From assembly GCF_031624395.1 (NCBI RefSeq), contig NZ_JAMQON010000006.1, forward strand, positions 62,001 through 126,000: a stretch of 64,000 bases of DNA, in the 5' to 3' direction. The stretch is from Halomicroarcula saliterrae (lineage in GTDB: Archaea > Halobacteriota > Halobacteria > Halobacteriales > Haloarculaceae). The stretch's first letter is position 1. The number at the start of each line of letters is the position of its first letter. Shown here piece after piece: positions 1-64,000 of the stretch. The notes under the pieces are model-generated. The model did no database searches, was not told the DNA's origin, and worked only from the letters and a program-made list of their open reading frames with translations. A program made the translations under genes and the position numbers.

Positions 1-254
1 ATGTTCGGTGGGAACCCCCAGCCAAGCATCAAAACTTTCGGTGGCATATCAGTAACCCGTACTGGTAAATCAAGTCAATACGGTAAATACGTTTGTGATA
101 GTCAGGGGCCACTCGTCGGGATATCGCCGTCGTATCGCTCCCCGCCAGATGTCGTCACTCGCGAAATTCACTGTGGCCGTTTCGATAGCTTCCCGGACGA
201 GCGAACTACCTTCCCGGAGAACACACCTATTCCTCTGGAGCGCCTCACGTCGCT
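1..254. other. Intergenic start of window, no gene recognised
   Basis: This stretch is less GC-rich than the genes that follow and contains no reading frame with haloarchaeal codon usage. An open frame from base 1 has no family resemblance and is rich in Ser, Arg and Pro, as expected for chance translation. It probably holds the promoter of the DUF4112 gene and the end of whatever lies upstream. Confidence 0.5.
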
Positions 255-641
255 ATGGAACCGGACCCGATAGCACCGGAAACGCAGCTGACCGAGCGGG
301 AGACGGCCGCCCTGAACCGTGTTCGCGTGGTCACGTACGCGCTCGACGATGCGGTCCGAATCCCGGGAACTGATTTCCGCTTCGGTCTCGACCCCGTGTT
401 GAGCCTCCTTCCGATTGCGGGTGACGCCGCCGCCGCGGTCATCTCGCTGTATCCCGTGGCCGAAGCGTACCGGCTCGGAGTACCGCGGCGGACGCTCGCG
501 GGGATGGTGCTGCTCGTCGCTGTCGACGCGGTCGCGGGCTCCGTCCCGCTGCTGGGGTCGGTGTTCGACGCCCTCTGGAGAGCCAACAGGTGGAATTATC
601 GGCTGCTCGAACGGCAGCTCACCGACCCATCCCGGGGGTAA
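255..641 (+). CDS. DUF4112 family membrane protein
   Basis: The 128-aa product matches the DUF4112 pattern: a short soluble N-terminus, then IPGTDFRFGLDPVLSLLPIAGD (split motif around residues 36-57), a hydrophobic segment, and a second SVPLLGSVFDALWRANRWN block near residues 95-115. Families of this type have two membrane-embedded segments; the molecular function is unknown. The ATG at 255 is the first start after the AT-rich leader. It stands alone, 134 bases before malQ. The family call is made from motif memory and the role is not known. Confidence 0.8.
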   Translation: MEPDPIAPETQLTERETAALNRVRVVTYALDDAVRIPGTDFRFGLDPVLSLLPIAGDAAAAVISLYPVAEAYRLGVPRRTLAGMVLLVAVDAVAGSVPLLGSVFDALWRANRWNYRLLERQLTDPSRG

Positions 642-654
642 TCTCGAACCTCAT

Positions 655-712
655 GCACTCGCGCTCCTCCCGTACCCCTCAGCACTCGCGCCCTTCACGC
701 ACTCGCGCTCCT
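655..712. repeat. Three short direct repeats between DUF4112 gene and malQ
   Basis: A 14-base unit GCACTCGCGCTCCT occurs at 655-668 and 699-712, with a two-mismatch copy at 682-695. The copies sit in a pyrimidine-rich tract downstream of the DUF4112 stop and 60-120 bases upstream of malQ. Spacing (27 then 17 bases) is irregular, so this is not a CRISPR-like array. A role in termination or malQ control is possible but not shown. Confidence 0.5.
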
Positions 713-775
713 CACGGGGCCGTCGAAACCGCTCCGGTCAATACCTTGAAATAGCTGTGTCGGGAACCGGGTCGT

Positions 776-2266
776 ATGCGTTTTGAACGACAAAGTGGTG
801 TCTTTCTCCATCTCACGTCGCTCCCCGGCCCCCACGGCGTCGGTGACCTCGGCGCCGGGGCCCGGGAGTTTATCGACTTCCTCGCACAGGCCGACCAGTC
901 GCTGTGGCAGTTCTGCCCGCTGGGGCCGACCTCCAGCGCCCACGGGAACTCCCCGTATCAGGCCTACTCGGCCTTCGCCGGAAACCCGCTGCTCGTCGAC
1001 CTCCGTGACCTCGCCGACCGCGGCTATCTCGACGGCGCCGCGCTCGACGCGCCGGACGCGGCCTCCCCGCACGAGGTCCGGTACGAGGAGATAACCGCGT
1101 TCAAGGAGTCCCACCTCCGCGACGCACACGAGCGGTTCGTGGCCGACCCAAACGACGGCGACGAGCGGGCGTTCGAGGCGTTCTGCGAGACCGAGGCGGC
1201 GTGGCTCGACGACTACGCGCTGTTTATCGCGCTGAAAGCGGAGTTCGACGGGCAGCTCTGGACGGAGTGGCCCCACGAGATAGTGACGCGGGACCCGGAC
1301 GCCCTCGACGAGCGTCGCGAACAGCTCGCCGACGAGATACAGTACCACAAGTTCGTCCAGTGGGTCTTCGACGAGCAGTGGCAGGCGATGGCCGACTACG
1401 CGGCCGAACGGGGCGTCAAACTGGTCGGCGACCTGCCCATCTACGTCGCGCTGGACTCGGCGGACGTCTGGTCCGCTCCGGACGTGTTCCGGCTCGACGA
1501 GAACAACCAGCCCTCCGAGGTCGCCGGTGTGCCGCCAAACCCCGGTGACGACGGTCAGCGGTGGGGGAACCCGGTGTACGACTGGGACACCATCAGAGCG
1601 AACGATTTCGGGTGGTGGATACAGCGCTTCGAGCGCCTCTTCGACCAGGTCGACATCGCTCGTATCGACCACTTCAAAGGGTTCGACGAGTTCTGGGCTA
1701 TCCCGGCCGAGGCCGACAGCCCGGCGGCCGGTCAGTGGCGCGAAGGGCCGGGCCGGGAGTTCTTCGACCGAATCCGGGCCGAACTCGGCGAGCTCCCGTT
1801 CCTCGTCGAGGACCTCGGCTTTCTGGACGAGCGCATGGCCTCGCTGCGGGACCACTACGACTTCCCGGGGATGCGCGTCCCGCAGTACGCAGACTGGTGT
1901 GAACAGGGACACATGTACCAGCCGATGCACTACCCCGAACAGTCGGTGGGCTACACCAGCACCCACGACACCGACACCATCGTCGGCTACTGGCGCGAGC
2001 TGGGCGACCGCCAGCGCGACTGTCTCAAACACAACCTCGGGACGGACGGCGACGGTATCGAGTGGGACATGATAGAGGCGGTGTGGAACTCCGACGCCGT
2101 CGTCGCGATGACGACGATGCAGGACCTGCTGGGCCTCGATAGCGACGCGCGGTTCAACGTCCCCGGCACGGCGACGGGCAACTGGCGCTGGCGGGTGACC
2201 TCGGAGGGGCTGGAGGGCGACATCGCCACGGAACTGATGCTGGTCACCGACCGCACGATTCGGTAG
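776..2266 (+). CDS. malQ: 4-alpha-glucanotransferase (amylomaltase)
   Basis: A 496-aa GH77 enzyme, the normal length for MalQ. It transfers alpha-1,4-glucan chains between maltodextrins in the cytoplasm. The N-terminus (RQSGVFLHLTSLPGPHGVGDLG) and the NSPYQ motif are typical of GH77. The catalytic triad is visible: nucleophile Asp298 in RIDHFKGF, acid/base Glu345 in VEDLG, and Asp398 in THDTDT. There is no signal peptide. The ATG at 776 follows an AT-richer patch (around 740-752) at a distance that suits a short leader. It belongs functionally with the GH15 and GH13 genes at 24-31 kb, from which the polysaccharide cluster separates it. Confidence 0.97.
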   Translation: MRFERQSGVFLHLTSLPGPHGVGDLGAGAREFIDFLAQADQSLWQFCPLGPTSSAHGNSPYQAYSAFAGNPLLVDLRDLADRGYLDGAALDAPDAASPHEVRYEEITAFKESHLRDAHERFVADPNDGDERAFEAFCETEAAWLDDYALFIALKAEFDGQLWTEWPHEIVTRDPDALDERREQLADEIQYHKFVQWVFDEQWQAMADYAAERGVKLVGDLPIYVALDSADVWSAPDVFRLDENNQPSEVAGVPPNPGDDGQRWGNPVYDWDTIRANDFGWWIQRFERLFDQVDIARIDHFKGFDEFWAIPAEADSPAAGQWREGPGREFFDRIRAELGELPFLVEDLGFLDERMASLRDHYDFPGMRVPQYADWCEQGHMYQPMHYPEQSVGYTSTHDTDTIVGYWRELGDRQRDCLKHNLGTDGDGIEWDMIEAVWNSDAVVAMTTMQDLLGLDSDARFNVPGTATGNWRWRVTSEGLEGDIATELMLVTDRTIR

Positions 2267-2491
2267 CCGGCTGTTCTCTGGCTGGCTCGCCTCTCGAGGG
2301 TATTCTGCCCGTCTTTACGGCACAGAGCGGTAATCCGGACATACCTGTCGTCGCGCCTCCTAATCTGGTGATTACTTTGCTCACCTGCACAGCCACGTAC
2401 AGACGATGCCCAACCGGTCAGTTACACACACAACCCGCGCTGGTACTGTCGGAACGAGTCGCACGGACGAGCCGGACCAGTCAGCGATTCG

Positions 2492-3319
2492 ATGACAGAG
2501 GACACCCAGATACACACGACGCTGCTCGTAAACAGCGGGACGCTCCCGCGCTGGCAGCGGGACGCACTCCAGCGAATGGTGACCGAGACCGACGCCGAGA
2601 TAACACAGGTCGTCATCCGGGATTCGGAGTCGCGACAGGAGGGGCTCGCTGATTACGTACGGCACGCGACGGACCGCATCAGCGACTACCCGCTGTGGTC
2701 GCTCGTCGGTATCGTCCGGACGCTGACGGCGGACCCGGAGTACAAGCGCCACGTCCCCATCACCACCATCTCGGGGGTCGCCGGCGCGGAGTGGATATCC
2801 TGCCGGCCGAGGGCCGCCGACGGCGTCGGCAACGAACTCCCGGACGAGGTCGTCGAGCGGGTCAGGTCGGAGGCCGACGTGGCGGTCAGGTTCGGCTTTG
2901 GCATCCTGAAAGGTGACATCCTCGATGCGCCCACCCACGGCGTCCTGAGCTATCACCTCGGAGACATCAGGCAGTACCGCGGCCGTCCGGGCGGCCTCTG
3001 GGAGTTCCTCGCCGACGAGTCGGAGGTCGGCGTGACGGTCCAGCAACTCTCCGAGACGCTCGACGGCGGCCGAATCGTCACACTCGAACACGTTCGCGTC
3101 ACCGAGACCGACACGTGGCAGGATATCCGGCGTCGGTCGGTCGAGACGGCCCGCGGACTGCTCGCCGAGAGCGTCCGTCGGCTGACCGAACCCGGGTACA
3201 CGCCGGCGACGCCGGCCGAGACCGGGACGCTGTACACGCTCCCGCGGGGCGGAGCGGTGCTCGCCTATCTGCTGAAAAATAACCGGAATCGGTTGTGGCG
3301 AGTGTTACGGCCGACCTGA
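2492..3319 (+). CDS. Formyltransferase-fold protein
   Basis: The 275-aa product has the formyltransferase Rossmann fold used by methionyl-tRNA and sugar-nucleotide formyltransferases. The region GVLSYHLGDIRQYRGRPG (residues 150-167) aligns with the family active-site loop, and LDGGRIV carries the conserved Asp191. The usual catalytic Asn of the N-x-H triad is Ser153 here (S-Y-H instead of N-x-H), while His155 is kept. It lacks the C-terminal tRNA-binding domain expected of Fmt, so a small-molecule or sugar substrate is more likely. It is convergent with the beta-helix operon, two bases away. Substrate unknown. Confidence 0.75.
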   Translation: MTEDTQIHTTLLVNSGTLPRWQRDALQRMVTETDAEITQVVIRDSESRQEGLADYVRHATDRISDYPLWSLVGIVRTLTADPEYKRHVPITTISGVAGAEWISCRPRAADGVGNELPDEVVERVRSEADVAVRFGFGILKGDILDAPTHGVLSYHLGDIRQYRGRPGGLWEFLADESEVGVTVQQLSETLDGGRIVTLEHVRVTETDTWQDIRRRSVETARGLLAESVRRLTEPGYTPATPAETGTLYTLPRGGAVLAYLLKNNRNRLWRVLRPT

Positions 3320-3321
3320 GC

Positions 3322-5424
3322 TCACTCGTCCTGGACGCGGACGACACCGACGCCGCTCAGGGAGAGCGACTGGATCTGCCCGGTGTAGCGGAAGGCGTCC
3401 TGTCCGTCGCCGACGGAACCGACCGCGCGGTTGTCGTCGACGCTGTCCGTCGTCAGGTCGGCTGTCAGTCCGTCGTCGGGCTCCATGGTGCGTTCCTCGT
3501 CGCGCTCCAGCGTGCCGGTGACGGTGACGTCGTACTCGACGGCTTCGCCGAGCGTCCCGCTGCTGTCGATGATGAGCGTCTTCGGCGACGCGTCTTCGAC
3601 GGGCGTGAAGCCGCCGCTCCCATCACTTGACTCGTCCTCGCCGTCGCCGACCAGTTCGCCGAGCGAGACAGACTCGCCGTCGAGTGTCACCGACACTTCG
3701 TAGCCGTCGGTGACGACGAACTCGGTGATCGTTCCCGAGACGAGGTAACTGTCGACGGCGTCAGGGTTCATACTGACGCTGGTGGCCGTGTAGCTGCCGT
3801 CGTCGTTCTCGGTGATGGTGTCGGTCTCGGGCTCGGACTCGTCGCCGAACTCGATTGCACCGTCCGCGGTGAACGTGACGTCACAGTCGGTGTCGGGGTT
3901 GTCCGCGCTCGCGCGGATAGCCAGTTCCGTCGGCGACTGGTCGCCACCCTCCGGGGTGGACTCGACGCTCAGCGACTCCCCGTCGAGCGTCGCTGTCACG
4001 TCGTAGCCGGACGTGACTGTCACCGCGGTGACACTCCCGGCGACAGCGTAGGTGTCGATCGCGCCGGGGTCCATGCCGACGCTGGTAGCGGTGAAGCTGC
4101 CGTCGTCGTTCTCGGTGATGGTGTCGGTCCCGGGTTCGGACTCGTCACCGAAGGTCATCTCGCCGTCGGCGGTGACCGTGACGTCACAGTTCGCGTCGGG
4201 GTTGTCCGGACTGGCCGCTATGCGCAGCTGGCTCGGTCCGTCGCTGAACCCGCCGCTGTCGCTCCCACCGCCGGAGACCGGCTCTGGCGGCTCGGGGTTC
4301 TCGACGGGCGTCCACACCGTGTAGGACGTCGCCGGGGCCGTGGCCTCGCTGCCGGTGACCACGTCGAAGGAACTGGGCAGGCCGAACGTCCGGCCACCGC
4401 TCCCGCCGTCGGAGTCACCGCTGCTCTCGCCCTCCAGGGGGTTCCAGCGCCGCGATTCGATGTCCGTCCGGGGCTCGTCCCCGTTCGAGACGTCGCCGGA
4501 TATCTCGTCGCCCGAGAACAGCTGGTCGCTGACGACGCTGACGTTCGACAGCGAGGAGTCGTCGACGGCGCCGCCGGGGGCGCTCGCCGTGTCGAACACT
4601 TCGCGGCCGCCGAAGTTACCGAAGCGGGAGTTCGACACCTCGATGCTGTTGGAATCCGTCGCGTCGCCGCCCCAGTCGAGACACGGACCGTCCGCCGGGC
4701 CGGCGTTCTCGGTGACGAGCGCGTCGCAGTTCTCGATGACAGTCGTGCCGCCGCCCTCGAACTTGAACATCCGGGGGGTCCCGCGGTCCTCCGAACTGCT
4801 GCCCTCCTCCTTGAAGTTGGGCACGGTGCCGTCGGCGAGGTAGATACAGTCCTCGACGGTGACGCCGCCGGCGCGGATGGGGCCGGCGCAGTTGTGGAAC
4901 GCACAGCCCCGGAAGGTAACCGGCATCTCCTCGGTGTTGCGCTCGGAGTAGTAGAACGCCGAGTTCCCGTGCGGGCCGAAATAACAGTTCTCGACGAGCT
5001 GTTCGCCCGTCCCGCTGTCACACCGGGCGACGTAGCTGTCGGTCGGGTTCGCGGTCCCGTCGGGGAAGTTGAAGTTCACCCACTCCAGGCGACCGCCGCT
5101 GAGGTCGACGTCGATCTTGACCTGTTCTTCCGGTTTCTTCCCGAGGATATCGATGTTCTCGATGCGCAGGGTCCCGGCGGTGTCCATCGTCGCGTTCGAG
5201 TCCATCTCACAGTCGATAGAGACGCCGGCGGGGTCGCCGTAGATGGTCGCGTCGTCGGCCGAGAAGCCCAGATCGGAGTGACGTCCGGTGTACTCGCCTG
5301 CCGGGACGTACACCTGCACGCCGTTGCCGAGCGCGTCGTCGATCGCGCTTGGCAGGTCGTCGCCGCTGCTTACCTGTAGCTCTACCAGTTCGCTGCCGGG
5401 TCGGTCGGATGGAATAGATGGCAT
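3322..5424 (-). CDS. Parallel beta-helix protein with tandem C-terminal repeats, no signal peptide
   Basis: A 700-aa protein. Residues ~15-330 are a right-handed parallel beta-helix of the pectate-lyase-like type: VPAGEY, RIENIDILG, NFPDG and repeated short turns such as ENCYFG and VEDC. After a Gly/Ser-rich linker come two near-identical ~101-residue repeats and then a related C-terminal domain (PKTLIIDSSG...). No Tat or Sec signal is visible. The ATG at 5424 lies five bases after the upstream gene's stop; a GTG at 5439 is also possible and would overlap it. It is clearly paralogous to the upstream Tat-signal protein (VPAGxY, RIEN, NFPDG, CxFG shared). Likely binds or cleaves polysaccharide; activity unproven. 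Confidence 0.8.
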   Translation of the reverse strand: MPSIPSDRPGSELVELQVSSGDDLPSAIDDALGNGVQVYVPAGEYTGRHSDLGFSADDATIYGDPAGVSIDCEMDSNATMDTAGTLRIENIDILGKKPEEQVKIDVDLSGGRLEWVNFNFPDGTANPTDSYVARCDSGTGEQLVENCYFGPHGNSAFYYSERNTEEMPVTFRGCAFHNCAGPIRAGGVTVEDCIYLADGTVPNFKEEGSSSEDRGTPRMFKFEGGGTTVIENCDALVTENAGPADGPCLDWGGDATDSNSIEVSNSRFGNFGGREVFDTASAPGGAVDDSSLSNVSVVSDQLFSGDEISGDVSNGDEPRTDIESRRWNPLEGESSGDSDGGSGGRTFGLPSSFDVVTGSEATAPATSYTVWTPVENPEPPEPVSGGGSDSGGFSDGPSQLRIAASPDNPDANCDVTVTADGEMTFGDESEPGTDTITENDDGSFTATSVGMDPGAIDTYAVAGSVTAVTVTSGYDVTATLDGESLSVESTPEGGDQSPTELAIRASADNPDTDCDVTFTADGAIEFGDESEPETDTITENDDGSYTATSVSMNPDAVDSYLVSGTITEFVVTDGYEVSVTLDGESVSLGELVGDGEDESSDGSGGFTPVEDASPKTLIIDSSGTLGEAVEYDVTVTGTLERDEERTMEPDDGLTADLTTDSVDDNRAVGSVGDGQDAFRYTGQIQSLSLSGVGVVRVQDE
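3775..4245 (-). repeat. Tandem 303-bp coding repeat in the beta-helix gene
   Basis: The block starting GACGCTGGTGGCCGTG at 3775 recurs at 4078 as GACGCTGGTAGCGGTG, an offset of 303 bases or exactly 101 codons. Long stretches (for example CTGCCGTCGTCGTTCTCGG) are identical at the DNA level. The encoded repeats both contain NPD-x2-CDVT-x-TADG, FGDESEP-x-TDTITENDDGS and the TATS motif. They look like Ig/Big-type beta-sandwich domains. The near-identity at DNA level points to recent duplication or ongoing gene conversion. Confidence 0.85.
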
Positions 5425-5428
5425 CGTG

Positions 5429-6448
5429 TTAGGCCTCACTCACGTTGATACTCTCGCCTGTCCAGCCCGCTTCGATGTCCCAGCCGGTGGTAAAGAGCGT
5501 TTCCTGGTCGCCGTACGCCACGCGGAGGTCCCGCATGGCACCGGAGCCACCCTCGCCGCCGGCGGCGAAGTTGACGACGCTCGTCCCGGGGCCGGCCCAG
5601 TTGAAGTCACAGTCCTCGATGGTGAGGTCCGCGCCGGCGACGGGGACCTGCACGCCGTGTTGCTGGGCGCCGTCGTCGCCCGCGGGTCCGGCCGCGGTCG
5701 CCTCGAAGTAACAGCCACGCACCACGCTGTTGTCCGGCGCGGCCCGGAGGGCGGCCGTTCCGGTGTTGACGAACGAGCAGTCCTCGACGACGACGCGGCC
5801 GTCGCCGGAGCCCGCCGGGGCCGCTACCTGCAGCGCCACGTCGGCGAACTTCCCGAAGTGACAGCGCTTGACCCAGAGCAGCCCCGCGTGGGACCGCTGG
5901 GCGTGGACGCCGTTCGACGCCGAGTTCGCGACCGCGCCGTCGGGGAAGTTCACGTTGATGAGTTGCACGCTCGCGTCGGCGGCCGCGCCGACCTCCCAGC
6001 GGGACTGGGTCTGGCCGCTCGCCCCTTTGACAGTGACGTTCTCGATTCGGACCAGCCCGCTCGCCGCGGTGATGACCGGTCGAACCGCCGTCTCGGTGTC
6101 TTTCGGCCGCCTGAACGTGACGCCGTCGGGCGAGCCGATGAGCGCCGCGTTCGTGTACTCGCCGCCCAGCCCCGCGCCGGTGTACTGGTAGGTGCCGGCG
6201 GGGACGTGCACCTCTACGCCGTCGGCGAGGTGCGTCTCGAGATACGAGTCGATGCTGTCACCGTCGGTTAAGCCCTCGTTACCGAGGTCTACGACCTCGC
6301 TCGCGGCCGTCCTCGGTCCCGAACTGGGCGCCCCGAGGGCGCTGCCACTGGCAAGGGCCAGCGTCGTGACACCAGCGGCTTTCAGCACCGCTCGCCGACT
6401 GGTATGGTGTTGCTTACTCTCGTCGCCACCGGGTTCCTCGTGTGCCAT
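5429..6448 (-). CDS. Tat-exported parallel beta-helix protein
   Basis: A 339-aa protein starting at the ATG at 6448 (MAHEEPGGDE...). The N-terminus has the twin-arginine motif SRRAVLK followed by a hydrophobic Ala/Leu stretch and an A-x-A-like site (SALGAP), so export in folded form is expected. The mature part has beta-helix turns: VHVPAGTY, RIENVTVKG, NFPDG, CHFG and VVEDCSF. It is the N-terminal half paralogue of the gene just downstream, without the C-terminal repeats. A longer frame upstream of 6448 lacks a convincing start. A polysaccharide-binding or lyase role at the cell surface is inferred. Confidence 0.85.
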   Translation of the reverse strand: MAHEEPGGDESKQHHTSRRAVLKAAGVTTLALASGSALGAPSSGPRTAASEVVDLGNEGLTDGDSIDSYLETHLADGVEVHVPAGTYQYTGAGLGGEYTNAALIGSPDGVTFRRPKDTETAVRPVITAASGLVRIENVTVKGASGQTQSRWEVGAAADASVQLINVNFPDGAVANSASNGVHAQRSHAGLLWVKRCHFGKFADVALQVAAPAGSGDGRVVVEDCSFVNTGTAALRAAPDNSVVRGCYFEATAAGPAGDDGAQQHGVQVPVAGADLTIEDCDFNWAGPGTSVVNFAAGGEGGSGAMRDLRVAYGDQETLFTTGWDIEAGWTGESINVSEA

Positions 6449-6944
6449 GTCCCGGTAGGCAGGAGCTATACAAATAGTATTTCTGACCATTTACCGCCGG
6501 GAGCGAATCACCTTGCCGAGGTCTTCTCCCCACGAGGCCGAGATGAGTCCACAGTTACGTACCGATTGTTTCGGTTTTCCGCAAGTGATATTAGACTAAC
6601 ACCTTCGGCGAACTGCCCACTACAGAGTTCTAAGCAGGCGTTACCACGGATTCCGAGCGGTACGGTCGGTCACCGCGCCGACTGGGTCGCTGGGGCGCAC
6701 CGCGAGCCAGCGGCGTCCCGCGGACTGTCTGAGGGACTCGCTCTCGTGACGGAGACGCTCGCAGGGGAGCGACGGGGTTCGCGCTCGCGCCGACAGGTGA
6801 GTATCGGACACGGTCCGCCCGCTCAACAGAACATCGGACGCGCTTGGCTGGGAGCCCACCCACGCAACAAAACATCAGGGACACATCTGGCTGAGAGCCC
6901 GGCGGCGTGGACCCCGACCACGGTATCCACGCGACGAGTCCCAG
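6449..6944. other. 496-bp intergenic region before cluster A
   Basis: No gene is visible. An AT-richer patch around 6450-6600 probably holds the promoter of the leftward beta-helix operon. From 6640 the composition turns GC-rich without codon structure. The only clear element is a pair of imperfect direct repeats at 6824-6900. The region lies downstream of the leftward epimerase gene, so it may also hold its terminator. Confidence 0.5.
6824..6900. repeat. Imperfect ~35-bp direct repeat pair
   Basis: The sequence at 6824-6857 (CAACAGAACATCGG...GGCTGGGAGCCC) recurs at 6865-6900 as CAACAAAACATCAGG...GGCTGAGAGCCC, separated by seven bases. Both copies share the CAACA-AACATC start and the TGGCTG-GAGCCC end. 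The pair lies in non-coding DNA just past the epimerase stop. It could be a remnant of a longer duplicated element or a recombination scar; no function can be assigned. Confidence 0.55.
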
Positions 6945-7973
6945 TCAGATGAGTTCGTTCGTCCACGTCTCCGGCGTCTGCTCGTTCACGATTTCACATT
7001 CGAGGTGGTAGTCGAACTCCTTGGCACCGCGTTCGTCTATCCAGTCTATCATCTCCTGGAGCCCCTCGCGGAGCGTGTACTGTGCCTCGTAATCGAGCAG
7101 GCGTCGGGCCTTGTCGGCGGAGCAGTTCGCCAGCTTGACCTCCTGTGGGCGGTCGGGTTTGTAGATCGGGTCGAGGTCGAACTCGAGGAGGTCGGCGATG
7201 GTCTCGGCGAGGTGATTGATGGTGATGAACTCGTCGTCCGGGCCGATGTTGATGGCTTCGCCGGTGACGTTGTCGTAGTACGCGAGCTTTTGCAGCGGCC
7301 GGACGTCGTCCTGGATGAACGTGAAGCAGCGTTTCTGCTCGCCGTCGCCGTAGATAATCGGCTGTTTGCCCTGTAACATCCGGTTGATGAAGATGGCAGC
7401 GACGTTCCGGAACGGGTCGTCGTACCGCTGGCGCGGCCCGATGATGTTGTGTGGAACCGCGATGACGTACTCGAAGTCGTGTATCTCGGCCATCAGTTCG
7501 ACCATCTCCTCGGCGGCCACCTTGCTCACCGCGTACGGGTCCTGGGGTCGTGGCTCCATCTCCTCGGTGAACGGCGTCTCGTTTTCCCCGTACCGGGACA
7601 TGCTGGAACAGAACACGAACCGGTCGACGCCGACGTCGGCGGCCGCCGACAGCGTCGCGGACGTGGCCTGGTAGATGCTCCTGTTGATCCGACTCGGCGC
7701 GAACACGCTCAGCCCCTCGTAGGCGAGCGCGGCCGTGTGGTAGACGATGTCCGCCCCTTCCATCGCGGACTTCATCTCCCACACGTCGGTGCAGTCGACG
7801 TGGTAGAAATCCGCCTGTTCCGGGATGTTGGACTCGTAGCCGCCGACGAAGTTGTCGTTGCCGGCGACGTCGTATCCCTGTTCGATGAACGCATCGGCGA
7901 GATGACTGCCGAGAAACCCCGCGATTCCGGTTATGAATACTCTCTCGCTGTTTGCCGAGTGCATATCGGTCAT
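6945..7973 (-). CDS. NAD-dependent sugar-nucleotide epimerase/dehydratase
   Basis: A 342-aa extended short-chain dehydrogenase. The NAD-binding motif FITGIAGFLGSHL is near the N-terminus, a Ser-rich strand (FCSSMSRYGE) follows, and the catalytic YAVSK (Tyr-x3-Lys) is present, as are the HNIIGPRQRYDDPFRNV and GDGEQKRCFTFIQD segments typical of UDP-glucose 4-epimerase-like enzymes. It probably makes a UDP-sugar for the neighbouring glycosyltransferases. The exact substrate cannot be read from sequence. It lies on the same strand as the UGM-like gene, 233 bases downstream of it, so the two may have separate promoters. Confidence 0.88.
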   Translation of the reverse strand: MTDMHSANSERVFITGIAGFLGSHLADAFIEQGYDVAGNDNFVGGYESNIPEQADFYHVDCTDVWEMKSAMEGADIVYHTAALAYEGLSVFAPSRINRSIYQATSATLSAAADVGVDRFVFCSSMSRYGENETPFTEEMEPRPQDPYAVSKVAAEEMVELMAEIHDFEYVIAVPHNIIGPRQRYDDPFRNVAAIFINRMLQGKQPIIYGDGEQKRCFTFIQDDVRPLQKLAYYDNVTGEAINIGPDDEFITINHLAETIADLLEFDLDPIYKPDRPQEVKLANCSADKARRLLDYEAQYTLREGLQEMIDWIDERGAKEFDYHLECEIVNEQTPETWTNELI

Positions 7974-8206
7974 TCCAGTGTTAGTTGAGATATTCTATCG
8001 GTATAATAACAAATAGGCTACCGGCCGTATGAAGTCGCTAACATCGCGTCCCAGCCCGTAGCTGCCCGTGGGTCGGTACCGCTCGGAAGCCGCGCGCTCG
8101 CTGGAGCGGACTCGGGTCTTTCACGCGCGTGCAGGGGTGATCGACACGTGGCCATCCTGTGGGGAAGTCGGCTCGAAGCGGTTCTCAGCTGGTCCGGGCA
8201 CCGCCG

Positions 8207-9463
8207 TCAGTCTGCTTTCTCGACGGGGACGTGTGTGCGGACCTCGTCCACCGTTTCGTAGGCCTGCTGGACGATGTCCTTGATCCAGATGTACTCGTAG
8301 GTGCTCACCCGCCCGAGGTTGAACATGTTCCTGTACGAGCTGAGTTGCTCGTTGATACGCTCGAACTTCTCGATTTCCTCGGTGACGGGTAACGGGTACG
8401 CCCGCGGCGCGCGCCGCAGCTGCGAGTCCAGTATCTCCGCCTCGATACCCTGTTCGTCGAGGAACTGCTGGAGATACTCCGCGTACCACGATTCGGACTG
8501 CGACCAGAGCTCGTCACCGACGAAGCAGGGGAACTCCGTCGTGAGGATATACTCGCCGTCGGGGGTCTCCTGCGGGACGAACTCGTAGTCGGTGACACGG
8601 GTGAACTCGTAGTCGTTCGGGAAGTACCCCCAGTCGACGTGGTCGGGAAAGAGCCGCTCGTCGGCTTTCACGTGCGTGCCGAGGATACTCATGCTCCGGT
8701 ACTCCAGTTCCTCGTCCGTGTCGACGATGACGCTCGGGTCGATAGTGCTGACGAAGAGGTCGCTCTCGATTCGGTCGCCGCTTTCCGTGCGGACGGCTGT
8801 TATCCTGTCACCTCTCGTCTCCAGGTCCGAGACGCCGTCGAAGACGACGTCACACCCGGAGAGCATCTGGTGCAGGATGTCGGTGTACTTGTCGTCGGGG
8901 TAGTAGGCGCCGTCGCCGAAAAACTCGGTTTCCTCCTCGGGGAAACTGATTTTGAAATCGAACCAGTCGCCCGTGATGCGTTTGGGGTCGATACCCCAGT
9001 GTTTCTCGGTGTAGTTCTTGTTGTACCGCTCGTACAGCGTCTCGCCGACCTGGTTTTTCATGTACTCCTCGAAGAAGTCGGCGTCGGTCTTACCCGGCGC
9101 TTCTTCGAGCTCCGCGTGAATCTGGTCGGCGTCGTCCCACTTCTCTATGTTCTGTTTGCTCACCGGGTAGTGGTGTGGGTCAGAGAGGTCACCGCGCGGG
9201 TACGTCGCGGCGTAGAAATCGTGGGGTTCGAGGTCGGTGAACTCGGAGAACAGTTCGCCGACTATCGCCTCCTCCGTCTCGTCGAAAAACAGGAGGTGCG
9301 GTGCCGAGTCACAGTGGTAACCGGTGTCGAACTCGATCTCCCGGAGCAGTCCGCCGACGGCGTCTTTCTCTACGACCGTCACGTCGTATCCCTCCTGGTC
9401 GAGGAGGTAACTCACTGAACAGCCCGCGACACCTGCGCCGATGACAGTGATTGTAGTCATCAT
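8207..9463 (-). CDS. UDP-galactopyranose mutase-like FAD enzyme
   Basis: A 418-aa FAD-binding protein. The N-terminal TVIGAGVAGCSVSYLL is the dinucleotide-binding motif, followed by VVEKDAVGG. The middle segment LYERYNKNYTEKHWGIDP closely follows UGM (LY-x4-KGYTEKQWG), as do EYRSMSILGTH, the TRVTDYEFVPQE strand with its conserved Arg, and the C-terminal NLGRVSTYEYIWI. The region that should carry the second substrate-binding Arg of UGM reads FFGDGAYYPDDKYT and may lack it. I chose the ATG at 9463, behind a GGAAG ribosome site; GTG 9475 is an alternative. UGM or a UGM-family enzyme for a cluster-specific sugar. Confidence 0.78.
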   Translation of the reverse strand: MMTTITVIGAGVAGCSVSYLLDQEGYDVTVVEKDAVGGLLREIEFDTGYHCDSAPHLLFFDETEEAIVGELFSEFTDLEPHDFYAATYPRGDLSDPHHYPVSKQNIEKWDDADQIHAELEEAPGKTDADFFEEYMKNQVGETLYERYNKNYTEKHWGIDPKRITGDWFDFKISFPEEETEFFGDGAYYPDDKYTDILHQMLSGCDVVFDGVSDLETRGDRITAVRTESGDRIESDLFVSTIDPSVIVDTDEELEYRSMSILGTHVKADERLFPDHVDWGYFPNDYEFTRVTDYEFVPQETPDGEYILTTEFPCFVGDELWSQSESWYAEYLQQFLDEQGIEAEILDSQLRRAPRAYPLPVTEEIEKFERINEQLSSYRNMFNLGRVSTYEYIWIKDIVQQAYETVDEVRTHVPVEKAD

Positions 9464-9953
9464 AGACACTTCCACAGTACCCGATTAAATTATCCGGCTC
9501 CTACGAAGCAATTTCCGGAGCGGTCGGCTACTCCGGCTCAAACCGGCTGAGCGGTCGTGAGCGTCTCTGATTCAGCGGCGAAAAGACACGAACTAACTAG
9601 ATTTGAACGCTGACTACTCTGGTTCAACAGCGACACGTGTAATACTATTGAACTTAGGTGCAACAATTCAAATCAATATTCTGATATTTAGGTACTGCAG
9701 TAACGGGCGAGAAGAACGGCTTGCGGCCCGTTCTGGATGGTCTGGGCCGCTAGCTGACAGAACTATCAGAGAACGGAACGTAACCGCTGGAGGAAAACAA
9801 CTCTCAAAACACGTGTTCCGGTGGCAGTCGGTCACTGAAACCGACGGCGGGACCGGTTCACGGACGGGCTGACTGTTTCGGTCCGGCTGTTTCTTGCCAG
9901 CCACGTAAGCGCATCAATAACAATGGCCGGTCGACAACTCCTCCGAGACACAC
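9464..9953. other. AT-rich intergenic region in cluster A
   Basis: About 490 bases with no gene. Positions 9590-9700 are strongly AT-rich for this genome and probably include the leftward promoter of the UGM-like gene. A small perfect inverted repeat (AGAACGG at 9713-9719 and CCGTTCT at 9728-9734) is present. Together with the epimerase relic that follows, this marks a recombination-prone joint within the cluster. Confidence 0.5.
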
Positions 9954-10079
9954 ATGGAGACCAGACTTTCTCACGGCACGGCCCTCGTCACCGGCGGGAC
10001 GGGACTCATCGGGTCGGCTCTGACAGCCCCGCTCGTGCGACCGGGTGTGAACGTGCGGTCCGCGAACGCTGAACAGTGA
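9954..10079 (+). pseudogene. N-terminal remnant of a sugar epimerase gene
   Basis: The frame 9954-10079 encodes 41 residues beginning METRLSHG and continuing TALVTGGTGLIGSALTAPLV, which is the first beta strand and Gly-x2-Gly-x2-Gly loop of an NAD-binding epimerase. It ends at a TGA after NVRSANAEQ, where the second strand would begin, and no later part of an epimerase is seen in any frame before the acyltransferase gene at 10107. It is too short to fold alone, so I read it as the surviving 5' end of a deleted gene. Confidence 0.7.
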
Positions 10080-10106
10080 TGCCAGAACACGGACCGCGGT
10101 TCAACT

Positions 10107-10706
10107 ATGGCGCCGAGCCCAGCTGATCTCCGGCTCGCGTTGGGGTTGCTGGTCGAGCGCGGCCCGCTCACGCTCGCGACGATACTGTGGGCCCGCGCGA
10201 CGGGCGAACTCCGACGGCGAGTGCTGACCGCACGGCACAACATTTCGATACACCGAACCGTCGATATCCAGCGCGGCATAAAGTTCGGCTACGACGGCGA
10301 GGTAGACATCGCCGAGGAGTGTAGCATCGGGCGACACAGCCTCGTCTCCCCGTCCGGGGGGACGATCCGTCTCGGACGGAACTCGCTGCTAAACGTCTCC
10401 GTCACGCTCCTTGGCAACGGCGGTATCGACATCGGCGAGAACGTGCTAATCGGGCCGAACACGACCATCGTCGCGGCGAACCACCGGTTCGAACGGACGG
10501 ACGAACCCATCGTGTCCCAGGAGCTCTCGGCCGAGGGAATCACGATAGGCGACAACGTCTGGATCGGGTCGACCTGTACGGTCCTCGACGGCGTCACCAT
10601 CGGTGAGGGCGCGGTAATCGCGGCGGGAAGCGTCGTCACGTCGTCCGTTCCGGAGAACACTATCGTGGCCGGCTCGCCGGCCGAAGTAATCGACACCCGC
10701 GCCTGA
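10107..10706 (+). CDS. Hexapeptide-repeat acyltransferase
   Basis: The 199-aa product has the left-handed beta-helix of the WcaF/maa type: successive hexapeptides such as VDIAEE, IGRHSL, IRLGRN, IDIGENVLIG, ITIGDNVWIG, VTIGEGAVI, and the closing AGSPAEVI. The NHRFERTDEP loop supplies the catalytic His (AANHRF). It likely O- or N-acetylates a sugar of the polysaccharide in the cytoplasm using acetyl-CoA. The N-terminal ~50 residues are a helical extension. It starts 27 bases after the epimerase remnant. Confidence 0.88.
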   Translation: MAPSPADLRLALGLLVERGPLTLATILWARATGELRRRVLTARHNISIHRTVDIQRGIKFGYDGEVDIAEECSIGRHSLVSPSGGTIRLGRNSLLNVSVTLLGNGGIDIGENVLIGPNTTIVAANHRFERTDEPIVSQELSAEGITIGDNVWIGSTCTVLDGVTIGEGAVIAAGSVVTSSVPENTIVAGSPAEVIDTRA

Positions 10707-10821
10707 CACGGTCGTTCTCTCGCTCGCCTCCGCTCCAGCGCGTCGTCCCGTGCATCCACGGACTGGCCAGCGTCGAAATCGCGCTGCGGGGCGACAGCTG
10801 TACGACGGGCCCCGACCCTGT

Positions 10822-10841
10822 CCCGACTGGTTTCAGTCGGG
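10822..10841. terminator. Strong hairpin between acyltransferase and carbamoyltransferase genes
   Basis: CCCGACTG at 10822-10829 pairs perfectly with CAGTCGGG at 10834-10841 around a GTTT loop. It lies 116 bases after the acyltransferase stop and 148 bases before the carbamoyltransferase start. A TATA-like GCTAAATAATACG follows at about 10853-10865. It could end the upstream transcript or act as a repeated intergenic element; it is not followed by a T-run. Confidence 0.5.
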
Positions 10842-10989
10842 GCTAGGAACTGGCTAAATAATACGACTGACAGCAAGGACGAAATATGCGATACGTCAGT
10901 GCCTCCGATTCGGTCGCCCGCCACTCGCCCCCCGGAGCGACGGTCAGGACCCACGCTCAGTTTCCCGTGAACACAGGGCGGCTCTGACG

Positions 10990-12717
10990 ATGTCGGAGTA
11001 CGTCCTCTCTCTCAACCCCTGTATCCCCCCGCTCGGGTCACACGACGGCAGCGCGGTGCTCTTCCGGGACGGGGACGTGGTCTTCGGCATCGAGGAGGAG
11101 CGACTGGTTCGCCAGAAACACGCTCCCGAGACGTTCCCGGCGGAGTCGGTTCGGGCCTGTCTCGATGCCGAAGGGATCGAGCTCGCCGACGTGCGGGCGG
11201 TGACGATTCCCTGGCAGCCCGAACTGTTCCGCAAGTCGCTCCCCCAGACTCTCCGTCAGGTGACCTCGACACCGCGGTCGCTCCCGGAACGCCTCCGCCT
11301 CACCGGGTGGGGAATCAAGTACTCGCTCGGCCCGTCAGTGACCTCGACGAGTCTGGTCACGGACCGGCTCGAAGACATCGGCGGCCCGGTTCCCCCGGTG
11401 GAGACACACCCACACCACCTGTCACACGCGGCCAGCGCGTTCTACCCCTCGCCCTTTGACCGCGCGCTCGTCCTGACGATGGACGGTCGCGGCGAACACG
11501 ACGCCACCAACGTCTGGGAGGGCACCGAAACCGGCATCGAGCACCGTCGGGAGTACGCCTTCCCGAACAGCTGGGGGTTCCTCTACGCCGCCGTCACCAA
11601 GTATCTCGGGTTCCGCCCGTGGAACGGCGAGGGGAAAGTCATGGGCCTCGCGCCGTATGGCACCCGGAACCGCGACATCGAGTCCCGGCTCCGGGGGGTC
11701 ATCGACACCGGCGTCGACTACGACGTGACGGGCCTCGTGACCGAGAGCGTACAGCGGACGGTCACGGAACTGGAAGCGCTCTTCGACCGGCCCCGCCGGA
11801 CGGAACCGGGGACCTTCACGGACTGGGAGAAAGACCTCGCCCACGCCGTCCAGACGCTCCTCGAAGAGACCGTGACGAGTATCGTCGCCACGTACTGCCG
11901 ACGGTTCGACGTCGACACCGTCGCACTCGCCGGCGGCGTCGCCCTCAACTGCAAGATGAACAAACGGGTGATGGAGGTGGACGCCGTCGACCGGACGTTC
12001 GTCCAGCCCGTCGCGGCGGACGCGGGCAGCGCTATCGGTGCCGGGATGCTCGAATACTCGCCGGCGGACATCGAGCCGATGTCGACGGTGTACTGGGGAC
12101 CGAGCTACGACACGGAGACGATCGAAGCGGCGCTCCGGACGAACAAAATCGAGTTCACGCGAGCGGACGACATCGCCGGTACCGTCGCCGAGCGGGTCGC
12201 CGACGGCGAGCTCGTGGGGTGGTTCCAGGGGCGAACGGAGATGGGGCCCCGGGCACTCGGGAACCGGAGCATCGTCGCGGACCCGCGGACCGAGGCGTCG
12301 CTCGACCGGGTCAACAGATACGTCAAACACCGCGAGGAGTGGCGCCCGTTCGCCCCGTCGATGCTCGCGGAGGCGATGGGCGATTTCCTCGTCGACCCGG
12401 AGCCGGCACCCTACATGGTGAAAACCTTCGACGTGCGGGCGGACGCACGCGACCGGATTCCCGCGGTGGTGCACCCGGCCGACGGGACGACACGGCCCCA
12501 GTCCGTCCGGCGGGAGCAAAACCCCCTGTACTACGACCTCATCGACGCCTTCGCGGAGCTGACGGGCGTCCCGGCCGTGTTGAACACGTCGTTCAACGAC
12601 AACGGCGAGCCGATTGTCAACCGCCCGGCCGAGGCCATCAAGGACTTCTTCGGGATGGGTCTGGACGCGGTCGCGCTGAACGATATCCTCGTCGAGAAGC
12701 CGGTGACGGACGGCTGA
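10990..12717 (+). CDS. NodU/CmcH-type carbamoyltransferase
   Basis: A 575-aa protein of the carbamoyltransferase family that transfers a carbamoyl group from carbamoyl phosphate through carbamoyl-adenylate to a sugar hydroxyl. The N-terminal Kae1-like domain shows GSHDGSAVLF, the metal-binding HPHHLSHAASAF motif, LTMDGRGE and AGGVALNCKMN. The C-terminal domain has GWFQGRTEMGPRALGNRSI and RPFAPS, both hallmarks of the family. Length is normal. Within cluster A it would decorate the polysaccharide or its precursor. It faces the flippase gene convergently across a tandem-repeat tract. Confidence 0.92.
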   Translation: MSEYVLSLNPCIPPLGSHDGSAVLFRDGDVVFGIEEERLVRQKHAPETFPAESVRACLDAEGIELADVRAVTIPWQPELFRKSLPQTLRQVTSTPRSLPERLRLTGWGIKYSLGPSVTSTSLVTDRLEDIGGPVPPVETHPHHLSHAASAFYPSPFDRALVLTMDGRGEHDATNVWEGTETGIEHRREYAFPNSWGFLYAAVTKYLGFRPWNGEGKVMGLAPYGTRNRDIESRLRGVIDTGVDYDVTGLVTESVQRTVTELEALFDRPRRTEPGTFTDWEKDLAHAVQTLLEETVTSIVATYCRRFDVDTVALAGGVALNCKMNKRVMEVDAVDRTFVQPVAADAGSAIGAGMLEYSPADIEPMSTVYWGPSYDTETIEAALRTNKIEFTRADDIAGTVAERVADGELVGWFQGRTEMGPRALGNRSIVADPRTEASLDRVNRYVKHREEWRPFAPSMLAEAMGDFLVDPEPAPYMVKTFDVRADARDRIPAVVHPADGTTRPQSVRREQNPLYYDLIDAFAELTGVPAVLNTSFNDNGEPIVNRPAEAIKDFFGMGLDAVALNDILVEKPVTDG

Positions 12718-12752
12718 ACCGACACAGCGGGTACGACCGTCGGCGGCGCATT

Positions 12753-12894
12753 CAGACGAAGGCACGAGGCTCGCGACTCTCCGACGAGGGAACGAAGACT
12801 AGCGATTCTCAGACGAGAGCTCGGAGGGTCACGACCTCCGACGAGGGAACAGAGACTGCCGACTCTCAGACGAGAGCTCGGAGGCTCGTAATCT
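12753..12894. repeat. 57-bp tandem repeat over the flippase 3' end
   Basis: Unit 12781-12837 and unit 12838-12894 align over 57 bases with about ten differences; both start CCGACGAGGGAAC and share CTCAGACGAGAGCTCGGAGG exactly. A partial, more diverged copy precedes them at 12753-12780. The second unit contains the last codons and stop of the leftward flippase gene (stop at 12866), so the other copies are displaced, decaying duplicates of that gene's 3' end. Confidence 0.8.
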
Positions 12895-14329
12895 CGTCGT
12901 GCGATATCTCACCGGACTGGTACAGCACACCGCCGTAGGCGGTGACCGACACCGCGCTCACCACGAGTAGACGCACCAGAGTGTACTCCCCGGACAGGAA
13001 CAACAGCGCGGGGAGACAGCTCATCGCGAGACCGGCGAGGAGGACGTTTCGAACCGTCCCTCGGGGCACGAGCCACCTGATGTGGTCGCGGCCGGCCGCG
13101 AACACGAACACCGCGTAGAGGCCGTAACTCAGCACTGTTCCGAGGGCCGCTCCGACGTATCCAAACGCCATGATGAGCGGGACGTCGACGACGACGTTGA
13201 ACACCACGACGGCGAGTAGTCCCCGCGACATGAGGCCGGTCCGCTGGCTTATCTCCAGCCGTATCTGTCCCATGTTCGCGAACGACCACAGGAACACTCC
13301 CAGTCCGACGATGGGAATGATGACGTAGCCCTCGTGGAACTCCGACCCGAGCAGCAACGAGCTCAGCGGTCTGCTGAACATGGCTGTAAGCAGGAAACAC
13401 GGGACGCCGACGAGGAGGTAGTACCTTGAGAAACGCTCCAGCAGCGCTTCTATCTCACGCTCGTTGTCGCCGCTCCACCTGTCGATAACGATGGGCTGGA
13501 CCGTTTTCAACAGCGGTATCAGCGCCAACCGGAGTCCGCGGTCGATGAGGCTGTAGTTCGAGGCGTAGATGCCGACGGAGGCGCTGCCCTGGATGAGCGC
13601 GATAAGCAGTCGGTCGGCCTGGTTCAACAGCGGGTCGCCGACTATCCATCCGACCATCGGCAGGCCGTAGCCGGTGACCCGTGTCAGGATATCCGAATCG
13701 ACCGTCGGGCGCTGTCGAAGCTGCTCCGAGACCGCTACCATCGCGCCGACGGTTATCGCTATCGCGATAACGCTCGCCCACATCCAGCCAACGATGTGGT
13801 CGAAGACGACGAGCGCGAGGACGAGTGCCAGCACGATGCCGACACTGGCCTGTAACGACCTGAAAACCGACACGAGCTTCGGATTCAGTGTGGCCCGGTA
13901 GAAGCCGATGAGCGGTTCGTAGAACCCCTGTGCTATCAGGAAGACGAGCGTCGCGAAGTAGAACACCTCGTACTGTCCGAGGTACTGTCTGAACCCGATG
14001 TAGCCGACGGTTCCGACGATTCCGACCCCGAGCGCGATGAGGAGCATGAGGGTGAGCACCGTCCCCATGAGCGCTGTCTCGTCGGTGTCCGACGTGAACC
14101 GGACTATCGAACGGTTGAGCCAGCCAAAGAAGAGGGTGCTTCCCGTTCCCGCGACCACCAGTGCGACCGAGTACCGCCCGAACGCGGCCGGGGAGAACAC
14201 CCGGGTGAAGAGGGTCAGCGCAGCGAGGCTCAGAAACGCCGGGACTATCGACGCGAGGGAGTAGGCGCTCACCCCTTCCAGGAACTCCTTGAACGTATCG
14301 GATATCCCCGTCCCGTTGAGCGATATCAT
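12866..14329 (-). CDS. Polysaccharide flippase (Wzx/MOP family), cluster A
   Basis: A 487-aa polytopic membrane protein of the MOP flippase superfamily. About 14 hydrophobic segments can be counted, with typical short polar loops (FSPAAFGRYSVALVV near residue 45, GLPMVGWIVGDPLLNQADRLLI in the middle and RPLSSLLLGSEF near residue 330). It would move a lipid-linked oligosaccharide across the membrane. The 3' end lies within a 57-bp tandem repeat. It is followed upstream on the same strand by a GT2 gene 94 bases away. A second flippase lies in cluster B at 34.8 kb. Confidence 0.9.
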   Translation of the reverse strand: MISLNGTGISDTFKEFLEGVSAYSLASIVPAFLSLAALTLFTRVFSPAAFGRYSVALVVAGTGSTLFFGWLNRSIVRFTSDTDETALMGTVLTLMLLIALGVGIVGTVGYIGFRQYLGQYEVFYFATLVFLIAQGFYEPLIGFYRATLNPKLVSVFRSLQASVGIVLALVLALVVFDHIVGWMWASVIAIAITVGAMVAVSEQLRQRPTVDSDILTRVTGYGLPMVGWIVGDPLLNQADRLLIALIQGSASVGIYASNYSLIDRGLRLALIPLLKTVQPIVIDRWSGDNEREIEALLERFSRYYLLVGVPCFLLTAMFSRPLSSLLLGSEFHEGYVIIPIVGLGVFLWSFANMGQIRLEISQRTGLMSRGLLAVVVFNVVVDVPLIMAFGYVGAALGTVLSYGLYAVFVFAAGRDHIRWLVPRGTVRNVLLAGLAMSCLPALLFLSGEYTLVRLLVVSAVSVTAYGGVLYQSGEISHDEITSLRALV

Positions 14330-14423
14330 CGGTGCGGGACAGCGGCTCCGTTCGGTTCGTGCGTTCGCGCCGCCGACGGCCGGCCTCGCGCGGTGGCGCG
14401 GTGCGTAGTGCGGGCGGCTCTCG

Positions 14424-15362
14424 TCATGGTTCGCTGAGTTCCTCGTACGAACGGAACCGCTCTCCCGTTCTGGCGTCCGCTATCCCTTTGACGACCGCAC
14501 GCAGCTTCTCCCGGTCACTGTCTGCCAGCCACTGCAGACAGCTCGTGACTCGCCACAACAGGAACGCGCCCAGGAACACTCGCCGTTCGTGTCCCTCCAG
14601 ATGTCGCTTCGCGAACTGGTATCTGTTCCGCGTCCGATGGTAGACGGCGAACGGCGACTTGCTCGACGTCGCGCCGAGCCGGTGAAAGATTTCGGAGTCC
14701 GGCGTCACGAGCACGTCTCTGCCCGCCTCCCGCGCCTGTCTGGCGAGGTCGACGTCCTCCATCCCGAGAAAGTACTCCTCACAGAGGACCTCGTTGTCGG
14801 CCACGAACTCCGCGTCCAGGAGCGCGAGACAGGTGGGGACGTAGTCGACCGGATACGGCTCGTCGTGTTTCCGCTCGTCGGTGAGAAACGTCTGTCCGCC
14901 AAGCAGCGTCGAGAACGAGGCGCCGGCGTTGTGTATCTCGCCGGTGGAGGCGCGGTAGTTCACCCCGCCTACCACCGCTGTGTCCGGGTTCCGCTCTGCG
15001 GTCAACACGAGCGGCGTCAGAAACCCCGCTGTCACGATCGTATCGTCGTTCAACAGGAGGACGTACTCCGAGCCGTCGTCGAGGGCGGCCTCGATTCCGG
15101 CGTTGTTCCCTCTGGTGACGCCCACGTTCTCGTCGTGTTTCACGAACGTACACCACTCGAACTCCCGTTCCAAGCGCTCGACCGAGCCGTCCTCCGACCC
15201 GTTGTCGACGACGAACACCTCCATGTTCGGATAGGAAACCCCCTCCAGCGAGGCGAGACAGTCACTCGCCTCGTCGTAATTTTCCCACGTGAGTACCACG
15301 ACGCCCACTTTCGGCCACTCGGTTCTGGACGGATTTTCGGTTCCAGTTCTCCTGCGACTCAT
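14424..15362 (-). CDS. Family 2 glycosyltransferase
   Basis: A 312-aa GT-A enzyme. VGVVVLTWENYDEASDCLASL starts the nucleotide-binding fold, VVDNGSEDGS follows, LLLNDDTIV is the DxD-type metal site, and YFLGMEDVDLARQAREAG (ED motif) supplies the catalytic base. The C-terminal helix region resembles rhamnosyltransferase-type GT2 enzymes. No membrane anchor is obvious. It is transcribed toward the flippase gene and probably adds one sugar of the repeat unit on the cytoplasmic face. Confidence 0.9.
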   Translation of the reverse strand: MSRRRTGTENPSRTEWPKVGVVVLTWENYDEASDCLASLEGVSYPNMEVFVVDNGSEDGSVERLEREFEWCTFVKHDENVGVTRGNNAGIEAALDDGSEYVLLLNDDTIVTAGFLTPLVLTAERNPDTAVVGGVNYRASTGEIHNAGASFSTLLGGQTFLTDERKHDEPYPVDYVPTCLALLDAEFVADNEVLCEEYFLGMEDVDLARQAREAGRDVLVTPDSEIFHRLGATSSKSPFAVYHRTRNRYQFAKRHLEGHERRVFLGAFLLWRVTSCLQWLADSDREKLRAVVKGIADARTGERFRSYEELSEP

Positions 15363-15666
15363 TACTATTTGCTAACGGGAACTGGCCGACATATTAGTAT
15401 ACGTCGGCTGTCGGGTCGCTGTTTCCCCGTCTCACGCCGCGTGTGCGTGGACTGCTGTCGTCTCGCGTCGGTGCGGCGCCGCGCTCACACGAGCGGTGCG
15501 TGGCCCGATGCGGCGCGAGGAGCCGGTGTCGCGGTTGTTATCAGCTACTCACCGTGTTCGTAGCAAACGCCTACACGCGGCGGGTTCGACGACCGGGGCG
15601 CTCAGCGGCCCGTGACACTCCGTAGCCGGCGACTACTTTTAATTTTACACGGGGAACGCTCGGACA
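15363..15666. other. Divergent intergenic region between GT2 and DUF1616 genes
   Basis: This 304-base region separates two divergent genes. At the left end an AT-rich stretch (15363-15410) should be the GT2 promoter. At the right end the TATA-like box described separately serves the DUF1616 gene. The centre is GC-rich and shows no gene. Confidence 0.5.
15636..15648 (+). promoter_or_regulatory. TATA-like box of DUF1616 gene
   Basis: CTTTTAATTTTAC stands out from GC-rich surroundings and is centred about 25 bases before the ATG at 15667. That spacing fits an archaeal promoter making a leaderless or nearly leaderless transcript. Confidence 0.6.
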
Positions 15667-16707
15667 ATGTCACGGGCTACGGGTGGCACTACGACCGGCA
15701 CTGACACTCCCATACCACTGGACCTCCTGCTCATCGTCGGGCTACACGCTCTCACCGGGTTGGCGGTGTTCCTCCCGGCACTGGCACAGACCGAGCTGCG
15801 GCCGGTTCTCGGGTTCGTCTTCGTCGTCTTCGTGCCGGGCTACGTGTTCGTTGCGAGCCTGTTTCCGAGCCACCGCTCGCGGCCAGCACGGGCGGACCAG
15901 TCCACGCGCGACCCGCAGTCGGACGGGCTAGGATGGATTGCGCGGTTCGTGTTCTCGTTCGGAGCGAGTCTGGCGATCGTGACGCTACTCGGGGTAACAC
16001 TGGGCGCGACGCCACTGCAAATCCGACCGGCCTCGCTGTTTCTCTCTGTCACGGCGTTTCTGGCAGTCGTCTTGCCGGTCGCGGTCTACCGGCGGTGGCA
16101 GGTGCCGCCGGCCCGGCGCGTCGACGTGTCTCTCTCGCGGACGCTCCAGCGCTGGTTCGACGGGCTGGTCGCCCCGGAGGACACGGGCGATACCGTCCTG
16201 ACTCTGGTTCTCGTCGTGGTCGTGGTGTTCAGTTCGGGCGTCGTCGTCACCGGTGGCACAGCGGAGGACTCGGAGCTCACGGAGTTCGGGCTGCTCGCTC
16301 CGGGTGACGACGGCGAGTTCGTCGCCACCGACTACCCGTCGACGCTCGAAGGGGGCGAACCGGCGCGGTTCTCGGCCCGAATCACCAACCTGGAGGGAGA
16401 GCGGGTGAACTACACGGTCGTCGTCCTGCTGCAACAGGTCGGCGACGACAACAGTAGCGTGAGCGCGATGTCGGAACTCGGCCGCTTCCGGGAGACGGTC
16501 GGACACAACGAGACGTGGCGGCTCGACCACTCCTTGGTCCCGAATCGCACCGGGGAGGACCTCCGGCTCCGATATCTGCTGTACCGAGGCCCGGCACCAC
16601 AGCGACCCTCCGCGGACGGCGCGTACCGCGACCTGCACCTCTGGGTCACTGTCACCGACCGGGCCGACAACGCGACTGGTACCCCGGCCCCGTCGACCGA
16701 CAGTTAG
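15667..16707 (+). CDS. DUF1616 membrane protein, cluster A
   Basis: A 346-aa protein with an N-terminal block of four hydrophobic segments (about residues 19-38, 44-66, 92-112, 117-137), a fifth near 176-198, and an extracellular beta-rich C-terminal domain (ARITNLEGERVNYTVVVLLQQ, LRYLLYRG). This is the haloarchaeal DUF1616 architecture, common in glycan gene clusters. The function is unknown; a role in polymer export or surface assembly is inferred from context. The paralogue in cluster B (42157-43218) has the same layout. Confidence 0.85.
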   Translation: MSRATGGTTTGTDTPIPLDLLLIVGLHALTGLAVFLPALAQTELRPVLGFVFVVFVPGYVFVASLFPSHRSRPARADQSTRDPQSDGLGWIARFVFSFGASLAIVTLLGVTLGATPLQIRPASLFLSVTAFLAVVLPVAVYRRWQVPPARRVDVSLSRTLQRWFDGLVAPEDTGDTVLTLVLVVVVVFSSGVVVTGGTAEDSELTEFGLLAPGDDGEFVATDYPSTLEGGEPARFSARITNLEGERVNYTVVVLLQQVGDDNSSVSAMSELGRFRETVGHNETWRLDHSLVPNRTGEDLRLRYLLYRGPAPQRPSADGAYRDLHLWVTVTDRADNATGTPAPSTDS

Positions 16708-16755
16708 CCGGATAGTACTCAAATGGGTTCGGTCGGTCATCGGAAGTGAGACATC

Positions 16756-18018
16756 GTGACACACGACGGCACGGAGACACCTGACGAGTGCACGGCCGGT
16801 TTCGTCGTACAGAACAACTTCCCCGTCGACCGTGAGGTCCGGACGCGACGGATAGCGAAGACGCTCGACGACAGTCGGGACTCCGTCGTCGTCTTCGCAC
16901 GGAACACGGCCGAGGACCCCGACCGGGGGGAGATAGCGGACGAGCGCCGGACACGGCGCGAGCAACTGTCGTACGCGATAGTCCGCCGGTTCTCCTGGCT
17001 CGCATCGACGCCCGTGTCCGGGCTCGTCCTGGCGCCGGTTCCGGTCAACCCGGTGTGGACACTGTGGCTCCTGCTGGAGTTCTACAGGTACGATATCGAC
17101 GTCGCCATCTCGGGCGACCTCATGGCCGGCGTTCCGACAGCTGTCGCGGCCAAACTGCTCGGGAGGCCGATGGTCATCGACGTCAGGGAGAACTACGTCG
17201 CTCTGGCGAAGACGCTTCCGACCGACTCGCTGTTCGACCGCGTCGCTCAGGACGAGCGGACGGTCCGCGCGCTCGAACGCGTGACGCTGTGGCTCGCCGA
17301 CGAAGTGTGGGTCGTGGTCGAAGAGCGCCGCGAGCAGCTCGTCGAGGCGGGCGTCCCGGCGTCGAAGGTCACCGTCGTCAGCAACACCCCCGAACTGCCG
17401 GCGACGGAGTCACCGGAACGGGACGCAGACGACGCGTCGGACGAGTTCGGGTGGCCCGGGTTGACGCTCGTCTACCTCGGTTTCATCAACGAGTACCGGG
17501 GCCTCGACCTGCTCCTCGACGCGGTCGCAGCGATGGACGCGAACGGCGAGGCGGACGTCCACCTCGCCATCGCCGGGGAAGGGCCACACCGAGCGCAACT
17601 GGAGACCCGCTGTGAGCGCCTGGGCATCGAGGACCACGTGACCTTCGTCGGCTGGGTCGAGCCGAGTCAGGCGCCCGCATTTCTCGCCGCCGGGGATGTC
17701 GGCGTCATCCCGCACGTCGTGACGCCGCTTACAACCTACACAGTCCCGAACAAACTCTTCGACTACATGCGCGCGGGCCTCCCGGTCCTCGCGACGGATA
17801 TGGACCCCGTCCGTCGCATCGTGACTGAGGAAGAGTGCGGCGTTATTCTGCCCCGAGACCCGTCCGATTCGGAGGTCGTCGCTGCAATCCGAGAGCTCGA
17901 AGCGAGCGGTCCGGCCGACCTCGGTGACAACGGCCGCCAGGCCGTCTCCCGCCGCTACAACTGGGACCACGACGCCCAGCGAGTCCGAGCCACGGTGTCC
18001 GAACTCCGCCCGGAGTGA
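16756..18018 (+). CDS. Family 4 glycosyltransferase
   Basis: A 420-aa GT-B enzyme with a GTG start at 16756, 48 bases after the DUF1616 gene. The N-terminal domain has PVDREVRTRRIAKTL and VIDVRENY; the C-terminal domain has LTLVYLGFINEYRGLDLLLDA, LAIAGEGPHRAQLE, VTFVGWVEPSQAPAFLAAGDVGVIPH, and PNKLFDYMRAGLPVLATD with the E/D-type nucleotide-sugar site. These are standard GT4 motifs. It likely extends the lipid-linked glycan in the cytoplasm. Donor and acceptor are unknown. Confidence 0.92.
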   Translation: MTHDGTETPDECTAGFVVQNNFPVDREVRTRRIAKTLDDSRDSVVVFARNTAEDPDRGEIADERRTRREQLSYAIVRRFSWLASTPVSGLVLAPVPVNPVWTLWLLLEFYRYDIDVAISGDLMAGVPTAVAAKLLGRPMVIDVRENYVALAKTLPTDSLFDRVAQDERTVRALERVTLWLADEVWVVVEERREQLVEAGVPASKVTVVSNTPELPATESPERDADDASDEFGWPGLTLVYLGFINEYRGLDLLLDAVAAMDANGEADVHLAIAGEGPHRAQLETRCERLGIEDHVTFVGWVEPSQAPAFLAAGDVGVIPHVVTPLTTYTVPNKLFDYMRAGLPVLATDMDPVRRIVTEEECGVILPRDPSDSEVVAAIRELEASGPADLGDNGRQAVSRRYNWDHDAQRVRATVSELRPE

Positions 18019-18166
18019 GGTGTCGCCGGCGGCGTTCCGCCTGCCGTCGTTCGTCCGGATATCGACCGATAGCGGGGGCTAAAACGGCGAAAACGCCGAA
18101 ACGACGGGTTGGTGGTGGCGTATACTGGGCATTACTATTGGGCTATTCGAGAACTATCAGCTGCAG

Positions 18167-18952
18167 ATGGATTTCAGCATTGTCACACCGGTGTACAACG
18201 ACCCCCGCATCCGAAGCACCATCGACTCCGTCCGGGCACAGCGGACTGATTTCGACGTCGAACACGTCGTGGTCGACGGGCAGTCCACCGACGAGACCGT
18301 CGGGATTATCGAGCGGTCACGCGACGAGATAGACACCCTCGTCCGGCAGGACGACGACGGCGTCTACGACGCGATGAACACGGGTATCGAAGCGGCCACC
18401 GGCGACGTCGTCGGTATCCTGAACGCCGACGACCGCTATCAGGACGCCGCCGTGTTGCAGGACATCCACGACCGGCTCCGGGAGACGGGCGCCGAGACCG
18501 CGTACGGTGACCTGGTGTACGTCGACGACAGCGACGACGTGGTTCGCTACTGGGAGAGCGGTCAGTTCAGACCGTACAAGTTCTACCTGGGGTGGCTACC
18601 GCCACACCCGACGTTTTTCGTCCGGCGGTCGCTGTACGAGCGCTACGGGACCTTCGATAAGTCGCTCCACATCGCGGGCGACTACGAGCTCATGCTCCGG
18701 CTGTTGCGGAAACACGACGTCTCGACCGCGTACGTCGACCGCGTGCTCGTCCGGATGGCCAACGGCGGACAGAGCAACGAGTCGGTCGGCAACATGCTTC
18801 TGGCCGTCAGAGAGATGTACGACTCGTGGCGGAAACACCGGCTCGCGGGCCGATACGTCGCCCCGTTCCTGCATCCGGTCGAGAAGCTGCCGCAGTTCGT
18901 CCGGGACCCGCCGGGCGACGCAGTCGAGACGCAGCTGTTCACCCGTAGCTAG
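18167..18952 (+). CDS. Family 2 glycosyltransferase (WcaA-like)
   Basis: A 261-aa GT2 enzyme. It begins MDFSIVTPVYNDPRIRSTIDSV, continues VVDGQSTDET, and has GVYDAMNTGIEAATGDVVGILNADD with the metal-binding ADD motif. FFVRRSLYERYGTFD and IAGDYELMLRL (catalytic D/E region) follow. This matches the WcaA/colanic-acid type of GT2. Its stop overlaps the convergent GH26-like gene by four bases (18949-18952). Confidence 0.9.
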   Translation: MDFSIVTPVYNDPRIRSTIDSVRAQRTDFDVEHVVVDGQSTDETVGIIERSRDEIDTLVRQDDDGVYDAMNTGIEAATGDVVGILNADDRYQDAAVLQDIHDRLRETGAETAYGDLVYVDDSDDVVRYWESGQFRPYKFYLGWLPPHPTFFVRRSLYERYGTFDKSLHIAGDYELMLRLLRKHDVSTAYVDRVLVRMANGGQSNESVGNMLLAVREMYDSWRKHRLAGRYVAPFLHPVEKLPQFVRDPPGDAVETQLFTRS

Positions 18953-20082
18953 CTCGACGACCCGGCGTCCGGATTCCCGAACAGTCGGCGAAACGCCGCC
19001 GACGCGTCGCGAAACAGCGGATACTCGGTGCTGGTGTGACCCCGTGCCGGCCCGACGTACGACGGGCCGCTGGTCCACGACCAGGTGTTGTGCCACCCGA
19101 CGACGTCTTCGTTCTCCGTCATCCAGCTGTCGAAGTTCCGGAAGAACTGGGGGTTGTCGCCGCCGCCGGGTGTCGACCAGCTCTGGGCCATGACACCGTA
19201 CTCCGGGAACACCAGTGTCTTGTCGTGCTCCCGGGCGAAATCCGCCCAGAAATTGAGCCCGAAGTTCGCGTCCCGCCCTTCGAGGAGGCGCTCCCAGGTA
19301 CACTCTCTGTGGCGACGACGACAGCCGTCGTCACACTGCTCCGGGTAGGGGTAGCAGTCGCCCTTGTCGTAGAAGGTGAGGCCGACCTCGTCGACCCACT
19401 CGTCCCCGGGATAGGCCTTCGGTGCGGCCAGCTGTCGCTTCCAGATGTCGGGCGCCCAGACGAACGTGAACGCGGCGCCCGACACCGACCGCATGGGTCT
19501 GACTATCCCTTTCCACGCCTCGACGAACAGCTCCGGCCGACTGACGGCAGTACCTGGGCTCCAGTTACCGTTGAACTCGGCGCCAAACCGGAGATGCGCG
19601 TCCGCGAGCCCGTTGTCGACCAGCTCGCGGGCGAGCCGCCGGTACTTCCCGGCGAACTCGCCGGCGGCGACCTGTTCTAGCTCGGCCCCGTCCGGAAACA
19701 TGCTGAAGGTGATGATCGGGTGGCGGTCGGCGAACACCGACTGCAGGTCGATCTTCAGTGGCCAGTTTTCGACCCAGTAGTCGTCCCAGCTGTTGCGAAA
19801 CAGCGCGACGGAGTAGTAGTCGACCGTCCGGCCGAACCAGTTCTCCCACGCCTTCAGTGTCCGGTCGTTTCCGAGGTAGATGCCGACGCCCGGGGACTGA
19901 TTTCCCCGTCTCTCGCTTCGCTGTGTGCCTTCCGGTGTCTCGTCTCCCTCCGGCGATTCCGTCTCTCCGACGAGGGTGCCACAGCCCGCGAGCGAACTGC
20001 TCGCGGCCGCTCCGGCGCACCCGGCGGCCAGTCTGGAGAGGAAGGTCCGCCTGTCCGTCGACCGTGTCGTGTCCTGTTTCAT
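18949..20082 (-). CDS. Tat lipoprotein, GH26-like glycoside hydrolase
   Basis: A 377-aa protein starting at the ATG at 20082 (MKQDTTRST). The signal has DRRTFLSRLAAG and a lipobox ending LAGC near residue 31, so it should be Tat-exported and lipid-anchored. The catalytic domain resembles GH26 (mannanase family, clan A): RFGAEFNGNWSPG contains the likely acid/base Glu169, and VFPEYGVM the likely nucleophile Glu294. Conserved FTFVWAPD lies between them. It probably trims or releases the polysaccharide at the cell surface. It is related to the gene at 22514. Upstream in-frame codons to 20382 lack coding character. Confidence 0.82.
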   Translation of the reverse strand: MKQDTTRSTDRRTFLSRLAAGCAGAAASSSLAGCGTLVGETESPEGDETPEGTQRSERRGNQSPGVGIYLGNDRTLKAWENWFGRTVDYYSVALFRNSWDDYWVENWPLKIDLQSVFADRHPIITFSMFPDGAELEQVAAGEFAGKYRRLARELVDNGLADAHLRFGAEFNGNWSPGTAVSRPELFVEAWKGIVRPMRSVSGAAFTFVWAPDIWKRQLAAPKAYPGDEWVDEVGLTFYDKGDCYPYPEQCDDGCRRRHRECTWERLLEGRDANFGLNFWADFAREHDKTLVFPEYGVMAQSWSTPGGGDNPQFFRNFDSWMTENEDVVGWHNTWSWTSGPSYVGPARGHTSTEYPLFRDASAAFRRLFGNPDAGSSS

Positions 20083-20435
20083 TGCTCTATCGCAACCGAC
20101 GAAACCGATGGCTGGCGCAGCCAGTGGTGTGCCCGTACCTCCGAGACTGTAGTAGAGTGTAGCATGAGTGTTTGAGGGTTCACGGTTCGCCGAGCGGGGT
20201 CGTATCCGTGAGCTTCGGGTATGCAAAGTATCGACCAGTAGATAAGAAGGCGGTGAGTAATCGTCGCTACGGGGCGGCGACCGTCCGGCCCCGTCGCTTC
20301 GTCGCCGCCGCTTTCCCCCACCGACTGTGAACCCACCGCTCAGCTCTGTTGTCCGTCCGTCTCCGGCGATCGACGCCACCACCGAGCGGTTAGAAGACCT
20401 ATTACTTTCAATTCATACGCGGACGCTCCTGTTGA
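20083..20435. other. Divergent intergenic region, GH26-like and polytopic protein genes
   Basis: About 350 bases without a gene. The AT-rich ATTACTTTCAATTCA at 20401-20415 lies about 27 bases before the ATG at 20436 and is a good TATA candidate for that gene. Lower-GC sequence at 20140-20250 is likely the leftward promoter. No repeats or stable hairpins were seen. Confidence 0.5.
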
Positions 20436-22430
20436 ATGAAACTCGTCACGCGCGGGTCACTGTGTCGGTTGGCCTATCCCGCCTTCATCGGTGTCGCACT
20501 GCTCGGCTCGGCGGTCGCGTTCACCCTGCTGGGCCCCATCGTGGGTATCAAGAGCACGTACGTCTTCCTCGGACTGCTCCTCTCCGGGGGTCTGTTTTAT
20601 ACGTATCACAGCACCACCGTCCCGACGACCTTGCGCCCGATGCAGGTCTCCAGAACCCGGGTGCTCGGCAAGAGCGTGTTCGTGCTCGTGTTGCTCGCCG
20701 TCACCGCCGTTCCGGCAGCGCGGGCGTTCGGAATCGAGACGGTGGTCGCCCAGCTGGCCGTCCTGCTGTTTCTGGTGCCCGCCGGCTATCTGGCCCTCGC
20801 ACTGCAGTTCCGGTGGGAGCCGCCGGCGGGGCGCACGCTCGCACAAATCCTCGCGCTCTTCTCGGTCACTCCTATCGTCAAGTATCAGTCGACGGGGTTC
20901 TACGCCAGCAGCGGGGACACGCCGGGGCACGTGTATCTCATAGAGCAAGTGGTCAGAAACGGCACCTGGCAGGCTATCCCCACGAAATCGTTCTATCACT
21001 ACTTCCCCGGTCTGCACACGATGCTCGGCTCGATGAGCGCCCTCACCGGTCTCTCCCCGTACGACGTGTATATGCTCGCCGGGATAGCGACGTACTGTGT
21101 CGTCATCGCCGTCGCGTACCTCTTTGCGCGACTGCTGTTTGACAACCGGGTGCTCGCGCTGTGTATCGCGCTGGCGATGAGCCTCCTCCTTCCGATTATC
21201 ACCCACGCGTCGTACTTCTATCCACAGGCGCTCGCGGTCGCCGTCGCGCTCATCCTGTTGCTTCTCTCGTATCGCGGGTCGGCTGACGCGAACAACTACT
21301 GGGCGTACATGGTACTGGCCGCCCTCCTGGTGGGCCAGCTGTGGGTGACTCATCACCTGACCGTGGTGTTGTTCGTCCCCGTCCTCGTGGCCCTGATCGC
21401 CGGCCCGCGACTCGTGAGCCGATTCGGTCCCGACGACGCGACCGCTGTCAGACCTGTCTCGTCCCCGCTCGTGGTGTGGGTCGCCGGAAGCGTCGCCTAC
21501 TGGCTCGGGCGCGACGTGTTCATCGCGCCGTTCGTCGGTTCGGTCGTGGACGTCCTCTCCGGGCCACTGATCGCGACCGGCTCCGGCGACGAGACAGCGG
21601 TCGTTCCGGTCAAAACACTCGGGCAGTCGCTCCCGGAGTCGACGGTCGGCACTGCGCTACTGAGCGTGTTCAGCCCGAGCGGTATCTACAACCTCCTGTT
21701 GGTCTGTACGGTGTCGTTCGCCGCCATCACGGTCATCTACCGACTCGAACGATACCGTCGCGTGATACCGTTCCTCGTTCTCGGCGTGGGCGGCTCGCTG
21801 CTACTGCTGCGGACGCCGCTCGTCATCAACGGGCTCGACAGGACACATCTGCCACTCAGCATCTTCATCGCGTTCCTCCTCGGAATCGCCCTCTTTCGGC
21901 TCCTGCCGAACGCCGACGCCACGCTCTCACAGCTCGCTCCGGTGCTCGTCGTCTTCCTCTTCCTGACGACTTCCGCGACGCTGGTGGCTTCGCCCCACGT
22001 GTACGAACTCCACTCCGGGCCGGACCTCTGGGAAGGGCGCCCGCTCCCCGAGGAACAGATCGATTTCTCCCAGCAGGAAATGCGGAGCTTCGAACAGAGC
22101 TCGGCGTACCTCGAAGAGCGAGACGCCGTGGTCGCGTCGGACTGGCGGACACAGATCGGGCTGGAACGGTACGGCACCGACTCGAAGAGTATGCGGGTAC
22201 GGGACGGACAGGTAACCATGGAGGCGGACCTCCTCATGTACCGGAGTCGCTGGCCGGACCACAGCCTCCGGCTCATTCCGGGGGGACCGCCGGTCCCGCT
22301 GATCACCGTCGTCGTCGACAGAGCGTGGCTCGACCGGACCGTTCGGACGGAAAACAAGGTCTACACGACCGGTGAGGTCGGCATGTTAGCCGACCGGAGC
22401 GGGGGCGACCTGCGGCGCTCCCCGGGGTAG
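20436..22430 (+). CDS. Large polytopic membrane protein, cluster A (GT-C or polymerase-like)
   Basis: A 664-aa protein with about a dozen hydrophobic segments in residues 1-500 and a soluble C-terminal tail of about 150 residues. After the second pair of helices comes a loop with SSGDTPGHVYLIEQVVRNGTW and FYHYFPGLHTMLG, which resembles the first external loop of GT-C glycosyltransferases (PMT/Wzy/oligosaccharyltransferase-like). The tail contains YLEERDAVVASDWRTQIGL. It is a paralogue of the cluster B protein at 36515. No classical Wzy or ligase is seen in either cluster, so this is the best candidate for polymerase or glycan transferase. Function inferred only. Confidence 0.75.
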   Translation: MKLVTRGSLCRLAYPAFIGVALLGSAVAFTLLGPIVGIKSTYVFLGLLLSGGLFYTYHSTTVPTTLRPMQVSRTRVLGKSVFVLVLLAVTAVPAARAFGIETVVAQLAVLLFLVPAGYLALALQFRWEPPAGRTLAQILALFSVTPIVKYQSTGFYASSGDTPGHVYLIEQVVRNGTWQAIPTKSFYHYFPGLHTMLGSMSALTGLSPYDVYMLAGIATYCVVIAVAYLFARLLFDNRVLALCIALAMSLLLPIITHASYFYPQALAVAVALILLLLSYRGSADANNYWAYMVLAALLVGQLWVTHHLTVVLFVPVLVALIAGPRLVSRFGPDDATAVRPVSSPLVVWVAGSVAYWLGRDVFIAPFVGSVVDVLSGPLIATGSGDETAVVPVKTLGQSLPESTVGTALLSVFSPSGIYNLLLVCTVSFAAITVIYRLERYRRVIPFLVLGVGGSLLLLRTPLVINGLDRTHLPLSIFIAFLLGIALFRLLPNADATLSQLAPVLVVFLFLTTSATLVASPHVYELHSGPDLWEGRPLPEEQIDFSQQEMRSFEQSSAYLEERDAVVASDWRTQIGLERYGTDSKSMRVRDGQVTMEADLLMYRSRWPDHSLRLIPGGPPVPLITVVVDRAWLDRTVRTENKVYTTGEVGMLADRSGGDLRRSPG

Positions 22431-22513
22431 TTCGTCTTTCAGGCGTCTCCGCTCGCGCCGTTTCGGGGTCGGTCGCCGGCTCGGCCGCTCCGACGAGCCA
22501 GCGGAGTCGGCCG

Positions 22514-23614
22514 TTACCGGTCCCCTTCGAGCTGGTCTATCCGCGCCGCGAGGTCCTGGATATCCGTCTCTATCTTCGCGAAGTTCTCGTTCAGCGGCAC
22601 GTGCCACTCCAGCATCCCCTTCGAGGGCTTGTTGTACCCGCCGTACGTGTCGTCCGTGGTGTCGGTGTCGGTGGGCTCCTCTTCGGTCGGGGTCGGCTCC
22701 GTCCCGATTCGCTGACTGACGAGGTCACGGAAGCGGTCCGAGGACTGTTCGAGTCCGTCGGCGTCTCGCGGGAAGATGGTGTGGTAGTTGTTGTTCCAGA
22801 GCGTCTGGTACTCCCACCCGTTGTCGCGCCCGTAGTCCAGCATCTGCTGGATGAAGTAGGGGTTGTCGTAGCCGGAGGCGTTCGGGAAGGGGGTGCTGTC
22901 GCCCATACAGCCCCACTCGAAGGTGCCGCCGACTTTCGTGTTCCGCGCCTGTGCGAACTCCTCCCAGCGGCCGATGTCCGCCAGCTGGACCTCCTGCCAG
23001 GCCTGTTCGCGCTCCGCCTGCGTCGACGGACCGCCGTCGGTGTAACCGTACCACGTGTCGTAGAACGTGGGACAGACGAGCGGCTCGTCGGCGCCCGCGG
23101 GCCAGGACGGCGCATCGACCGGCCACGACTCGGGACCGACCCCCAGGTCAGCCCCGTCGGGGGAGAACGTGAAAGTGAACTCCGCCCCGTCGACCGACTG
23201 CATCTCCCGGACGACGCGGGCCAGTCCCTCAGCGTAGTTCGCCGGGTCGTTCGGGTAGCGGCCCGACCAGCTCATGTTGAACTCGCCGCTGGGCCTGATG
23301 ATGGTGTCCGCCATTCCGATATCGACGAGCTGCTGTGCGAGCTTCCGGTGCTTGTCGTCGTGTGTTCCGTCCGCCGCCGCCGAGTAGTCTCTCAGATTGC
23401 CCCCCTGAAACTCGTAGTGGAGCACTAGCTGCCGGCCGGTCTGCCCGAAGACGCGTTCGAGCGTCGCCCGTTTGTTCGAGTCGCCCCACGTGATACCGTC
23501 GAGGCCCCACTGTCCCTCGTTCCACGTCGTTACGATGAGGTCGACCTGCGTTCCGAGCCATGCTTCGATATCTTCGATTTCCGATTCGCGAATGCTGAGA
23601 ATTCCGTGTTTCAT
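22514..23614 (-). CDS. GH26-like glycoside hydrolase with C-terminal VPLNENF module
   Basis: A 366-aa protein without a signal peptide (MKHGILSIRESE). Residues ~1-300 are related to the GH26-like lipoprotein nearby: RPSGEFNMSW holds the likely acid/base Glu111 and GGTFEWGCM the likely nucleophile Glu233, with FTFTFSPDG and GYDNPYF also shared. An acidic Thr/Pro/Glu linker (about 305-323) leads to a 43-residue tail: Y-x-KPSKGMLEWHVPLNENF at about 327-345 followed by a short heptad-like helix. The same W-x-VPLNENF motif is at the N-terminus of the cluster B protein at 38628. How it leaves the cell is unclear. Confidence 0.78.
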   Translation of the reverse strand: MKHGILSIRESEIEDIEAWLGTQVDLIVTTWNEGQWGLDGITWGDSNKRATLERVFGQTGRQLVLHYEFQGGNLRDYSAAADGTHDDKHRKLAQQLVDIGMADTIIRPSGEFNMSWSGRYPNDPANYAEGLARVVREMQSVDGAEFTFTFSPDGADLGVGPESWPVDAPSWPAGADEPLVCPTFYDTWYGYTDGGPSTQAEREQAWQEVQLADIGRWEEFAQARNTKVGGTFEWGCMGDSTPFPNASGYDNPYFIQQMLDYGRDNGWEYQTLWNNNYHTIFPRDADGLEQSSDRFRDLVSQRIGTEPTPTEEEPTDTDTTDDTYGGYNKPSKGMLEWHVPLNENFAKIETDIQDLAARIDQLEGDR

Positions 23615-24140
23615 TGTGATGAAGTGTTGGTGGTAGTTCCGAATTCAGATACTAGTGGAATACTGTCAATCATCCAGTTAGTCGTGTCAGTGAGCCGGCC
23701 GCACCGACTGTCCGCCTCGATCTCTGCTGGTGGTTCTCCGTGGTCATCCAATAACTCCTAGTAGGCCAAATCTACTTAACGAAATTTACACGTATGCTGC
23801 TGAATAGCTACGCTTGGAGATAGTTGATGGCGTTTTCCGCGCCGTTTGTTTACCAGATAGAGAGCGGTAGGAACGTGCTACCTCAAGTTTTAGTTACACT
23901 ATACCGGAGCGGAGACGACCCTGAACCGGCGGTAAACTCGCCCGCTCGGAACAGTCAAATCTCTGCTACGAACGACGAGCTCCGACAGAAATAAAAGATA
24001 TCTGATGTATCCTAATACCGGCACAGCCCCGAGTGCGAACTGCGGTTCCGTCCGGGCCGAATGGCGCCCACCACGGCAGTCCGACGACCCGGTCCCCCCG
24101 CCGGGGCGCGCTGCGTGACGGGTCCTCGCTCTCGGTCGGC
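23615..24140. other. 526-bp AT-rich intergenic region between cluster A and the glucoamylase gene
   Basis: There is no gene. Most of 23615-24020 is clearly AT-richer than the flanks (for example CTACTTAACGAAATTTACAC near 23772 and GAAATAAAAGATATCTGATG near 23990). It contains the promoter of the leftward GH26-like gene at its left end and the downstream region of the leftward glucoamylase gene at its right end. The low GC and lack of genes fit a joint between imported and resident DNA. Confidence 0.5.
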
Positions 24141-27100
24141 CTACAGGCTCATCCGCCAGACGGTCGTTCCGGCCGCTTCGAGGTCCGCCTTGTCCGCGGC
24201 GGCGACGATAATCTGATTCTCGCCGGGTTCGACGGCCAGTGCCTCCTCGAACTTCCCGTCCTCGACGTCGACGATGACGCTGTCGACGGGCGTCTTGATG
24301 ACGACGCGAACGCCGGTCGTCTCACCTGAGACCACCAGTTCGTTGCCGCGGAACTGCGTGTCCACCCGCAGCGCCGGGCTGCGGTCGGGCTCGTTGAGCT
24401 CCTTCTCGCGGTAGCGCTCGTGGACGAAGTCGGGCGTCTCGACGGGCGTGCCCGCGCTGACGCCGTGGGCGAGCCGGATGTACTGGGCCATCGACCACGC
24501 GAGCGGGGTCGCCCCGCCGGTCCCCTGTCCGAACTCCCAGTTGTAGTCGGTGGCGTGTTCGCGGTCCCACACCTGCTCGGGAATCATCCGCCCGGAGTTC
24601 GCGAAGCGCTCCATGGCCCGAAGACAGACCTCCGGCTCGATGACGGGGTCGTCGAGTCGCAGTTCGTACTCCCCGCGCTCGCCGGTGAGGAGTGGCCACA
24701 GCCGGCCTTTCCCCTTGTGCTCGACCGACCACGGCGCACCGGGGTCGTCGCGGCCCCGCTCACCGTAGCCGTCGCCGTTGTACCGGTAGAACCCGGGCGA
24801 GTCCTCGACGTCGACGCGGATGGTGTCGTCGACCTCGGTGACGCTGTTTTGCATCACCTCGTCGTCGGCCGGCTTGATACCGAGCCGGACGAGGTCGAGG
24901 AACCCGCCGTCGATGATGTTTCGCTCGTCGAGGGTGGGGCCGTCGTTAGCGAGCGTCCGGAGGTGGCCCGCTTCGGGGTTGCCGTCCCGGGTGACCCGCG
25001 TGTAGTAGGGCGTGTTCTGGTGCTGGTCGGTCCCGGTCTCGGTGGCCGTCCAGTCCTCGACGTTGTTGGCCCAGTGATCGGCCAGCGCGAGCCAGACGAG
25101 GGCGTCGTCGTCCTCGCCCTCCTGCAGGGCGAGCTTGGCCGCACAGGCCAGCCCGGCGATCTCGGCCGCGATGGAGGACGGCGAGAAGCCGGCTTCCTCC
25201 TCCCAGCGCTCCTGGGCCGTCTGTGGCCCGTTCCGGGCCACGTAGTCGGCCGAGCGACGGAGGTTCTCGTAGCCGTAACTCACGTCGTCGAAGGTGATGC
25301 CCGCCTCGGCGAGGTGGTACGCCATCACCTGCGGGTAGGAGATGTTGTCCATCTGCTCGCCGCCCCAGCGGGTGAGGCCGTTCACGTAGGTGTTCTGCGG
25401 GATGAAGCCGGCCTCGTCCTGCTGGAACTCGTAGATGTACTCCAGCTGCTGGGCGGCGATATCCAGCGACCCGACGGTGTCGAAGGCGGTAAAGACCTGA
25501 TAGAGGTCCCGCGACCAGACGAAGTTGTAGCCGTAGTTTTTCGGCTCGCCGGCGTGGACCGCATCGCCCCACGGCACCGACGGCGAGGCGATAGACGCCC
25601 CGTGGTAGGTCTTGTCTTCGACCGCCATCAGGGTCATGATGGCCGCTCGGTACTGGTTTGCCAGCTCCGGATGCGCGTTGACCGAGTCGGGCAGCTCCTT
25701 GTCCGAGAGATAGTCGGCCCAGCTCTGTGCGTACCCTTCCTCGACCGTCTCGTAGCCGCGGTCCAACGCACCGTCGGCCTCGCCGAGCGCGGCGGCCGTG
25801 TCCGCCCGCCGGGCGAAGCCGAGCGCGACGGTCTCGTTGGCCGTCGACCCGGTGCCCAGGCGGCCGATGAGCACGACGTTCTCGCCGTCGACGGACTCGA
25901 CGGGCTCGGGCAGTTCGCCCTCGTTGTAGAGAGCGTTCAGACGCTCGCTGCCGGCCGCACCGACCGTGGCCCAGTCGAACCGGCCCTCGGCTGCCATCGC
26001 CATCGCGACCGAGAGGGCGTCGCCGTTCTCGTCGACCAGCAGGTCGTTGTGCGTCTCTGCGGTGTAGGCCTGTGGGTTCCGGGCGACGAGGTGGTAGTTC
26101 TCGTCCTCGCCGTACCGGAGCCCGCGGTCGAACCGCTCGGTGCTGGTCAGCGCGATGTTCGCGGCAGAGAAGACGTCGTAGCTGTGGCCGTCCGTCGCCG
26201 TGAACTCGACGCTCGCCAGGATTGCGTCGTGTTGCGGGTCGGTGGCGTAGTCGACGGTCAGCTCCCAGGCGTGGCCCTGTCCGTCGCCGGTCTCGGTGAA
26301 GACGTGTCGGAACAGGAGCGCCTCGTCGTCGACCGGTTCGACGCTGCGTTCGATGGTGTCGTTGCTGCGCCGGTCTTCCTTGTGGGTCCGGGCCGCGTAG
26401 TCGGACTCGTCCTTACACCGGATGATGAAATCGAAGGTCCGCAGGTTCAGCAGGTCCACCTGCGGGAACCGCGCCTCGGTCAGCGCGCCCTCGGTGAGCG
26501 TGAACCAGACCCGCGACGGGTCCTGCGTGTCGTGGTCGGCGACGGTCCCGATACCGAACTTCTCGCCGGTCGTCCACGTCGGCTCCTCGCTCGGCCCCTC
26601 GGTCGTCGAGGAGGTGGTCGGCAGGGCGTTGAGGTCGTCGAGCAGCGCCGTCGCGTGGAGCCGGATGGCGTGTGACCAGCCAAGCGGCGTCGCGCTGTCG
26701 AGCTCGCCCGAATCGAAGGCCTGCTCGGCCAGATAGCCGGCGTCGGTCGCCAGCGGGCCGTCGTCGGCGATGAGCTCGTAGAGGTCGCTGCTGCGGTTGA
26801 GGTAGGCCTCGCCGTTCCCGCCGCGCTCGTTCAGCATGACGCCGACCTGGGCGGCCGAGACCGCGCCGATGCCGGTCGTCACGGACCAGACTTTCTCGCC
26901 GTCCTGTTCCTGCATCCGCCAGCGGTCGCCCTCGTAGCGGATGAGCCCGGCGACCTGGCTGTGGGGCGGGTTCCGGAACAGGGTGTCCAGCGTCGTGCTG
27001 ACGTGGTCTGCCAGCCGGTCGACCTGGTCGTCCGTGAGGCCGGCGTCCTCGATGGCGTCGTACTCGCGGAACGCGTCGGTGAGTTTCAGCGCGGCGGCGT

Positions 27101-28676
27101 CGATACGGTGGTCGACTTCGCCGTCTGTCAGGCGCATCACGTACACCCCCATCTCCTCGTCCCAGAGGTTGTCCAGCCCGTCGATGACACGTTCGGCGCC
27201 GTGCAGACTCCGCTCGCGGATCTGGTTGGTCATGGGCGCTCGCGCCACGGCCGAGAACGCCTCGATGTAGGTCGCCGCGGTGTGGGCGAACTGCCCGATG
27301 GCGTCCTCCCAGACGTTCTGACACGGCGACGGGAGGTCGTTGTCCGCCACGTCCCGCGACATCGCGTCGACCGCCTCGACGATGGTGTCCCGAAGCTGGA
27401 CAGTCAGGTCGTCGCTGAGCCGGCCGTGTCGCGTCCGCAGCAGCGTCGCGAGGAAGGCGGTGACGGTGGCCGTCTGGTCGCCCTGGTACTCCGGGGAGTC
27501 CTCGTTGTGCTCGACGTTCGCGTTCGCCCACCCCGGCGCGAGCGAGCCGTCGGTCGCCCACACGCGGTGGGGCCAGGTGCCGTCGGCGAGCTGGCGCTCA
27601 CAGAGGAACTGCGCGCTCTCTTCGAGGATATCGTCGGTCTCCAGGTCGAGCCGGTCGCCGGCTTCGAGCAGGTGTCGCGAGACCGAGGCGTCGTCGCGGA
27701 ACCAGACGTAGCCGTAGCCGCCGGAGTTCTCGTAGAAGGGGTCGAACTCCGGCGCGGCGATTCGCCCGCCAGAGGGCGAGGACAGCAGGTCCATCACGCG
27801 CAGGTCGGTCCGGACGCTCTGGGAGCGCGGGAGCGACTCCGCGGTGTCGATGCGCGTCCGCTCGCGGGCGGACTCCCGCAGGTCGGAGGCCGTCGTGTGT
27901 GACTCCGCACAGACGCTGATATCGGCCATCGCCTGCTGTCGGTCCACCTCCGTGTGGTCGGACAGCTGCGTGATGAGTGTCGTGCTGTTGGAGCGGCCGG
28001 TCCGTTCGAGCGGTGCCGTCACGAGGAAATCGCCCGTGAGGCGGGTCTGGTCGCGCCGTTCGGTGCCTCGACGGCGCGGGAAGTAGATCGCGTCGTCGGC
28101 CAGAATCTCCCCTAGCCGTTCGGGCCGCTGGCCGTGGACCTGGTCCAGCCCGGTCGAGGCCGTCACGTAGTCGTGTTCCTGCCGGTGATACACTTCGAGG
28201 ACGCGGGAGTTGTCGGGGCCGCCGTCCTCGTGGATGAGCGCCCCGACGCCGGTGTCCTTGCCCTCGGGGGCCATCGTCGCGAAGGCGACGAGTTTCGCGT
28301 CCCGCGGGACCGTCCCGCGTGCCTCGACGTGTGTCGCGTGTGCGCGACCGAGCGTCAGGTCGTACTGGTGGACGGTGAAACTCCCCGCGTCGTACTCCGT
28401 CTCCACCAGCCGGGTGTCACGGTAGTAGTGCTGTCTGATCGTCTCCAGGTCGCTGAACCAGCGTGTCTCGTCCCCTATCTGGATACCCAGCTGGGAACGG
28501 TCGATACCGTACAGTCCGGACAGTGAGTCGGAGTAGTCCCGCAGCGAACCGTTCTCGCCGATATGTACCAAGCGATCGCCATGTCCCGAGAACGAGCCTG
28601 ACGCAGTCTTGCTCTCCTCAGGGAAGCGCTCGCCACGAGCTTTCTTGTACTCGTTGAGCGCTGTCGTAAGCCGCAT
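24141..28676 (-). CDS. Double-module GH15 glucoamylase/glucodextranase
   Basis: A 1511-aa protein holding two GH15 units. Unit 1: beta-sandwich (about 1-290) and (alpha/alpha)6 barrel (about 300-690) with YGYVWFRDDASVSRHLLEAG, general acid Glu457 in QNVWEDAIG and base Glu651 in LAEQAF, then DSATPLGWSHAIRL. Unit 2: sandwich (about 700-970) and barrel (about 1030-1420) with YNFVWSRDLYQVF, acid Glu1159 in RWEEEAGFSPSS and base Glu1367 in IPEQVWD. A C-terminal Ig-like domain (about 1425-1511) follows. Both units keep their catalytic pairs. It releases glucose from starch-like glucans. No signal peptide is visible, so it is probably cytoplasmic. Frame is unbroken, so the fusion is real. Confidence 0.93.
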   Translation of the reverse strand: MRLTTALNEYKKARGERFPEESKTASGSFSGHGDRLVHIGENGSLRDYSDSLSGLYGIDRSQLGIQIGDETRWFSDLETIRQHYYRDTRLVETEYDAGSFTVHQYDLTLGRAHATHVEARGTVPRDAKLVAFATMAPEGKDTGVGALIHEDGGPDNSRVLEVYHRQEHDYVTASTGLDQVHGQRPERLGEILADDAIYFPRRRGTERRDQTRLTGDFLVTAPLERTGRSNSTTLITQLSDHTEVDRQQAMADISVCAESHTTASDLRESARERTRIDTAESLPRSQSVRTDLRVMDLLSSPSGGRIAAPEFDPFYENSGGYGYVWFRDDASVSRHLLEAGDRLDLETDDILEESAQFLCERQLADGTWPHRVWATDGSLAPGWANANVEHNEDSPEYQGDQTATVTAFLATLLRTRHGRLSDDLTVQLRDTIVEAVDAMSRDVADNDLPSPCQNVWEDAIGQFAHTAATYIEAFSAVARAPMTNQIRERSLHGAERVIDGLDNLWDEEMGVYVMRLTDGEVDHRIDAAALKLTDAFREYDAIEDAGLTDDQVDRLADHVSTTLDTLFRNPPHSQVAGLIRYEGDRWRMQEQDGEKVWSVTTGIGAVSAAQVGVMLNERGGNGEAYLNRSSDLYELIADDGPLATDAGYLAEQAFDSGELDSATPLGWSHAIRLHATALLDDLNALPTTSSTTEGPSEEPTWTTGEKFGIGTVADHDTQDPSRVWFTLTEGALTEARFPQVDLLNLRTFDFIIRCKDESDYAARTHKEDRRSNDTIERSVEPVDDEALLFRHVFTETGDGQGHAWELTVDYATDPQHDAILASVEFTATDGHSYDVFSAANIALTSTERFDRGLRYGEDENYHLVARNPQAYTAETHNDLLVDENGDALSVAMAMAAEGRFDWATVGAAGSERLNALYNEGELPEPVESVDGENVVLIGRLGTGSTANETVALGFARRADTAAALGEADGALDRGYETVEEGYAQSWADYLSDKELPDSVNAHPELANQYRAAIMTLMAVEDKTYHGASIASPSVPWGDAVHAGEPKNYGYNFVWSRDLYQVFTAFDTVGSLDIAAQQLEYIYEFQQDEAGFIPQNTYVNGLTRWGGEQMDNISYPQVMAYHLAEAGITFDDVSYGYENLRRSADYVARNGPQTAQERWEEEAGFSPSSIAAEIAGLACAAKLALQEGEDDDALVWLALADHWANNVEDWTATETGTDQHQNTPYYTRVTRDGNPEAGHLRTLANDGPTLDERNIIDGGFLDLVRLGIKPADDEVMQNSVTEVDDTIRVDVEDSPGFYRYNGDGYGERGRDDPGAPWSVEHKGKGRLWPLLTGERGEYELRLDDPVIEPEVCLRAMERFANSGRMIPEQVWDREHATDYNWEFGQGTGGATPLAWSMAQYIRLAHGVSAGTPVETPDFVHERYREKELNEPDRSPALRVDTQFRGNELVVSGETTGVRVVIKTPVDSVIVDVEDGKFEEALAVEPGENQIIVAAADKADLEAAGTTVWRMSL

Positions 28677-28804
28677 GGATAGCTAAAGACAACGCTCTCA
28701 ATAAACCCCTACGATTTCGCGCAATCTTGCAGGTCCGTCGTAACAGCCGGTCTGCGGGGCCGCCCCCTCGATATCGGCGGGTTACCGGCCTCGCCCTGCT
28801 GCCC

Positions 28805-30802
28805 TCACTGCAGTAGGCTGTCGGCCGGCAACACCGCGACGCTGTCGACAGTGACGGCGCCGTCGCCGGTGCCGACGCCCTCGCCCGAGACGAGGTCGTG
28901 GTCGGCGGCCGCCGCCGGCACCGTGACCGTCGCGGGCGCCTCGCCGAAGTTCAGCACGACGACGACCGCCTCGTTCTCCGTCGCTCGCGCGTAGGCGACG
29001 ACGCGGTCGTCGTGGCCGGACTCGACCTCGTAGTCGACCCGCTCCAGCGCGCCGTCCGTCGACAGCGCGGGGGTGTCCGTTCGCACGTCGGCCAGCGAGC
29101 TGAAGTACTCGCGCAGGTCGTCGTCGGCGTGGTCCCACGCGAGGTCGTCGCGTCGGCCCCGCTGACCGAACTCCTGTCCCGCGTACACCATCGGCGCGCC
29201 GGGCAGGGTGAAGGTCGCGGCGGCCGCGGCTTTCGCGGCCTCCTTGCCGTAGTCGACGATGTATCGGGTCTCGTCGTGGTTCTCGGCGTACACCATGAAC
29301 GAGGCGTGGTCCGGGAAGCCGGCCTCGCCGCGCTCGTCGATGGCGTCCAGGACGAGCTCCGCGTCCTCGCCGCCGCCGACCTGCCGGAGCGAGAAGTACG
29401 TCGTCGAGTCGAAGTGCATGTCGAAGAGGCCGGCCTGGAAGTCAGCGATGTAGGGGATGGTCTCGTCCAGCAGGAGGAAATCGTCCGCCTGGTCGTTGCA
29501 GTAGTCGTGTATCTCCCGCCAGAAATTGTTGGGGACCGCCCACGCCATGTCACAGCGGAACCCGTCGACGAGGGGCTGCCACTTCTCGACGGCGTCGAGC
29601 AGGTGCCGTCGCACCGGGAGATGGTCGAAATTGAAGTTCGCGATGTGCTCCCACTCGAAGTACGTCTCGGGTTCGGTTTCGCCCCGCCATTCGTACCAGT
29701 CGCGGTACTCGCTGTCCGTGTCGTTGACGGCGGCCTGGAAGTGCGGGTGGGTCCGCGCCGAGTGGTTACAGACGAGGTCGAAGAGGACCTTGATACCGCG
29801 CTCGTGGGCGGCGTCGATGAACCGCTCGTAGTCCTCGCGGCTCCCCAGGTCGTCGGCGATAGAGAGGAAGTCGACGATGTTGTAGCCGTGGGGCGCGTGG
29901 TCGTTTTGCAGTACCGGCGTGAGCCAGATGGTGTCGACGCCCAGCGACTCGATGTAGTCGAGCCGGTCGACGATGGCGTCGAAGGCCGCGCCCTCCTCGC
30001 CGCCGAAGGTCCGGATGTAGATCTCGTAGATGACCGACTCTTCGGCCCATTCGGGCGGGTGGTACGGCTGGCTGGTGGTGACCGTCTGGTTCGCGCGGAC
30101 GGCCTGTCCGCCGTCGGTCACGACCTCCTCCTCGGCGCGCTCGAACTCGGCGGCGTCGGCGACGCTGTAGCCGTCCTCACCGATAGCGACCGCGTGGATG
30201 CGGGCGCGGTCCGGCAGCGCGTCGAGGGGAATCCGCAGTTCGCGGTCGGAGACGGTGACCGTGCTCGGGTCGAACGCGTCCCGGTCGTCGAGCAGGAACT
30301 CGACCTCCAGGTCGTCGGCCGTCTCGGTCGCGTTCGGGTGGGGTCTGGCGTCGGCGCGGACGACGGCCTCGTCGCCTTCGACGACGGGCGTCAGCGTGAG
30401 CCGCGGCCGACCGCCCTCGCCTTTCTCCCGCGTGCTCAGTTCGCCGTAACTGCCGGAGCCGCTCCGACCGCCGCTGACGCCGCCACTGACGCCGCCGCTC
30501 ACTCGTCCGCTGTGGCGGCCGGAGACGCCCGACTCGCCGTAGACGCCGGACGGCGAGAGCGCGCTTGGGAACGCGCGCACCGTGAGCCGGTGGTCGCCGT
30601 CCGGGGCCGAGAGCGCTGCGACGTAGGTGCCGGGCACGTCCGGAACCAGTTGTTCGACGGGGTCGTCCCCGAGGGCCGCCTCCGAGCCCTCGGGCGTCTG
30701 TACGAGCTGCCACGTGTAAGTCGCCGCTGGGTCCGGGTCCCGCGGTGCGAGTTCGACCTCGTCACCGGCGGCCACGAACCGCGGCGGTCCAGGATGATGC
30801 AT
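28805..30802 (-). CDS. GH13 alpha-amylase with N-terminal extension
   Basis: A 665-aa protein starting at the ATG at 30802 (MHHPGPPRF). Residues 1-75 form an Ig-like domain, about 80-125 are a Ser/Gly/Arg-rich low-complexity linker, 130-215 a second beta domain, and 230-665 the GH13 barrel. Catalytic residues are visible: nucleophile Asp418 in DGFRCDMAW, acid/base Glu447 in LLLDETIP and Asp510 in YAENHDETR. VCNHSARTHP is the conserved region I. It has no signal peptide and probably degrades maltodextrins inside the cell. It lies 128 bases upstream of the glucoamylase gene on the same strand. The longer frame to 31288 is not used. Confidence 0.92.
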   Translation of the reverse strand: MHHPGPPRFVAAGDEVELAPRDPDPAATYTWQLVQTPEGSEAALGDDPVEQLVPDVPGTYVAALSAPDGDHRLTVRAFPSALSPSGVYGESGVSGRHSGRVSGGVSGGVSGGRSGSGSYGELSTREKGEGGRPRLTLTPVVEGDEAVVRADARPHPNATETADDLEVEFLLDDRDAFDPSTVTVSDRELRIPLDALPDRARIHAVAIGEDGYSVADAAEFERAEEEVVTDGGQAVRANQTVTTSQPYHPPEWAEESVIYEIYIRTFGGEEGAAFDAIVDRLDYIESLGVDTIWLTPVLQNDHAPHGYNIVDFLSIADDLGSREDYERFIDAAHERGIKVLFDLVCNHSARTHPHFQAAVNDTDSEYRDWYEWRGETEPETYFEWEHIANFNFDHLPVRRHLLDAVEKWQPLVDGFRCDMAWAVPNNFWREIHDYCNDQADDFLLLDETIPYIADFQAGLFDMHFDSTTYFSLRQVGGGEDAELVLDAIDERGEAGFPDHASFMVYAENHDETRYIVDYGKEAAKAAAAATFTLPGAPMVYAGQEFGQRGRRDDLAWDHADDDLREYFSSLADVRTDTPALSTDGALERVDYEVESGHDDRVVAYARATENEAVVVVLNFGEAPATVTVPAAAADHDLVSGEGVGTGDGAVTVDSVAVLPADSLLQ

Positions 30803-31308
30803 ATATGTTTCTCTGCGATTAGGAGTGTCTTGGTCCTTGCGGTAAGTCACTGGTACGTTCGCCGTCGACGACCGGCTGGGACGGCTCAGGCGCCGTCTCC
30901 ACCACTGACTGTGGCTGTCTCTCCGCTCAGCGAGAGCGCCGTCCCTCCGACGGCCCCGTCGTGGTGGGGGTCCCTGTGTCGGGCGGCGAGCAGCGCACAA
31001 AGCCCACCTTTCTGTCACGGGCGCTCCTGAAAGCTCAGTATTCGAGACCGACCGGCCCGACCGCCACCTGTCAAATTCCGTGATATTGCTAGCGAATCTG
31101 ACGAGCTGGACGCGGCTCGTCGGATAGTCACAGCCATCCGCCATTGGGGCTAGACTACCCAAACATTCAGCAATTCTAACACGTTTGGTGGTGGTAACTA
31201 TCATCTGTCTAACAATGTACATCAGTGAATCATCATCGTACGACATGAGGAAGTCTCTACGACCGCTAGCGCACAGCGATACCACCACTCGCGCAACGGA
31301 GGCCGCCG
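30803..31308. other. Divergent intergenic region between amylase and UDP-sugar dehydrogenase genes
   Basis: About 500 bases without a gene. The half near the amylase gene is GC-rich; 31075-31240 is AT-richer (TTCAGCAATTCTAACACG, CTGTCTAACAATGTACATC) and probably contains the rightward promoter of cluster B. A GGAGG ribosome site lies just before the ATG at 31309. No inverted repeat of note was found. Confidence 0.5.
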
Positions 31309-32652
31309 ATGGAACGAACTGAAAGCCCGGCTTGCTGTGTCGTTGGCTTGGGTTACGTCGGACTCAATCTCGCCCACATGCTCGCACAGTCGGGCTATCC
31401 CACGGTAGGCTACGATATCGATACACAGAAGATAGCCGCGTTGCAACAGTCCCACGATCCGACCGGCGAGCTAGACGCGGACGCGCTCCCCCACGACGAC
31501 CTGACGTTTACGAGTTCGGCCGACCACATCGCCGACTGCGAGTTCGTCTTCGTGGCGCTGCCCTCGCCGCTCGACGACAGTCTGGCCCCGGACATCTCGG
31601 TCCTCGAAACGGCGAGCGAGACCGTCGGAGCGAACCTCTCCGACGGTGCGATCGTCGTCTACGAGTCGACGCTGTACCCGGGCGCGGTCCGTGAGGACCT
31701 GCGTCCGGCTCTGGAGCGGGGCGTCGGGGAGCGGCCTGTCTCGTTCAGCGTGGGGTACTCCCCGGAGCGAATCGCGCCCGGAGAGGACCGGAGCCGCGTC
31801 TCCGACGCGATGAAGATAGTCAGCGCCGAGGACGAACAGACCCGCGCCCGCATGGCCGCGCTGTACGAGGACATCTCCGAGGTGGGCGTCTACCTCGCCG
31901 AGTCCATAGAGACCGCCGAGGCCGCCAAATGCCTCGCAAACGTCCAGCGCGACGTCAACATCGCCGTCGTCAACGAGTTCACGATGGGTGCCCGCCAGCT
32001 CGACATCGACCTCGACCCCCACGAGGTGCTGGAGGCCGCGGGCACGAAGTGGAACTTCCACGAGTACACGCCCGGTATCGTCGGGGGCCACTGCATCCCG
32101 GTCGACCCCCACTATCTCCGCGACCGGTTCGAGGCGGCGGGCTTCGAGCCCTCGGTGCTCACGAACGCCCGCATCGTCAACGAGAAGATGCGGAGACACG
32201 TCGCCGCGGTCACGGTCGAAGCACTGGAAACCGCCCAGAAAACCGACGAGACACCCGAATCGCCCACCGTTCGGGGCGACGGTGGCCGCGAGTACAGTCC
32301 CCGGCTCCTCGTCCTCGGCCTCGCCTACAAGTCCGGCCTCGTGGACACGCGCAACTCACCGGCGTACGGCACCTGTGAGACGCTCGAAGCCAACGGCGTG
32401 GAGGTCGTCGGATACGACCCACACCTCACCCGGGAGCAGGCGCGCGAGGAGTTCGACTTCGAGATACAGTCGGAGGTCGACTTCAGCGGCTTCGACGGCG
32501 TCCTCGTGCTCACCCCACACGAGCGAATTCGCTCGCTGGACCTCCACCGGGCCGCGGGGGAGATGACCGAGGACCCGGTCCTCGTGGACGTCGACAACGC
32601 CTTCGACAGCGACAGAGTGACAGCGGCCGGCTTCAGATACCGGAGGCCCTGA
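31309..32652 (+). CDS. Nucleotide-sugar 6-dehydrogenase (UDP-HexNAc type)
   Basis: A 447-aa UDP-sugar dehydrogenase that oxidises C6 of a UDP-hexose(NAc) to the uronate with NAD. CVVGLGYVGLNLAHML is the NAD site, VALPSPLDD and VYESTLYPG follow, GYSPERIAPGE is conserved, and the catalytic Cys262 lies in VGGHCIPVDPHYL. The C-terminal domain shows LGLAYKSGLVDTRNSPA. The overall pattern resembles the WbpA/TviB (UDP-N-acetylhexosamine) branch more than UDP-glucose dehydrogenase, but this is not certain. GGAGG precedes the start. It opens the cluster B operon; the next gene begins one base after its stop. Confidence 0.92.
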   Translation: MERTESPACCVVGLGYVGLNLAHMLAQSGYPTVGYDIDTQKIAALQQSHDPTGELDADALPHDDLTFTSSADHIADCEFVFVALPSPLDDSLAPDISVLETASETVGANLSDGAIVVYESTLYPGAVREDLRPALERGVGERPVSFSVGYSPERIAPGEDRSRVSDAMKIVSAEDEQTRARMAALYEDISEVGVYLAESIETAEAAKCLANVQRDVNIAVVNEFTMGARQLDIDLDPHEVLEAAGTKWNFHEYTPGIVGGHCIPVDPHYLRDRFEAAGFEPSVLTNARIVNEKMRRHVAAVTVEALETAQKTDETPESPTVRGDGGREYSPRLLVLGLAYKSGLVDTRNSPAYGTCETLEANGVEVVGYDPHLTREQAREEFDFEIQSEVDFSGFDGVLVLTPHERIRSLDLHRAAGEMTEDPVLVDVDNAFDSDRVTAAGFRYRRP

Positions 32653-32653
32653 G

Positions 32654-33721
32654 ATGTACAAGGGACACACGGTCGGTGTCGTCGTTCCCGCGTACAACGA
32701 GGCGGCGTTCGTGGGCGACGTCATCGCCGAGATACCCGCGTTCGTCGACCACGTCTACGCGATAGACGACGCCTCGACGGACGAGACGATGGCGGCGATG
32801 ACCGACGCGGCCCGCGAGCGCTCGACGGCCGGGACGGTACGCGACGGGACACAGCCCACCGAACGGGCGGCGACACGCCCCTCGCCGGGCGACGACGAGA
32901 CGCCGCCGGTGTCGCACGACGGGGGCCACGAGCTGGGGGTCGAGGACGACCGCGTCGGCGACTCAGTGACCATCGGGCGCGTCACGTGTCTCCGCCACGC
33001 GACCAACCGGGGCGCCGGCGGCGCCATCAAGACCGGCTACGCGGCCGCCCTCGCGGACGGCATGGACATCGTCGCGACGATAGACGGCGACGGGCAGATG
33101 GACAGCACGACGCTCCCCGGGCTGCTCGAACCGCTCGTCTCCGGAGCGGCCGGCTACGCCAAGGGGAACCGGTTCAGCGACGGCGAGATAACCCGCGAGA
33201 TGCCGCCCTTCCGCCTCCTGGGCAACGTCTTGCTGACTGGCCTCACCCGCATGTCGACGGGGTACTGGGGGTTGCTCGACCCCCAGAACGGGTTCACCGC
33301 GGCGACCCGCGAGGCCCTGCTCGCCGCCGACGCGGCGAGCATCTGGGAGTACTACGGCTACATGAACCAGCTGACGGCCCGCTTCAACGCCGTCGGGGTC
33401 GACATCGCCGACGTCCCGATGGAGACGGAGTACGGCGACGAAGAGAGCGACATCGAGTACCTGCCCTACATCAGGAAGGTGTCCGCCCTGCTGGTCGGGG
33501 CACTCGTCCGCCGACTCGGTCGGAAACGGGACGCCGGGGCCACCGCGACGGCGGCCTGCTATCTGCTCGCTGTCGTCTGTTTCGTGGGCTGTGCTGTCAG
33601 GGCCCTCCGGCGCGGCGGCGGTGCCGGGATGGGGCTGGCCAGTGTGGTCGGGGTCACGGCGGGCGCGCTCGTCGACCGCGTCAGCGGCCCGACCGTCGTC
33701 CGATGGGAGGAAGAGCCGTGA
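32654..33721 (+). CDS. Dpm1-like family 2 glycosyltransferase with acidic insertion
   Basis: A 355-aa GT2. VGVVVPAYNEAAFVGDVI, YAIDDASTDET, HATNRGAGGAIKTGYAAAL and ATIDGDGQMD (metal site) follow the dolichyl/polyprenyl-phosphate sugar synthase pattern, then GNRFSDG and LLDPQNGFTAATREAL. Between the second and third strands there is an insertion of about 45 residues (roughly 58-102), rich in Thr, Pro, Asp and Glu and probably disordered. Two hydrophobic segments at 300-345 suggest membrane attachment. It likely charges a polyprenyl-phosphate carrier or adds the first sugar. Confidence 0.88.
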   Translation: MYKGHTVGVVVPAYNEAAFVGDVIAEIPAFVDHVYAIDDASTDETMAAMTDAARERSTAGTVRDGTQPTERAATRPSPGDDETPPVSHDGGHELGVEDDRVGDSVTIGRVTCLRHATNRGAGGAIKTGYAAALADGMDIVATIDGDGQMDSTTLPGLLEPLVSGAAGYAKGNRFSDGEITREMPPFRLLGNVLLTGLTRMSTGYWGLLDPQNGFTAATREALLAADAASIWEYYGYMNQLTARFNAVGVDIADVPMETEYGDEESDIEYLPYIRKVSALLVGALVRRLGRKRDAGATATAACYLLAVVCFVGCAVRALRRGGGAGMGLASVVGVTAGALVDRVSGPTVVRWEEEP

Positions 33722-33809
33722 GCTCCGCCCCGCACGGTGGCCGCGGCGCTCGGTCGGCAGGGAGTCGTCGACGGCGAGTGCCCCGCCGCTCCGTCAGCGA
33801 GGTGGGCCG

Positions 33810-34670
33810 ATGAAGGTCGACCGCTATCCGGAGTCGCCGGCCGAGCCGACGGCCTGTCTCACGTTGGACCTGGAGCCGAGCTTCGACGTGGGGTCCCCGG
33901 CCGTCAGACGGCAGGTCTTCCACCACTTGGACGACTACATCGAGCGGTTCCAGCGCCGTGACCTGCCGGTCAGCATGTTCGTCGTCGGCCGGACCGTCGA
34001 GACGTACCCGGAGCTTATTCGGCGCCTCGACGGGGCACTGGACGTGGAGTTTCACCTCCACTCGTACTCCCACGACATGTCCGGCGAGGCGGACATCGAG
34101 GCGGAGATTCGCCGCGGCGTCGAGGCCTTCGAGTCGGTGCTCGGTCGGACGCCAGTCGGTTACCGGGCGCCGCGCTATATCGCCACCGCCTCCGACCTCG
34201 AAGCGCTCTCGGCCGCCGGCTTCGCGTTCGACAGCAGCATCTGTCCGTCCTACCGCCCCGGCGTGTACGACCACCTCGACAAGCCCACGGAGCCGTTCTA
34301 TCCGGCCGTCAGTCCGGACCTGCTGGAGCTCCCCATCTCCGTGCACCCGCGGCTGCGGGTCCCGATTATCCAGAGTTTCCTCAAGCTTCTGGGGCGCCCG
34401 TATCTCCGACTGCTCGAACGCTCGTCGCTCCCGAACCCCCTGATATACAACTCCCATCTCCACGACTACTACCGGACCGACGCCCACGACATGCTCTCCC
34501 CGTTCAAGCGGCTTCTCTTCTCCCGGAACATGGCCGACTCGTTCGAGCTGTTCGAGCAGTTCGTCGACCTCTTGGAGGACCGGAACTACCGCTTCCGGAA
34601 GCTGAGCGACGTGGCAGCGACGCTCTCCGAAACGGAAGGCTCCGCGTCGGTCGTCTCCCCTCGGAACTGA
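33810..34670 (+). CDS. Polysaccharide deacetylase family protein (CE4-like)
   Basis: A 286-aa NodB-homology protein. I place the start at the ATG at 33810; upstream in-frame sequence overlaps the GT2 gene and is not typical. The metal site is CLTLDLEPSFD (Asp20 and Glu22, where many members have DD), with HSYSH giving His84 and His88. GYRAPRY is the RxP motif. It would remove N- or O-acyl groups from a glycan or glycan precursor. No signal peptide is visible, so a cytoplasmic or lipid-linked substrate is likely. It lies between GT2 and flippase genes of cluster B. Confidence 0.88.
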   Translation: MKVDRYPESPAEPTACLTLDLEPSFDVGSPAVRRQVFHHLDDYIERFQRRDLPVSMFVVGRTVETYPELIRRLDGALDVEFHLHSYSHDMSGEADIEAEIRRGVEAFESVLGRTPVGYRAPRYIATASDLEALSAAGFAFDSSICPSYRPGVYDHLDKPTEPFYPAVSPDLLELPISVHPRLRVPIIQSFLKLLGRPYLRLLERSSLPNPLIYNSHLHDYYRTDAHDMLSPFKRLLFSRNMADSFELFEQFVDLLEDRNYRFRKLSDVAATLSETEGSASVVSPRN

Positions 34671-34751
34671 CTCAGGCATGCGACGAACAGACACCTCCCG
34701 AACGGTCGACAGCGCGCCCGCGACGGGCCGGCTCGACGCCGGAGGACCGCC

Positions 34752-36233
34752 ATGGTAGCCCTCGGCGGGCTCTCCCGGGACGTGGTCTCGGAGACCGGGG
34801 CGCGGCTCACCTACTATCTCACGTCCGGGCTGGTCATCATCTTCCTCTCCCGGCAGCTGGCGCCCGCCGAGTACGGGACGCTGTTTCTCGCGCTCTCGGT
34901 GCTCACCGTCAGTCGACTGTTCAGCAGCGTCGGGCTCGCGAAGGCCGCCGCCAAGAACGTCTCGACCTCGCTGGAGTCGGGCGACGGGCAGGTCCGCCAC
35001 GTCGTCCTGAGCTCGCTCACCTACAATCTCGGCACCATCGCGGCTGTCGCGACGGCCGTCGCGCTGGGGGCCGGCGCCATCGCGGCGACGCTCGGGGCGC
35101 CGGCCATCGAACCGCTCCTGGTCCTTGGGACGACCTACGTCGTCTTCGCGACGCTGTACAACTACACCCGCGTCGTGCTCCAGGGGTTCCGGGAGATACT
35201 CCACAGCGCGCTCGTGTACGCGAGCGAGGGGGTGGCCAAACTGCTCGCGGTGGCGCTCCTCGTCACCCTCGGCTACGGCGTGTACGGCGCCCTCGTCGGC
35301 TACGTCGTCGGGTTCACGGTCGCCGCCTTCCTCGGTCTCTGGCTCCTCGCTCGCCATCTGCCCGGCCCGGCCGCCACCGCCCAGCTCGAAGACGGCCTGA
35401 AGCGACGCGTTCTCCGCTACAGCGTCCCACTGACGGTCACGCGGGGCGCCTGGGTGCTCGACCGCGAGGTCGATGTCATCCTTGTCGGCTACCTGCTGAC
35501 CCCGGCCGTCGTCGGCTACTACGCCGTCAGCAAGCAGATAGTCACGTTCTGTAGCGGCTTGGCTGGGTCGGTCGGGTTCTCGCTGGGCCCCCAGTTCGAC
35601 GAGGAGACCGTCGCCCGGAGCCGGGACCACGCGCGCCGGACCTACGAGACCGTGCTCGTCTCCGTCCTGCTGGTCTACGTTCCGGCCGTCGCCGGGCTCG
35701 CCATCCTCGCCGAGCCGGTAGTGCTCTCGGTGTTTGGCACGCAGTACCGCGGCGTCGTCCCCATCCTGCAGGTGTTCTGTGCGGGCATCGTGTTGATGTC
35801 GGTCACCGAACTGACCGAGGACATCCTCGACTACCTCGGCCGGGCGAACGCCCGCGCCGCGTTCAAGGGGGTGACCTCCGTCGGGAACGTCGCTCTCAGC
35901 GCCCTTCTGATATGGCGGGTCGGCGCGGTCGGCGCGGCCGTCGCCACCGTCGCGATGCAGGCCATCTACGCCGCGCTGTGTCTCTACGTGGTCCACACGG
36001 AGATCGGCCTCCGGCCCCGGCGGCTGCTGTACCGGGGCGGACAGGTCGGCTGTATTACCGCGGTGATGTCGGCCGTCGTCCTGTCCCTGTTGCGGTACGT
36101 CGACGGTCCCGTCACCATCGGTGCCGTCGCCGTCTGCGGGGCCGGTGTCTGGGCACTCCTCGCGAAAACCGGCGGCCTCCTCGACGGCGACGCGCTCCCC
36201 AGTGGCGGGCTGTCGGGACAACGGGGCGACTGA
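34752..36233 (+). CDS. Polysaccharide flippase (Wzx/MOP family), cluster B
   Basis: A 493-aa polytopic protein with about 14 hydrophobic segments. The N-terminus reads LSRDVVSETGARLTYYLTSGLVIIFLSRQLAPAEYGTLFLALS, and GAWVLDREVDVILVGYLL is typical of this flippase family. GGAGG sits seven bases before the ATG. A 26-codon open frame (34678-34758) ends inside the start region but has no support as a gene. The job would be to move lipid-linked oligosaccharide outward. It is related in type to the cluster A flippase. Confidence 0.92.
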   Translation: MVALGGLSRDVVSETGARLTYYLTSGLVIIFLSRQLAPAEYGTLFLALSVLTVSRLFSSVGLAKAAAKNVSTSLESGDGQVRHVVLSSLTYNLGTIAAVATAVALGAGAIAATLGAPAIEPLLVLGTTYVVFATLYNYTRVVLQGFREILHSALVYASEGVAKLLAVALLVTLGYGVYGALVGYVVGFTVAAFLGLWLLARHLPGPAATAQLEDGLKRRVLRYSVPLTVTRGAWVLDREVDVILVGYLLTPAVVGYYAVSKQIVTFCSGLAGSVGFSLGPQFDEETVARSRDHARRTYETVLVSVLLVYVPAVAGLAILAEPVVLSVFGTQYRGVVPILQVFCAGIVLMSVTELTEDILDYLGRANARAAFKGVTSVGNVALSALLIWRVGAVGAAVATVAMQAIYAALCLYVVHTEIGLRPRRLLYRGGQVGCITAVMSAVVLSLLRYVDGPVTIGAVAVCGAGVWALLAKTGGLLDGDALPSGGLSGQRGD

Positions 36234-36262
36234 CTCGCGGGCGAATCGCTCCGGATGCCGTC

Positions 36263-36299
36263 ATCGTCCGGTATCCGGGGGACGTTATCGTCCGGTATC
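36263..36299. repeat. Short direct repeat after the flippase gene
   Basis: ATCGTCCGGTATC occurs at 36263-36275 and again at 36287-36299, a period of 24 bases, followed in each case by a CCGGG block. It lies 30-66 bases after the flippase stop. Too short to classify. Confidence 0.5.
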
Positions 36300-36514
36300 T
36301 TCCGGGTAACCAAGGTTGTATTCCATCCATAGCAGTCTACCATGGCACGTGCGTATCAGCAGGTTACGAGCCCGCGTCCCCGGAGAGACCGACGCCCCCG
36401 CGTCCGGGGGCGGGGCCGCAGCCGGGCGGTCTCTCGGTCCCGGGGCCGTCCCGCCACTCGGTCCGAACCGTCCGGAAACACGCTCCGGTCTCACCCCTCG
36501 TCACTGGCCCACCG

Positions 36515-38461
36515 ATGACACTGCTACCCTCGGCCAGGTCGCTCCCGGCCTACGGCGAGATATCGCGCGCACTCCCGTATCTGGCGCCGGTCGTCGCGGT
36601 CTGTGGGACGGCGCTGCCGGCCCTGCTCGGCCTGCCGTCGCTCACTATCGTCTCGCTGTACGCGACGGTCCCGATACTCGTCGTCTCCGCGGCGTACTTC
36701 GCGACGAGCGGCGCTGTCGACCTCGCAACGCCGACGGCCGAACAGCTCTCGGACCGGGCGGTAGAGCTGTCCATCAGCCTCTATTTCACGCTCTTCGGGG
36801 TCGCGATACTGCTCGCGTCGGCGGGGCAGGTCCGGCCCATGTCGTTCTATCTTCTGGTCGGCGTTCTCGCCACAATCGTGCTGTCACAGTGTCTCTGGGC
36901 CGGGCTCACGCCGTCGCGAGTCGCTCTGATCCTCTTCGAGACGAGCGGGCTATTGCTCGGCGTCGTCTGGTCAGTCAGCCTGAAATACCACTACTTCTTC
37001 GGGCGGACCGACGTGTTCCCCCACCACCGCCTCATCGAGGGGCTGCTCAGTAGCCACCGCGTCACCTCGGTCTTCGGTGCGTACCAGCCGTTCCCGCTCT
37101 GGCACGTCTTCGTGGGGTTCCAGACGATGCTGTACGACAGAGCTTTCGGGCCGCTCACGCTCTCTTTCGTCCTCACCGGGCTCCTCTTCGCCACCGCCCC
37201 GCCGGTGGTGTACGCGCTGGCCCGCCGGTTCCAGTTCCCCCGGCGCACCGCGCTGGTCGCCGCGCTCGGGACGGCGCTCAACCCGTTCGTCATCCTGTAC
37301 GGGATGTACTCGATCCCCCGCAGCGTCACGTCGCTGCTGGTCCCGTTTTGCCTGCTACTGCTGCTCGTCGAGGACCGGCGGGCCTCGCTGCTCTACGCGG
37401 GGCTGCTTGTCGGTGTGGCCGTCTACCACACCATCAGTCTCCCCTACATCTTCGTCACTGTCGGCTGTTACTTCGCGGTCGAACGGTTCCTCACGCTGTC
37501 CGGGCGGCGAGCCGACGGGCCGGCCTTCCCCGTGGTCCCTCTCTGGGCGGTCCTCGCTATCCCGGTGGTGCAACTCTCGTACTGGGCGGTCGCCGCGCCG
37601 GACCTCGTCGCCCGTGTCGTGGGCCTCGCCGCCGGCCCGCCCACCAGCGGCGACGGCGGGGGCGCCGTCGCCACGCCGTTCATCGAGTTGCCCGTCCACG
37701 AACTGGTGAACTACGTCCCGTACGGCCTCATCGTCTTCTTCGTCCTGTTCGGCGTCGTCCAGAGCACCAGACTGCAGCGGCTGTCCAGTCGCGGTAAGGC
37801 GCTGTTGCTGACCGCGCTGCTCGTCACGGCCGTCTCGGTCCCGGGCCCGGCCCTGCTGGTCAGTGTGGTGTCGAGTGTCACGTCCGACATGGCGTTTCGG
37901 GCCGGGCAGTACACCTACCCGTTCGTGGCTATCGCCTTCGCCGTCGGGGTCGTCTCCATGGTCAGTACCGTCGGGCGGCGCCGGGTCGGTGCCGCGCTCG
38001 TCTGCCTGCTGGTCTTCTCGACGGCCTTCTTCGCCGTCTCGAACGACTTCGTCGCCTCGGACAACCCGGTCACCGAGCGGGCCGACTTCTACAACTTCTA
38101 TCTCAGCGAACAGGAGACGACGAGCTACGCCACGATCGCCGGCCACACGGACTCCGCCATCACCAGCGACTACATCACCTGCCGCTACGTGAACAACCCG
38201 GGCAGCGGTCGCTGTGACATCATTCAGGCTGACCCGGTCGCCGGGCGGTTACACGACCCGCCGGATTCGGTCGTCGTCGTCCGCAGTGACGAACTCCGCG
38301 AGCGACCGCTGAGCGTCTATCCGACGCCCGAACCCGTCGAGAACCCGCCGTACTCCAACACGCGGGACTCGCTCTCGCGTCAGTCTCCGGTCTGGGACGA
38401 CCTGGACAGCTACAACCGGGTGTACGATTCCACGGACGTGAGCGGCTACACCACGGGGTGA
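36515..38461 (+). CDS. Large polytopic membrane protein, cluster B (GT-C or polymerase-like)
   Basis: A 648-aa protein starting at the ATG at 36515 (MTLLPSARS); in-frame sequence upstream overlaps the flippase gene and lacks coding character. About 12-13 hydrophobic segments span residues 20-510. The first large loop contains KYHYFFGRTDVFPHHRLIEGLL and FGAYQPFPLWHVFVG, matching the position of the FYHYFPGLHT loop in the cluster A paralogue. The soluble tail includes ITSDYITCRYVNNPGSG. A polymerase or membrane glycosyltransferase role is inferred from fold type and from the absence of another candidate. Confidence 0.78.
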   Translation: MTLLPSARSLPAYGEISRALPYLAPVVAVCGTALPALLGLPSLTIVSLYATVPILVVSAAYFATSGAVDLATPTAEQLSDRAVELSISLYFTLFGVAILLASAGQVRPMSFYLLVGVLATIVLSQCLWAGLTPSRVALILFETSGLLLGVVWSVSLKYHYFFGRTDVFPHHRLIEGLLSSHRVTSVFGAYQPFPLWHVFVGFQTMLYDRAFGPLTLSFVLTGLLFATAPPVVYALARRFQFPRRTALVAALGTALNPFVILYGMYSIPRSVTSLLVPFCLLLLLVEDRRASLLYAGLLVGVAVYHTISLPYIFVTVGCYFAVERFLTLSGRRADGPAFPVVPLWAVLAIPVVQLSYWAVAAPDLVARVVGLAAGPPTSGDGGGAVATPFIELPVHELVNYVPYGLIVFFVLFGVVQSTRLQRLSSRGKALLLTALLVTAVSVPGPALLVSVVSSVTSDMAFRAGQYTYPFVAIAFAVGVVSMVSTVGRRRVGAALVCLLVFSTAFFAVSNDFVASDNPVTERADFYNFYLSEQETTSYATIAGHTDSAITSDYITCRYVNNPGSGRCDIIQADPVAGRLHDPPDSVVVVRSDELRERPLSVYPTPEPVENPPYSNTRDSLSRQSPVWDDLDSYNRVYDSTDVSGYTTG

Positions 38462-38553
38462 CCCGCGGCCGGGCCGCCGACCGCTCGTTCCCGTACCCAG
38501 ATACTCGGCAGCTGTTGCTCAATCGAGTACGAGCTGGTGGCGTGAAAGATACG

Positions 38554-38609
38554 CTTAAGTATTTAAATACAGCCATATATAAAAATATGCGAAAGGTTCA
38601 TAAATACCT
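38554..38609 (+). promoter_or_regulatory. AT-rich promoter with stacked TATA-like elements
   Basis: This is among the most AT-rich spots in the window: TTAAGTATTTAAATA at 38554-38568, CATATATAAAAATATG at 38574-38589 and TTCATAAATACC at 38598-38609. The last box is centred about 25 bases before the GTG start at 38628, as expected for a leaderless transcript. The upstream boxes may be alternative promoters or a regulator site. Confidence 0.65.
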
Positions 38610-38627
38610 GTTCGCGACCAGCAAGAC

Positions 38628-39755
38628 GTGACAGAAAATCACGGATACGACACACCGGAACAGGGGACGCTTAACTGGAACGTCCCGCTCAACGAGAACT
38701 TCGAGCAGCTCGACATCGACGTAGAGATACGGGACCAGGAGGGCCAGCTCGATACGTACCAGCCAAAGGAGGGCGCGAAGTTCTTCGCGCTCGATACGGG
38801 GCACGTCTTCGTCGGCGACGGCGAGTCGTGGACGCGCGCGTCGCTCAGCACGCTCTCGGTCGACGATTCGTTCCGCCTGCCGACGCTGGAGACGGACCCG
38901 TCCGACCCGGCCGTCGGCGAGCTGTGGTTCAGGGGCGACCTCGGCGAGCTCCGCGTCCAGACTGACGGCGGCCCGCAGGCCCTGACCCGGGCCGCGACTG
39001 ACGACGAGGAAGAGCCGTCCGAGTCGGACGCGACGTTCGACGTCATCGAGCCCTTCGACGACGACAGCTGGGCCGACACCTTCGGCGAGGTGTGGGACTA
39101 CGGCGTCGGCGGCAACACGGAGATACGGGATATCGACGGCCGGTCGGGCAACCAGCTCCAGATGCGAGTCCCGGGCGGCGAGAACCGCGGCGTCTACACC
39201 GTCCACAACCACGCGAACCGGGCCGGCGACGCCCCGACGAAGTGTTACCACCAGTTCTTCATGCGGTTCCGGCCGGGGTTCTACGACAACCTCGACGACG
39301 ACGGGAAACTCCCCGGGTTCGCCGGGCGCGACGGCACCGACGAGGGGGCCGGCGGCGAGCCGGCCGACGGGACCGGCTGGTCGACACGGATGGGGTGGGA
39401 CGACCCGTGGGACCACGACGGCTCGGACATCCCGCTCGACTGGTACGTCTACCACATGGACGCGAGCGGCTCCTACGGTGACCACGAGTTCATCACCCTG
39501 CTGGAGGAGGGCCGGTGGTACCGCATCGAGCAGTACATCGACCTGGGGACGCCCGACACCAGGGACGGCGTGTTGCGGTGCTGGGTCGACGGGGAGCTCG
39601 AATACGACCGGACGAACTTCAGGTTCAGGGAGTCCGGCGGCAACGACGTCCAGTGGAGCTGGTGGGACTTCTACCACGGCGGCGGCAACACCCCCTCCGG
39701 CGACATCTACGTCCAGTTCGACGACCTCAAAATCAAACGCGGCGGGATGCCATAG
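38628..39755 (+). CDS. Lectin/lyase-fold protein with N-terminal VPLNENF module
   Basis: A 375-aa protein with a GTG start (VTENHGYDT). Residues 7-25 hold Y-x-TPEQGTLNWNVPLNENF, followed by a short region with DVEIRD and FALDTGHVFVGDGESW (about 50-70). After an acidic linker, residues ~140-375 look like a concanavalin-A-like jelly roll of the polysaccharide-lyase-14 kind: KCYHQFFMRF, DDGKLPGFAG, GRWYRIEQYIDLG, LRCWVDGELEYD and WWDFYHGGG. No signal peptide is visible. The N-terminal module is shared with the C-terminus of the GH26-like protein at 22514. It may bind or cleave the cluster B polymer; activity untested. Confidence 0.75.
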   Translation: MTENHGYDTPEQGTLNWNVPLNENFEQLDIDVEIRDQEGQLDTYQPKEGAKFFALDTGHVFVGDGESWTRASLSTLSVDDSFRLPTLETDPSDPAVGELWFRGDLGELRVQTDGGPQALTRAATDDEEEPSESDATFDVIEPFDDDSWADTFGEVWDYGVGGNTEIRDIDGRSGNQLQMRVPGGENRGVYTVHNHANRAGDAPTKCYHQFFMRFRPGFYDNLDDDGKLPGFAGRDGTDEGAGGEPADGTGWSTRMGWDDPWDHDGSDIPLDWYVYHMDASGSYGDHEFITLLEEGRWYRIEQYIDLGTPDTRDGVLRCWVDGELEYDRTNFRFRESGGNDVQWSWWDFYHGGGNTPSGDIYVQFDDLKIKRGGMP

Positions 39756-39882
39756 ACCCGCCCGGTAACGTCCGGATACCGTCGCTCACCGGTCCGCCAG
39801 TGTCGCGAGCGCACGCCTCGACGGTCGCGGTAACCTGTGCTGAACAAAACCTCGCCATCGCATCAAGGCGGGTACCGACACG

Positions 39883-41019
39883 ATGGCAGACAACGAGACG
39901 GACACAGACGCCGAACCGGCCGTCCGGATGATAGGGACACTGCCCCCGAACAGGGGGGTGCCCGGGTACTGTGAAACGCTGTACCACGGCATCGACGAGA
40001 AACTGGACGCGTTCACCTTCGCCGGTTGGCGGGAGCTGTACCCCGCCTCGCTGTATCCGGGCGAGTCCGGGACGACCTGTGAACCGCCCACGGAGGGCGA
40101 GCATATCGAGCGCTCGCTCGCCTGGTACGACCCGGTCAGCTGGCTCCGGGCCGGTCTGAATCCGGACACCGACCTCCTCCACGCCCAGTGGTGGTCCTAC
40201 CCGCTGGCAATCCCGTACGTGGTCATGTTCGTCGCGAGCAAGCTCCGCGGGACGACGGTGCTCCTCACCGTCCACAACGTCGAACCCCACGAGAAGACGC
40301 CGCTGACCCGCTTTCTCAACAACCTCGTCTACCTGTTCGCGGACGAGTACGTGGTCCACAGCGAGCAGAACAAGGCGCAGTTCTGTCGGAAGCGCGCCGT
40401 CGACCCGGACGACGTTCACGTCATCTCCCACCCGACTATCGGCCCGGAGGAACGGGGCATCTCGAAGGCGGCGGCGCGTCGGGAACTCGGCATCGACACC
40501 GACGGCGGCGTGGTCCTGTTTTTCGGCAACGTCAGGGAGTACAAGGGGCTCGATTCGCTCATCCGGATGGTCGACGACATCGGCGACGAGCGGGCGCTGG
40601 AGCTGATAATCGCCGGCGAGTGCTGGGAGGACTGGGACGAGTACGCGGCCCTCATCGAATCGCGGGGGCTGACCGACCGGGTCCACCGGTTCCCCGGGTA
40701 CATCCCCGAAGCCGACCTCGAGTTCCACTTCACCGCCGCCGACGTGGTGGCGCTGCCGTACGACTACTTCGACGCCCAGAGCGGGGTCGCCGAACTCGCC
40801 GACAACTTCGGGACGGTGTCGGTCGGCTACGACGTGGGCGGGCTGGCAGAGCAAGTCGACGTCGTCGCGGAGGACCGGGCGGCCTTCGAGTCGGCCCTGC
40901 TGGCCGCAGTCGACGGGGAGGTGACGAAGGAGTCGGTCGACGACGAGTCGGTCGCGAACCACGTCCGACTGTACCGCGCGCTCGACGCGCCACGGCGGTC
41001 GACGCCCCCGAACCAGTAG
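39883..41019 (+). CDS. Family 4 glycosyltransferase, cluster B
   Basis: A 378-aa GT-B enzyme. The N-terminal part has IGTLPPNRGVPGYCETLY and LLTVHNVEPHEKTPLTR; the C-terminal domain has GVVLFFGNVREYKGLDSLIR, LIIAGECWEDW, VHRFPGYIPEADLEFHFTAADVVALPY and a GVAELADNFG loop. These fit GT4, although the usual E-x7-E motif is partly altered (the segment reads DAQSGVAELAD). It probably adds a sugar in cluster B glycan synthesis. It converges with the beta-helix lipoprotein gene. Confidence 0.88.
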   Translation: MADNETDTDAEPAVRMIGTLPPNRGVPGYCETLYHGIDEKLDAFTFAGWRELYPASLYPGESGTTCEPPTEGEHIERSLAWYDPVSWLRAGLNPDTDLLHAQWWSYPLAIPYVVMFVASKLRGTTVLLTVHNVEPHEKTPLTRFLNNLVYLFADEYVVHSEQNKAQFCRKRAVDPDDVHVISHPTIGPEERGISKAAARRELGIDTDGGVVLFFGNVREYKGLDSLIRMVDDIGDERALELIIAGECWEDWDEYAALIESRGLTDRVHRFPGYIPEADLEFHFTAADVVALPYDYFDAQSGVAELADNFGTVSVGYDVGGLAEQVDVVAEDRAAFESALLAAVDGEVTKESVDDESVANHVRLYRALDAPRRSTPPNQ

Positions 41020-41026
41020 CCACCGC

Positions 41027-42160
41027 TCAGCCGCCGTCGTGTCCGACGCCCTCACCCGTCGGCACGCTCGATGGACAGCCGGACTCTTGGGGACCGTCGC
41101 GCCCGGCGATTCGGTTGCCACAGATCCGGCCCTGCCGCTCGCTCGTCGACGGCGGCTCGAAGACGAACGGGCTGACGTCGGTATCGCCGATGCGACAGCC
41201 GTACACGTCGTTTCCCGTCACCCGCCGTGAGGGGGCGAACTCGGCGGCGACCGGCGTCTCCGCGATGTCACACCAGCGGACGGTGCTGTCGCGGCCCTTG
41301 AATCCTATCGTGGGAGCGACCTCGTCGATGCCGACGTGGCCGGCGTTCCGGTCGGTCACGTACTCGACGGTGACGTTCCGGGTGCCCTCCTTCAGGTCGA
41401 CCGCCTCGCCGTGGGCGTGGCCGCCGCTGTTGTCGACGTGGTGGATTCTGACGTTCCGGGTCCGGTCGAGCTCGGTCCAGGGGTGCCAGCTCGACCCCAG
41501 ATTCGTGTCGGCGGTGCCGATGTACAGCAACTCGCCGTTGCGGCTGCGCGCGTCACCGACGACGTACTCCGCCCCAGCCAGCCCGGTCACCCGGGTCGGA
41601 CCGACGACCGCCCCGACGGTCCGTTCCAGCCCGATGAGGCTCGCCCGGCTGTAGCCGATGCGGTCCGGCGCGACGACGATGTCCCGGAGGTACTCGTCGG
41701 TCGATGTCGGCGGTCGCGTCTGTATCAGCTGTCCCTCGACGTAGGAACTGAGCTGTTCGGGCGCGTCGGGGTCGACCAGCCCTTCGACGGTGAGCCCGCG
41801 GAGGTGTACGTGGCTGTGATTGATACGGACGACGCCGTACTCGTCACGGGCCCCGCGGACGACGGCCGATTCGGGCCCGGTAACGGTGATGGGGTCGCCT
41901 TCCCGCCCGCTCCGCGTCGTGGTCACTTTCTCCCGATAGGTCCCCCGCGGGACTCTGACCGTCTCCCCCGGCATGGCCGCGTCGACCGCCGCCTGGACGC
42001 TCTCGAAGGTGCCGACCGTGGTCTCCTCGCCCTCGCTCGTGCCGGTGTGGACGCGGATGTCCTCGCGTTTCGACCCACAGCCCGAGAGGGTCGCGAGTGC
42101 GCCCGTGCCGGCGAGACAGCGCAGGAACCGCCGGCGGGAGGCCCCCGTGTCGGAGCTCAC
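41027..42160 (-). CDS. Tat lipoprotein with parallel beta-helix
   Basis: A 377-aa protein. SRRRFLRCLAGTGALATLSGC combines a twin-arginine motif with a lipobox (split here; Cys near residue 28), so it should be a surface lipoprotein. The mature part is a beta-helix: FESVQAAVDAAMPGETVRVPRGTY, LRGLTVEG, VRIHHVDNSGGHAHGEAVDL and NVTVEYVTDRNAGHVGID, resembling pectate-lyase/chondroitinase-B-like folds. It overlaps the upstream DUF1616 gene by four bases (ATGA type), so the two are translationally coupled. Probable polysaccharide-binding or lyase protein. Confidence 0.85.
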   Translation of the reverse strand: MSSDTGASRRRFLRCLAGTGALATLSGCGSKREDIRVHTGTSEGEETTVGTFESVQAAVDAAMPGETVRVPRGTYREKVTTTRSGREGDPITVTGPESAVVRGARDEYGVVRINHSHVHLRGLTVEGLVDPDAPEQLSSYVEGQLIQTRPPTSTDEYLRDIVVAPDRIGYSRASLIGLERTVGAVVGPTRVTGLAGAEYVVGDARSRNGELLYIGTADTNLGSSWHPWTELDRTRNVRIHHVDNSGGHAHGEAVDLKEGTRNVTVEYVTDRNAGHVGIDEVAPTIGFKGRDSTVRWCDIAETPVAAEFAPSRRVTGNDVYGCRIGDTDVSPFVFEPPSTSERQGRICGNRIAGRDGPQESGCPSSVPTGEGVGHDGG

Positions 42161-43218
42161 TGGCGCTCCACCCGATTGGCCGTCACCACCTGCGTCCCGC
42201 CCGCGGTGCCGTCGTCGCTGGGAGCCGTCCCGGAGAGCCAGACGTGGACGTGGTAGGGGGCCGTCCCTGTCGAGACCTGTCTCGGGAGGCCGTCGGTGTA
42301 CACCAGCCAGACTACTCGGTCGCTCTCCCCGGCCGACAGCGGGACGACAGTCTCGACCGTTCTATCCGCCCCGGCCGGGACGGTCACCTCGAACGAGGTC
42401 AGCCGCATCTGTTCGCGGACGACCGGCTCGCGGTCCGTCGACGCGACCTGCTGCCGGAGGACGACGACGGTGTAGGTGACCTCGCGACCCTCGTGGTTGC
42501 CTACCCCGAGCTGGAGCGTTCGGGGTTCGCCGACGGGCGCCGAGAGGTTCCCGTCGACGAGCTGCTCGCCGTCGGCCGACAGGAGCGACAGCTCGGAGTA
42601 GCGCGCGTCCGCGGAGCCGCCCATGACGGCGTACCCGGTACTCAGCGCGAAGAAGGCGAGCGACCCGACCAGCAGGGCCGTCACCGCGGCGTTCGTTTCC
42701 CGGCGGTCGATCAGCCGACGGCACAGCGCTCGGAACAGTTCGGCGGGTCGGAACCGTCTCTCAGGCGGCTGTCGGACCCGCCGTCCCCACGCCACCAGCG
42801 CGAGGACGGCAGTCACGGCGCTGATGACCACCAGCATCGGGGCCAGCCGAACCCCCCACCGCGTGAAGTTGAGCAGATAGCCGACCGCGGGGACGAGGAC
42901 GACGCTGCAGGCGACGGCGAGCAGGCAGCGTTCCAGGACGGTGATGCCCGCGCCGCCGACCGCGCTCCGGACCGACGCGACGGGGCCGGTGTCCAGCTGT
43001 CGGCCCCCGCTGTACGCCTCGGGGAACAGGGCCGTAACGAGCACGTATCCCGGGACGAAACAGGCGAAGACGAGTCCGAGCGGCACGCGGACCGGCGTCT
43101 CGCGAATCACCGGGGCGAAGACGGCGACGTCGAGCGCGGCCGTTACGGCGAGCGCCGCGAGGAGGTCGACAGGTACCAGTTCGTCTATCGCTTCGCGCGC
43201 CGGCGACTGTCCACGCAT
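42157..43218 (-). CDS. DUF1616 membrane protein, cluster B
   Basis: A 353-aa protein with hydrophobic segments at about 17-36, 42-64, 90-112, 120-140 and 182-202, and an extracellular beta-rich C-terminal domain (LQLGVGNHEGREVTYTVVVLRQQ). The paralogue in cluster A has the same layout and near-identical motif VNYTVVVLLQQ. The gene for the beta-helix lipoprotein overlaps its stop, so they probably act together at the cell surface. Function is unknown. Confidence 0.87.
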   Translation of the reverse strand: MRGQSPAREAIDELVPVDLLAALAVTAALDVAVFAPVIRETPVRVPLGLVFACFVPGYVLVTALFPEAYSGGRQLDTGPVASVRSAVGGAGITVLERCLLAVACSVVLVPAVGYLLNFTRWGVRLAPMLVVISAVTAVLALVAWGRRVRQPPERRFRPAELFRALCRRLIDRRETNAAVTALLVGSLAFFALSTGYAVMGGSADARYSELSLLSADGEQLVDGNLSAPVGEPRTLQLGVGNHEGREVTYTVVVLRQQVASTDREPVVREQMRLTSFEVTVPAGADRTVETVVPLSAGESDRVVWLVYTDGLPRQVSTGTAPYHVHVWLSGTAPSDDGTAGGTQVVTANRVERQ

Positions 43219-43510
43219 CTTGCCGAGGGCTTACCGGCACTACATCTAAAGTATTTAGCACTTTCCGGGCCGCTCGGTCGCTGTCGCCGCTCTCCTCGGC
43301 GGTTTCGGGCCCACGGCGGTGTCGCCAGCCCCGCTCACGGCCGCCGTCTCGGCGTTCGACCCCGGCCGCGTGGCACCGTCGCTTCGTCGCGGGGCCGGAG
43401 TCCGTTATGGCTATCTTATCGCCCCGCTCACCGGGACAGCCGACCGTCGGGCCCGGCCGCGACACACCGGAACCACAACTGACACCAGTGGCCGCGGCAC
43501 CACTGTGTGT

Positions 43511-43789
43511 ATGTCACCGACCGTCGACGACCTCCGAAACGACATCCGAACGGCCGTGGGGCGATTCGAGCGCCCCGAATCGACGGCCTTCACCAAGGAA
43601 ACGCTCGCCGCCGTCTGCGAGGCCGTGGGGTACGATATCGACACGGACAGGCTCCCGCCGAAACCACAGATGCGGGCGGGCATCCTCCGGGAAATCGGCG
43701 AACTGGACGACGACGACCCCGAGCAGACGCAGGGGGCGTTCCGGAAGGCACAGCTGGAAGCCGTCGCGGCCGCGCTGGACGACGAGTAG
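43511..43789 (+). CDS. Small acidic conserved-type protein
   Basis: A 92-aa acidic protein starting at the ATG at 43511 (MSPTVDDLRNDI). It is predicted to be all helical, with a pattern of two pairs of helices (TKETLAAVCEAVGYDI, PPKPQMRAGILREIG, QGAFRKAQLEAVAAALDD). The PPKPQMRAGI loop may be a small DNA- or protein-binding motif. I do not recognise the family. The region 43219-43510 upstream is non-coding and shared with the divergent DUF1616 gene. Confidence 0.65.
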   Translation: MSPTVDDLRNDIRTAVGRFERPESTAFTKETLAAVCEAVGYDIDTDRLPPKPQMRAGILREIGELDDDDPEQTQGAFRKAQLEAVAAALDDE

Positions 43790-43802
43790 CGCGTGGCAGG
43801 GG

Positions 43803-44231
43803 TTACCGGAGTCCCTGCTCTCTGGCGCCCTCGCGGATCTGCGCCGCGCGCTTGCGCACCCGCGAGACGTACCGGCTGACCTTCTCGGGTTTCTCCCCGT
43901 AGTAGGAGGCGACCCAGTTCCGGTCGATGTCGGCCTGAGTCATGAAGTACGCGACCAGCGTGTCCCGCCCGGCCTGGATTATCTCCGGCGGAACGCCCCG
44001 CGTCCCCGTCCCGGCCTCCTCGAACCCGTTGACGTCGAAGTAGACGTCGCTGTACAGGGTCGCGCTCTCGGCGTCGTCGAACTCGATGCCGCGGTGGTGG
44101 GGGGCCTCGAAGCGGTAGCGGCGCTCCCCGTCCGACCGCGGCAGTTCGACGATTCGCACGTCGAGTATGTACTCGTGATACACCGATTCCGCGTCGTCGC
44201 TCGTCGTTTCGTGTGATTGCGTGCGTGACAT
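43803..44231 (-). CDS. Hypothetical protein with helical C-terminus
   Basis: A 142-aa protein starting at the ATG at 44231 (MSRTQSHET). The first 90 residues look like a small alpha/beta domain (YHEYILDVRIVELP, RRYRFEAPHHRG, FDDAESATLYSDVYFDVNGF). The rest is helical, with QADIDRNWVASYYGEKPEKVSRYVSRV resembling a helix-turn-helix. It lies 19 bases downstream of the cohesin-like gene on the same strand and may be in its operon. I do not recognise the family. Confidence 0.65.
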   Translation of the reverse strand: MSRTQSHETTSDDAESVYHEYILDVRIVELPRSDGERRYRFEAPHHRGIEFDDAESATLYSDVYFDVNGFEEAGTGTRGVPPEIIQAGRDTLVAYFMTQADIDRNWVASYYGEKPEKVSRYVSRVRKRAAQIREGAREQGLR

Positions 44232-44250
44232 TGTTGCTGAGCCGAAGTCT

Positions 44251-44922
44251 TCAGGCACCCCGCCGTCGGCGGAGGCCGGCGACCGTCAGGAGACCGACGG
44301 CGACGACCGCCAGCCCGGGCCCGAGCGGCCCGGAGCCGCCGGTGGCGGTCTCGGTCTCCGTGGTCTGTGTCTCCGAGTTCGCTCGCTCCGCCGACGTTTC
44401 TGTCCCACCCGACTGACTGACGGCGGACGCGCTGGCGGGCCGGAACTCGCTCCCGTCGTCGGCGTCGAACTGCCGCGGCTCGACGGAGAGGGCCCCCTCG
44501 CCGGGGTCGCCGCCGGCGACGGTCACCGTCGCGAGCCGAACGTCGGTCGCGCCGGGCTCGACGGCGCCGTTCAGGTCGGCGGCTTCGAGCGTGACCCGAC
44601 CGCCGTCGTCGTCGAACTCGGGCGCGCTGTGCAGCCCGAACCGCTCGGGGTAGCTCGCGTCGACGAGTCGCGCGTCGCCCGGCGCGTCGAGGACGACGTC
44701 GAGATAGTAGCCCGCGAGCCCGTCGGGCGCCGACGTGAGCACCACGCCGACGGTCGCGTTCCCGTCGGCGGTCGTCGCGCCGTCGGTGACGCGGACTGTC
44801 GGGCTGTCGCTCTGTGCCGCGGCGACCCCGACGCCCGTCGCCGTCGCGAGGACGGCGAGCGTGGCGAGGGCGGCCGCGAGGACCGGTCCGATGGTCGATA
44901 CGGAACGCGTCTGGTGTGTCAT
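44251..44922 (-). CDS. Membrane-anchored cohesin-like protein
   Basis: A 223-aa protein with an N-terminal signal (about 12-36, ending VAAAQS), a cohesin-type beta-sandwich (about 40-160: VGVVLTSAPDGLAGYYLDV, ARLVDASYPERFG, VRLATVTVAGG), a Thr/Glu/Ser-rich spacer and a C-terminal hydrophobic helix (about 197-216) followed by RRRR. This end resembles haloarchaeal sortase-like (PGF-CTERM) anchors but the exact PGF is not present. It is the second gene of a likely operon behind the PhoX gene that carries a dockerin-like tail, so it may anchor that enzyme. Confidence 0.78.
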   Translation of the reverse strand: MTHQTRSVSTIGPVLAAALATLAVLATATGVGVAAAQSDSPTVRVTDGATTADGNATVGVVLTSAPDGLAGYYLDVVLDAPGDARLVDASYPERFGLHSAPEFDDDGGRVTLEAADLNGAVEPGATDVRLATVTVAGGDPGEGALSVEPRQFDADDGSEFRPASASAVSQSGGTETSAERANSETQTTETETATGGSGPLGPGLAVVAVGLLTVAGLRRRRGA

Positions 44923-44979
44923 TGAGTCGTTGAGGGAGTATAAATCGGAGTTGGCGGAAGGCTGCGACGCGAGGCGTCG

Positions 44980-47643
44980 TCAGTTGACCTCCTCGTAGAG
45001 GGAGACGATGTCGTCGAAGTCGAGCTGGCCGTTGTCGTTGAAGTCGTAGGCCGACTTGTTCAGGCGGACGCTGTCGCCCTCGAATTCGTCGAAGAGGAGC
45101 TGGATGTCCTCGTAGTCGAGGCGACCGTTCCCGTTGATATCCTCGAACAGGCCGTCGCCGTCGGGGTCGGTCGGGGCGTCGGAGCCGGCCACCGGCGGCG
45201 GGCCGGTGACCAGCACGCCCTCGCGGGCCTCGGCGTCGATGGTCGAACCCGAGTCGTCGTCCATCTGCTCGACCTCGACGGCCAGGTCGGTCGTGCCGGT
45301 TCCCCGGCCGCGAAGGGTCAGCGTGGCGACCTCGACGTCGCGGCCGCCCGCGCCGACTTCGTTCTGCGTGTCTGCCATCCGGACGGTCACGCTCGACCCG
45401 TCCGAGCTGATGTCGGACTCGGTGAGCCCCAGCGCGTCCGGGAAGGAGACGCCGGTGATGGCGGCCACGTCGGGGTTTGTCACCGAGACGGTGACTCGGG
45501 CCCCGGCGAAGCCAGTCGGCAGCGAGGACGCGGTCAGCGTCGCCGTCCCGGTCCCGCCGTTCCCGACCGCGACCGAGTCAACGTCGACCAGCACGTTCGG
45601 CTGGAAGACGTAGAGCCCGTCGTTGGGGTACGAGCGGGCGGGACCGCCGAAGCCGTCCTCACAGCACAGCACGCGGCCGTCCCGCATCGTGTAGACGTTG
45701 TCGATGTTGCGCAGGGCGTCGTCGGCGTCCCGCGGGCTGTCGGTGAAGTCGGGACCGGTGATGACCGGCTCCAGCGTCGAGACGTTGTAGTTGCGTTCGA
45801 GCTCGGCGCGGTAGACCACGCCGCCGTCGACGCGGTCCATCTGGATGTCGCCCTCGTCGTTTGCGAGGTCGTCGTTGAACTCCGAGATACCGAAGTAGAC
45901 GAAGTCGCCCGGCTGGGAGTCGTCGACGCTGTCGACGCCCTCGGCCTTGTTGAACTCGATAGAGGCGCCTATCTCCTTGGCCGCGGCGCGGGTCTCGATG
46001 AACGGAACCCTGCGCAGCTCCTCGTCGACGCCGTCGGGGCCGTCGGCCTCGTACTGGCTGGCCCACTCGACGATTTCCGCGTCGGTGACGTAGTTCTGAT
46101 TGCCGTTCCGGACGACTTCGAGGTCGGCCTCGCGGAGCGCGGCAGCCGGGTCCTCGCGCCAGTCGGTCTCGGCGTGCGCGTCGAGATACTCGGCCTGCGT
46201 GACGTCGTCGTAGTCGGCGATCCACTCGGCGACCTCGCCGTTGGTGGCGTGGCCGAGTTCGAGCCACTCGACCTCCAGCGGCGTCTGGGCCGGGGAGTTG
46301 CGCTCGCCGGCCTCCGAGGCGTTCGCGGCGTCGTTGGTGATTTTGGGCGCGTACAGCGTGCCCGCGATGTCGTCGGTGTCGTCGTAGCTCGGGATGGGCT
46401 CGTCGGCGACGAACTTGTAGATGCCCTTGCTGTCGCCGTCCGAACAGCCGTACACCGTCTTCCGGTCGCCCTGGAAGTCGGGCGCCTCCCAGGAGGCCCG
46501 CCCCATCACCCAGTACTTCACCGCCTCTGGTTCGTCGGCGGCCGGCTCGCGGAAGTCCACGTGGTAGCCGTACCGGTACGGGTTGGGGTAGACGTCGTCG
46601 ATGGGCGTGGTCGCGAGGTTGTCCTCGCCGCTCTGGTCGGCCCGCTCCGCACCGAGGTAATAGGCGAGGAACTCGACGCCGGAGAGGGCGAACGCGCCCT
46701 GTGGGTACCAGGACTCGCCGAGCTCGCCGTCCTCGGCGTACGTCCCGAGGGCGTCGGTGATCTCCGTCGGGTTCGGTCGGTTCCAGAACTGGCAGGCCCC
46801 GACCAGCCCCTCGCCGCTGTCGGCCTCGACGATATCGCTGACAGTCGCCGTCAGCGAGACCCGCGGGTGGGCGTAGTTCTCCTCGGAGGAGACCATCGTG
46901 CCCCACGGGCTGAGGTCGCCGTAGCAGTTGATTCGCGTCCCACCGAGTTCCCGGAGCGAGTCGGTGTTCGCGAGGTTCAGCGCGTCGTCGGGGTCGGCGC
47001 TCCACTCGCCGTCCTCGTCTTGGCTGATGAACACCCGCGAGACGTTCCCGGGGCTGTTCTCCCAGTTGGTGAACAGGTACCCTTCAGTCCCGTCGTCGTC
47101 CGTCGGGACGAACTGGTTGCAGTCGGGGTTCGTGGCCGGGCCCCCGTACTGGGTCCCCGCGAAGTTCTCCCCGCTGATGTCCGTTCCGTCGGGCGTCTGC
47201 GTGACACCGAGGCGCTCGCTGCCGCCATCGATGGGTTCGCCGCCCTGAACGAGGACCTCGTAGTCACCGCTCGCCGAGCGCACCGCGCGCTGTTTCGCGT
47301 CCGTGTCCGGCACCCCGACCTCGGTGAAGTCGTCGTTGCTCCCGTCGAACGCGAAGGAGAACCCGCTGAAGTAACCGACCGCCGCTCGGCCGAAGGGCTC
47401 GGGGTTCTCCTCGCTCGGGTGCTGGAGGCTGTACAGCAGTCCGCCGTCCTCGAAGACGAACGGACCCGTCACCTCGGCCCCGTAGGCGGTCGTCGAGAAC
47501 CGCTTCAGCGACCCCTGGACGCTCGGCGCACCGGGCGTGTCGCCCTCTTCGACCTCGTCGCCGCTGGCGACGCCGACAACGCTGGCCCCCAGTGCCGCCG
47601 CCGCTGACGATGCAAGCAGATTCCGTCGAGTCAAATCGACCAT
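44980..47643 (-). CDS. PhoX-like (DUF839) phosphatase with cohesin-like and dockerin-like modules
   Basis: An 887-aa Tat-exported protein from the ATG at 47643 (MVDLTRRNLLASS). The main domain (about 45-675) is DUF839/PhoX: CNQFVPTDDDGTEGYLFTNWEN, GTRINCYGDLSPWGTMVSSEENYAHP and a C-terminal DGRVLCCEDGFGGP. Residues ~685-810 form a cohesin-like beta-sandwich (VDVDSVAVGNGGTG...). Residues ~827-887 carry two Ca-binding dockerin-type loops: DINGNGRLDYEDIQLLF and DFNDNGQLDFDDIVSLY. It is a predicted secreted metal-dependent phosphoesterase. The gene is followed 57 bases later by a membrane-anchored cohesin-like gene. Confidence 0.87.
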   Translation of the reverse strand: MVDLTRRNLLASSAAAALGASVVGVASGDEVEEGDTPGAPSVQGSLKRFSTTAYGAEVTGPFVFEDGGLLYSLQHPSEENPEPFGRAAVGYFSGFSFAFDGSNDDFTEVGVPDTDAKQRAVRSASGDYEVLVQGGEPIDGGSERLGVTQTPDGTDISGENFAGTQYGGPATNPDCNQFVPTDDDGTEGYLFTNWENSPGNVSRVFISQDEDGEWSADPDDALNLANTDSLRELGGTRINCYGDLSPWGTMVSSEENYAHPRVSLTATVSDIVEADSGEGLVGACQFWNRPNPTEITDALGTYAEDGELGESWYPQGAFALSGVEFLAYYLGAERADQSGEDNLATTPIDDVYPNPYRYGYHVDFREPAADEPEAVKYWVMGRASWEAPDFQGDRKTVYGCSDGDSKGIYKFVADEPIPSYDDTDDIAGTLYAPKITNDAANASEAGERNSPAQTPLEVEWLELGHATNGEVAEWIADYDDVTQAEYLDAHAETDWREDPAAALREADLEVVRNGNQNYVTDAEIVEWASQYEADGPDGVDEELRRVPFIETRAAAKEIGASIEFNKAEGVDSVDDSQPGDFVYFGISEFNDDLANDEGDIQMDRVDGGVVYRAELERNYNVSTLEPVITGPDFTDSPRDADDALRNIDNVYTMRDGRVLCCEDGFGGPARSYPNDGLYVFQPNVLVDVDSVAVGNGGTGTATLTASSLPTGFAGARVTVSVTNPDVAAITGVSFPDALGLTESDISSDGSSVTVRMADTQNEVGAGGRDVEVATLTLRGRGTGTTDLAVEVEQMDDDSGSTIDAEAREGVLVTGPPPVAGSDAPTDPDGDGLFEDINGNGRLDYEDIQLLFDEFEGDSVRLNKSAYDFNDNGQLDFDDIVSLYEEVN

Positions 47644-47645
47644 AC

Positions 47646-47659
47646 GGGTGGAGCCACCC
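47646..47659 (-). promoter_or_regulatory. Small hairpin over the phoX-like ribosome site
   Basis: GGGTGG at 47646-47651 and CCACCC at 47654-47659 form a perfect inverted repeat two bases upstream of the start codon on the minus strand. In the transcript it includes the GGTGG that could serve as ribosome site. It might limit translation, but it is short. Confidence 0.4.
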
Positions 47660-47676
47660 CCGTTTCGATAAAGGCG

Positions 47677-47688
47677 TTTTATATTGGG
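47677..47688 (-). promoter_or_regulatory. TATA-like box of the phoX-like gene
   Basis: TTTTATATTGGG (read CCCAATATAAAA on the minus strand) lies about 39 bases before the ATG at 47643. With a start of transcription near 47655 the leader would be about 12 bases. A phosphate-responsive element cannot be identified. Confidence 0.5.
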
Positions 47689-47866
47689 TATATGTAGTCG
47701 AAATTTACGCCCGAGCGGACCCCATGTGAACCACTCGCTTCCCAACTTCGTTCCACAGTACGGTCCGGTACTGGGACCCAATCGTGGTATATACCTGAAC
47801 TGTCAGGACTGCCCTACCTCGAAGCGTTATACCGGCCGCGTCCGTTAGCTTCCTCAGTGAAGTCAA

Positions 47867-48616
47867 ATGGCTGACAAACTCGCCGACGAGACGGCAGTCG
47901 TCACCGGCGCCGCGTCCGGAATCGGCCGTGCAATCGCCCTGCGTTTCGCGGCGGCCGGCGCCAGCGTCGTCGTCGCGGACGTCCGCGAAGGGCCCCGCGA
48001 GGGCGGGACGCCGACACACGAACGCATCGAGGACGCCGAGTTCGTCGAGACCGACGTCTCGGAAGTCGACGACATCCGCGCGGCGGTCGAGACGGCGACC
48101 GACGCCTTCGGGAGCTGTGACGTCATGGTGAACAACGCCGGCGTGTTCACCGCAGACCAGCCCATCGCGGACACCGACGAGGACGACTACGACTGGCTCA
48201 TGGATATCAACCTCAAGGGGGTGTACTTCGGGAGCAAGTTCGCCGCCGACGTGATGGCCGACCAGCCCGACGGGGGGTCGATTATCAACCTCTCCTCGGT
48301 CGCCGGGCTCGTCGGCTACCCGGGCGCGTCGACGTACTGCGCCTCCAAGGGCGGTATCTCCAACCTCACCCGCGAACTAGCGCTCGAACTCGGCCCCGAC
48401 GGCATCCGCGTCAACGCCATCAACCCGGGCGTCATCGAGACCGCGATGACCACGGAGGACTCTGACGTCGCCGGCGCGTACGAGAAGCAGGTCGCCCTCC
48501 GACGCGACGGCCAGCCCGAGGAGGTCGCCGACGCCGCCCTGTTCCTCGCGAGCGACGACGCCTCGTACGTCACCGGCCACAACCTCGTCGTCGACGGCGG
48601 CTACACCGCACAGTAG
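47867..48616 (+). CDS. Short-chain dehydrogenase/reductase
   Basis: A 249-aa classical SDR, close to 3-oxoacyl-ACP reductase/glucose-1-dehydrogenase types. AVVTGAASGIGRAIA is the cofactor site; VADVRE with an acidic residue after the second strand suggests NAD preference. VNNAG, the catalytic Ser in NLSSVAG, and YCASK (Tyr-x3-Lys) are present. PGVIETAM and the C-terminal VVDGGYTAQ are typical. Substrate unknown. It stands alone and diverges from the phoX-like gene. Confidence 0.92.
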   Translation: MADKLADETAVVTGAASGIGRAIALRFAAAGASVVVADVREGPREGGTPTHERIEDAEFVETDVSEVDDIRAAVETATDAFGSCDVMVNNAGVFTADQPIADTDEDDYDWLMDINLKGVYFGSKFAADVMADQPDGGSIINLSSVAGLVGYPGASTYCASKGGISNLTRELALELGPDGIRVNAINPGVIETAMTTEDSDVAGAYEKQVALRRDGQPEEVADAALFLASDDASYVTGHNLVVDGGYTAQ

Positions 48617-49222
48617 TCACGTCAGCGTCAGGACGACGAAGATTCCGATGACGAACTCGGTGACGAGCCACGAGTTGTCGGTCATCCAGTCGCGAACTTT
48701 CGGGAGCAGCCACTCGGCGCGCTCGCCGAGAGCCAGCACCGACAGCGACGGGAGCGCGAGCAACAGCACCGTCGCCAGCACGAACCCCGCCGCGTCACGC
48801 AGCGGCGCGCCCTCGCTCGACAGCGTCGCGCCCACGGCCACCGAAGTGAGGATATCGGTCGGGAACAGCCCCAGCAACAGGGCCCCCAAGCGGAAGGCGA
48901 ATCGCGGGCTCGCCCCGGTCAGCTTCCCCATCCACGCCGGGGGCTCGGCCGTCTCCCGGGTCCGATACACGTTGAACGCGGCCGCGACGAGAACCGCCGC
49001 GATAAGCCAGGAGAGCGTCGTGTTCGAGGCCCCCGCCGACCGCGTCCCGGTCGCCAGGAAGTAGGCGGCAGTGACGACGATAGAGATAGAACAGGCCGCT
49101 CCGCCCACGAAGGCGGCCGAGTTTCGCCGCCACTGTTCGCTCGTGGCCAGGAAGATGGCGCTCAGCAGCTGCGGGCCGGCGACCATCACGACCGCCAGCG
49201 GGAGGACGGTGACGAGACTCAT
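48617..49222 (-). CDS. GAP-family small membrane protein
   Basis: A 201-aa protein from the ATG at 49222 (MSLVTVLPLAVVMV). It has six hydrophobic segments arranged like GAP (Sap/LysE-related) proteins, with the GALLLGLFPTDILTSVAVG motif in the fourth and a final VTEFVIGIFVVLTLT. Members are thought to move small solutes or lipids; a role has been shown for some mycobacterial relatives in glycopeptidolipid export. Its stop abuts the convergent SDR stop. Confidence 0.82.
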   Translation of the reverse strand: MSLVTVLPLAVVMVAGPQLLSAIFLATSEQWRRNSAAFVGGAACSISIVVTAAYFLATGTRSAGASNTTLSWLIAAVLVAAAFNVYRTRETAEPPAWMGKLTGASPRFAFRLGALLLGLFPTDILTSVAVGATLSSEGAPLRDAAGFVLATVLLLALPSLSVLALGERAEWLLPKVRDWMTDNSWLVTEFVIGIFVVLTLT

Positions 49223-49282
49223 CGGTCGGCACACGCACTCCGACGGCAATGTTCTACGCTCCTTGTCGGCCCAGTCCTGTCG

Positions 49283-51127
49283 CTACCTCCCGCTTTCCGT
49301 GTTCCCGACCGCTGTCACGGCGCCGCTGACGACGAACCGCGCGCCGTCGTGGGCCGGGTCGACCCGAACCGCCCAGCCGTGAGACTGGGCCATCGTCTCC
49401 ACGATGCTCAGGCCGAGTCCGGTCCCCTCGCTGCTGGTAGTGTAGCCGTACTCGAACAGCCGGTCGTGGTCGGCGTCGATACCGGGACCGTCGTCCTCGA
49501 AGACGAACCCGTCGTCGGTGAGGCGGACAGTTATCGCGACGCCGCCGTGTTCCACGCTGTCCTGGCGAGTTTGCGAGCCGGCGCTCGTCGAGCCGTGCGC
49601 GACGCTGTCGTCGGACTGCGTCCGATTGCTCGTGGAACCGTGTTCCACGCTGTTCCGGACCAGATTCTCGAGGATGCTGAGCAGCCGACTCTCGTCGGCG
49701 CGGATGGTCCCGTCGACGTCCACCGCGAGGGTCGCTTCGCCGGTGTCGACGTGTGACCAGGCCGTCCGGACCGCGTCACCGAACCCGACGACTTCGGTGG
49801 ACTCGACGGACTTGCCCTGCTCGGCGAGCGTTCGGAGGTCCGTGATGATGGTCTCCATCCGGTCGAGCGCGCCGTCCAGGTCGTCGAGCCGGTCGCGGTC
49901 GACGGGGTCGGCTCCGGAGTCGGCCAGGCGCTGTCGTACGAGTTCGGTCTGGCCGGCGGCGACCTGTAGCGGATTGCGGAGGTGGTGTGAGATGCTCCTC
50001 GCGAACTCGTCGAGCTGGCGGTTCTGGCGCCGTAGCTCCCGTCGGTTCTCGTAACGTTCGGTCACGTCGCGTATCAGCAGGGCCGACCCCGCGACGGTGT
50101 CGCCGTCGGTGACGGGCGAGACGACCGCCGAGTACCGGCGGTCGTCGTGCGTGAACTCGACGGTTCGGCCCGTCCGGGCAGCGCTCTCGAAGCCGTCGCC
50201 GTCCGCCGCGATGGCGTCGGCAAGCACCGGCGCGACCACCGCGAGCGGCGATCCGATGGGGTTCCCGTCGCCGACGAGGAACCGCCTCGCCTCCGGGTTC
50301 AGGTCGACGACCTGCCCGGTGTCGTCGCGGACGAGGAGTCCGTCGCCGGTCGTTCCCAGCAGTCGGTCCCGGGAGATGGGCGTGATTCTCACCATCCCCA
50401 GCCAGGCGCCGACGAAGGTGGCCACGCCGACGATACTCAGCCCCAAGACGGTGTGGTCGTAACCCGGGAGCGTCGGCACCCGCCCGGTCACCGTGAACGC
50501 GCTGGGGACGAGTCCCAGCAGTATCCCCGCGCTGTAGACGACGAGGGGGCGACTCGACCGGTGCTGGGAGGTGACGACCAGCTCCGCGAGGTAGTACAGC
50601 GCCGCCCCGATGCCGACGTACGACCAGAAAAAGCCGAACAGCCAGAGCGGGCCGAAGCCGGTGCGGTAGTACGGGAAGGGGTCGGTAGTGAACACCAGCG
50701 GGTCGAAATGCAGGCCGAGCCACGGCTGGGTCACCAGTCCGAGCAGGCCGGTCGCCATCCCGCCGACGAAGAGGGCGTTGAACGGTCGCCGCAGCGACGT
50801 CGACCGGCCGCTGTACACCGTCCCGAAGTAGACGAACGCGACCACCGTGAGATAGGAGAACACGGTTCGCAGATACACCAGCCAGCGGCTGAGCTGCTGG
50901 TCCGCGGCGAGGAGTTCGAGCGCGGCGACCCCGGCCCAGAGCATCGCCACGATGTGTAGCGGGACGACTGCCCGGATACGGGCCGTGGACCGGCCCCGCT
51001 CGACCCAGACGTTCATCAGCGCGAAGCCGACGATGCTCACGACCAGGAGCGACAGGTACACCGCCTCGATGGGGTGTACCGCAGTGACCGCGCCACCGGT
51101 CTGGCCGACGAGGCCGCCCTCGCTCAC
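49283..51127 (-). CDS. 7TM sensor histidine kinase (active type)
   Basis: A 614-aa kinase from the GTG at 51127, which overlaps the TGA of the upstream kinase gene (GTGA) behind GGAGGTGGG. Residues ~15-235 are the HisKA_7TM sensor with seven hydrophobic segments. A PAS domain (about 240-360: DGLLVRDDTGQVVDLNPEARRFL), H-box SISHHLRNPLQ and HATPase follow. N-box ENLVRNSVEHG, G1 FEDDGPGID and G2 GTGLGLSIV are intact. Right after the N-box His, about 31 residues of in-frame repeats (SVEHGSTS units) lengthen the ATP lid region. No response regulator gene is adjacent. Confidence 0.93.
   Translation of the reverse strand: MSEGGLVGQTGGAVTAVHPIEAVYLSLLVVSIVGFALMNVWVERGRSTARIRAVVPLHIVAMLWAGVAALELLAADQQLSRWLVYLRTVFSYLTVVAFVYFGTVYSGRSTSLRRPFNALFVGGMATGLLGLVTQPWLGLHFDPLVFTTDPFPYYRTGFGPLWLFGFFWSYVGIGAALYYLAELVVTSQHRSSRPLVVYSAGILLGLVPSAFTVTGRVPTLPGYDHTVLGLSIVGVATFVGAWLGMVRITPISRDRLLGTTGDGLLVRDDTGQVVDLNPEARRFLVGDGNPIGSPLAVVAPVLADAIAADGDGFESAARTGRTVEFTHDDRRYSAVVSPVTDGDTVAGSALLIRDVTERYENRRELRRQNRQLDEFARSISHHLRNPLQVAAGQTELVRQRLADSGADPVDRDRLDDLDGALDRMETIITDLRTLAEQGKSVESTEVVGFGDAVRTAWSHVDTGEATLAVDVDGTIRADESRLLSILENLVRNSVEHGSTSNRTQSDDSVAHGSTSAGSQTRQDSVEHGGVAITVRLTDDGFVFEDDGPGIDADHDRLFEYGYTTSSEGTGLGLSIVETMAQSHGWAVRVDPAHDGARFVVSGAVTAVGNTESGR
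49545..49653 (-). repeat. In-frame microrepeats at the N-box of the active kinase
   Basis: The 16-base unit CCGTGTTCCACGCTGT occurs at 49545-49560 and 49638-49653, with a variant CCGTGCGCGACGCTGT at 49593-49608. Spacings are 48 and 45 bases, so all copies are in frame. They encode SVEHG, SVAHG and SVEHG, each followed by Ser/Thr/Gln-rich linkers. Confidence 0.85.
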
Positions 51128-52845
51128 GGGCCCACCTCCGTCTCGGCCGTCGTCGTTCCACCGGTGACGACGAACGCCGTCCCCGTCTCCGTCCGCTCGA
51201 CGCCGACCTGCCAGCCCTGGGATTCGACCTGCGTCCGGACGATTTCCAGCCCGAGCCCGACGCTGGCGGCCGCGGTCGTCGTGTCGGAGTCGAAGACCGC
51301 CTCCCGGTCGCACTCGGCAATCCGTCGGCCGTCGTCCTCGTAGGTGAACCCCGTCCCGGTGAGCGCGACCTCGACTCGGTCGGCGCCGCGCTCGCCGCTG
51401 TGTCGGACGAGCTGGTCGAGCACGCTGTCCAGCCGGGCGCGGTCGGCCTCGATGTGCCCGTCAGCCGTGACCGCGAGCGCCATCTCCCCGGTGTCGGCCG
51501 CCGCCCAGACCGCCCGGACTGCCGGCCCGAACGCCACGGACTCGGTCGTCGTCACGGACTGGGCGTGTTCCGCGAGCGTCCGCAGTTCGTCCAGCCTCGC
51601 GTCCATCCGGTCGATGGCGTCGGCGACGCTGTCGAGGTGGTCGGCCGCCTCCGCCGCCGCGGGGTCGTCAGCGGCCCGGAGCTGCCGGTCCAGCAGTTCC
51701 GTCGCGCCGTCGGCGACCTGAAGCGGGTTCCTGAGGTCGTGGGCGACGGTCGAGGCGAACGACTCCAGCTGGTCGTTCTGTCGCGCCAGCTCCCGCTTTG
51801 ACTCCTCGACCGCGGTGACGTCCCGTGCCACGACCGTGTAGCCGGCGACCGTGCCGCGCTCGGTAATCGGCGAGACGGACACCGCGTAGTGGGTCCGCGC
51901 GCCGTCGACGACTGTCGAGTACGTCGCCGAGACGTCCGCATCCCCCGCCGCTGGGAGCAGTATCTCCGCGGCCAGCCCCGGCAGCAACCTCGACAGCTCC
52001 GTCCCGACGGGCGTCTCCACGTCGGGCGGCAAGAGCGGCTCCGCGGCGGCGTTGTAGTCGATGAGCCGGCCCGCGTCGTCGAGTCCCAGCAACACGTCGT
52101 CGATGTGGTCGACGATTTCGGTTCGGGCCATCGGCGCGATGTCGAGTTCCCCCCGGAAGAAGACGGTGTAGGCGAGGATGACGGTCAACGGGACGATACC
52201 GAAGACGGTGTAGTCGTATCCGGGGAGGAGCGGAATCGTCTCCAGCGCGGTCACGGCGTTGGGCAGGAGGGAGGCGACCGCCGCTGCCACCAGCAGCAGT
52301 ATCGAACTCGTCGGTCGGTGATTCGAGCTCAGGAAGAGCCGCGCCAGATAGACGAAACTGACCAGCAAGATGGCGGCGGCCACCACCGAGTTCAGCAGGT
52401 ACAGCGGGCCCGGCTCTATCGCGAGGTACGCGACGGGCTCCTGTCGATAGGCCACCGACGCGTACTGGAGCCCGAACACCGGCTGGGTGAGGATACCGAC
52501 GACGGCGACGGCCGCCCAGCCCACAGCGAGGGCGTTCTGCGGTCGCCGCGGCGACGTCGACCGGTTCGTATACACCGTCGCGAAGTAGCCGACGGTGACG
52601 ATGGCGACCACCGCGAACAGGTCAGTGAGCAGGCTCAGCGCGTACTTCGCCGCCGGAACGCGGACGAGCAACTTCGCGATGGCGGCCACCACCCAGCACC
52701 ACTGCACCGCGACGTAGGCGACGAACTCCGTCCGGTGGTGCGTCTCCGTCCGCGTGTAGACGAGTGCGCCGGTCGCAGCCACGATGAGCGCCGACACCAC
52801 GAGTGAGCTCACGTACCAGAACTGTAGTGGTACTGAGCCGTCCAT
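51124..52845 (-). CDS. 7TM histidine-kinase-like protein with degenerate ATPase domain
   Basis: A 573-aa protein from the ATG at 52845 (MDGSVPLQFWYVSS). It has the same layout as the downstream kinase: seven hydrophobic segments (about 5-225), PAS (about 245-345), H-box with His369 in STVAHDLRNPLQ, and a HATPase-like domain. Key ATP-site residues are changed: the N-box reads VLDQLVRHSGERG (Gln478 and His482 where Asn is expected) and the G1 box reads EDDGRRIAE (second Gly lost). G2 (SVGLGLEIV) remains. This points to a pseudokinase that may work as partner of the overlapping downstream kinase. Confidence 0.9.
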   Translation of the reverse strand: MDGSVPLQFWYVSSLVVSALIVAATGALVYTRTETHHRTEFVAYVAVQWCWVVAAIAKLLVRVPAAKYALSLLTDLFAVVAIVTVGYFATVYTNRSTSPRRPQNALAVGWAAVAVVGILTQPVFGLQYASVAYRQEPVAYLAIEPGPLYLLNSVVAAAILLVSFVYLARLFLSSNHRPTSSILLLVAAAVASLLPNAVTALETIPLLPGYDYTVFGIVPLTVILAYTVFFRGELDIAPMARTEIVDHIDDVLLGLDDAGRLIDYNAAAEPLLPPDVETPVGTELSRLLPGLAAEILLPAAGDADVSATYSTVVDGARTHYAVSVSPITERGTVAGYTVVARDVTAVEESKRELARQNDQLESFASTVAHDLRNPLQVADGATELLDRQLRAADDPAAAEAADHLDSVADAIDRMDARLDELRTLAEHAQSVTTTESVAFGPAVRAVWAAADTGEMALAVTADGHIEADRARLDSVLDQLVRHSGERGADRVEVALTGTGFTYEDDGRRIAECDREAVFDSDTTTAAASVGLGLEIVRTQVESQGWQVGVERTETGTAFVVTGGTTTAETEVGP

Positions 52846-53019
52846 ACATTCGAGACAACGGCTATCTGGAAAAATAGCCGGGGTTAGCGTCCCCCGGTTG
52901 ATACGTCCGTCAGCGCCGAACGAGGTCGCCCCCATCCGCGCTCCCCGGCACGCGATGGGGCCGCGAATTATGCAGCTGAATTCCGGTAGGATTTAGCCAT
53001 GGGGTTCGTAGGTGGGCCA

Positions 53020-53463
53020 ATGACACAGATATCTGATTCCGTCCGCTTGCTATTCGAGACCTCGGTCGACGACGAGGGCGACCGGTACGTCGTCTCGATA
53101 CCGTCGGAACTCGTCGAGAACGGCTCCATCGATACGGACCAGTCCTATCGGGTCGCACTCCTCGCCTCCGAGGCCGACGAGCGCTCGACGGAGACGACCG
53201 TCACGGAGCCCGACCGCTCGACGGTGTCACCGCCGGAGACCGCCTCGCCCCACTCGCAGGGGCCACCGGTCGAGGAAGGCGAGGTGCGGACGGTCTCCAT
53301 CGACACGCTCGGCGACCAGGGCGACGGCATCGCCAAGGTAGAGCGGGGCTTTATCGTCATCGTCCCGGGCACCAAGCCGGGCGACCGCGTCGAGGTCGAG
53401 ATAACCGACGTGAAAGAGACCGTCGCGTTCGCCGAGACGGTCGGCGAAGCGACCGTCCGATAA
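53020..53463 (+). CDS. TRAM-domain protein
   Basis: A 147-aa protein from the ATG at 53020 (MTQISDSVRLLFETSV). The N-terminal ~50 residues form a small beta-rich domain (RYVVSIPSELVENGSI), an acidic linker follows, and the C-terminal ~60 residues are a TRAM domain: VSIDTLGDQGDGIAKVERGF, IVIVPGTKPGDRVEVEI and VAFAETVGEA. TRAM domains bind RNA; in archaea small TRAM proteins act as RNA chaperones. It is divergent from the kinase pair. Confidence 0.92.
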   Translation: MTQISDSVRLLFETSVDDEGDRYVVSIPSELVENGSIDTDQSYRVALLASEADERSTETTVTEPDRSTVSPPETASPHSQGPPVEEGEVRTVSIDTLGDQGDGIAKVERGFIVIVPGTKPGDRVEVEITDVKETVAFAETVGEATVR

Positions 53464-53524
53464 CCGGCTTCTGCCGGCAGTTACTGGCCACGTACTCTTG
53501 GCCCGTGGTCCCCCGTCTCCCTGT

Positions 53525-53785
53525 ATGGGCACGGAACCCGGGCGCCTGGCGTCGCTCTCACTGCGCGCCTGTGTCTACGGCCTGTCACAGGTCGTCGCCG
53601 CCGTCAGGTGCTGTCTCGGTTTCCTCCGGGCCACGGCCTTCTGGGGGGCCATCCTGCTCCCGGCCGTCATCGTCGGGGTCTTGCTCGACGGGCTGGCCAC
53701 GTCGGAGCCGTTTGCCTTCACCGCCCTGCTCGGGCTGCACGTCCTCTGTCTCGTTCTGGGGCAGCGCCACTGCCCCAACGAGTGA
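53525..53785 (+). CDS. Small two-helix membrane protein
   Basis: An 86-aa protein from the ATG at 53525 (MGTEPGRLASLS). Two hydrophobic stretches (about 36-52 and 58-78) are joined by LDGLATSEPF. Four Cys residues are present (positions ~13, 28, 29, 73, 82 region). No family is recognised. It follows the TRAM gene by 61 bases. Confidence 0.5.
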   Translation: MGTEPGRLASLSLRACVYGLSQVVAAVRCCLGFLRATAFWGAILLPAVIVGVLLDGLATSEPFAFTALLGLHVLCLVLGQRHCPNE

Positions 53786-53890
53786 TTCGTCGTGTCGGCC
53801 GCCGGTAGGGCCAATATTACTATGTGGCCGCCGTTGTGGCCGGTGCCGGTGGTCGGCGGTATCGCCGTCTTCCGAACGGTACCGGTCGGG

Positions 53891-54874
53891 TCAGTCGTCC
53901 GCGTCGACGGGCTCGGCTCGGGGCACCGTGATGTCGGGTAACTGGCTCTCGATTCGCTCGCGGTCGGCCTCGAACTTCCCGGGGAGGACGAGCCGCTCGC
54001 CGAGTTCGCCGAGCGGTTCGTCGCTGGTGTAGCCCGGACCGCTGGTGGCCAGCTCGAAGAGGACGCCGCCGAACTCCCGGACGTACACCGAGCGGAACCA
54101 GTGGCGGTTTATCTGCTGGGTCGGGCGGAGCCCGGCCGACTGGACGACGTCTCGCATCGCCGACTGCTCCTCGTCGGTCGGCGTCTGGAAGGCCACGTGG
54201 TGGACGGTGCCGTGGCCCTGTCGGCCGCCCACGATGGTCGGCAACACGTCGACGTATCTCCCGACGGGGCCGCCCGCGGCAAAGCGGGTCCGCTCGTCGC
54301 CGGGGGCGTCACCCTGCGCTTCTTCGGTGCCCACTTCCTCCAGTCCCATCTCCCGGAGCAGCTCCTCGGTCGGGTCCGGATCGGCGAGCCACAGCGTCAC
54401 GGAGTGAAAGCCCCGGATGGCCGCGTCCTCGGGGACGAACTCGGTCCAGGGCACCGTCGGCTCGTCGTCGGGAATCTCGACTTCGACCAGTTCCACCGGC
54501 AGACCGTCGGGGTCCGTGAACGGGAGCACCGTCTCGCCGAACCGCTCGACGCGGTCGTCGTAATCGACGCCGTGCTCGTCGAAGCGCTCCTCCCAGTAGT
54601 CGAGGCTCCCCTCGGGGACGCGAAACGCCGTTCTGGAGACCTGCCCGGAGCCGACCTTTCCCTGCCGGACGTCCTCCCACGGGAAGAACGTCATGCTGGT
54701 GCCCGGGGTCCCCTCGGCGTCGGCGAAGAAGAAGTGGTAGGTGCCGGGGTCGTCCTGGTTGACCGACCGTTTCACGAGACGCAGGCCGAGCGTCTCGACC
54801 CAGAAGTCGATGTTTCGCTGCGGGTCGCCGGCGATACACGTCACGTGGTGAATCCCTGGTGTGGACACTGTCAT
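53891..54874 (-). CDS. VOC-family ring-cleaving dioxygenase-like protein
   Basis: A 327-aa protein from the ATG at 54874 (MTVSTPGIHHVTC). It has two glyoxalase/VOC modules. The metal ligands expected for extradiol-type members are visible: His in GIHHVTCIAGD, His in VHHVAFQTPTDEEQ, and Glu in GGVLFELATSGPG. RSVNQDDPGTYHFFFAD and GTSMTFFPWE are typical of the MhqO/YfiE-type hydroquinone dioxygenase family. It probably detoxifies quinones or related compounds in the cytoplasm. Length is normal for the group. Confidence 0.9.
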   Translation of the reverse strand: MTVSTPGIHHVTCIAGDPQRNIDFWVETLGLRLVKRSVNQDDPGTYHFFFADAEGTPGTSMTFFPWEDVRQGKVGSGQVSRTAFRVPEGSLDYWEERFDEHGVDYDDRVERFGETVLPFTDPDGLPVELVEVEIPDDEPTVPWTEFVPEDAAIRGFHSVTLWLADPDPTEELLREMGLEEVGTEEAQGDAPGDERTRFAAGGPVGRYVDVLPTIVGGRQGHGTVHHVAFQTPTDEEQSAMRDVVQSAGLRPTQQINRHWFRSVYVREFGGVLFELATSGPGYTSDEPLGELGERLVLPGKFEADRERIESQLPDITVPRAEPVDADD

Positions 54875-55047
54875 ACACCGGCTACGCGCTCCTCGCACTT
54901 GAGTGGGCGCTGACACCGATGTTACCGGGGTCGAGTAACTCTCGGTGGAGTCGCGACTCCAGCGGGCTGTGACATGTTAGTTTCACCCGAACCTGCGGAT
55001 AGAAATCCCCTCGTACGCACGTCCGATTCCGACGCGGGAAGCGGCTC

Positions 55048-55641
55048 TCAGTCCGCGCCCTGCTGGAGCTCGTCGTACTTCTCCGCGAAGCGGGCCTCGC
55101 AGGACGGACAGCAGAACTGGTAGAGCGAGCCGTCGATACGCGCGGCCGTCCCCTCGCTGTCGACGGTGTTGCCACACTGGGCACAGGAGAGGGCGAACTC
55201 CGTCCCGCCGAGGTCGGGCGACCACTCGGCACCGGCCAGCAGCTCCACCTCGAAGTCGGCTATCGCCTCGGTGTCGACCCGGTCCGCGAGCCAGCCCGCG
55301 ATGTCGTTGTCGGGGACGCGCGCGAACACCACGATATCGGCCTCCGACGTGGTGAAGACGTGTTCGACCGCGTCGGTCCCGAGGAGGGCGTCTCGCAACG
55401 CCGCCGGGTCGCTGGCCGCCGTCTCGACCGTGACGAGCACCGGAATCCCCGTCCGGAGCTGGGACCGGTCGATATCGAGCGTGAAGCGGTTGATGACGCC
55501 CGCCTCCCGGAGGCGCGCCACCCGGTCGGAGACGGCCGGCGCCGAGAGACCGACCGTGTCGGCGATATCGCTGTAGGGACGCCGGGCGTCCGAGAGCAGT
55601 AGCTGCAGTATCTCCATGTCCGTCTCGTCGAGGTCGCGCAT
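55048..55641 (-). CDS. Lrp/AsnC-type regulator with C-terminal TRASH domain
   Basis: A 197-aa regulator. Residues 1-60 are the AsnC-type winged helix (LDETDMEILQLLLSDARRPYSDIADTVGLSAPAVSDRVARL), about 65-145 are a divergent RAM-like domain, and 155-190 a TRASH metal site with CAQC and CCPSCEARF. TRASH domains bind copper or related metals, and this arrangement is known for haloarchaeal copper regulators. It is divergent from the copper-chaperone-like gene at 55773, so it likely controls that gene. Confidence 0.92.
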   Translation of the reverse strand: MRDLDETDMEILQLLLSDARRPYSDIADTVGLSAPAVSDRVARLREAGVINRFTLDIDRSQLRTGIPVLVTVETAASDPAALRDALLGTDAVEHVFTTSEADIVVFARVPDNDIAGWLADRVDTEAIADFEVELLAGAEWSPDLGGTEFALSCAQCGNTVDSEGTAARIDGSLYQFCCPSCEARFAEKYDELQQGAD

Positions 55642-55746
55642 GGCCCCACTCTGGCCGTCGCGAAATAAAGCGCTTCGGGTGTTCGAGCTGGGTATCGAAA
55701 GCGCCGAGGTCGATTCGGGGACGAAACCGAAGGGACAACGTGTTTG

Positions 55747-55772
55747 ACGCCGGGGGTTCTACGCCCCGGCGT
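55747..55772. promoter_or_regulatory. Perfect inverted repeat before the copper-chaperone-like gene
   Basis: ACGCCGGGG at 55747-55755 pairs with CCCCGGCGT at 55764-55772 across eight bases. The right arm ends one base before the ATG at 55773. In DNA it could be an operator for the adjacent Lrp/TRASH regulator; in RNA it would be a hairpin ending at the start codon. Which of these applies cannot be decided here. Confidence 0.55.
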
Positions 55773-55970
55773 ATGACCACGACACTCACCGTCGAAGGGA
55801 TGAGCTGTGACCACTGCGAGGACAGCGTCGCGGACGCGCTCGCCGACGTCGAAGGTGTCACCGACGTGCGGGTCGACCGCGGGACCGAGTCGGCCGAGGT
55901 CGAGGGCGACGCCGACGTGGCCGCGATGGTCGCGGCCGTCGACGAGGCCGGCTACACCGCCCACGCCTGA
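55773..55970 (+). CDS. Heavy-metal-associated (HMA) domain protein, copper-chaperone-like
   Basis: A 65-aa protein from the ATG at 55773 (MTTTLTVEGMSCDHCEDSV). GMSCDHC is the M-x-C-x2-C metal site of CopZ/Atx1 proteins, and the rest follows the beta-alpha-beta-beta-alpha-beta HMA fold. It would carry Cu(I) in the cytoplasm, usually to a CopA P-type ATPase, which is not in this window. Upstream in-frame codons overlap the inverted repeat and are not used. Confidence 0.92.
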   Translation: MTTTLTVEGMSCDHCEDSVADALADVEGVTDVRVDRGTESAEVEGDADVAAMVAAVDEAGYTAHA

Positions 55971-55986
55971 CCACCGGCGGAGACGC

Positions 55987-57393
55987 TCAGTCGACCGAGA
56001 GCTCGACGGCCTCGAAGGAGACCAGCGTGGCCTCGCCGCCGGTCGCCGACAGCGAGACGCCGTCGCTCGCCGGGTCGGGAAAGACGAGGTTCGTGTTCGC
56101 GTAGCACCCGCCGTTTCCGAACACCTCGACCGAGCTCCGGTCGACGAGCACCTGTAGCGTAATCGTCCCGTCGGCACGCAGCGGGAGCGGTCCCTCGGCG
56201 ACCGTGTGGTCGTCGTGGAAGAACGCCCCCGACTCGCTGCGGTCGACGGCGAGTCGCTCGCCGGGAGCGTCGTAGACGATTTCGGTCCGCTGGTCGGCGG
56301 AATCGCGGACGCCGAGTGTTACCTGCCGTGCGCTGCCGGGGTCGACGGTCGCCCTGAGTTCGAGGGTCAGGCCGGCGACGCCCTCCGCCGCCAGCGGGTC
56401 GTGGTCGGGCGTAATCGACTCGTCGGAAACCGTCGCGAGAGTTGTTCCCCGGAGCGATTCGAGGGCCGGCGCGGGCGACTGGCGGAGCGCGACGCCGTCG
56501 TCCGTCCGGGTCAGCGCGAGTTCACGCGGGAACGACTGGGCGCCCGTCCACTCCGTCGTCGGGAGCGACTTCGCGTAGTCCCAGTGGCTCATCCAGGCCA
56601 GGCCCAGCCCGGGCCCCTCTGGCGCGTTCGACCATGTCTGGGCGCCGTAGAAATCGAAGCCGTGGTCGGCCCGCACGCGCCGGTCGGCGACGAACGACTC
56701 CCCGTCGAAGCGGCCGACGTGGTGCTCGACGTGGTCCCACTCCACGGAGACGGTCAACACCCACCGCCGTTCGTCGGTGCCGGCGACCGGGAGTTCGTAC
56801 AGGCTCGGGCACTCCCAGCTCTGGTCGCCCGACTCGTAGGTGTCGAGGTAGGTCCAGTCCGTCAGGTTGGGCGACTCGTATATCTCGATACCACGGGGGC
56901 GGTCCGGCGCCGGGTGCACGCGCGCGACGACCATCCGCCAGGCGTCGTCAGCCTCGTACCACAGGGGGTTCGGGTCCCTGAAATCCCCCTCGTCGCTCGG
57001 GATGACGGGGTTGTCCGGGTACATCGAGACGGTGTCGCCGCCGTCGGTGCTGTAGGCGACCCGCTGGTCCTCCCGCTCGTCGTCGTGGTGGCCGCTGTAC
57101 ATCGCCACGATGCTGTCCGGCCCGAAGCCGGCGGTGTCGTCGCTGTCGACGACGGCGCCGCCGGAGAACGCCTGTACTCCATCGTCCGGCACCTTACAGC
57201 CCCGCTCGTCCCACGTACAGAGGTCATCGCTCCGGGCGTGGTCCCAGCGGCGCCGGTCCGCCCCGGCCTGGTAGAACAAGTGGTACGTCCCGTCGTGGTA
57301 CACCATCCCGTTCGGGTCGTTCATCCACCCTTCGGTGGGGGCGAAGTGAAACGCCGGTCTGAACGGTTCGGTGTCGGTTTTGTCCGTTGCCAT
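55987..57393 (-). CDS. GH32 beta-fructofuranosidase/levanase-type enzyme
   Basis: A 468-aa GH32 enzyme that hydrolyses terminal beta-fructose residues (sucrose, inulin or levan). The three catalytic motifs are clear: WMNDPNG with nucleophile Asp26, FRDP with Asp140, and ECPSLYEL with acid/base Glu194. The five-blade propeller (about 1-310) is followed by the C-terminal beta-sandwich (about 330-468), ending with VDRSSVEVFGNGG. There is no signal peptide, so it should act on imported sugar. No fructose transporter is adjacent. Confidence 0.95.
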   Translation of the reverse strand: MATDKTDTEPFRPAFHFAPTEGWMNDPNGMVYHDGTYHLFYQAGADRRRWDHARSDDLCTWDERGCKVPDDGVQAFSGGAVVDSDDTAGFGPDSIVAMYSGHHDDEREDQRVAYSTDGGDTVSMYPDNPVIPSDEGDFRDPNPLWYEADDAWRMVVARVHPAPDRPRGIEIYESPNLTDWTYLDTYESGDQSWECPSLYELPVAGTDERRWVLTVSVEWDHVEHHVGRFDGESFVADRRVRADHGFDFYGAQTWSNAPEGPGLGLAWMSHWDYAKSLPTTEWTGAQSFPRELALTRTDDGVALRQSPAPALESLRGTTLATVSDESITPDHDPLAAEGVAGLTLELRATVDPGSARQVTLGVRDSADQRTEIVYDAPGERLAVDRSESGAFFHDDHTVAEGPLPLRADGTITLQVLVDRSSVEVFGNGGCYANTNLVFPDPASDGVSLSATGGEATLVSFEAVELSVD

Positions 57394-57620
57394 TGGTTGC
57401 GTTCGACCGCGTTGCCCCTACGTCGGTTCCGTCACACCGGTCCCGTAGGGCGTCTGTGGAGGTGCGGTCGTTGTCTCCATCGTTGCGCACAGAAGGATAA
57501 GTGTCGCGACACCGGCGGCACCGTCCCCCATCTCGGCGCGCTACGAGGCGGTGACCGTATAACCACCATGCACTCACAAGCCGAGCGGTTTGGCCGCTGC
57601 GGCCTGTACCTGTCGGCGCT

Positions 57621-57818
57621 ATGTCAACACAAAACGCCGGTTCGCCGCTCGGTAACCTCGCTATCCTCTCGACAGTGGTCGACGCCGCTCTGGCCTTCCT
57701 GCGGGGTGACCGCTGGGCCGCGGCCATCCTGCTCGGCGCCGCGGCGCTCTCGACGCGGGTCACCGGCGCGGGTGTCGTCGCCTCACTGCTGGTTCGGATA
57801 CTCAGGCGCCTCCGATGA
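57621..57818 (+). CDS. Small hydrophobic protein
   Basis: A 65-aa frame (MSTQNAGSPLGNL) with a hydrophobic segment at about 13-27 and another at 33-60, ending RILRRLR. It starts behind lower-GC DNA and ends five bases before the convergent regulator gene. Codon choice fits a real gene but there is no family resemblance. Confidence 0.45.
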   Translation: MSTQNAGSPLGNLAILSTVVDAALAFLRGDRWAAAILLGAAALSTRVTGAGVVASLLVRILRRLR

Positions 57819-57822
57819 CGCT

Positions 57823-58482
57823 CTAGCGCTCCGATTTCGTCCCGACGAGCAGCGTGTCCTCGACCAGTGACTCGGTCCCCCGCCGGAGCCGCTCGGAGAG
57901 CGCCTGGTGGGATATCTCGAACTCCTCCGCGAGCTCCTCCAGCGTCTGTTTCTGTGGCACGTCGTAGTAGCCCTTCTGGACCGCCGTGATGAGCGCGCGG
58001 TACTGGTCTTCGGTGAGCCCGAACCGCCCGGAGGGTTGCCCGTCCATCTCGCGTATCGATTCGATGGTGAACTCCATCCCGTGGTCCTTGCAGAACTCGT
58101 GCGTCTCCGAGAGATGTGACCGGGACGGGAACATCACCCGCAGCCGCCACCCTTCGCGTCGGCCGTGGGCGTCCAGAATCGTCGCTTCGGAGTTCGTCAG
58201 CATATGCAGGAGGAGCTGGACCTGGTCGATCCAGTCCATCCGGTAGAGCAACTCGTCGCCGAAATCGGCGAGCATCGTGACGTTGTTCACCGTCGGGTCA
58301 CCATCGATGGCGGCTTCGAGGGGCTCGCGGTCGGCGTTCCTGGCCCACAGCAGCGGCATGACGGCGTCGTCCCCGCTCTCGATGATGCGCTCGCTCTCGA
58401 ACGTCACGTCGGGCAGTGCCTCGAAGGTGTGTGCGAGCGCAAGCTCCTCCGTCGGAACCGACCCGATTACGATGGTGGCCAT
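57823..58482 (-). CDS. Bat-type HTH transcriptional regulator
   Basis: A 219-aa protein with an N-terminal haloarchaeal regulator domain (about 1-155: MATIVIGSVPTEELALAHTF, WRLRVMFPSRSHL) and a C-terminal HTH_10 (bacterio-opsin activator type) domain: GLTEDQYRALITAVQKGYYDVP and TLEELAEEFEISHQALSERLRRG. Such proteins are common in haloarchaea and respond to diverse signals. Its ligand and targets are unknown. Confidence 0.93.
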   Translation of the reverse strand: MATIVIGSVPTEELALAHTFEALPDVTFESERIIESGDDAVMPLLWARNADREPLEAAIDGDPTVNNVTMLADFGDELLYRMDWIDQVQLLLHMLTNSEATILDAHGRREGWRLRVMFPSRSHLSETHEFCKDHGMEFTIESIREMDGQPSGRFGLTEDQYRALITAVQKGYYDVPQKQTLEELAEEFEISHQALSERLRRGTESLVEDTLLVGTKSER

Positions 58483-58635
58483 ACGCTGCTGATATTCTCA
58501 AACGAGTAACAAGAAACTTCTCTCGCGGTGTAGACACTGGGGACCAATCCGCTCGATTTGCCGACGAACCGACTCCGACCTGTAAGTTCCCGGTCAGCAA
58601 TGATGGGGATGCTACCGTGTATAATCCGGGGTTAT

Positions 58636-58657
58636 CGAAGTTCACGCGCGAACTTCG
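58636..58657. promoter_or_regulatory. Palindrome upstream of the Bat-type regulator gene
   Basis: CGAAGTTC at 58636-58643 and GAACTTCG at 58650-58657 are perfect reverse complements around ACGCGC. It lies about 155 bases upstream of the regulator start at 58482. Its dyad shape fits a binding site for a dimeric regulator, but no second copy was seen. Confidence 0.45.
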
Positions 58658-58785
58658 CTCGCCCGCGCTTCCGTTCCACCGGCACTGTGCCTCCGGTCGG
58701 AACTCCTTCCAGAAACCCGACACCAATACCGTGGTCTTGCGCTCGCACGCCGGCGCGGCGGCCCACCGGTGACCACGACTCGCTT

Positions 58786-58800
58786 CCGGCGCAGCGCCGG
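58786..58800 (-). terminator. Hairpin just after the REC-PAS kinase stop
   Basis: CCGGCGC and GCGCCGG pair perfectly around a single A, three bases past the end of the leftward kinase gene (58804). Position suggests a terminator or 3'-end structure, although no T-run follows. Confidence 0.45.
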
Positions 58801-58803
58801 GTG

Positions 58804-60255
58804 TCACCCTGCCAGCCCGCCGGCCGGATGTTCGGTGAACTCGAACCTGGCCCCACCGTCCCGGCTGTCGGTCACTGCCGCCTGCCAGCCGTGGGCCTCG
58901 GCTATCTGTGCGACGATGGCGAGGCCGAATCCGGTGCTCTCCGAGGCCGTCGTGAACCCCGACTCGAACACGTCTCCGCGGATGGCCTCGTCGATTCCCG
59001 AGCCGTCGTCCGCCACGTAGAACCCGCTGGGCGTGTTGCCGTCGGCGCGGGTCGAGGTGTACATCGGCTGAATCTGGCCGACCCGGATGGTGGTGGCGCC
59101 CGCCCCGTGTTTCACGGTGTTGTGAAACAGGTTTTCGAGCAGCTGTCGCAGCCGCTCCCTGTCGGCCGCGATCTCGCCGTCGCCGTCGCACGTCAGGGTG
59201 AGCTCTCCCGTCTCGACGGTCTCCCAGGCCTCCCGCGCGGTGTCGTGCAGGTCGAGCGCCTCCGTCTCGTCGACGGTCCGCCCGTGTCTCGCGAGCGTGA
59301 GGATGTTCTCGATGATGGTCTCGATGCGTGACAGCGCCTCCTTTGCCTGCTCGAACGCCTCGGGGTCACCCGTCTGCTCGGCGAGTGCCAGCTGTCCGTC
59401 CGCGACCTGCAGGGGGTTTCTGATGTCGTGGGAGACGACGTGGGCGAACTCCTCTAACCGGGCGTTCTGGCGTTCGAGCTTCATCTCGCGGCGTTTCTGG
59501 GCGGTGATATCCTGGAGGATACCGCGGACTCGCACTATCTCGCCGTTCTCCGTCTGTGGCTCGCCGCGCGTCCGAACCCACCGCTGTGTCCCGCTGGCGT
59601 CGAGCATCCGCAGTTGCAGGTCGTACACCTCCCCGTCCCTGACGGCCGACAGGAACGCCTCGCGAACCGCCGGTCGGTCGTCGGGGTGGAAATACTCCAG
59701 CGTCTCCTCGGGTGTCAGGTGCTCGTCGGTGTCGAGGGCGTGAATCCGGAGCACCTCGTCCGAGACGTGGGTGGTGTCCGTGCGGATGTCGTACTCCCAG
59801 GCGCCGACGTTGCCGATGTTCTGTGCCTTCGCAAAGAGGTCGTTCTGTCGTTCGAGCTCGCGTGCGGTGCGGTACTGGTCGACCGCGGTCGCGATACGGT
59901 TTGCCAGCAGCTCGTACTGCTCCGAGCCGATGGCCTTCTGCAGGTAGTCGGTGACGCCAGCCGAGATGGCGTCGCTTGCGACCTCCTCGCTTCCCTTGCC
60001 GGTAAAGAGGATAAAGGGGAGGTCCGGGTAGTCCGCGCGAACCGTTTCGAGGAAGGCGATACCGCTCTCCCCCGGCATGTCGAAATCCGAGACGATGCAG
60101 TCGAACTCGGTCGATTCGAGCCGCTCGCGGCCGTCTACCGGGCCGCTCGCGGTCGTCACGGAGATGCGGCTGTCCTCCCGTTCGAGCAATTCCGCCGTCA
60201 GCTCCGCGAAGTCCGGGTCGTCGTCGACGTGCAAGACCCGGATAGGACTGTCCAT
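58804..60255 (-). CDS. REC-PAS-histidine kinase
   Basis: A 483-aa soluble kinase. Residues 1-125 are a receiver domain (VLHVDDDPDFAELTAELL, phospho-acceptor Asp in IVSDFDMPGESG, Thr/Lys in LFTGKG and YLQKAI). A PAS domain with PAC follows (about 150-265: NVGAWEYDIRTDTTHVSD, RGILQDITAQK), then H-box VVSHDIRNPLQ and HATPase with ENLFHNTVKHG, ADDGSGID and STGFGLAIV. All catalytic boxes are intact. The receiver at the front makes it a likely intermediate in a phosphorelay; its partner kinase is not adjacent. Confidence 0.94.
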   Translation of the reverse strand: MDSPIRVLHVDDDPDFAELTAELLEREDSRISVTTASGPVDGRERLESTEFDCIVSDFDMPGESGIAFLETVRADYPDLPFILFTGKGSEEVASDAISAGVTDYLQKAIGSEQYELLANRIATAVDQYRTARELERQNDLFAKAQNIGNVGAWEYDIRTDTTHVSDEVLRIHALDTDEHLTPEETLEYFHPDDRPAVREAFLSAVRDGEVYDLQLRMLDASGTQRWVRTRGEPQTENGEIVRVRGILQDITAQKRREMKLERQNARLEEFAHVVSHDIRNPLQVADGQLALAEQTGDPEAFEQAKEALSRIETIIENILTLARHGRTVDETEALDLHDTAREAWETVETGELTLTCDGDGEIAADRERLRQLLENLFHNTVKHGAGATTIRVGQIQPMYTSTRADGNTPSGFYVADDGSGIDEAIRGDVFESGFTTASESTGFGLAIVAQIAEAHGWQAAVTDSRDGGARFEFTEHPAGGLAG

Positions 60256-60490
60256 GACCTATCTTTCTCGACTGTACCATGATGAATATTAGGGCCAGTT
60301 CCGGTCACCGGCCGCTTGTCGCCGCACGGACCTGTCCGTTCGTCTGTGAGCGGTGCGTGTCTCGGCAACGGACGAGACAGTCGGCCTCGTTGTCCGGGAA
60401 TCACCACAGAGTTATTACACGAACGTGTGAAATCCCTCCAGCGCGACTGCGGGCTGCTGTGACCGCATTTCGGCGTGTACTGAGAGCTCC

Positions 60491-61438
60491 ATGCCACGAG
60501 ACAACTCGCGTTCAGCGGCGAATCGAGGCGGACCAGTCACTCGGCGGGGCGTGTTGCGCACAGTCGCCGGCGGCGCGCTCGTCGCCGGGAGCGCCGTCGC
60601 CGGCGCGACCGCGACGACCGACGGGGGCTTCCCCCCGAACGGGACCACCAGGTTCGGTGACGAAGTCACGCTCGGTGCGGGGTCGGTCCGCCCGTTCACG
60701 ACGGAGACGCCGGCGGGCGAACCGAGGTATCACGGCGTCGATTTCGACCGCGAGGTTCTCACCGGGACACTCCCGTCGGCGGCGGACCTCGCCGCGGACC
60801 GGACGGGCGACGACTCGGAGTACGTCGACAAGTACGGCCAGTCGGGCCGAGCGCTGGAGGTTCACCACCGGGAGTCCCTGGAGTTTTTCGTCCCGTTCCC
60901 GGACGCCGAGGCGACCCCGTTTACGTTCCTCGGGCTCAACTGGAACCCGGAGGGCCACGCCGGCGCCCGCGGCGCGTGGGCAGCGCCCCACTTCGATATC
61001 CACTTTCACATGCTGGGGACCGACACCGTCGACGCTATCGAGGGCCCCGATTTCGCGCCCTACGACGACATCCCGGGGGCGAGGATTCCGGCGGGATACG
61101 AGCGCTCGCCGCCGGCGGCCGCGGACGAGCGCTACGTCACGGACATGGGCGAGCACCTGGCGCCGTCGGACGCTCCGGAGGTCCCGGGGAACCCGGCGGC
61201 GTTTACGAACACGCTGATTCAGGGGTTCGTCAGCGCCGACAGCGAGCCCGAACTCGCGTTCGTCGAACCGATGCTCACCCGCGAGTTCCTGCGTGATTTC
61301 GAGGGCACGGCGCGATACGAGGTCCCACAGCCGGCGATTTATCCGCACGGCAAGCAGCATCCGACGGCGTACAGCGTTCGGGCCGACCCCGCCGGCGACA
61401 CCGTCGCCGTCGCGATACAGGAGTTCGAGTCGGTCTGA
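60491..61438 (+). CDS. Tat-exported protein, possibly DUF5602/TTHB210-like
   Basis: A 315-aa protein with a twin-arginine signal (TRRGVLRTVAGGALVAGSAVAGA). The mature part contains GLNWNPEGHAGARGAW and WAAPHFDIHFHMLG, a His-rich strand that may bind metal and resembles the TTHB210-like family, then IPGARIPAGYE, and a C-terminal YPHGKQHPTAYSV. The family assignment is tentative. It would act outside the cytoplasm. It stands alone in its neighbourhood. Confidence 0.75.
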   Translation: MPRDNSRSAANRGGPVTRRGVLRTVAGGALVAGSAVAGATATTDGGFPPNGTTRFGDEVTLGAGSVRPFTTETPAGEPRYHGVDFDREVLTGTLPSAADLAADRTGDDSEYVDKYGQSGRALEVHHRESLEFFVPFPDAEATPFTFLGLNWNPEGHAGARGAWAAPHFDIHFHMLGTDTVDAIEGPDFAPYDDIPGARIPAGYERSPPAAADERYVTDMGEHLAPSDAPEVPGNPAAFTNTLIQGFVSADSEPELAFVEPMLTREFLRDFEGTARYEVPQPAIYPHGKQHPTAYSVRADPAGDTVAVAIQEFESV

Positions 61439-61546
61439 GGCCGGACGGTTGCCCCGGCAGGCGTCCCGGACGCCCGACGTGGTCCTTCGTAATTATTAGT
61501 TTCAAAATACGTTTTTGCGGTCGAAGCCGCTACCGTCGCCCACCGT

Positions 61547-61885
61547 ATGCCACCGAACGGATACATGGTCACGGAGCAGGTCCCCGGCTTCGCGGTGGGG
61601 GACATCCTCAACGTGACCGACCGATACCGACACTGGCGCGGTGCCCGACTGGAACTCGAACGCATCGGCGCCACGCCGGGGGCCGAGCGAGTGGTGGTCG
61701 TCGACGAACCGACGGGGTTCAGCGAGCGTGCCGTCCTCGACGCGACAGCGCGGTTCGGTGACTGGCACCGCTACAGCAGAACCTTCGAGGCGGGCGCCGA
61801 CACACTCGGGACCGCGGGCAGCGGGGACCCCACGCGTCTCACCATGGCCACGCTGACCAGTATCGCGGACCCGATCTCGGGCTGA
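61547..61885 (+). CDS. Hypothetical protein
   Basis: A 112-aa frame (MPPNGYMVTEQVPGF) with acceptable haloarchaeal codon choice. It has no membrane segment and shows a Gly/Ala/Arg-rich middle with VVVVDEPTGFSERAVLDATARF. I do not recognise it. An alternative start is the Met at codon 7. It ends 48 bases before an SDR gene on the same strand. Confidence 0.45.
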   Translation: MPPNGYMVTEQVPGFAVGDILNVTDRYRHWRGARLELERIGATPGAERVVVVDEPTGFSERAVLDATARFGDWHRYSRTFEAGADTLGTAGSGDPTRLTMATLTSIADPISG

Positions 61886-61933
61886 ACGGCGGCCCTCGAC
61901 ACACGTTTTTGCGACGCGCCCTCCGGTGACAGT

Positions 61934-62632
61934 GTGGAGACACCACTGTACGAGCGCCTCGACGGGCAGGTCGCACTGGTCACCGGGGCGACCCGCGGTA
62001 TCGGCAGACGCATCGCTGACGGACTGGTCGAACACGGCGCGACGGTGTACGCCGGCGCGCGCGACCCGGCGGACGTGACCGACGACGACCGCCGCGCGGT
62101 CGAACTGGACGTGACTGCGGACGACCAGATACGCGCCGCTGTGGACCGCATCGACGCGGAGGCGGGCCGGCTCGACGTGCTCGTCAACAACGCCGGCGTG
62201 ATGGACTCGCGCGAGCCCCTCGACGCGATGGGGACCGACGTTATCGACCGCACACTGGCGACGAACCTCCGTGGGCCCGTCGTGCTGACGAGACAGGCTC
62301 TCCCACGCCTGCTGGAGCGCGCGGGCGGCCGCGTGGTCAACGTCTCCTCCGGGCTGGGTGCCATCACCGAACCCCAGTCCGGCGACATGCCCGCCTACCG
62401 CATCTCCAAGACGGGTCTGAACGGGCTGACACGGTATCTGGCCGGTGAGTACGGCGACGACGGCCTGCTCGCCAACTCGGTCTGTCCCGGCTACGTCCGG
62501 ACCGACATGACAGACGGTGACGCCCCGAGAACGCCCGAACGGGGTGCCGAGACGCCGGTCTGGCTGGCGCGGTTTCGCCCCGAAGCCCCCAGCGGCGGCT
62601 TCTGGCGGGATAGGCAGCGGATACACTGGTGA
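61934..62632 (+). CDS. Short-chain dehydrogenase/reductase
   Basis: A 232-aa classical SDR with a GTG start (METPLYERLDGQVALVTG). VALVTGATRGIGRRIA is the cofactor site, VNNAG and NVSSGLGA give the structural Asn and catalytic Ser, and YRISK the Tyr-x3-Lys. YVRTDMT follows. The C-terminus PSGGFWRDRQRIHW matches the carbonyl-reductase-like subgroup that ends in GxFWRDRxxIxW. Substrate unknown. Confidence 0.9.
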   Translation: METPLYERLDGQVALVTGATRGIGRRIADGLVEHGATVYAGARDPADVTDDDRRAVELDVTADDQIRAAVDRIDAEAGRLDVLVNNAGVMDSREPLDAMGTDVIDRTLATNLRGPVVLTRQALPRLLERAGGRVVNVSSGLGAITEPQSGDMPAYRISKTGLNGLTRYLAGEYGDDGLLANSVCPGYVRTDMTDGDAPRTPERGAETPVWLARFRPEAPSGGFWRDRQRIHW

Positions 62633-62704
62633 CGGGTGCGGTCGGTTCCCGAATCCCCTGACGGTATGCAAAACTTAACACCCTGACGCTCACAACGTGG
62701 CATA

Positions 62705-64000
62705 ATGGCGAGCACTTCAGATAACACCGTGCAAAACCGGTTAGTTACTGTGAGCGAGAAGCTCCAGATACCTAATAATACGCTGCAGATAACACTGGTC
62801 CGACTGGACCAGCTCCGCAACGAGCCGGACGTCAACGAGGACCGACTCGACGACACCGCCGCGGCGGCGCTGGCACTCTCCGCTCGGGAGGACGGGCTCC
62901 CGGTCAGGGACAAGGAGATAGCGAACGTCTGGACGGAGACGCTCGACTCCCCGGAGGCCGAGATAGCCATCTCCAGCCAGCAGCTCGAAGCCGTCTCCGA
63001 CTACTTCGATATCGCGGAGGTCCCGCCCCACCCCATCTCCCTCGTCCAGCGCTTCGGCGAGGCCGTCGATATGCCCGAGGAACTAATCACGGTCGCACAC
63101 CGCCTCCTCCAGGACGCCTTCTCGCTGGACCCGACCGTCGTCGCCGGTGGTCCCTCGCCCGCGGCGACGGCCGGCGGGGTCCTCTCGCTGTCCGCGCTCG
63201 TCAACGGGCTCGGCGACAGCTACGAACAGAGCACACTCGGCAAAGTGTCCGGAACCAGCGAGGTGACGGTGCAGAACCGCTGTCGCGACCTCCAGGACCT
63301 GCTCGACGACCGCCTCCAGAGCGACCGATACCGGGTCGTCCCGGCCTCGAAAGCGCCCGACGAGCCGGCCGACAACCAACAGTCCGGCGACGGGGCCACC
63401 GGCCAGCAGTCGAGCGCTGACAGCACGAGCACCGGCCAGTGCAGTACCAGCCAGTCGAGCACCGGCCAGTCCAGTGACCAGCAGACCGCGGCCGACGGCG
63501 CCGGGAGCGCCGACACGGGAACTGAATCGGACGCCGACGCCGACTCGGCGGCCGAGGACGACCAGGACACGGGGGCGGTCCTCGAAACCGTGCGGTCTAT
63601 CTACCCGGACGAGCTGCCGACGACGACCAACGTGGCCGAGGCCCACGACACCAGCGAGTCGGCCGCCGCGGACGCGCTCGAAGCGCTCGCCGCCGACGGC
63701 GAGATTCAGCGCAAGCGCGCCGGCTCCGTCGACGTCTGGATTCCGGCCGGCCAGGACAGCGTCGGGTCGGCGCTGACCGTCGACGCGGTGGAGACGGAGA
63801 TAGACGCCCTGGTCGAGGAGCTCGACATCGGCTCCTCGACGCGGCTGCTGGCCCGCGGGATGGTCAGCGATGCCGTCGACGGCGCCGACGTCGAAGAGGC
63901 CGCGGAGCTCGCGGCGACGACGGTCGTCGCGGCCGCCCGGATGGGCGACGGGGACATCGACACCGTCGACGTGGCCCGCCATCGGGAGTTCGACCCGCGC
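62705..64000 (+). CDS. TFIIB-core-like protein with winged helix (3' end beyond window)
   Basis: An open frame of 432 codons running off the window. Residues ~12-100 look like a first TFIIB cyclin repeat (LDDTAAAALALSAREDGLPVRDKEI). Residues ~108-202 match a second (ISLVQRFGEAVDMPEE, GGPSPAATAGGVLSLSALV, VSGTSEVTVQNRCRDL). A Gln/Ser/Thr/Gly-rich linker (about 220-290) leads to a winged-helix-like segment (about 292-347: LPTTTNVAEAHDTSESAAADALEALAADG) and then a third cyclin-like start (about 358-425). The N-terminal zinc ribbon and B-finger of TFB are absent. It is probably a transcription regulator derived from TFB. Confidence 0.75.
   Translation, partial: MASTSDNTVQNRLVTVSEKLQIPNNTLQITLVRLDQLRNEPDVNEDRLDDTAAAALALSAREDGLPVRDKEIANVWTETLDSPEAEIAISSQQLEAVSDYFDIAEVPPHPISLVQRFGEAVDMPEELITVAHRLLQDAFSLDPTVVAGGPSPAATAGGVLSLSALVNGLGDSYEQSTLGKVSGTSEVTVQNRCRDLQDLLDDRLQSDRYRVVPASKAPDEPADNQQSGDGATGQQSSADSTSTGQCSTSQSSTGQSSDQQTAADGAGSADTGTESDADADSAAEDDQDTGAVLETVRSIYPDELPTTTNVAEAHDTSESAAADALEALAADGEIQRKRAGSVDVWIPAGQDSVGSALTVDAVETEIDALVEELDIGSSTRLLARGMVSDAVDGADVEEAAELAATTVVAAARMGDGDIDTVDVARHREFDPR

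Follow-up and report, generated by a model that had tools for sequence, protein, structure and literature searches.

A two-part docking joint of viral tails appears to have been co-opted in haloarchaea, where Tat lipoproteins, we infer, export and anchor glycan enzymes that lack signal peptides of their own; we put the probability of this scenario, binding and export included, at roughly 0.64. One half of the putative joint is the PLNENF module, borne by the signal-less cargo and consisting of a short helix that is usually followed by an Mtd_N-like hairpin domain. The other half is a Tyr-Gly (YG) repeat on a carrier with a Tat signal, mostly a lipoprotein and often one with a CBM6/35 or LamG domain. 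Carrier and cargo would be made from neighboring, often overlapping genes, binding of module and YG tail would take place before export, in the cytoplasm, the complex would leave the cell in folded form through the Tat pathway on the signal of the carrier (hitchhiking), and the glycan enzyme would then be held at the cell surface by the lipid of the carrier.

The tight pairing of the genes for module and YG tail is a direct and strong observation, and physical binding of the tail by the module is the step that this pairing suggests. Co-export of the tagged enzymes by Tat, their anchoring at the surface and a threefold stoichiometry would be further parts of the same scheme. The sequence-only reading of this DNA had proposed a portable docking or export tag; portability and the lack of signals in the bearing proteins stood, and what that account missed is the partner, the Tat-signal protein with the Tyr-Gly repeat, which is new here. 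No earlier description of such a system was found in the open-licence literature searched. If correct, the scenario would explain the exit route of a class of archaeal surface enzymes without signals, provide archaea with a counterpart of cohesin-dockerin for modular assembly at the surface, exemplify the reuse of a viral tail joint in cell-surface architecture, assign a role to many proteins annotated as 'hypothetical' or 'tail fiber domain', and offer a plug-and-socket for protein engineering at high salt.

The putative docking module and the proteins that bear it

The window, that is, the whole stretch of DNA analyzed, comprises 64,000 nt of Halomicroarcula saliterrae (assembly GCF_031624395.1, contig NZ_JAMQON010000006.1, positions 62,001-126,000 of the forward strand) and includes the following features:

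18949..20082, minus strand: GH26 homologue that lacks the module and has a Tat lipoprotein signal (RRTFLSRLAAGCAGAAASSSLAGC)
22514..23614, minus strand: GH26-like protein, 366 aa, without a signal, with the short docking tag at its C-terminus
22556..22639, minus strand: the short docking tag at the C-terminus of the GH26-like protein, module positions 6-33
31309..41019, plus strand: surface-polysaccharide genes flanking the PL14-type gene in the open reading frame list (putative nucleotide-sugar dehydrogenase, GT2, deacetylase-like protein, flippase, membrane protein and GT4; apart from the PL14 gene, names given by eye from the sequence)
38628..39755, plus strand: PL14-type protein, 375 aa, GTG start, without a signal, with the full docking module at its N-terminus
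38628..38843, plus strand: the full 72-residue docking module, a PLNENF helix followed by Mtd_N-like hairpins

The GH26-like protein ends with YNKPSKGMLEWHVPLNENFAKIETDIQDLAARIDQLEGDR and the PL14-type protein begins with MTENHGYDTPEQGTLNWNVPLNENFEQLD; the two copies, compared by eye, share 12 of 19 residues over Y..P..G.L.W.VPLNENF. This shared motif, and its placement at opposite ends of the two proteins, had been noticed from the sequence alone, and both observations were borne out. The same contig has a third copy at a distance of 55 kb (C6:155003-155218), where it forms the N-terminal part of a 442-aa protein. A profile built from two N-terminal copies only recovered the C-terminus of the GH26-like protein in a search of the whole genome (4.2 Mb) at E=3.5e-7, and a 22-row profile did so at 2.6e-9; because these are whole-genome values, a chance match of the motif could be rejected.

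The N-terminal copies span 72 residues, the motif helix plus the Mtd_N-like hairpins, with the consensus Y.TP..G..dW..PLNeNFe.iD.dVEiRD....Y.PK.GAKF.ATDTG.vY.GDG..W. The C-terminal copies, found in GH26-like and pectate-lyase-like enzymes, correspond to the first ~30 residues only, and two loci (L049 and L050) encode three short copies in tandem. In a receptor-binding fibre of a phage, Mtd_N forms the N-terminal domain, and (trimeric) viral fibres have domains of this kind at their N-termini. Mtd_N matches 17 of 22 modules at E up to 1 (best 9.8e-6), the copy in the window by itself scoring below the curated cut-off. In the AlphaFold2 model of the window PL14-type protein, which was used for the module only given its low overall mean pLDDT of 55.9, a helix is predicted at residues 22-31 with low confidence and the hairpin part (residues 31-70) has a mean pLDDT of 86-94. 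Comparison of the predicted module with known folds yielded 7chu (Z 5.2), Mtd (Z up to 4.9) and hyaluronidases (Z up to 4.1), all in the middling range. At these Z values, the predicted fold may resemble the N-termini of phage fibres and trimerisation domains. The likeness to tail fibres that had been offered initially as a resemblance only proved to be the key, in view of the Mtd_N matches and of the viral fibre and baseplate pairs described below.

The PL14-type protein is assigned to its family by a match to Pfam PF21294 (5.4e-11, 43.1 bits against a cut-off of 27), and its lyase activity is predicted. For the GH26-like protein, the Pfam scan gave no match of its own, the cut-off of PF02156 not being reached; it is called no more than GH26-like, being homologous to 18949-20082 (29% identity across 296 columns, E=3e-17), which passes Pfam GH26 at 1.3e-6.

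In a profile search, the module was detected in 61 of the 146 genomes of the family, in 103 of 391 genomes and 43 of 86 genera of the class, and in 11 of 295 genomes drawn from the phylum, one of these 11 being a short match outside the order. After masking of the module, BLAST of the remaining sequences delineated ~29 unrelated protein families, among them the PL14 type, GH26-like proteins, pectate-lyase/beta-helix proteins, S74-chaperone fibres and others without a Pfam name, which rules out the module as part of a single catalytic family. Its position varies (N-terminal and full, C-terminal and short, or three in tandem), and in 88 of 96 module proteins it begins within ten residues of the start. 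A simple hydropathy and twin-arginine scan detected a Tat signal in none of the 96, in agreement with the claim that the bearing proteins lack signal peptides; the single borderline hydrophobic stretch belongs to an over-extended ORF. The suggested link to glycan clusters held in part: many copies of the module are located next to glycosyltransferase, flippase and sugar-nucleotide genes, with GT2 and GT4 each present in 31 of ~50 module loci, but S74-type fibre proteins with the module (L062, L063, L081-L085) lie outside such clusters. Thus, the module was found neither confined to one catalytic family, nor on proteins with signal peptides, nor devoid of a glycan link.

Module and Tat signal tend to replace each other among homologues. 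Among the 19 intact module-less homologues of the tagged enzymes, 17 are Tat proteins or lipoproteins, including all 13 in the 442-aa family (with in-frame upstream starts allowed), both of those in GH26 and both of the pectate-lyase-like ones; fragments, a frameshifted PL14 gene and a distant match in L114 were left out of this count. The same contrast is seen inside the window, between the Tat protein at 18949-20082 and the tagged one at 22514-23614. The two exceptions (L053 and L054) have neither module nor signal. The proteins encoded at L053 2880-4187 and L054 10434-11720 display an alternative N-terminal motif, W..G..K.R..G.W..VGA.

The Tyr-Gly tail and its Tat carriers

Inspection of the genes upstream of modules brought up Tat-signal proteins, for the most part lipoproteins, in which the signal is followed by a GYGG motif and the C-terminus forms a YG-repeat tail. 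The usual tail is DDYGxxGYGxxGYGG, and in the canonical form, [DN][DE]YGxxxYGxxxYGG, YG occurs three times at a spacing of five residues. Among 114 distinct cellular module genes, 61 are accompanied by a YG carrier gene at a distance of up to 160 nt, always on the same strand and in five cases downstream of the module gene; in many of these pairs, stop and start overlap. A natural pair is also present on pHH400 of Haloarcula hispanica, with HAH_RS18945 as the CBM carrier and HAH_RS18950 as the cargo. The remaining 53 genes, among which are both the GH26-like and the PL14-type genes of the window, have no adjacent carrier. Outside the family, a directly adjacent carrier was found at 8 of 20 chosen loci and at one further locus (L183), and divergent modules of the THSPDM type with an adjacent tail are accompanied by YG[SN]P tails in 4 of 4 cases.

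A blind search with the tail only (23-position profile) retrieved 68 places in the 146 genomes, and in 54 of these a module follows on the same strand at a distance of 9-164 nt, with ~1.5e-4 expected per match. Tail and module also co-occur across genomes (44/17/5/80; Fisher p=9e-18, a value that overstates independence given that the genomes are related), with a tail match and no module match, at the thresholds used, in five genomes. As a control, a YG tail was present on 2 of 425 adjacent same-strand upstream neighbors of ordinary genes. By home-made scripts, which were used for both gene calls and Tat calls, a Tat signal was scored in 70 of 76 C-tail candidates, against a loose background of 21%; inspection by eye showed that, of the other six, three are Tat proteins that the script had overlooked, one is a truncated call and two are false positives.

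The bodies of the carriers are unrelated to one another and contain LamG, CBM6/35 or PPC domains, or next to nothing (79-87 aa); minimal carriers, such as those of L079 and L109, have little beyond the anchor, a spacer and the YG tail. A family for the tail was sought in Pfam and NCBIfam and none was found, the carrier matches being to other domains or low complexity. Eight loci (L134-L141) encode a YG-tail Tat protein and have no module gene that could be detected in the neighborhood, some of them in genomes without any module match. In an AlphaFold2 model of a genomic stop-read-through pair of tail and module (A6), the module is folded and the tail is unplaced (pLDDT ~46). At L162, a transposase-like gene (MLADLLSENYEADLEESWENERTATPVRAF...) occupies the expected carrier site upstream of the module gene 2746-3105.

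Viral counterparts and alternative explanations

In viral contigs, the module is found on the fibre and the YG repeat on a baseplate or tail-tube protein, encoded by neighboring or nearby tail genes. Such pairs were identified in five contigs: L146 combines a fibre bearing the module with the YG protein MSHVGYGRGGYGSGTYG; in L148, a YG protein ending with TYGYSEFGYNENGYGGVW is followed directly by the module gene; L147 has a WG version of the repeat together with a divergent module; in L047, a tail-tube protein ending with GYGQGGYGGDV precedes the module gene; and L151 contains a further pair. For the viral YG proteins, which like the other proteins of these contigs were translated and inspected gene by gene, matches were to baseplate PHROGs, DUF2612 or Phage_tube_2; in four of the five contigs, Baseplate_J genes are located nearby. 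The homologue of the L148 YG protein in phi92, gp146, has no YG repeat at its ends, and therefore the repeat is an add-on rather than a universal feature. Among annotated phage records, the search for relatives of the full module gave one weak match, in Tunturi_4, and the adjoining tail genes that were read there have no YG repeat. On a plasmid of Natronosalvus amylolyticus (L090 27278-28953), a T4 gp19-like tail-tube gene (PF06841, 5.4e-29) is located directly upstream of the gene for a module/S74-type fibre, which is followed by a YG protein; other annotated tail genes are absent within the 49 kb shown. L116 and L123 contain look-alikes of this arrangement. These few cellular loci thus have a tail or baseplate gene next to the module; most others, including the window, lack one. 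Transfer from virus to cell would be the simplest reading.

Four other explanations have to be considered. The least improbable of them, although still unlikely, is that docking occurs only outside the cell and that the signal-less enzymes exit by another route; about half of the module genes, both window genes included, lack an adjacent carrier, and carriers acting in trans are plausible. However, the module loci showed no recurring second gene for secretion, the carriers are Tat proteins, that is, substrates of a route that exports folded complexes (PMC4273604; PMC10924467), and the frequent gene overlap suggests assembly before export. Somewhat less probable is a cytoplasmic tag, whereby the enzymes would stay inside and trim lipid-linked glycans, with the adjacency of carrier genes reflecting shared regulation only. 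The lack of signal peptides and the many module loci that are glycan biosynthesis clusters would fit this explanation, but the minimal carriers consist almost only of anchor, spacer and YG tail, the module-less homologues are exported lipoproteins, and extracellular occurrence is the rule for S74/YadA-like fibres and pectate-lyase folds.

The Mtd_N similarity, the likeness of the fold to fibre and trimerisation domains, and the gp19-like gene beside the module/S74 fibre in L090, with its look-alikes, could also be taken to indicate a plain trimerisation domain of relic viral fibres, which would only assemble the protein, in genes that are remnants of viruses. This appears improbable given that the hairpin part is missing from the short tag, which occurs at C-termini or in tandem, that most loci are glycan clusters devoid of tail genes, and that the YG tail recurs on unrelated carriers. 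Finally, the glycan-active partners and the CBM-bearing carriers are compatible with a module that binds glycans and is linked to YG proteins merely through operons; we consider this very improbable because module and YG repeat recur together in viral tails, where their natural role is fibre attachment, and because YG tails are present on carriers without any other domain.

Known systems and candidate carriers in Halomicroarcula saliterrae

The proposed docking joint between tagged enzymes and Tat carriers has likenesses to three known systems. In the cohesin-dockerin system, glycan enzymes bear a docking tag, the partner of which belongs to a surface protein, sometimes one with CBMs. The haloarchaeal arrangement is similar in that a small tag is found at either end or repeated, with the partner on a putative surface protein that may have CBMs, but this partner is a YG-repeat peptide and the cargo lacks a signal peptide; no cohesin or dockerin domains were among the Pfam matches of the scanned module proteins and carriers. 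The resemblance to the joint between fibre and baseplate of tailed viruses extends to the motif, the Mtd_N-like hairpins and the YG repeat on the baseplate or tube protein, whereas in cells glycan enzymes take the place of the fibre and a Tat lipoprotein that of the baseplate protein, and most loci lack tail genes. With regard to threefold stoichiometry, we tentatively propose that the three YG units of a Tat lipoprotein hold a trimeric fibre-like enzyme, three enzymes with a single tag each or one triple-tag chain (as in L049 and L050), in a cellulosome-like, glycan-processing surface assembly; the viral joint would have been domesticated as a general two-part code for export and anchoring. 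This extension is possible, though doubtful. Co-export of signal-less subunits in Tat heterodimers is established in bacteria (PMC4273604; PMC10924467), for example in PaoABC of E. coli (PMC4273604), and the likeness lies in signal-less subunits beside a Tat-signal partner, with a proposed exit as a folded complex. Here, too, the carrier has the Tat signal and the cargo does not (70/76 and 0/96, respectively), but Tat hitchhikers are dedicated subunits of one enzyme, whereas the portable tag and tail mix unrelated cargo and carriers.

Relatives of the window enzymes do have carriers close by. A tagged GH26-like protein that is 46% identical to that of the window over its whole length, tag included, is encoded in L176, beginning 39 nt downstream of a Tat lipoprotein carrier that ends with EPEYGVVGYGEAKYGGQAS. 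In four genomes (G408, G243, G273 and G430), a carrier belongs to the same cluster as PL14-type and C-tagged enzymes, and in L178 and L179 PL14-type relatives have a carrier a few kb away in the same cluster. The H. saliterrae genome encodes two carriers. One, C6:155236, pairs with the third module copy; the other, C1:522050 (L113 5042-5827; G000:C1:522041-522826), is an orphan YG-tail Tat lipoprotein, relatives of which (L095, L125-L127) are followed by a gene for a 188-aa module protein that is absent from the H. saliterrae locus. The two enzymes of the window may use a carrier encoded elsewhere, such as C6:155236 or C1:522050.

Another gene couple in the same genome (L114 4810-6452; G000:C1:544309-545951) consists of a 118-aa Tat lipoprotein gene that overlaps by 4 nt the start of a gene for a 429-aa protein, which lacks a signal and has a different N-terminus (MSNQIELRNENGEIIALD...); the two may form a second docking pair of this type.
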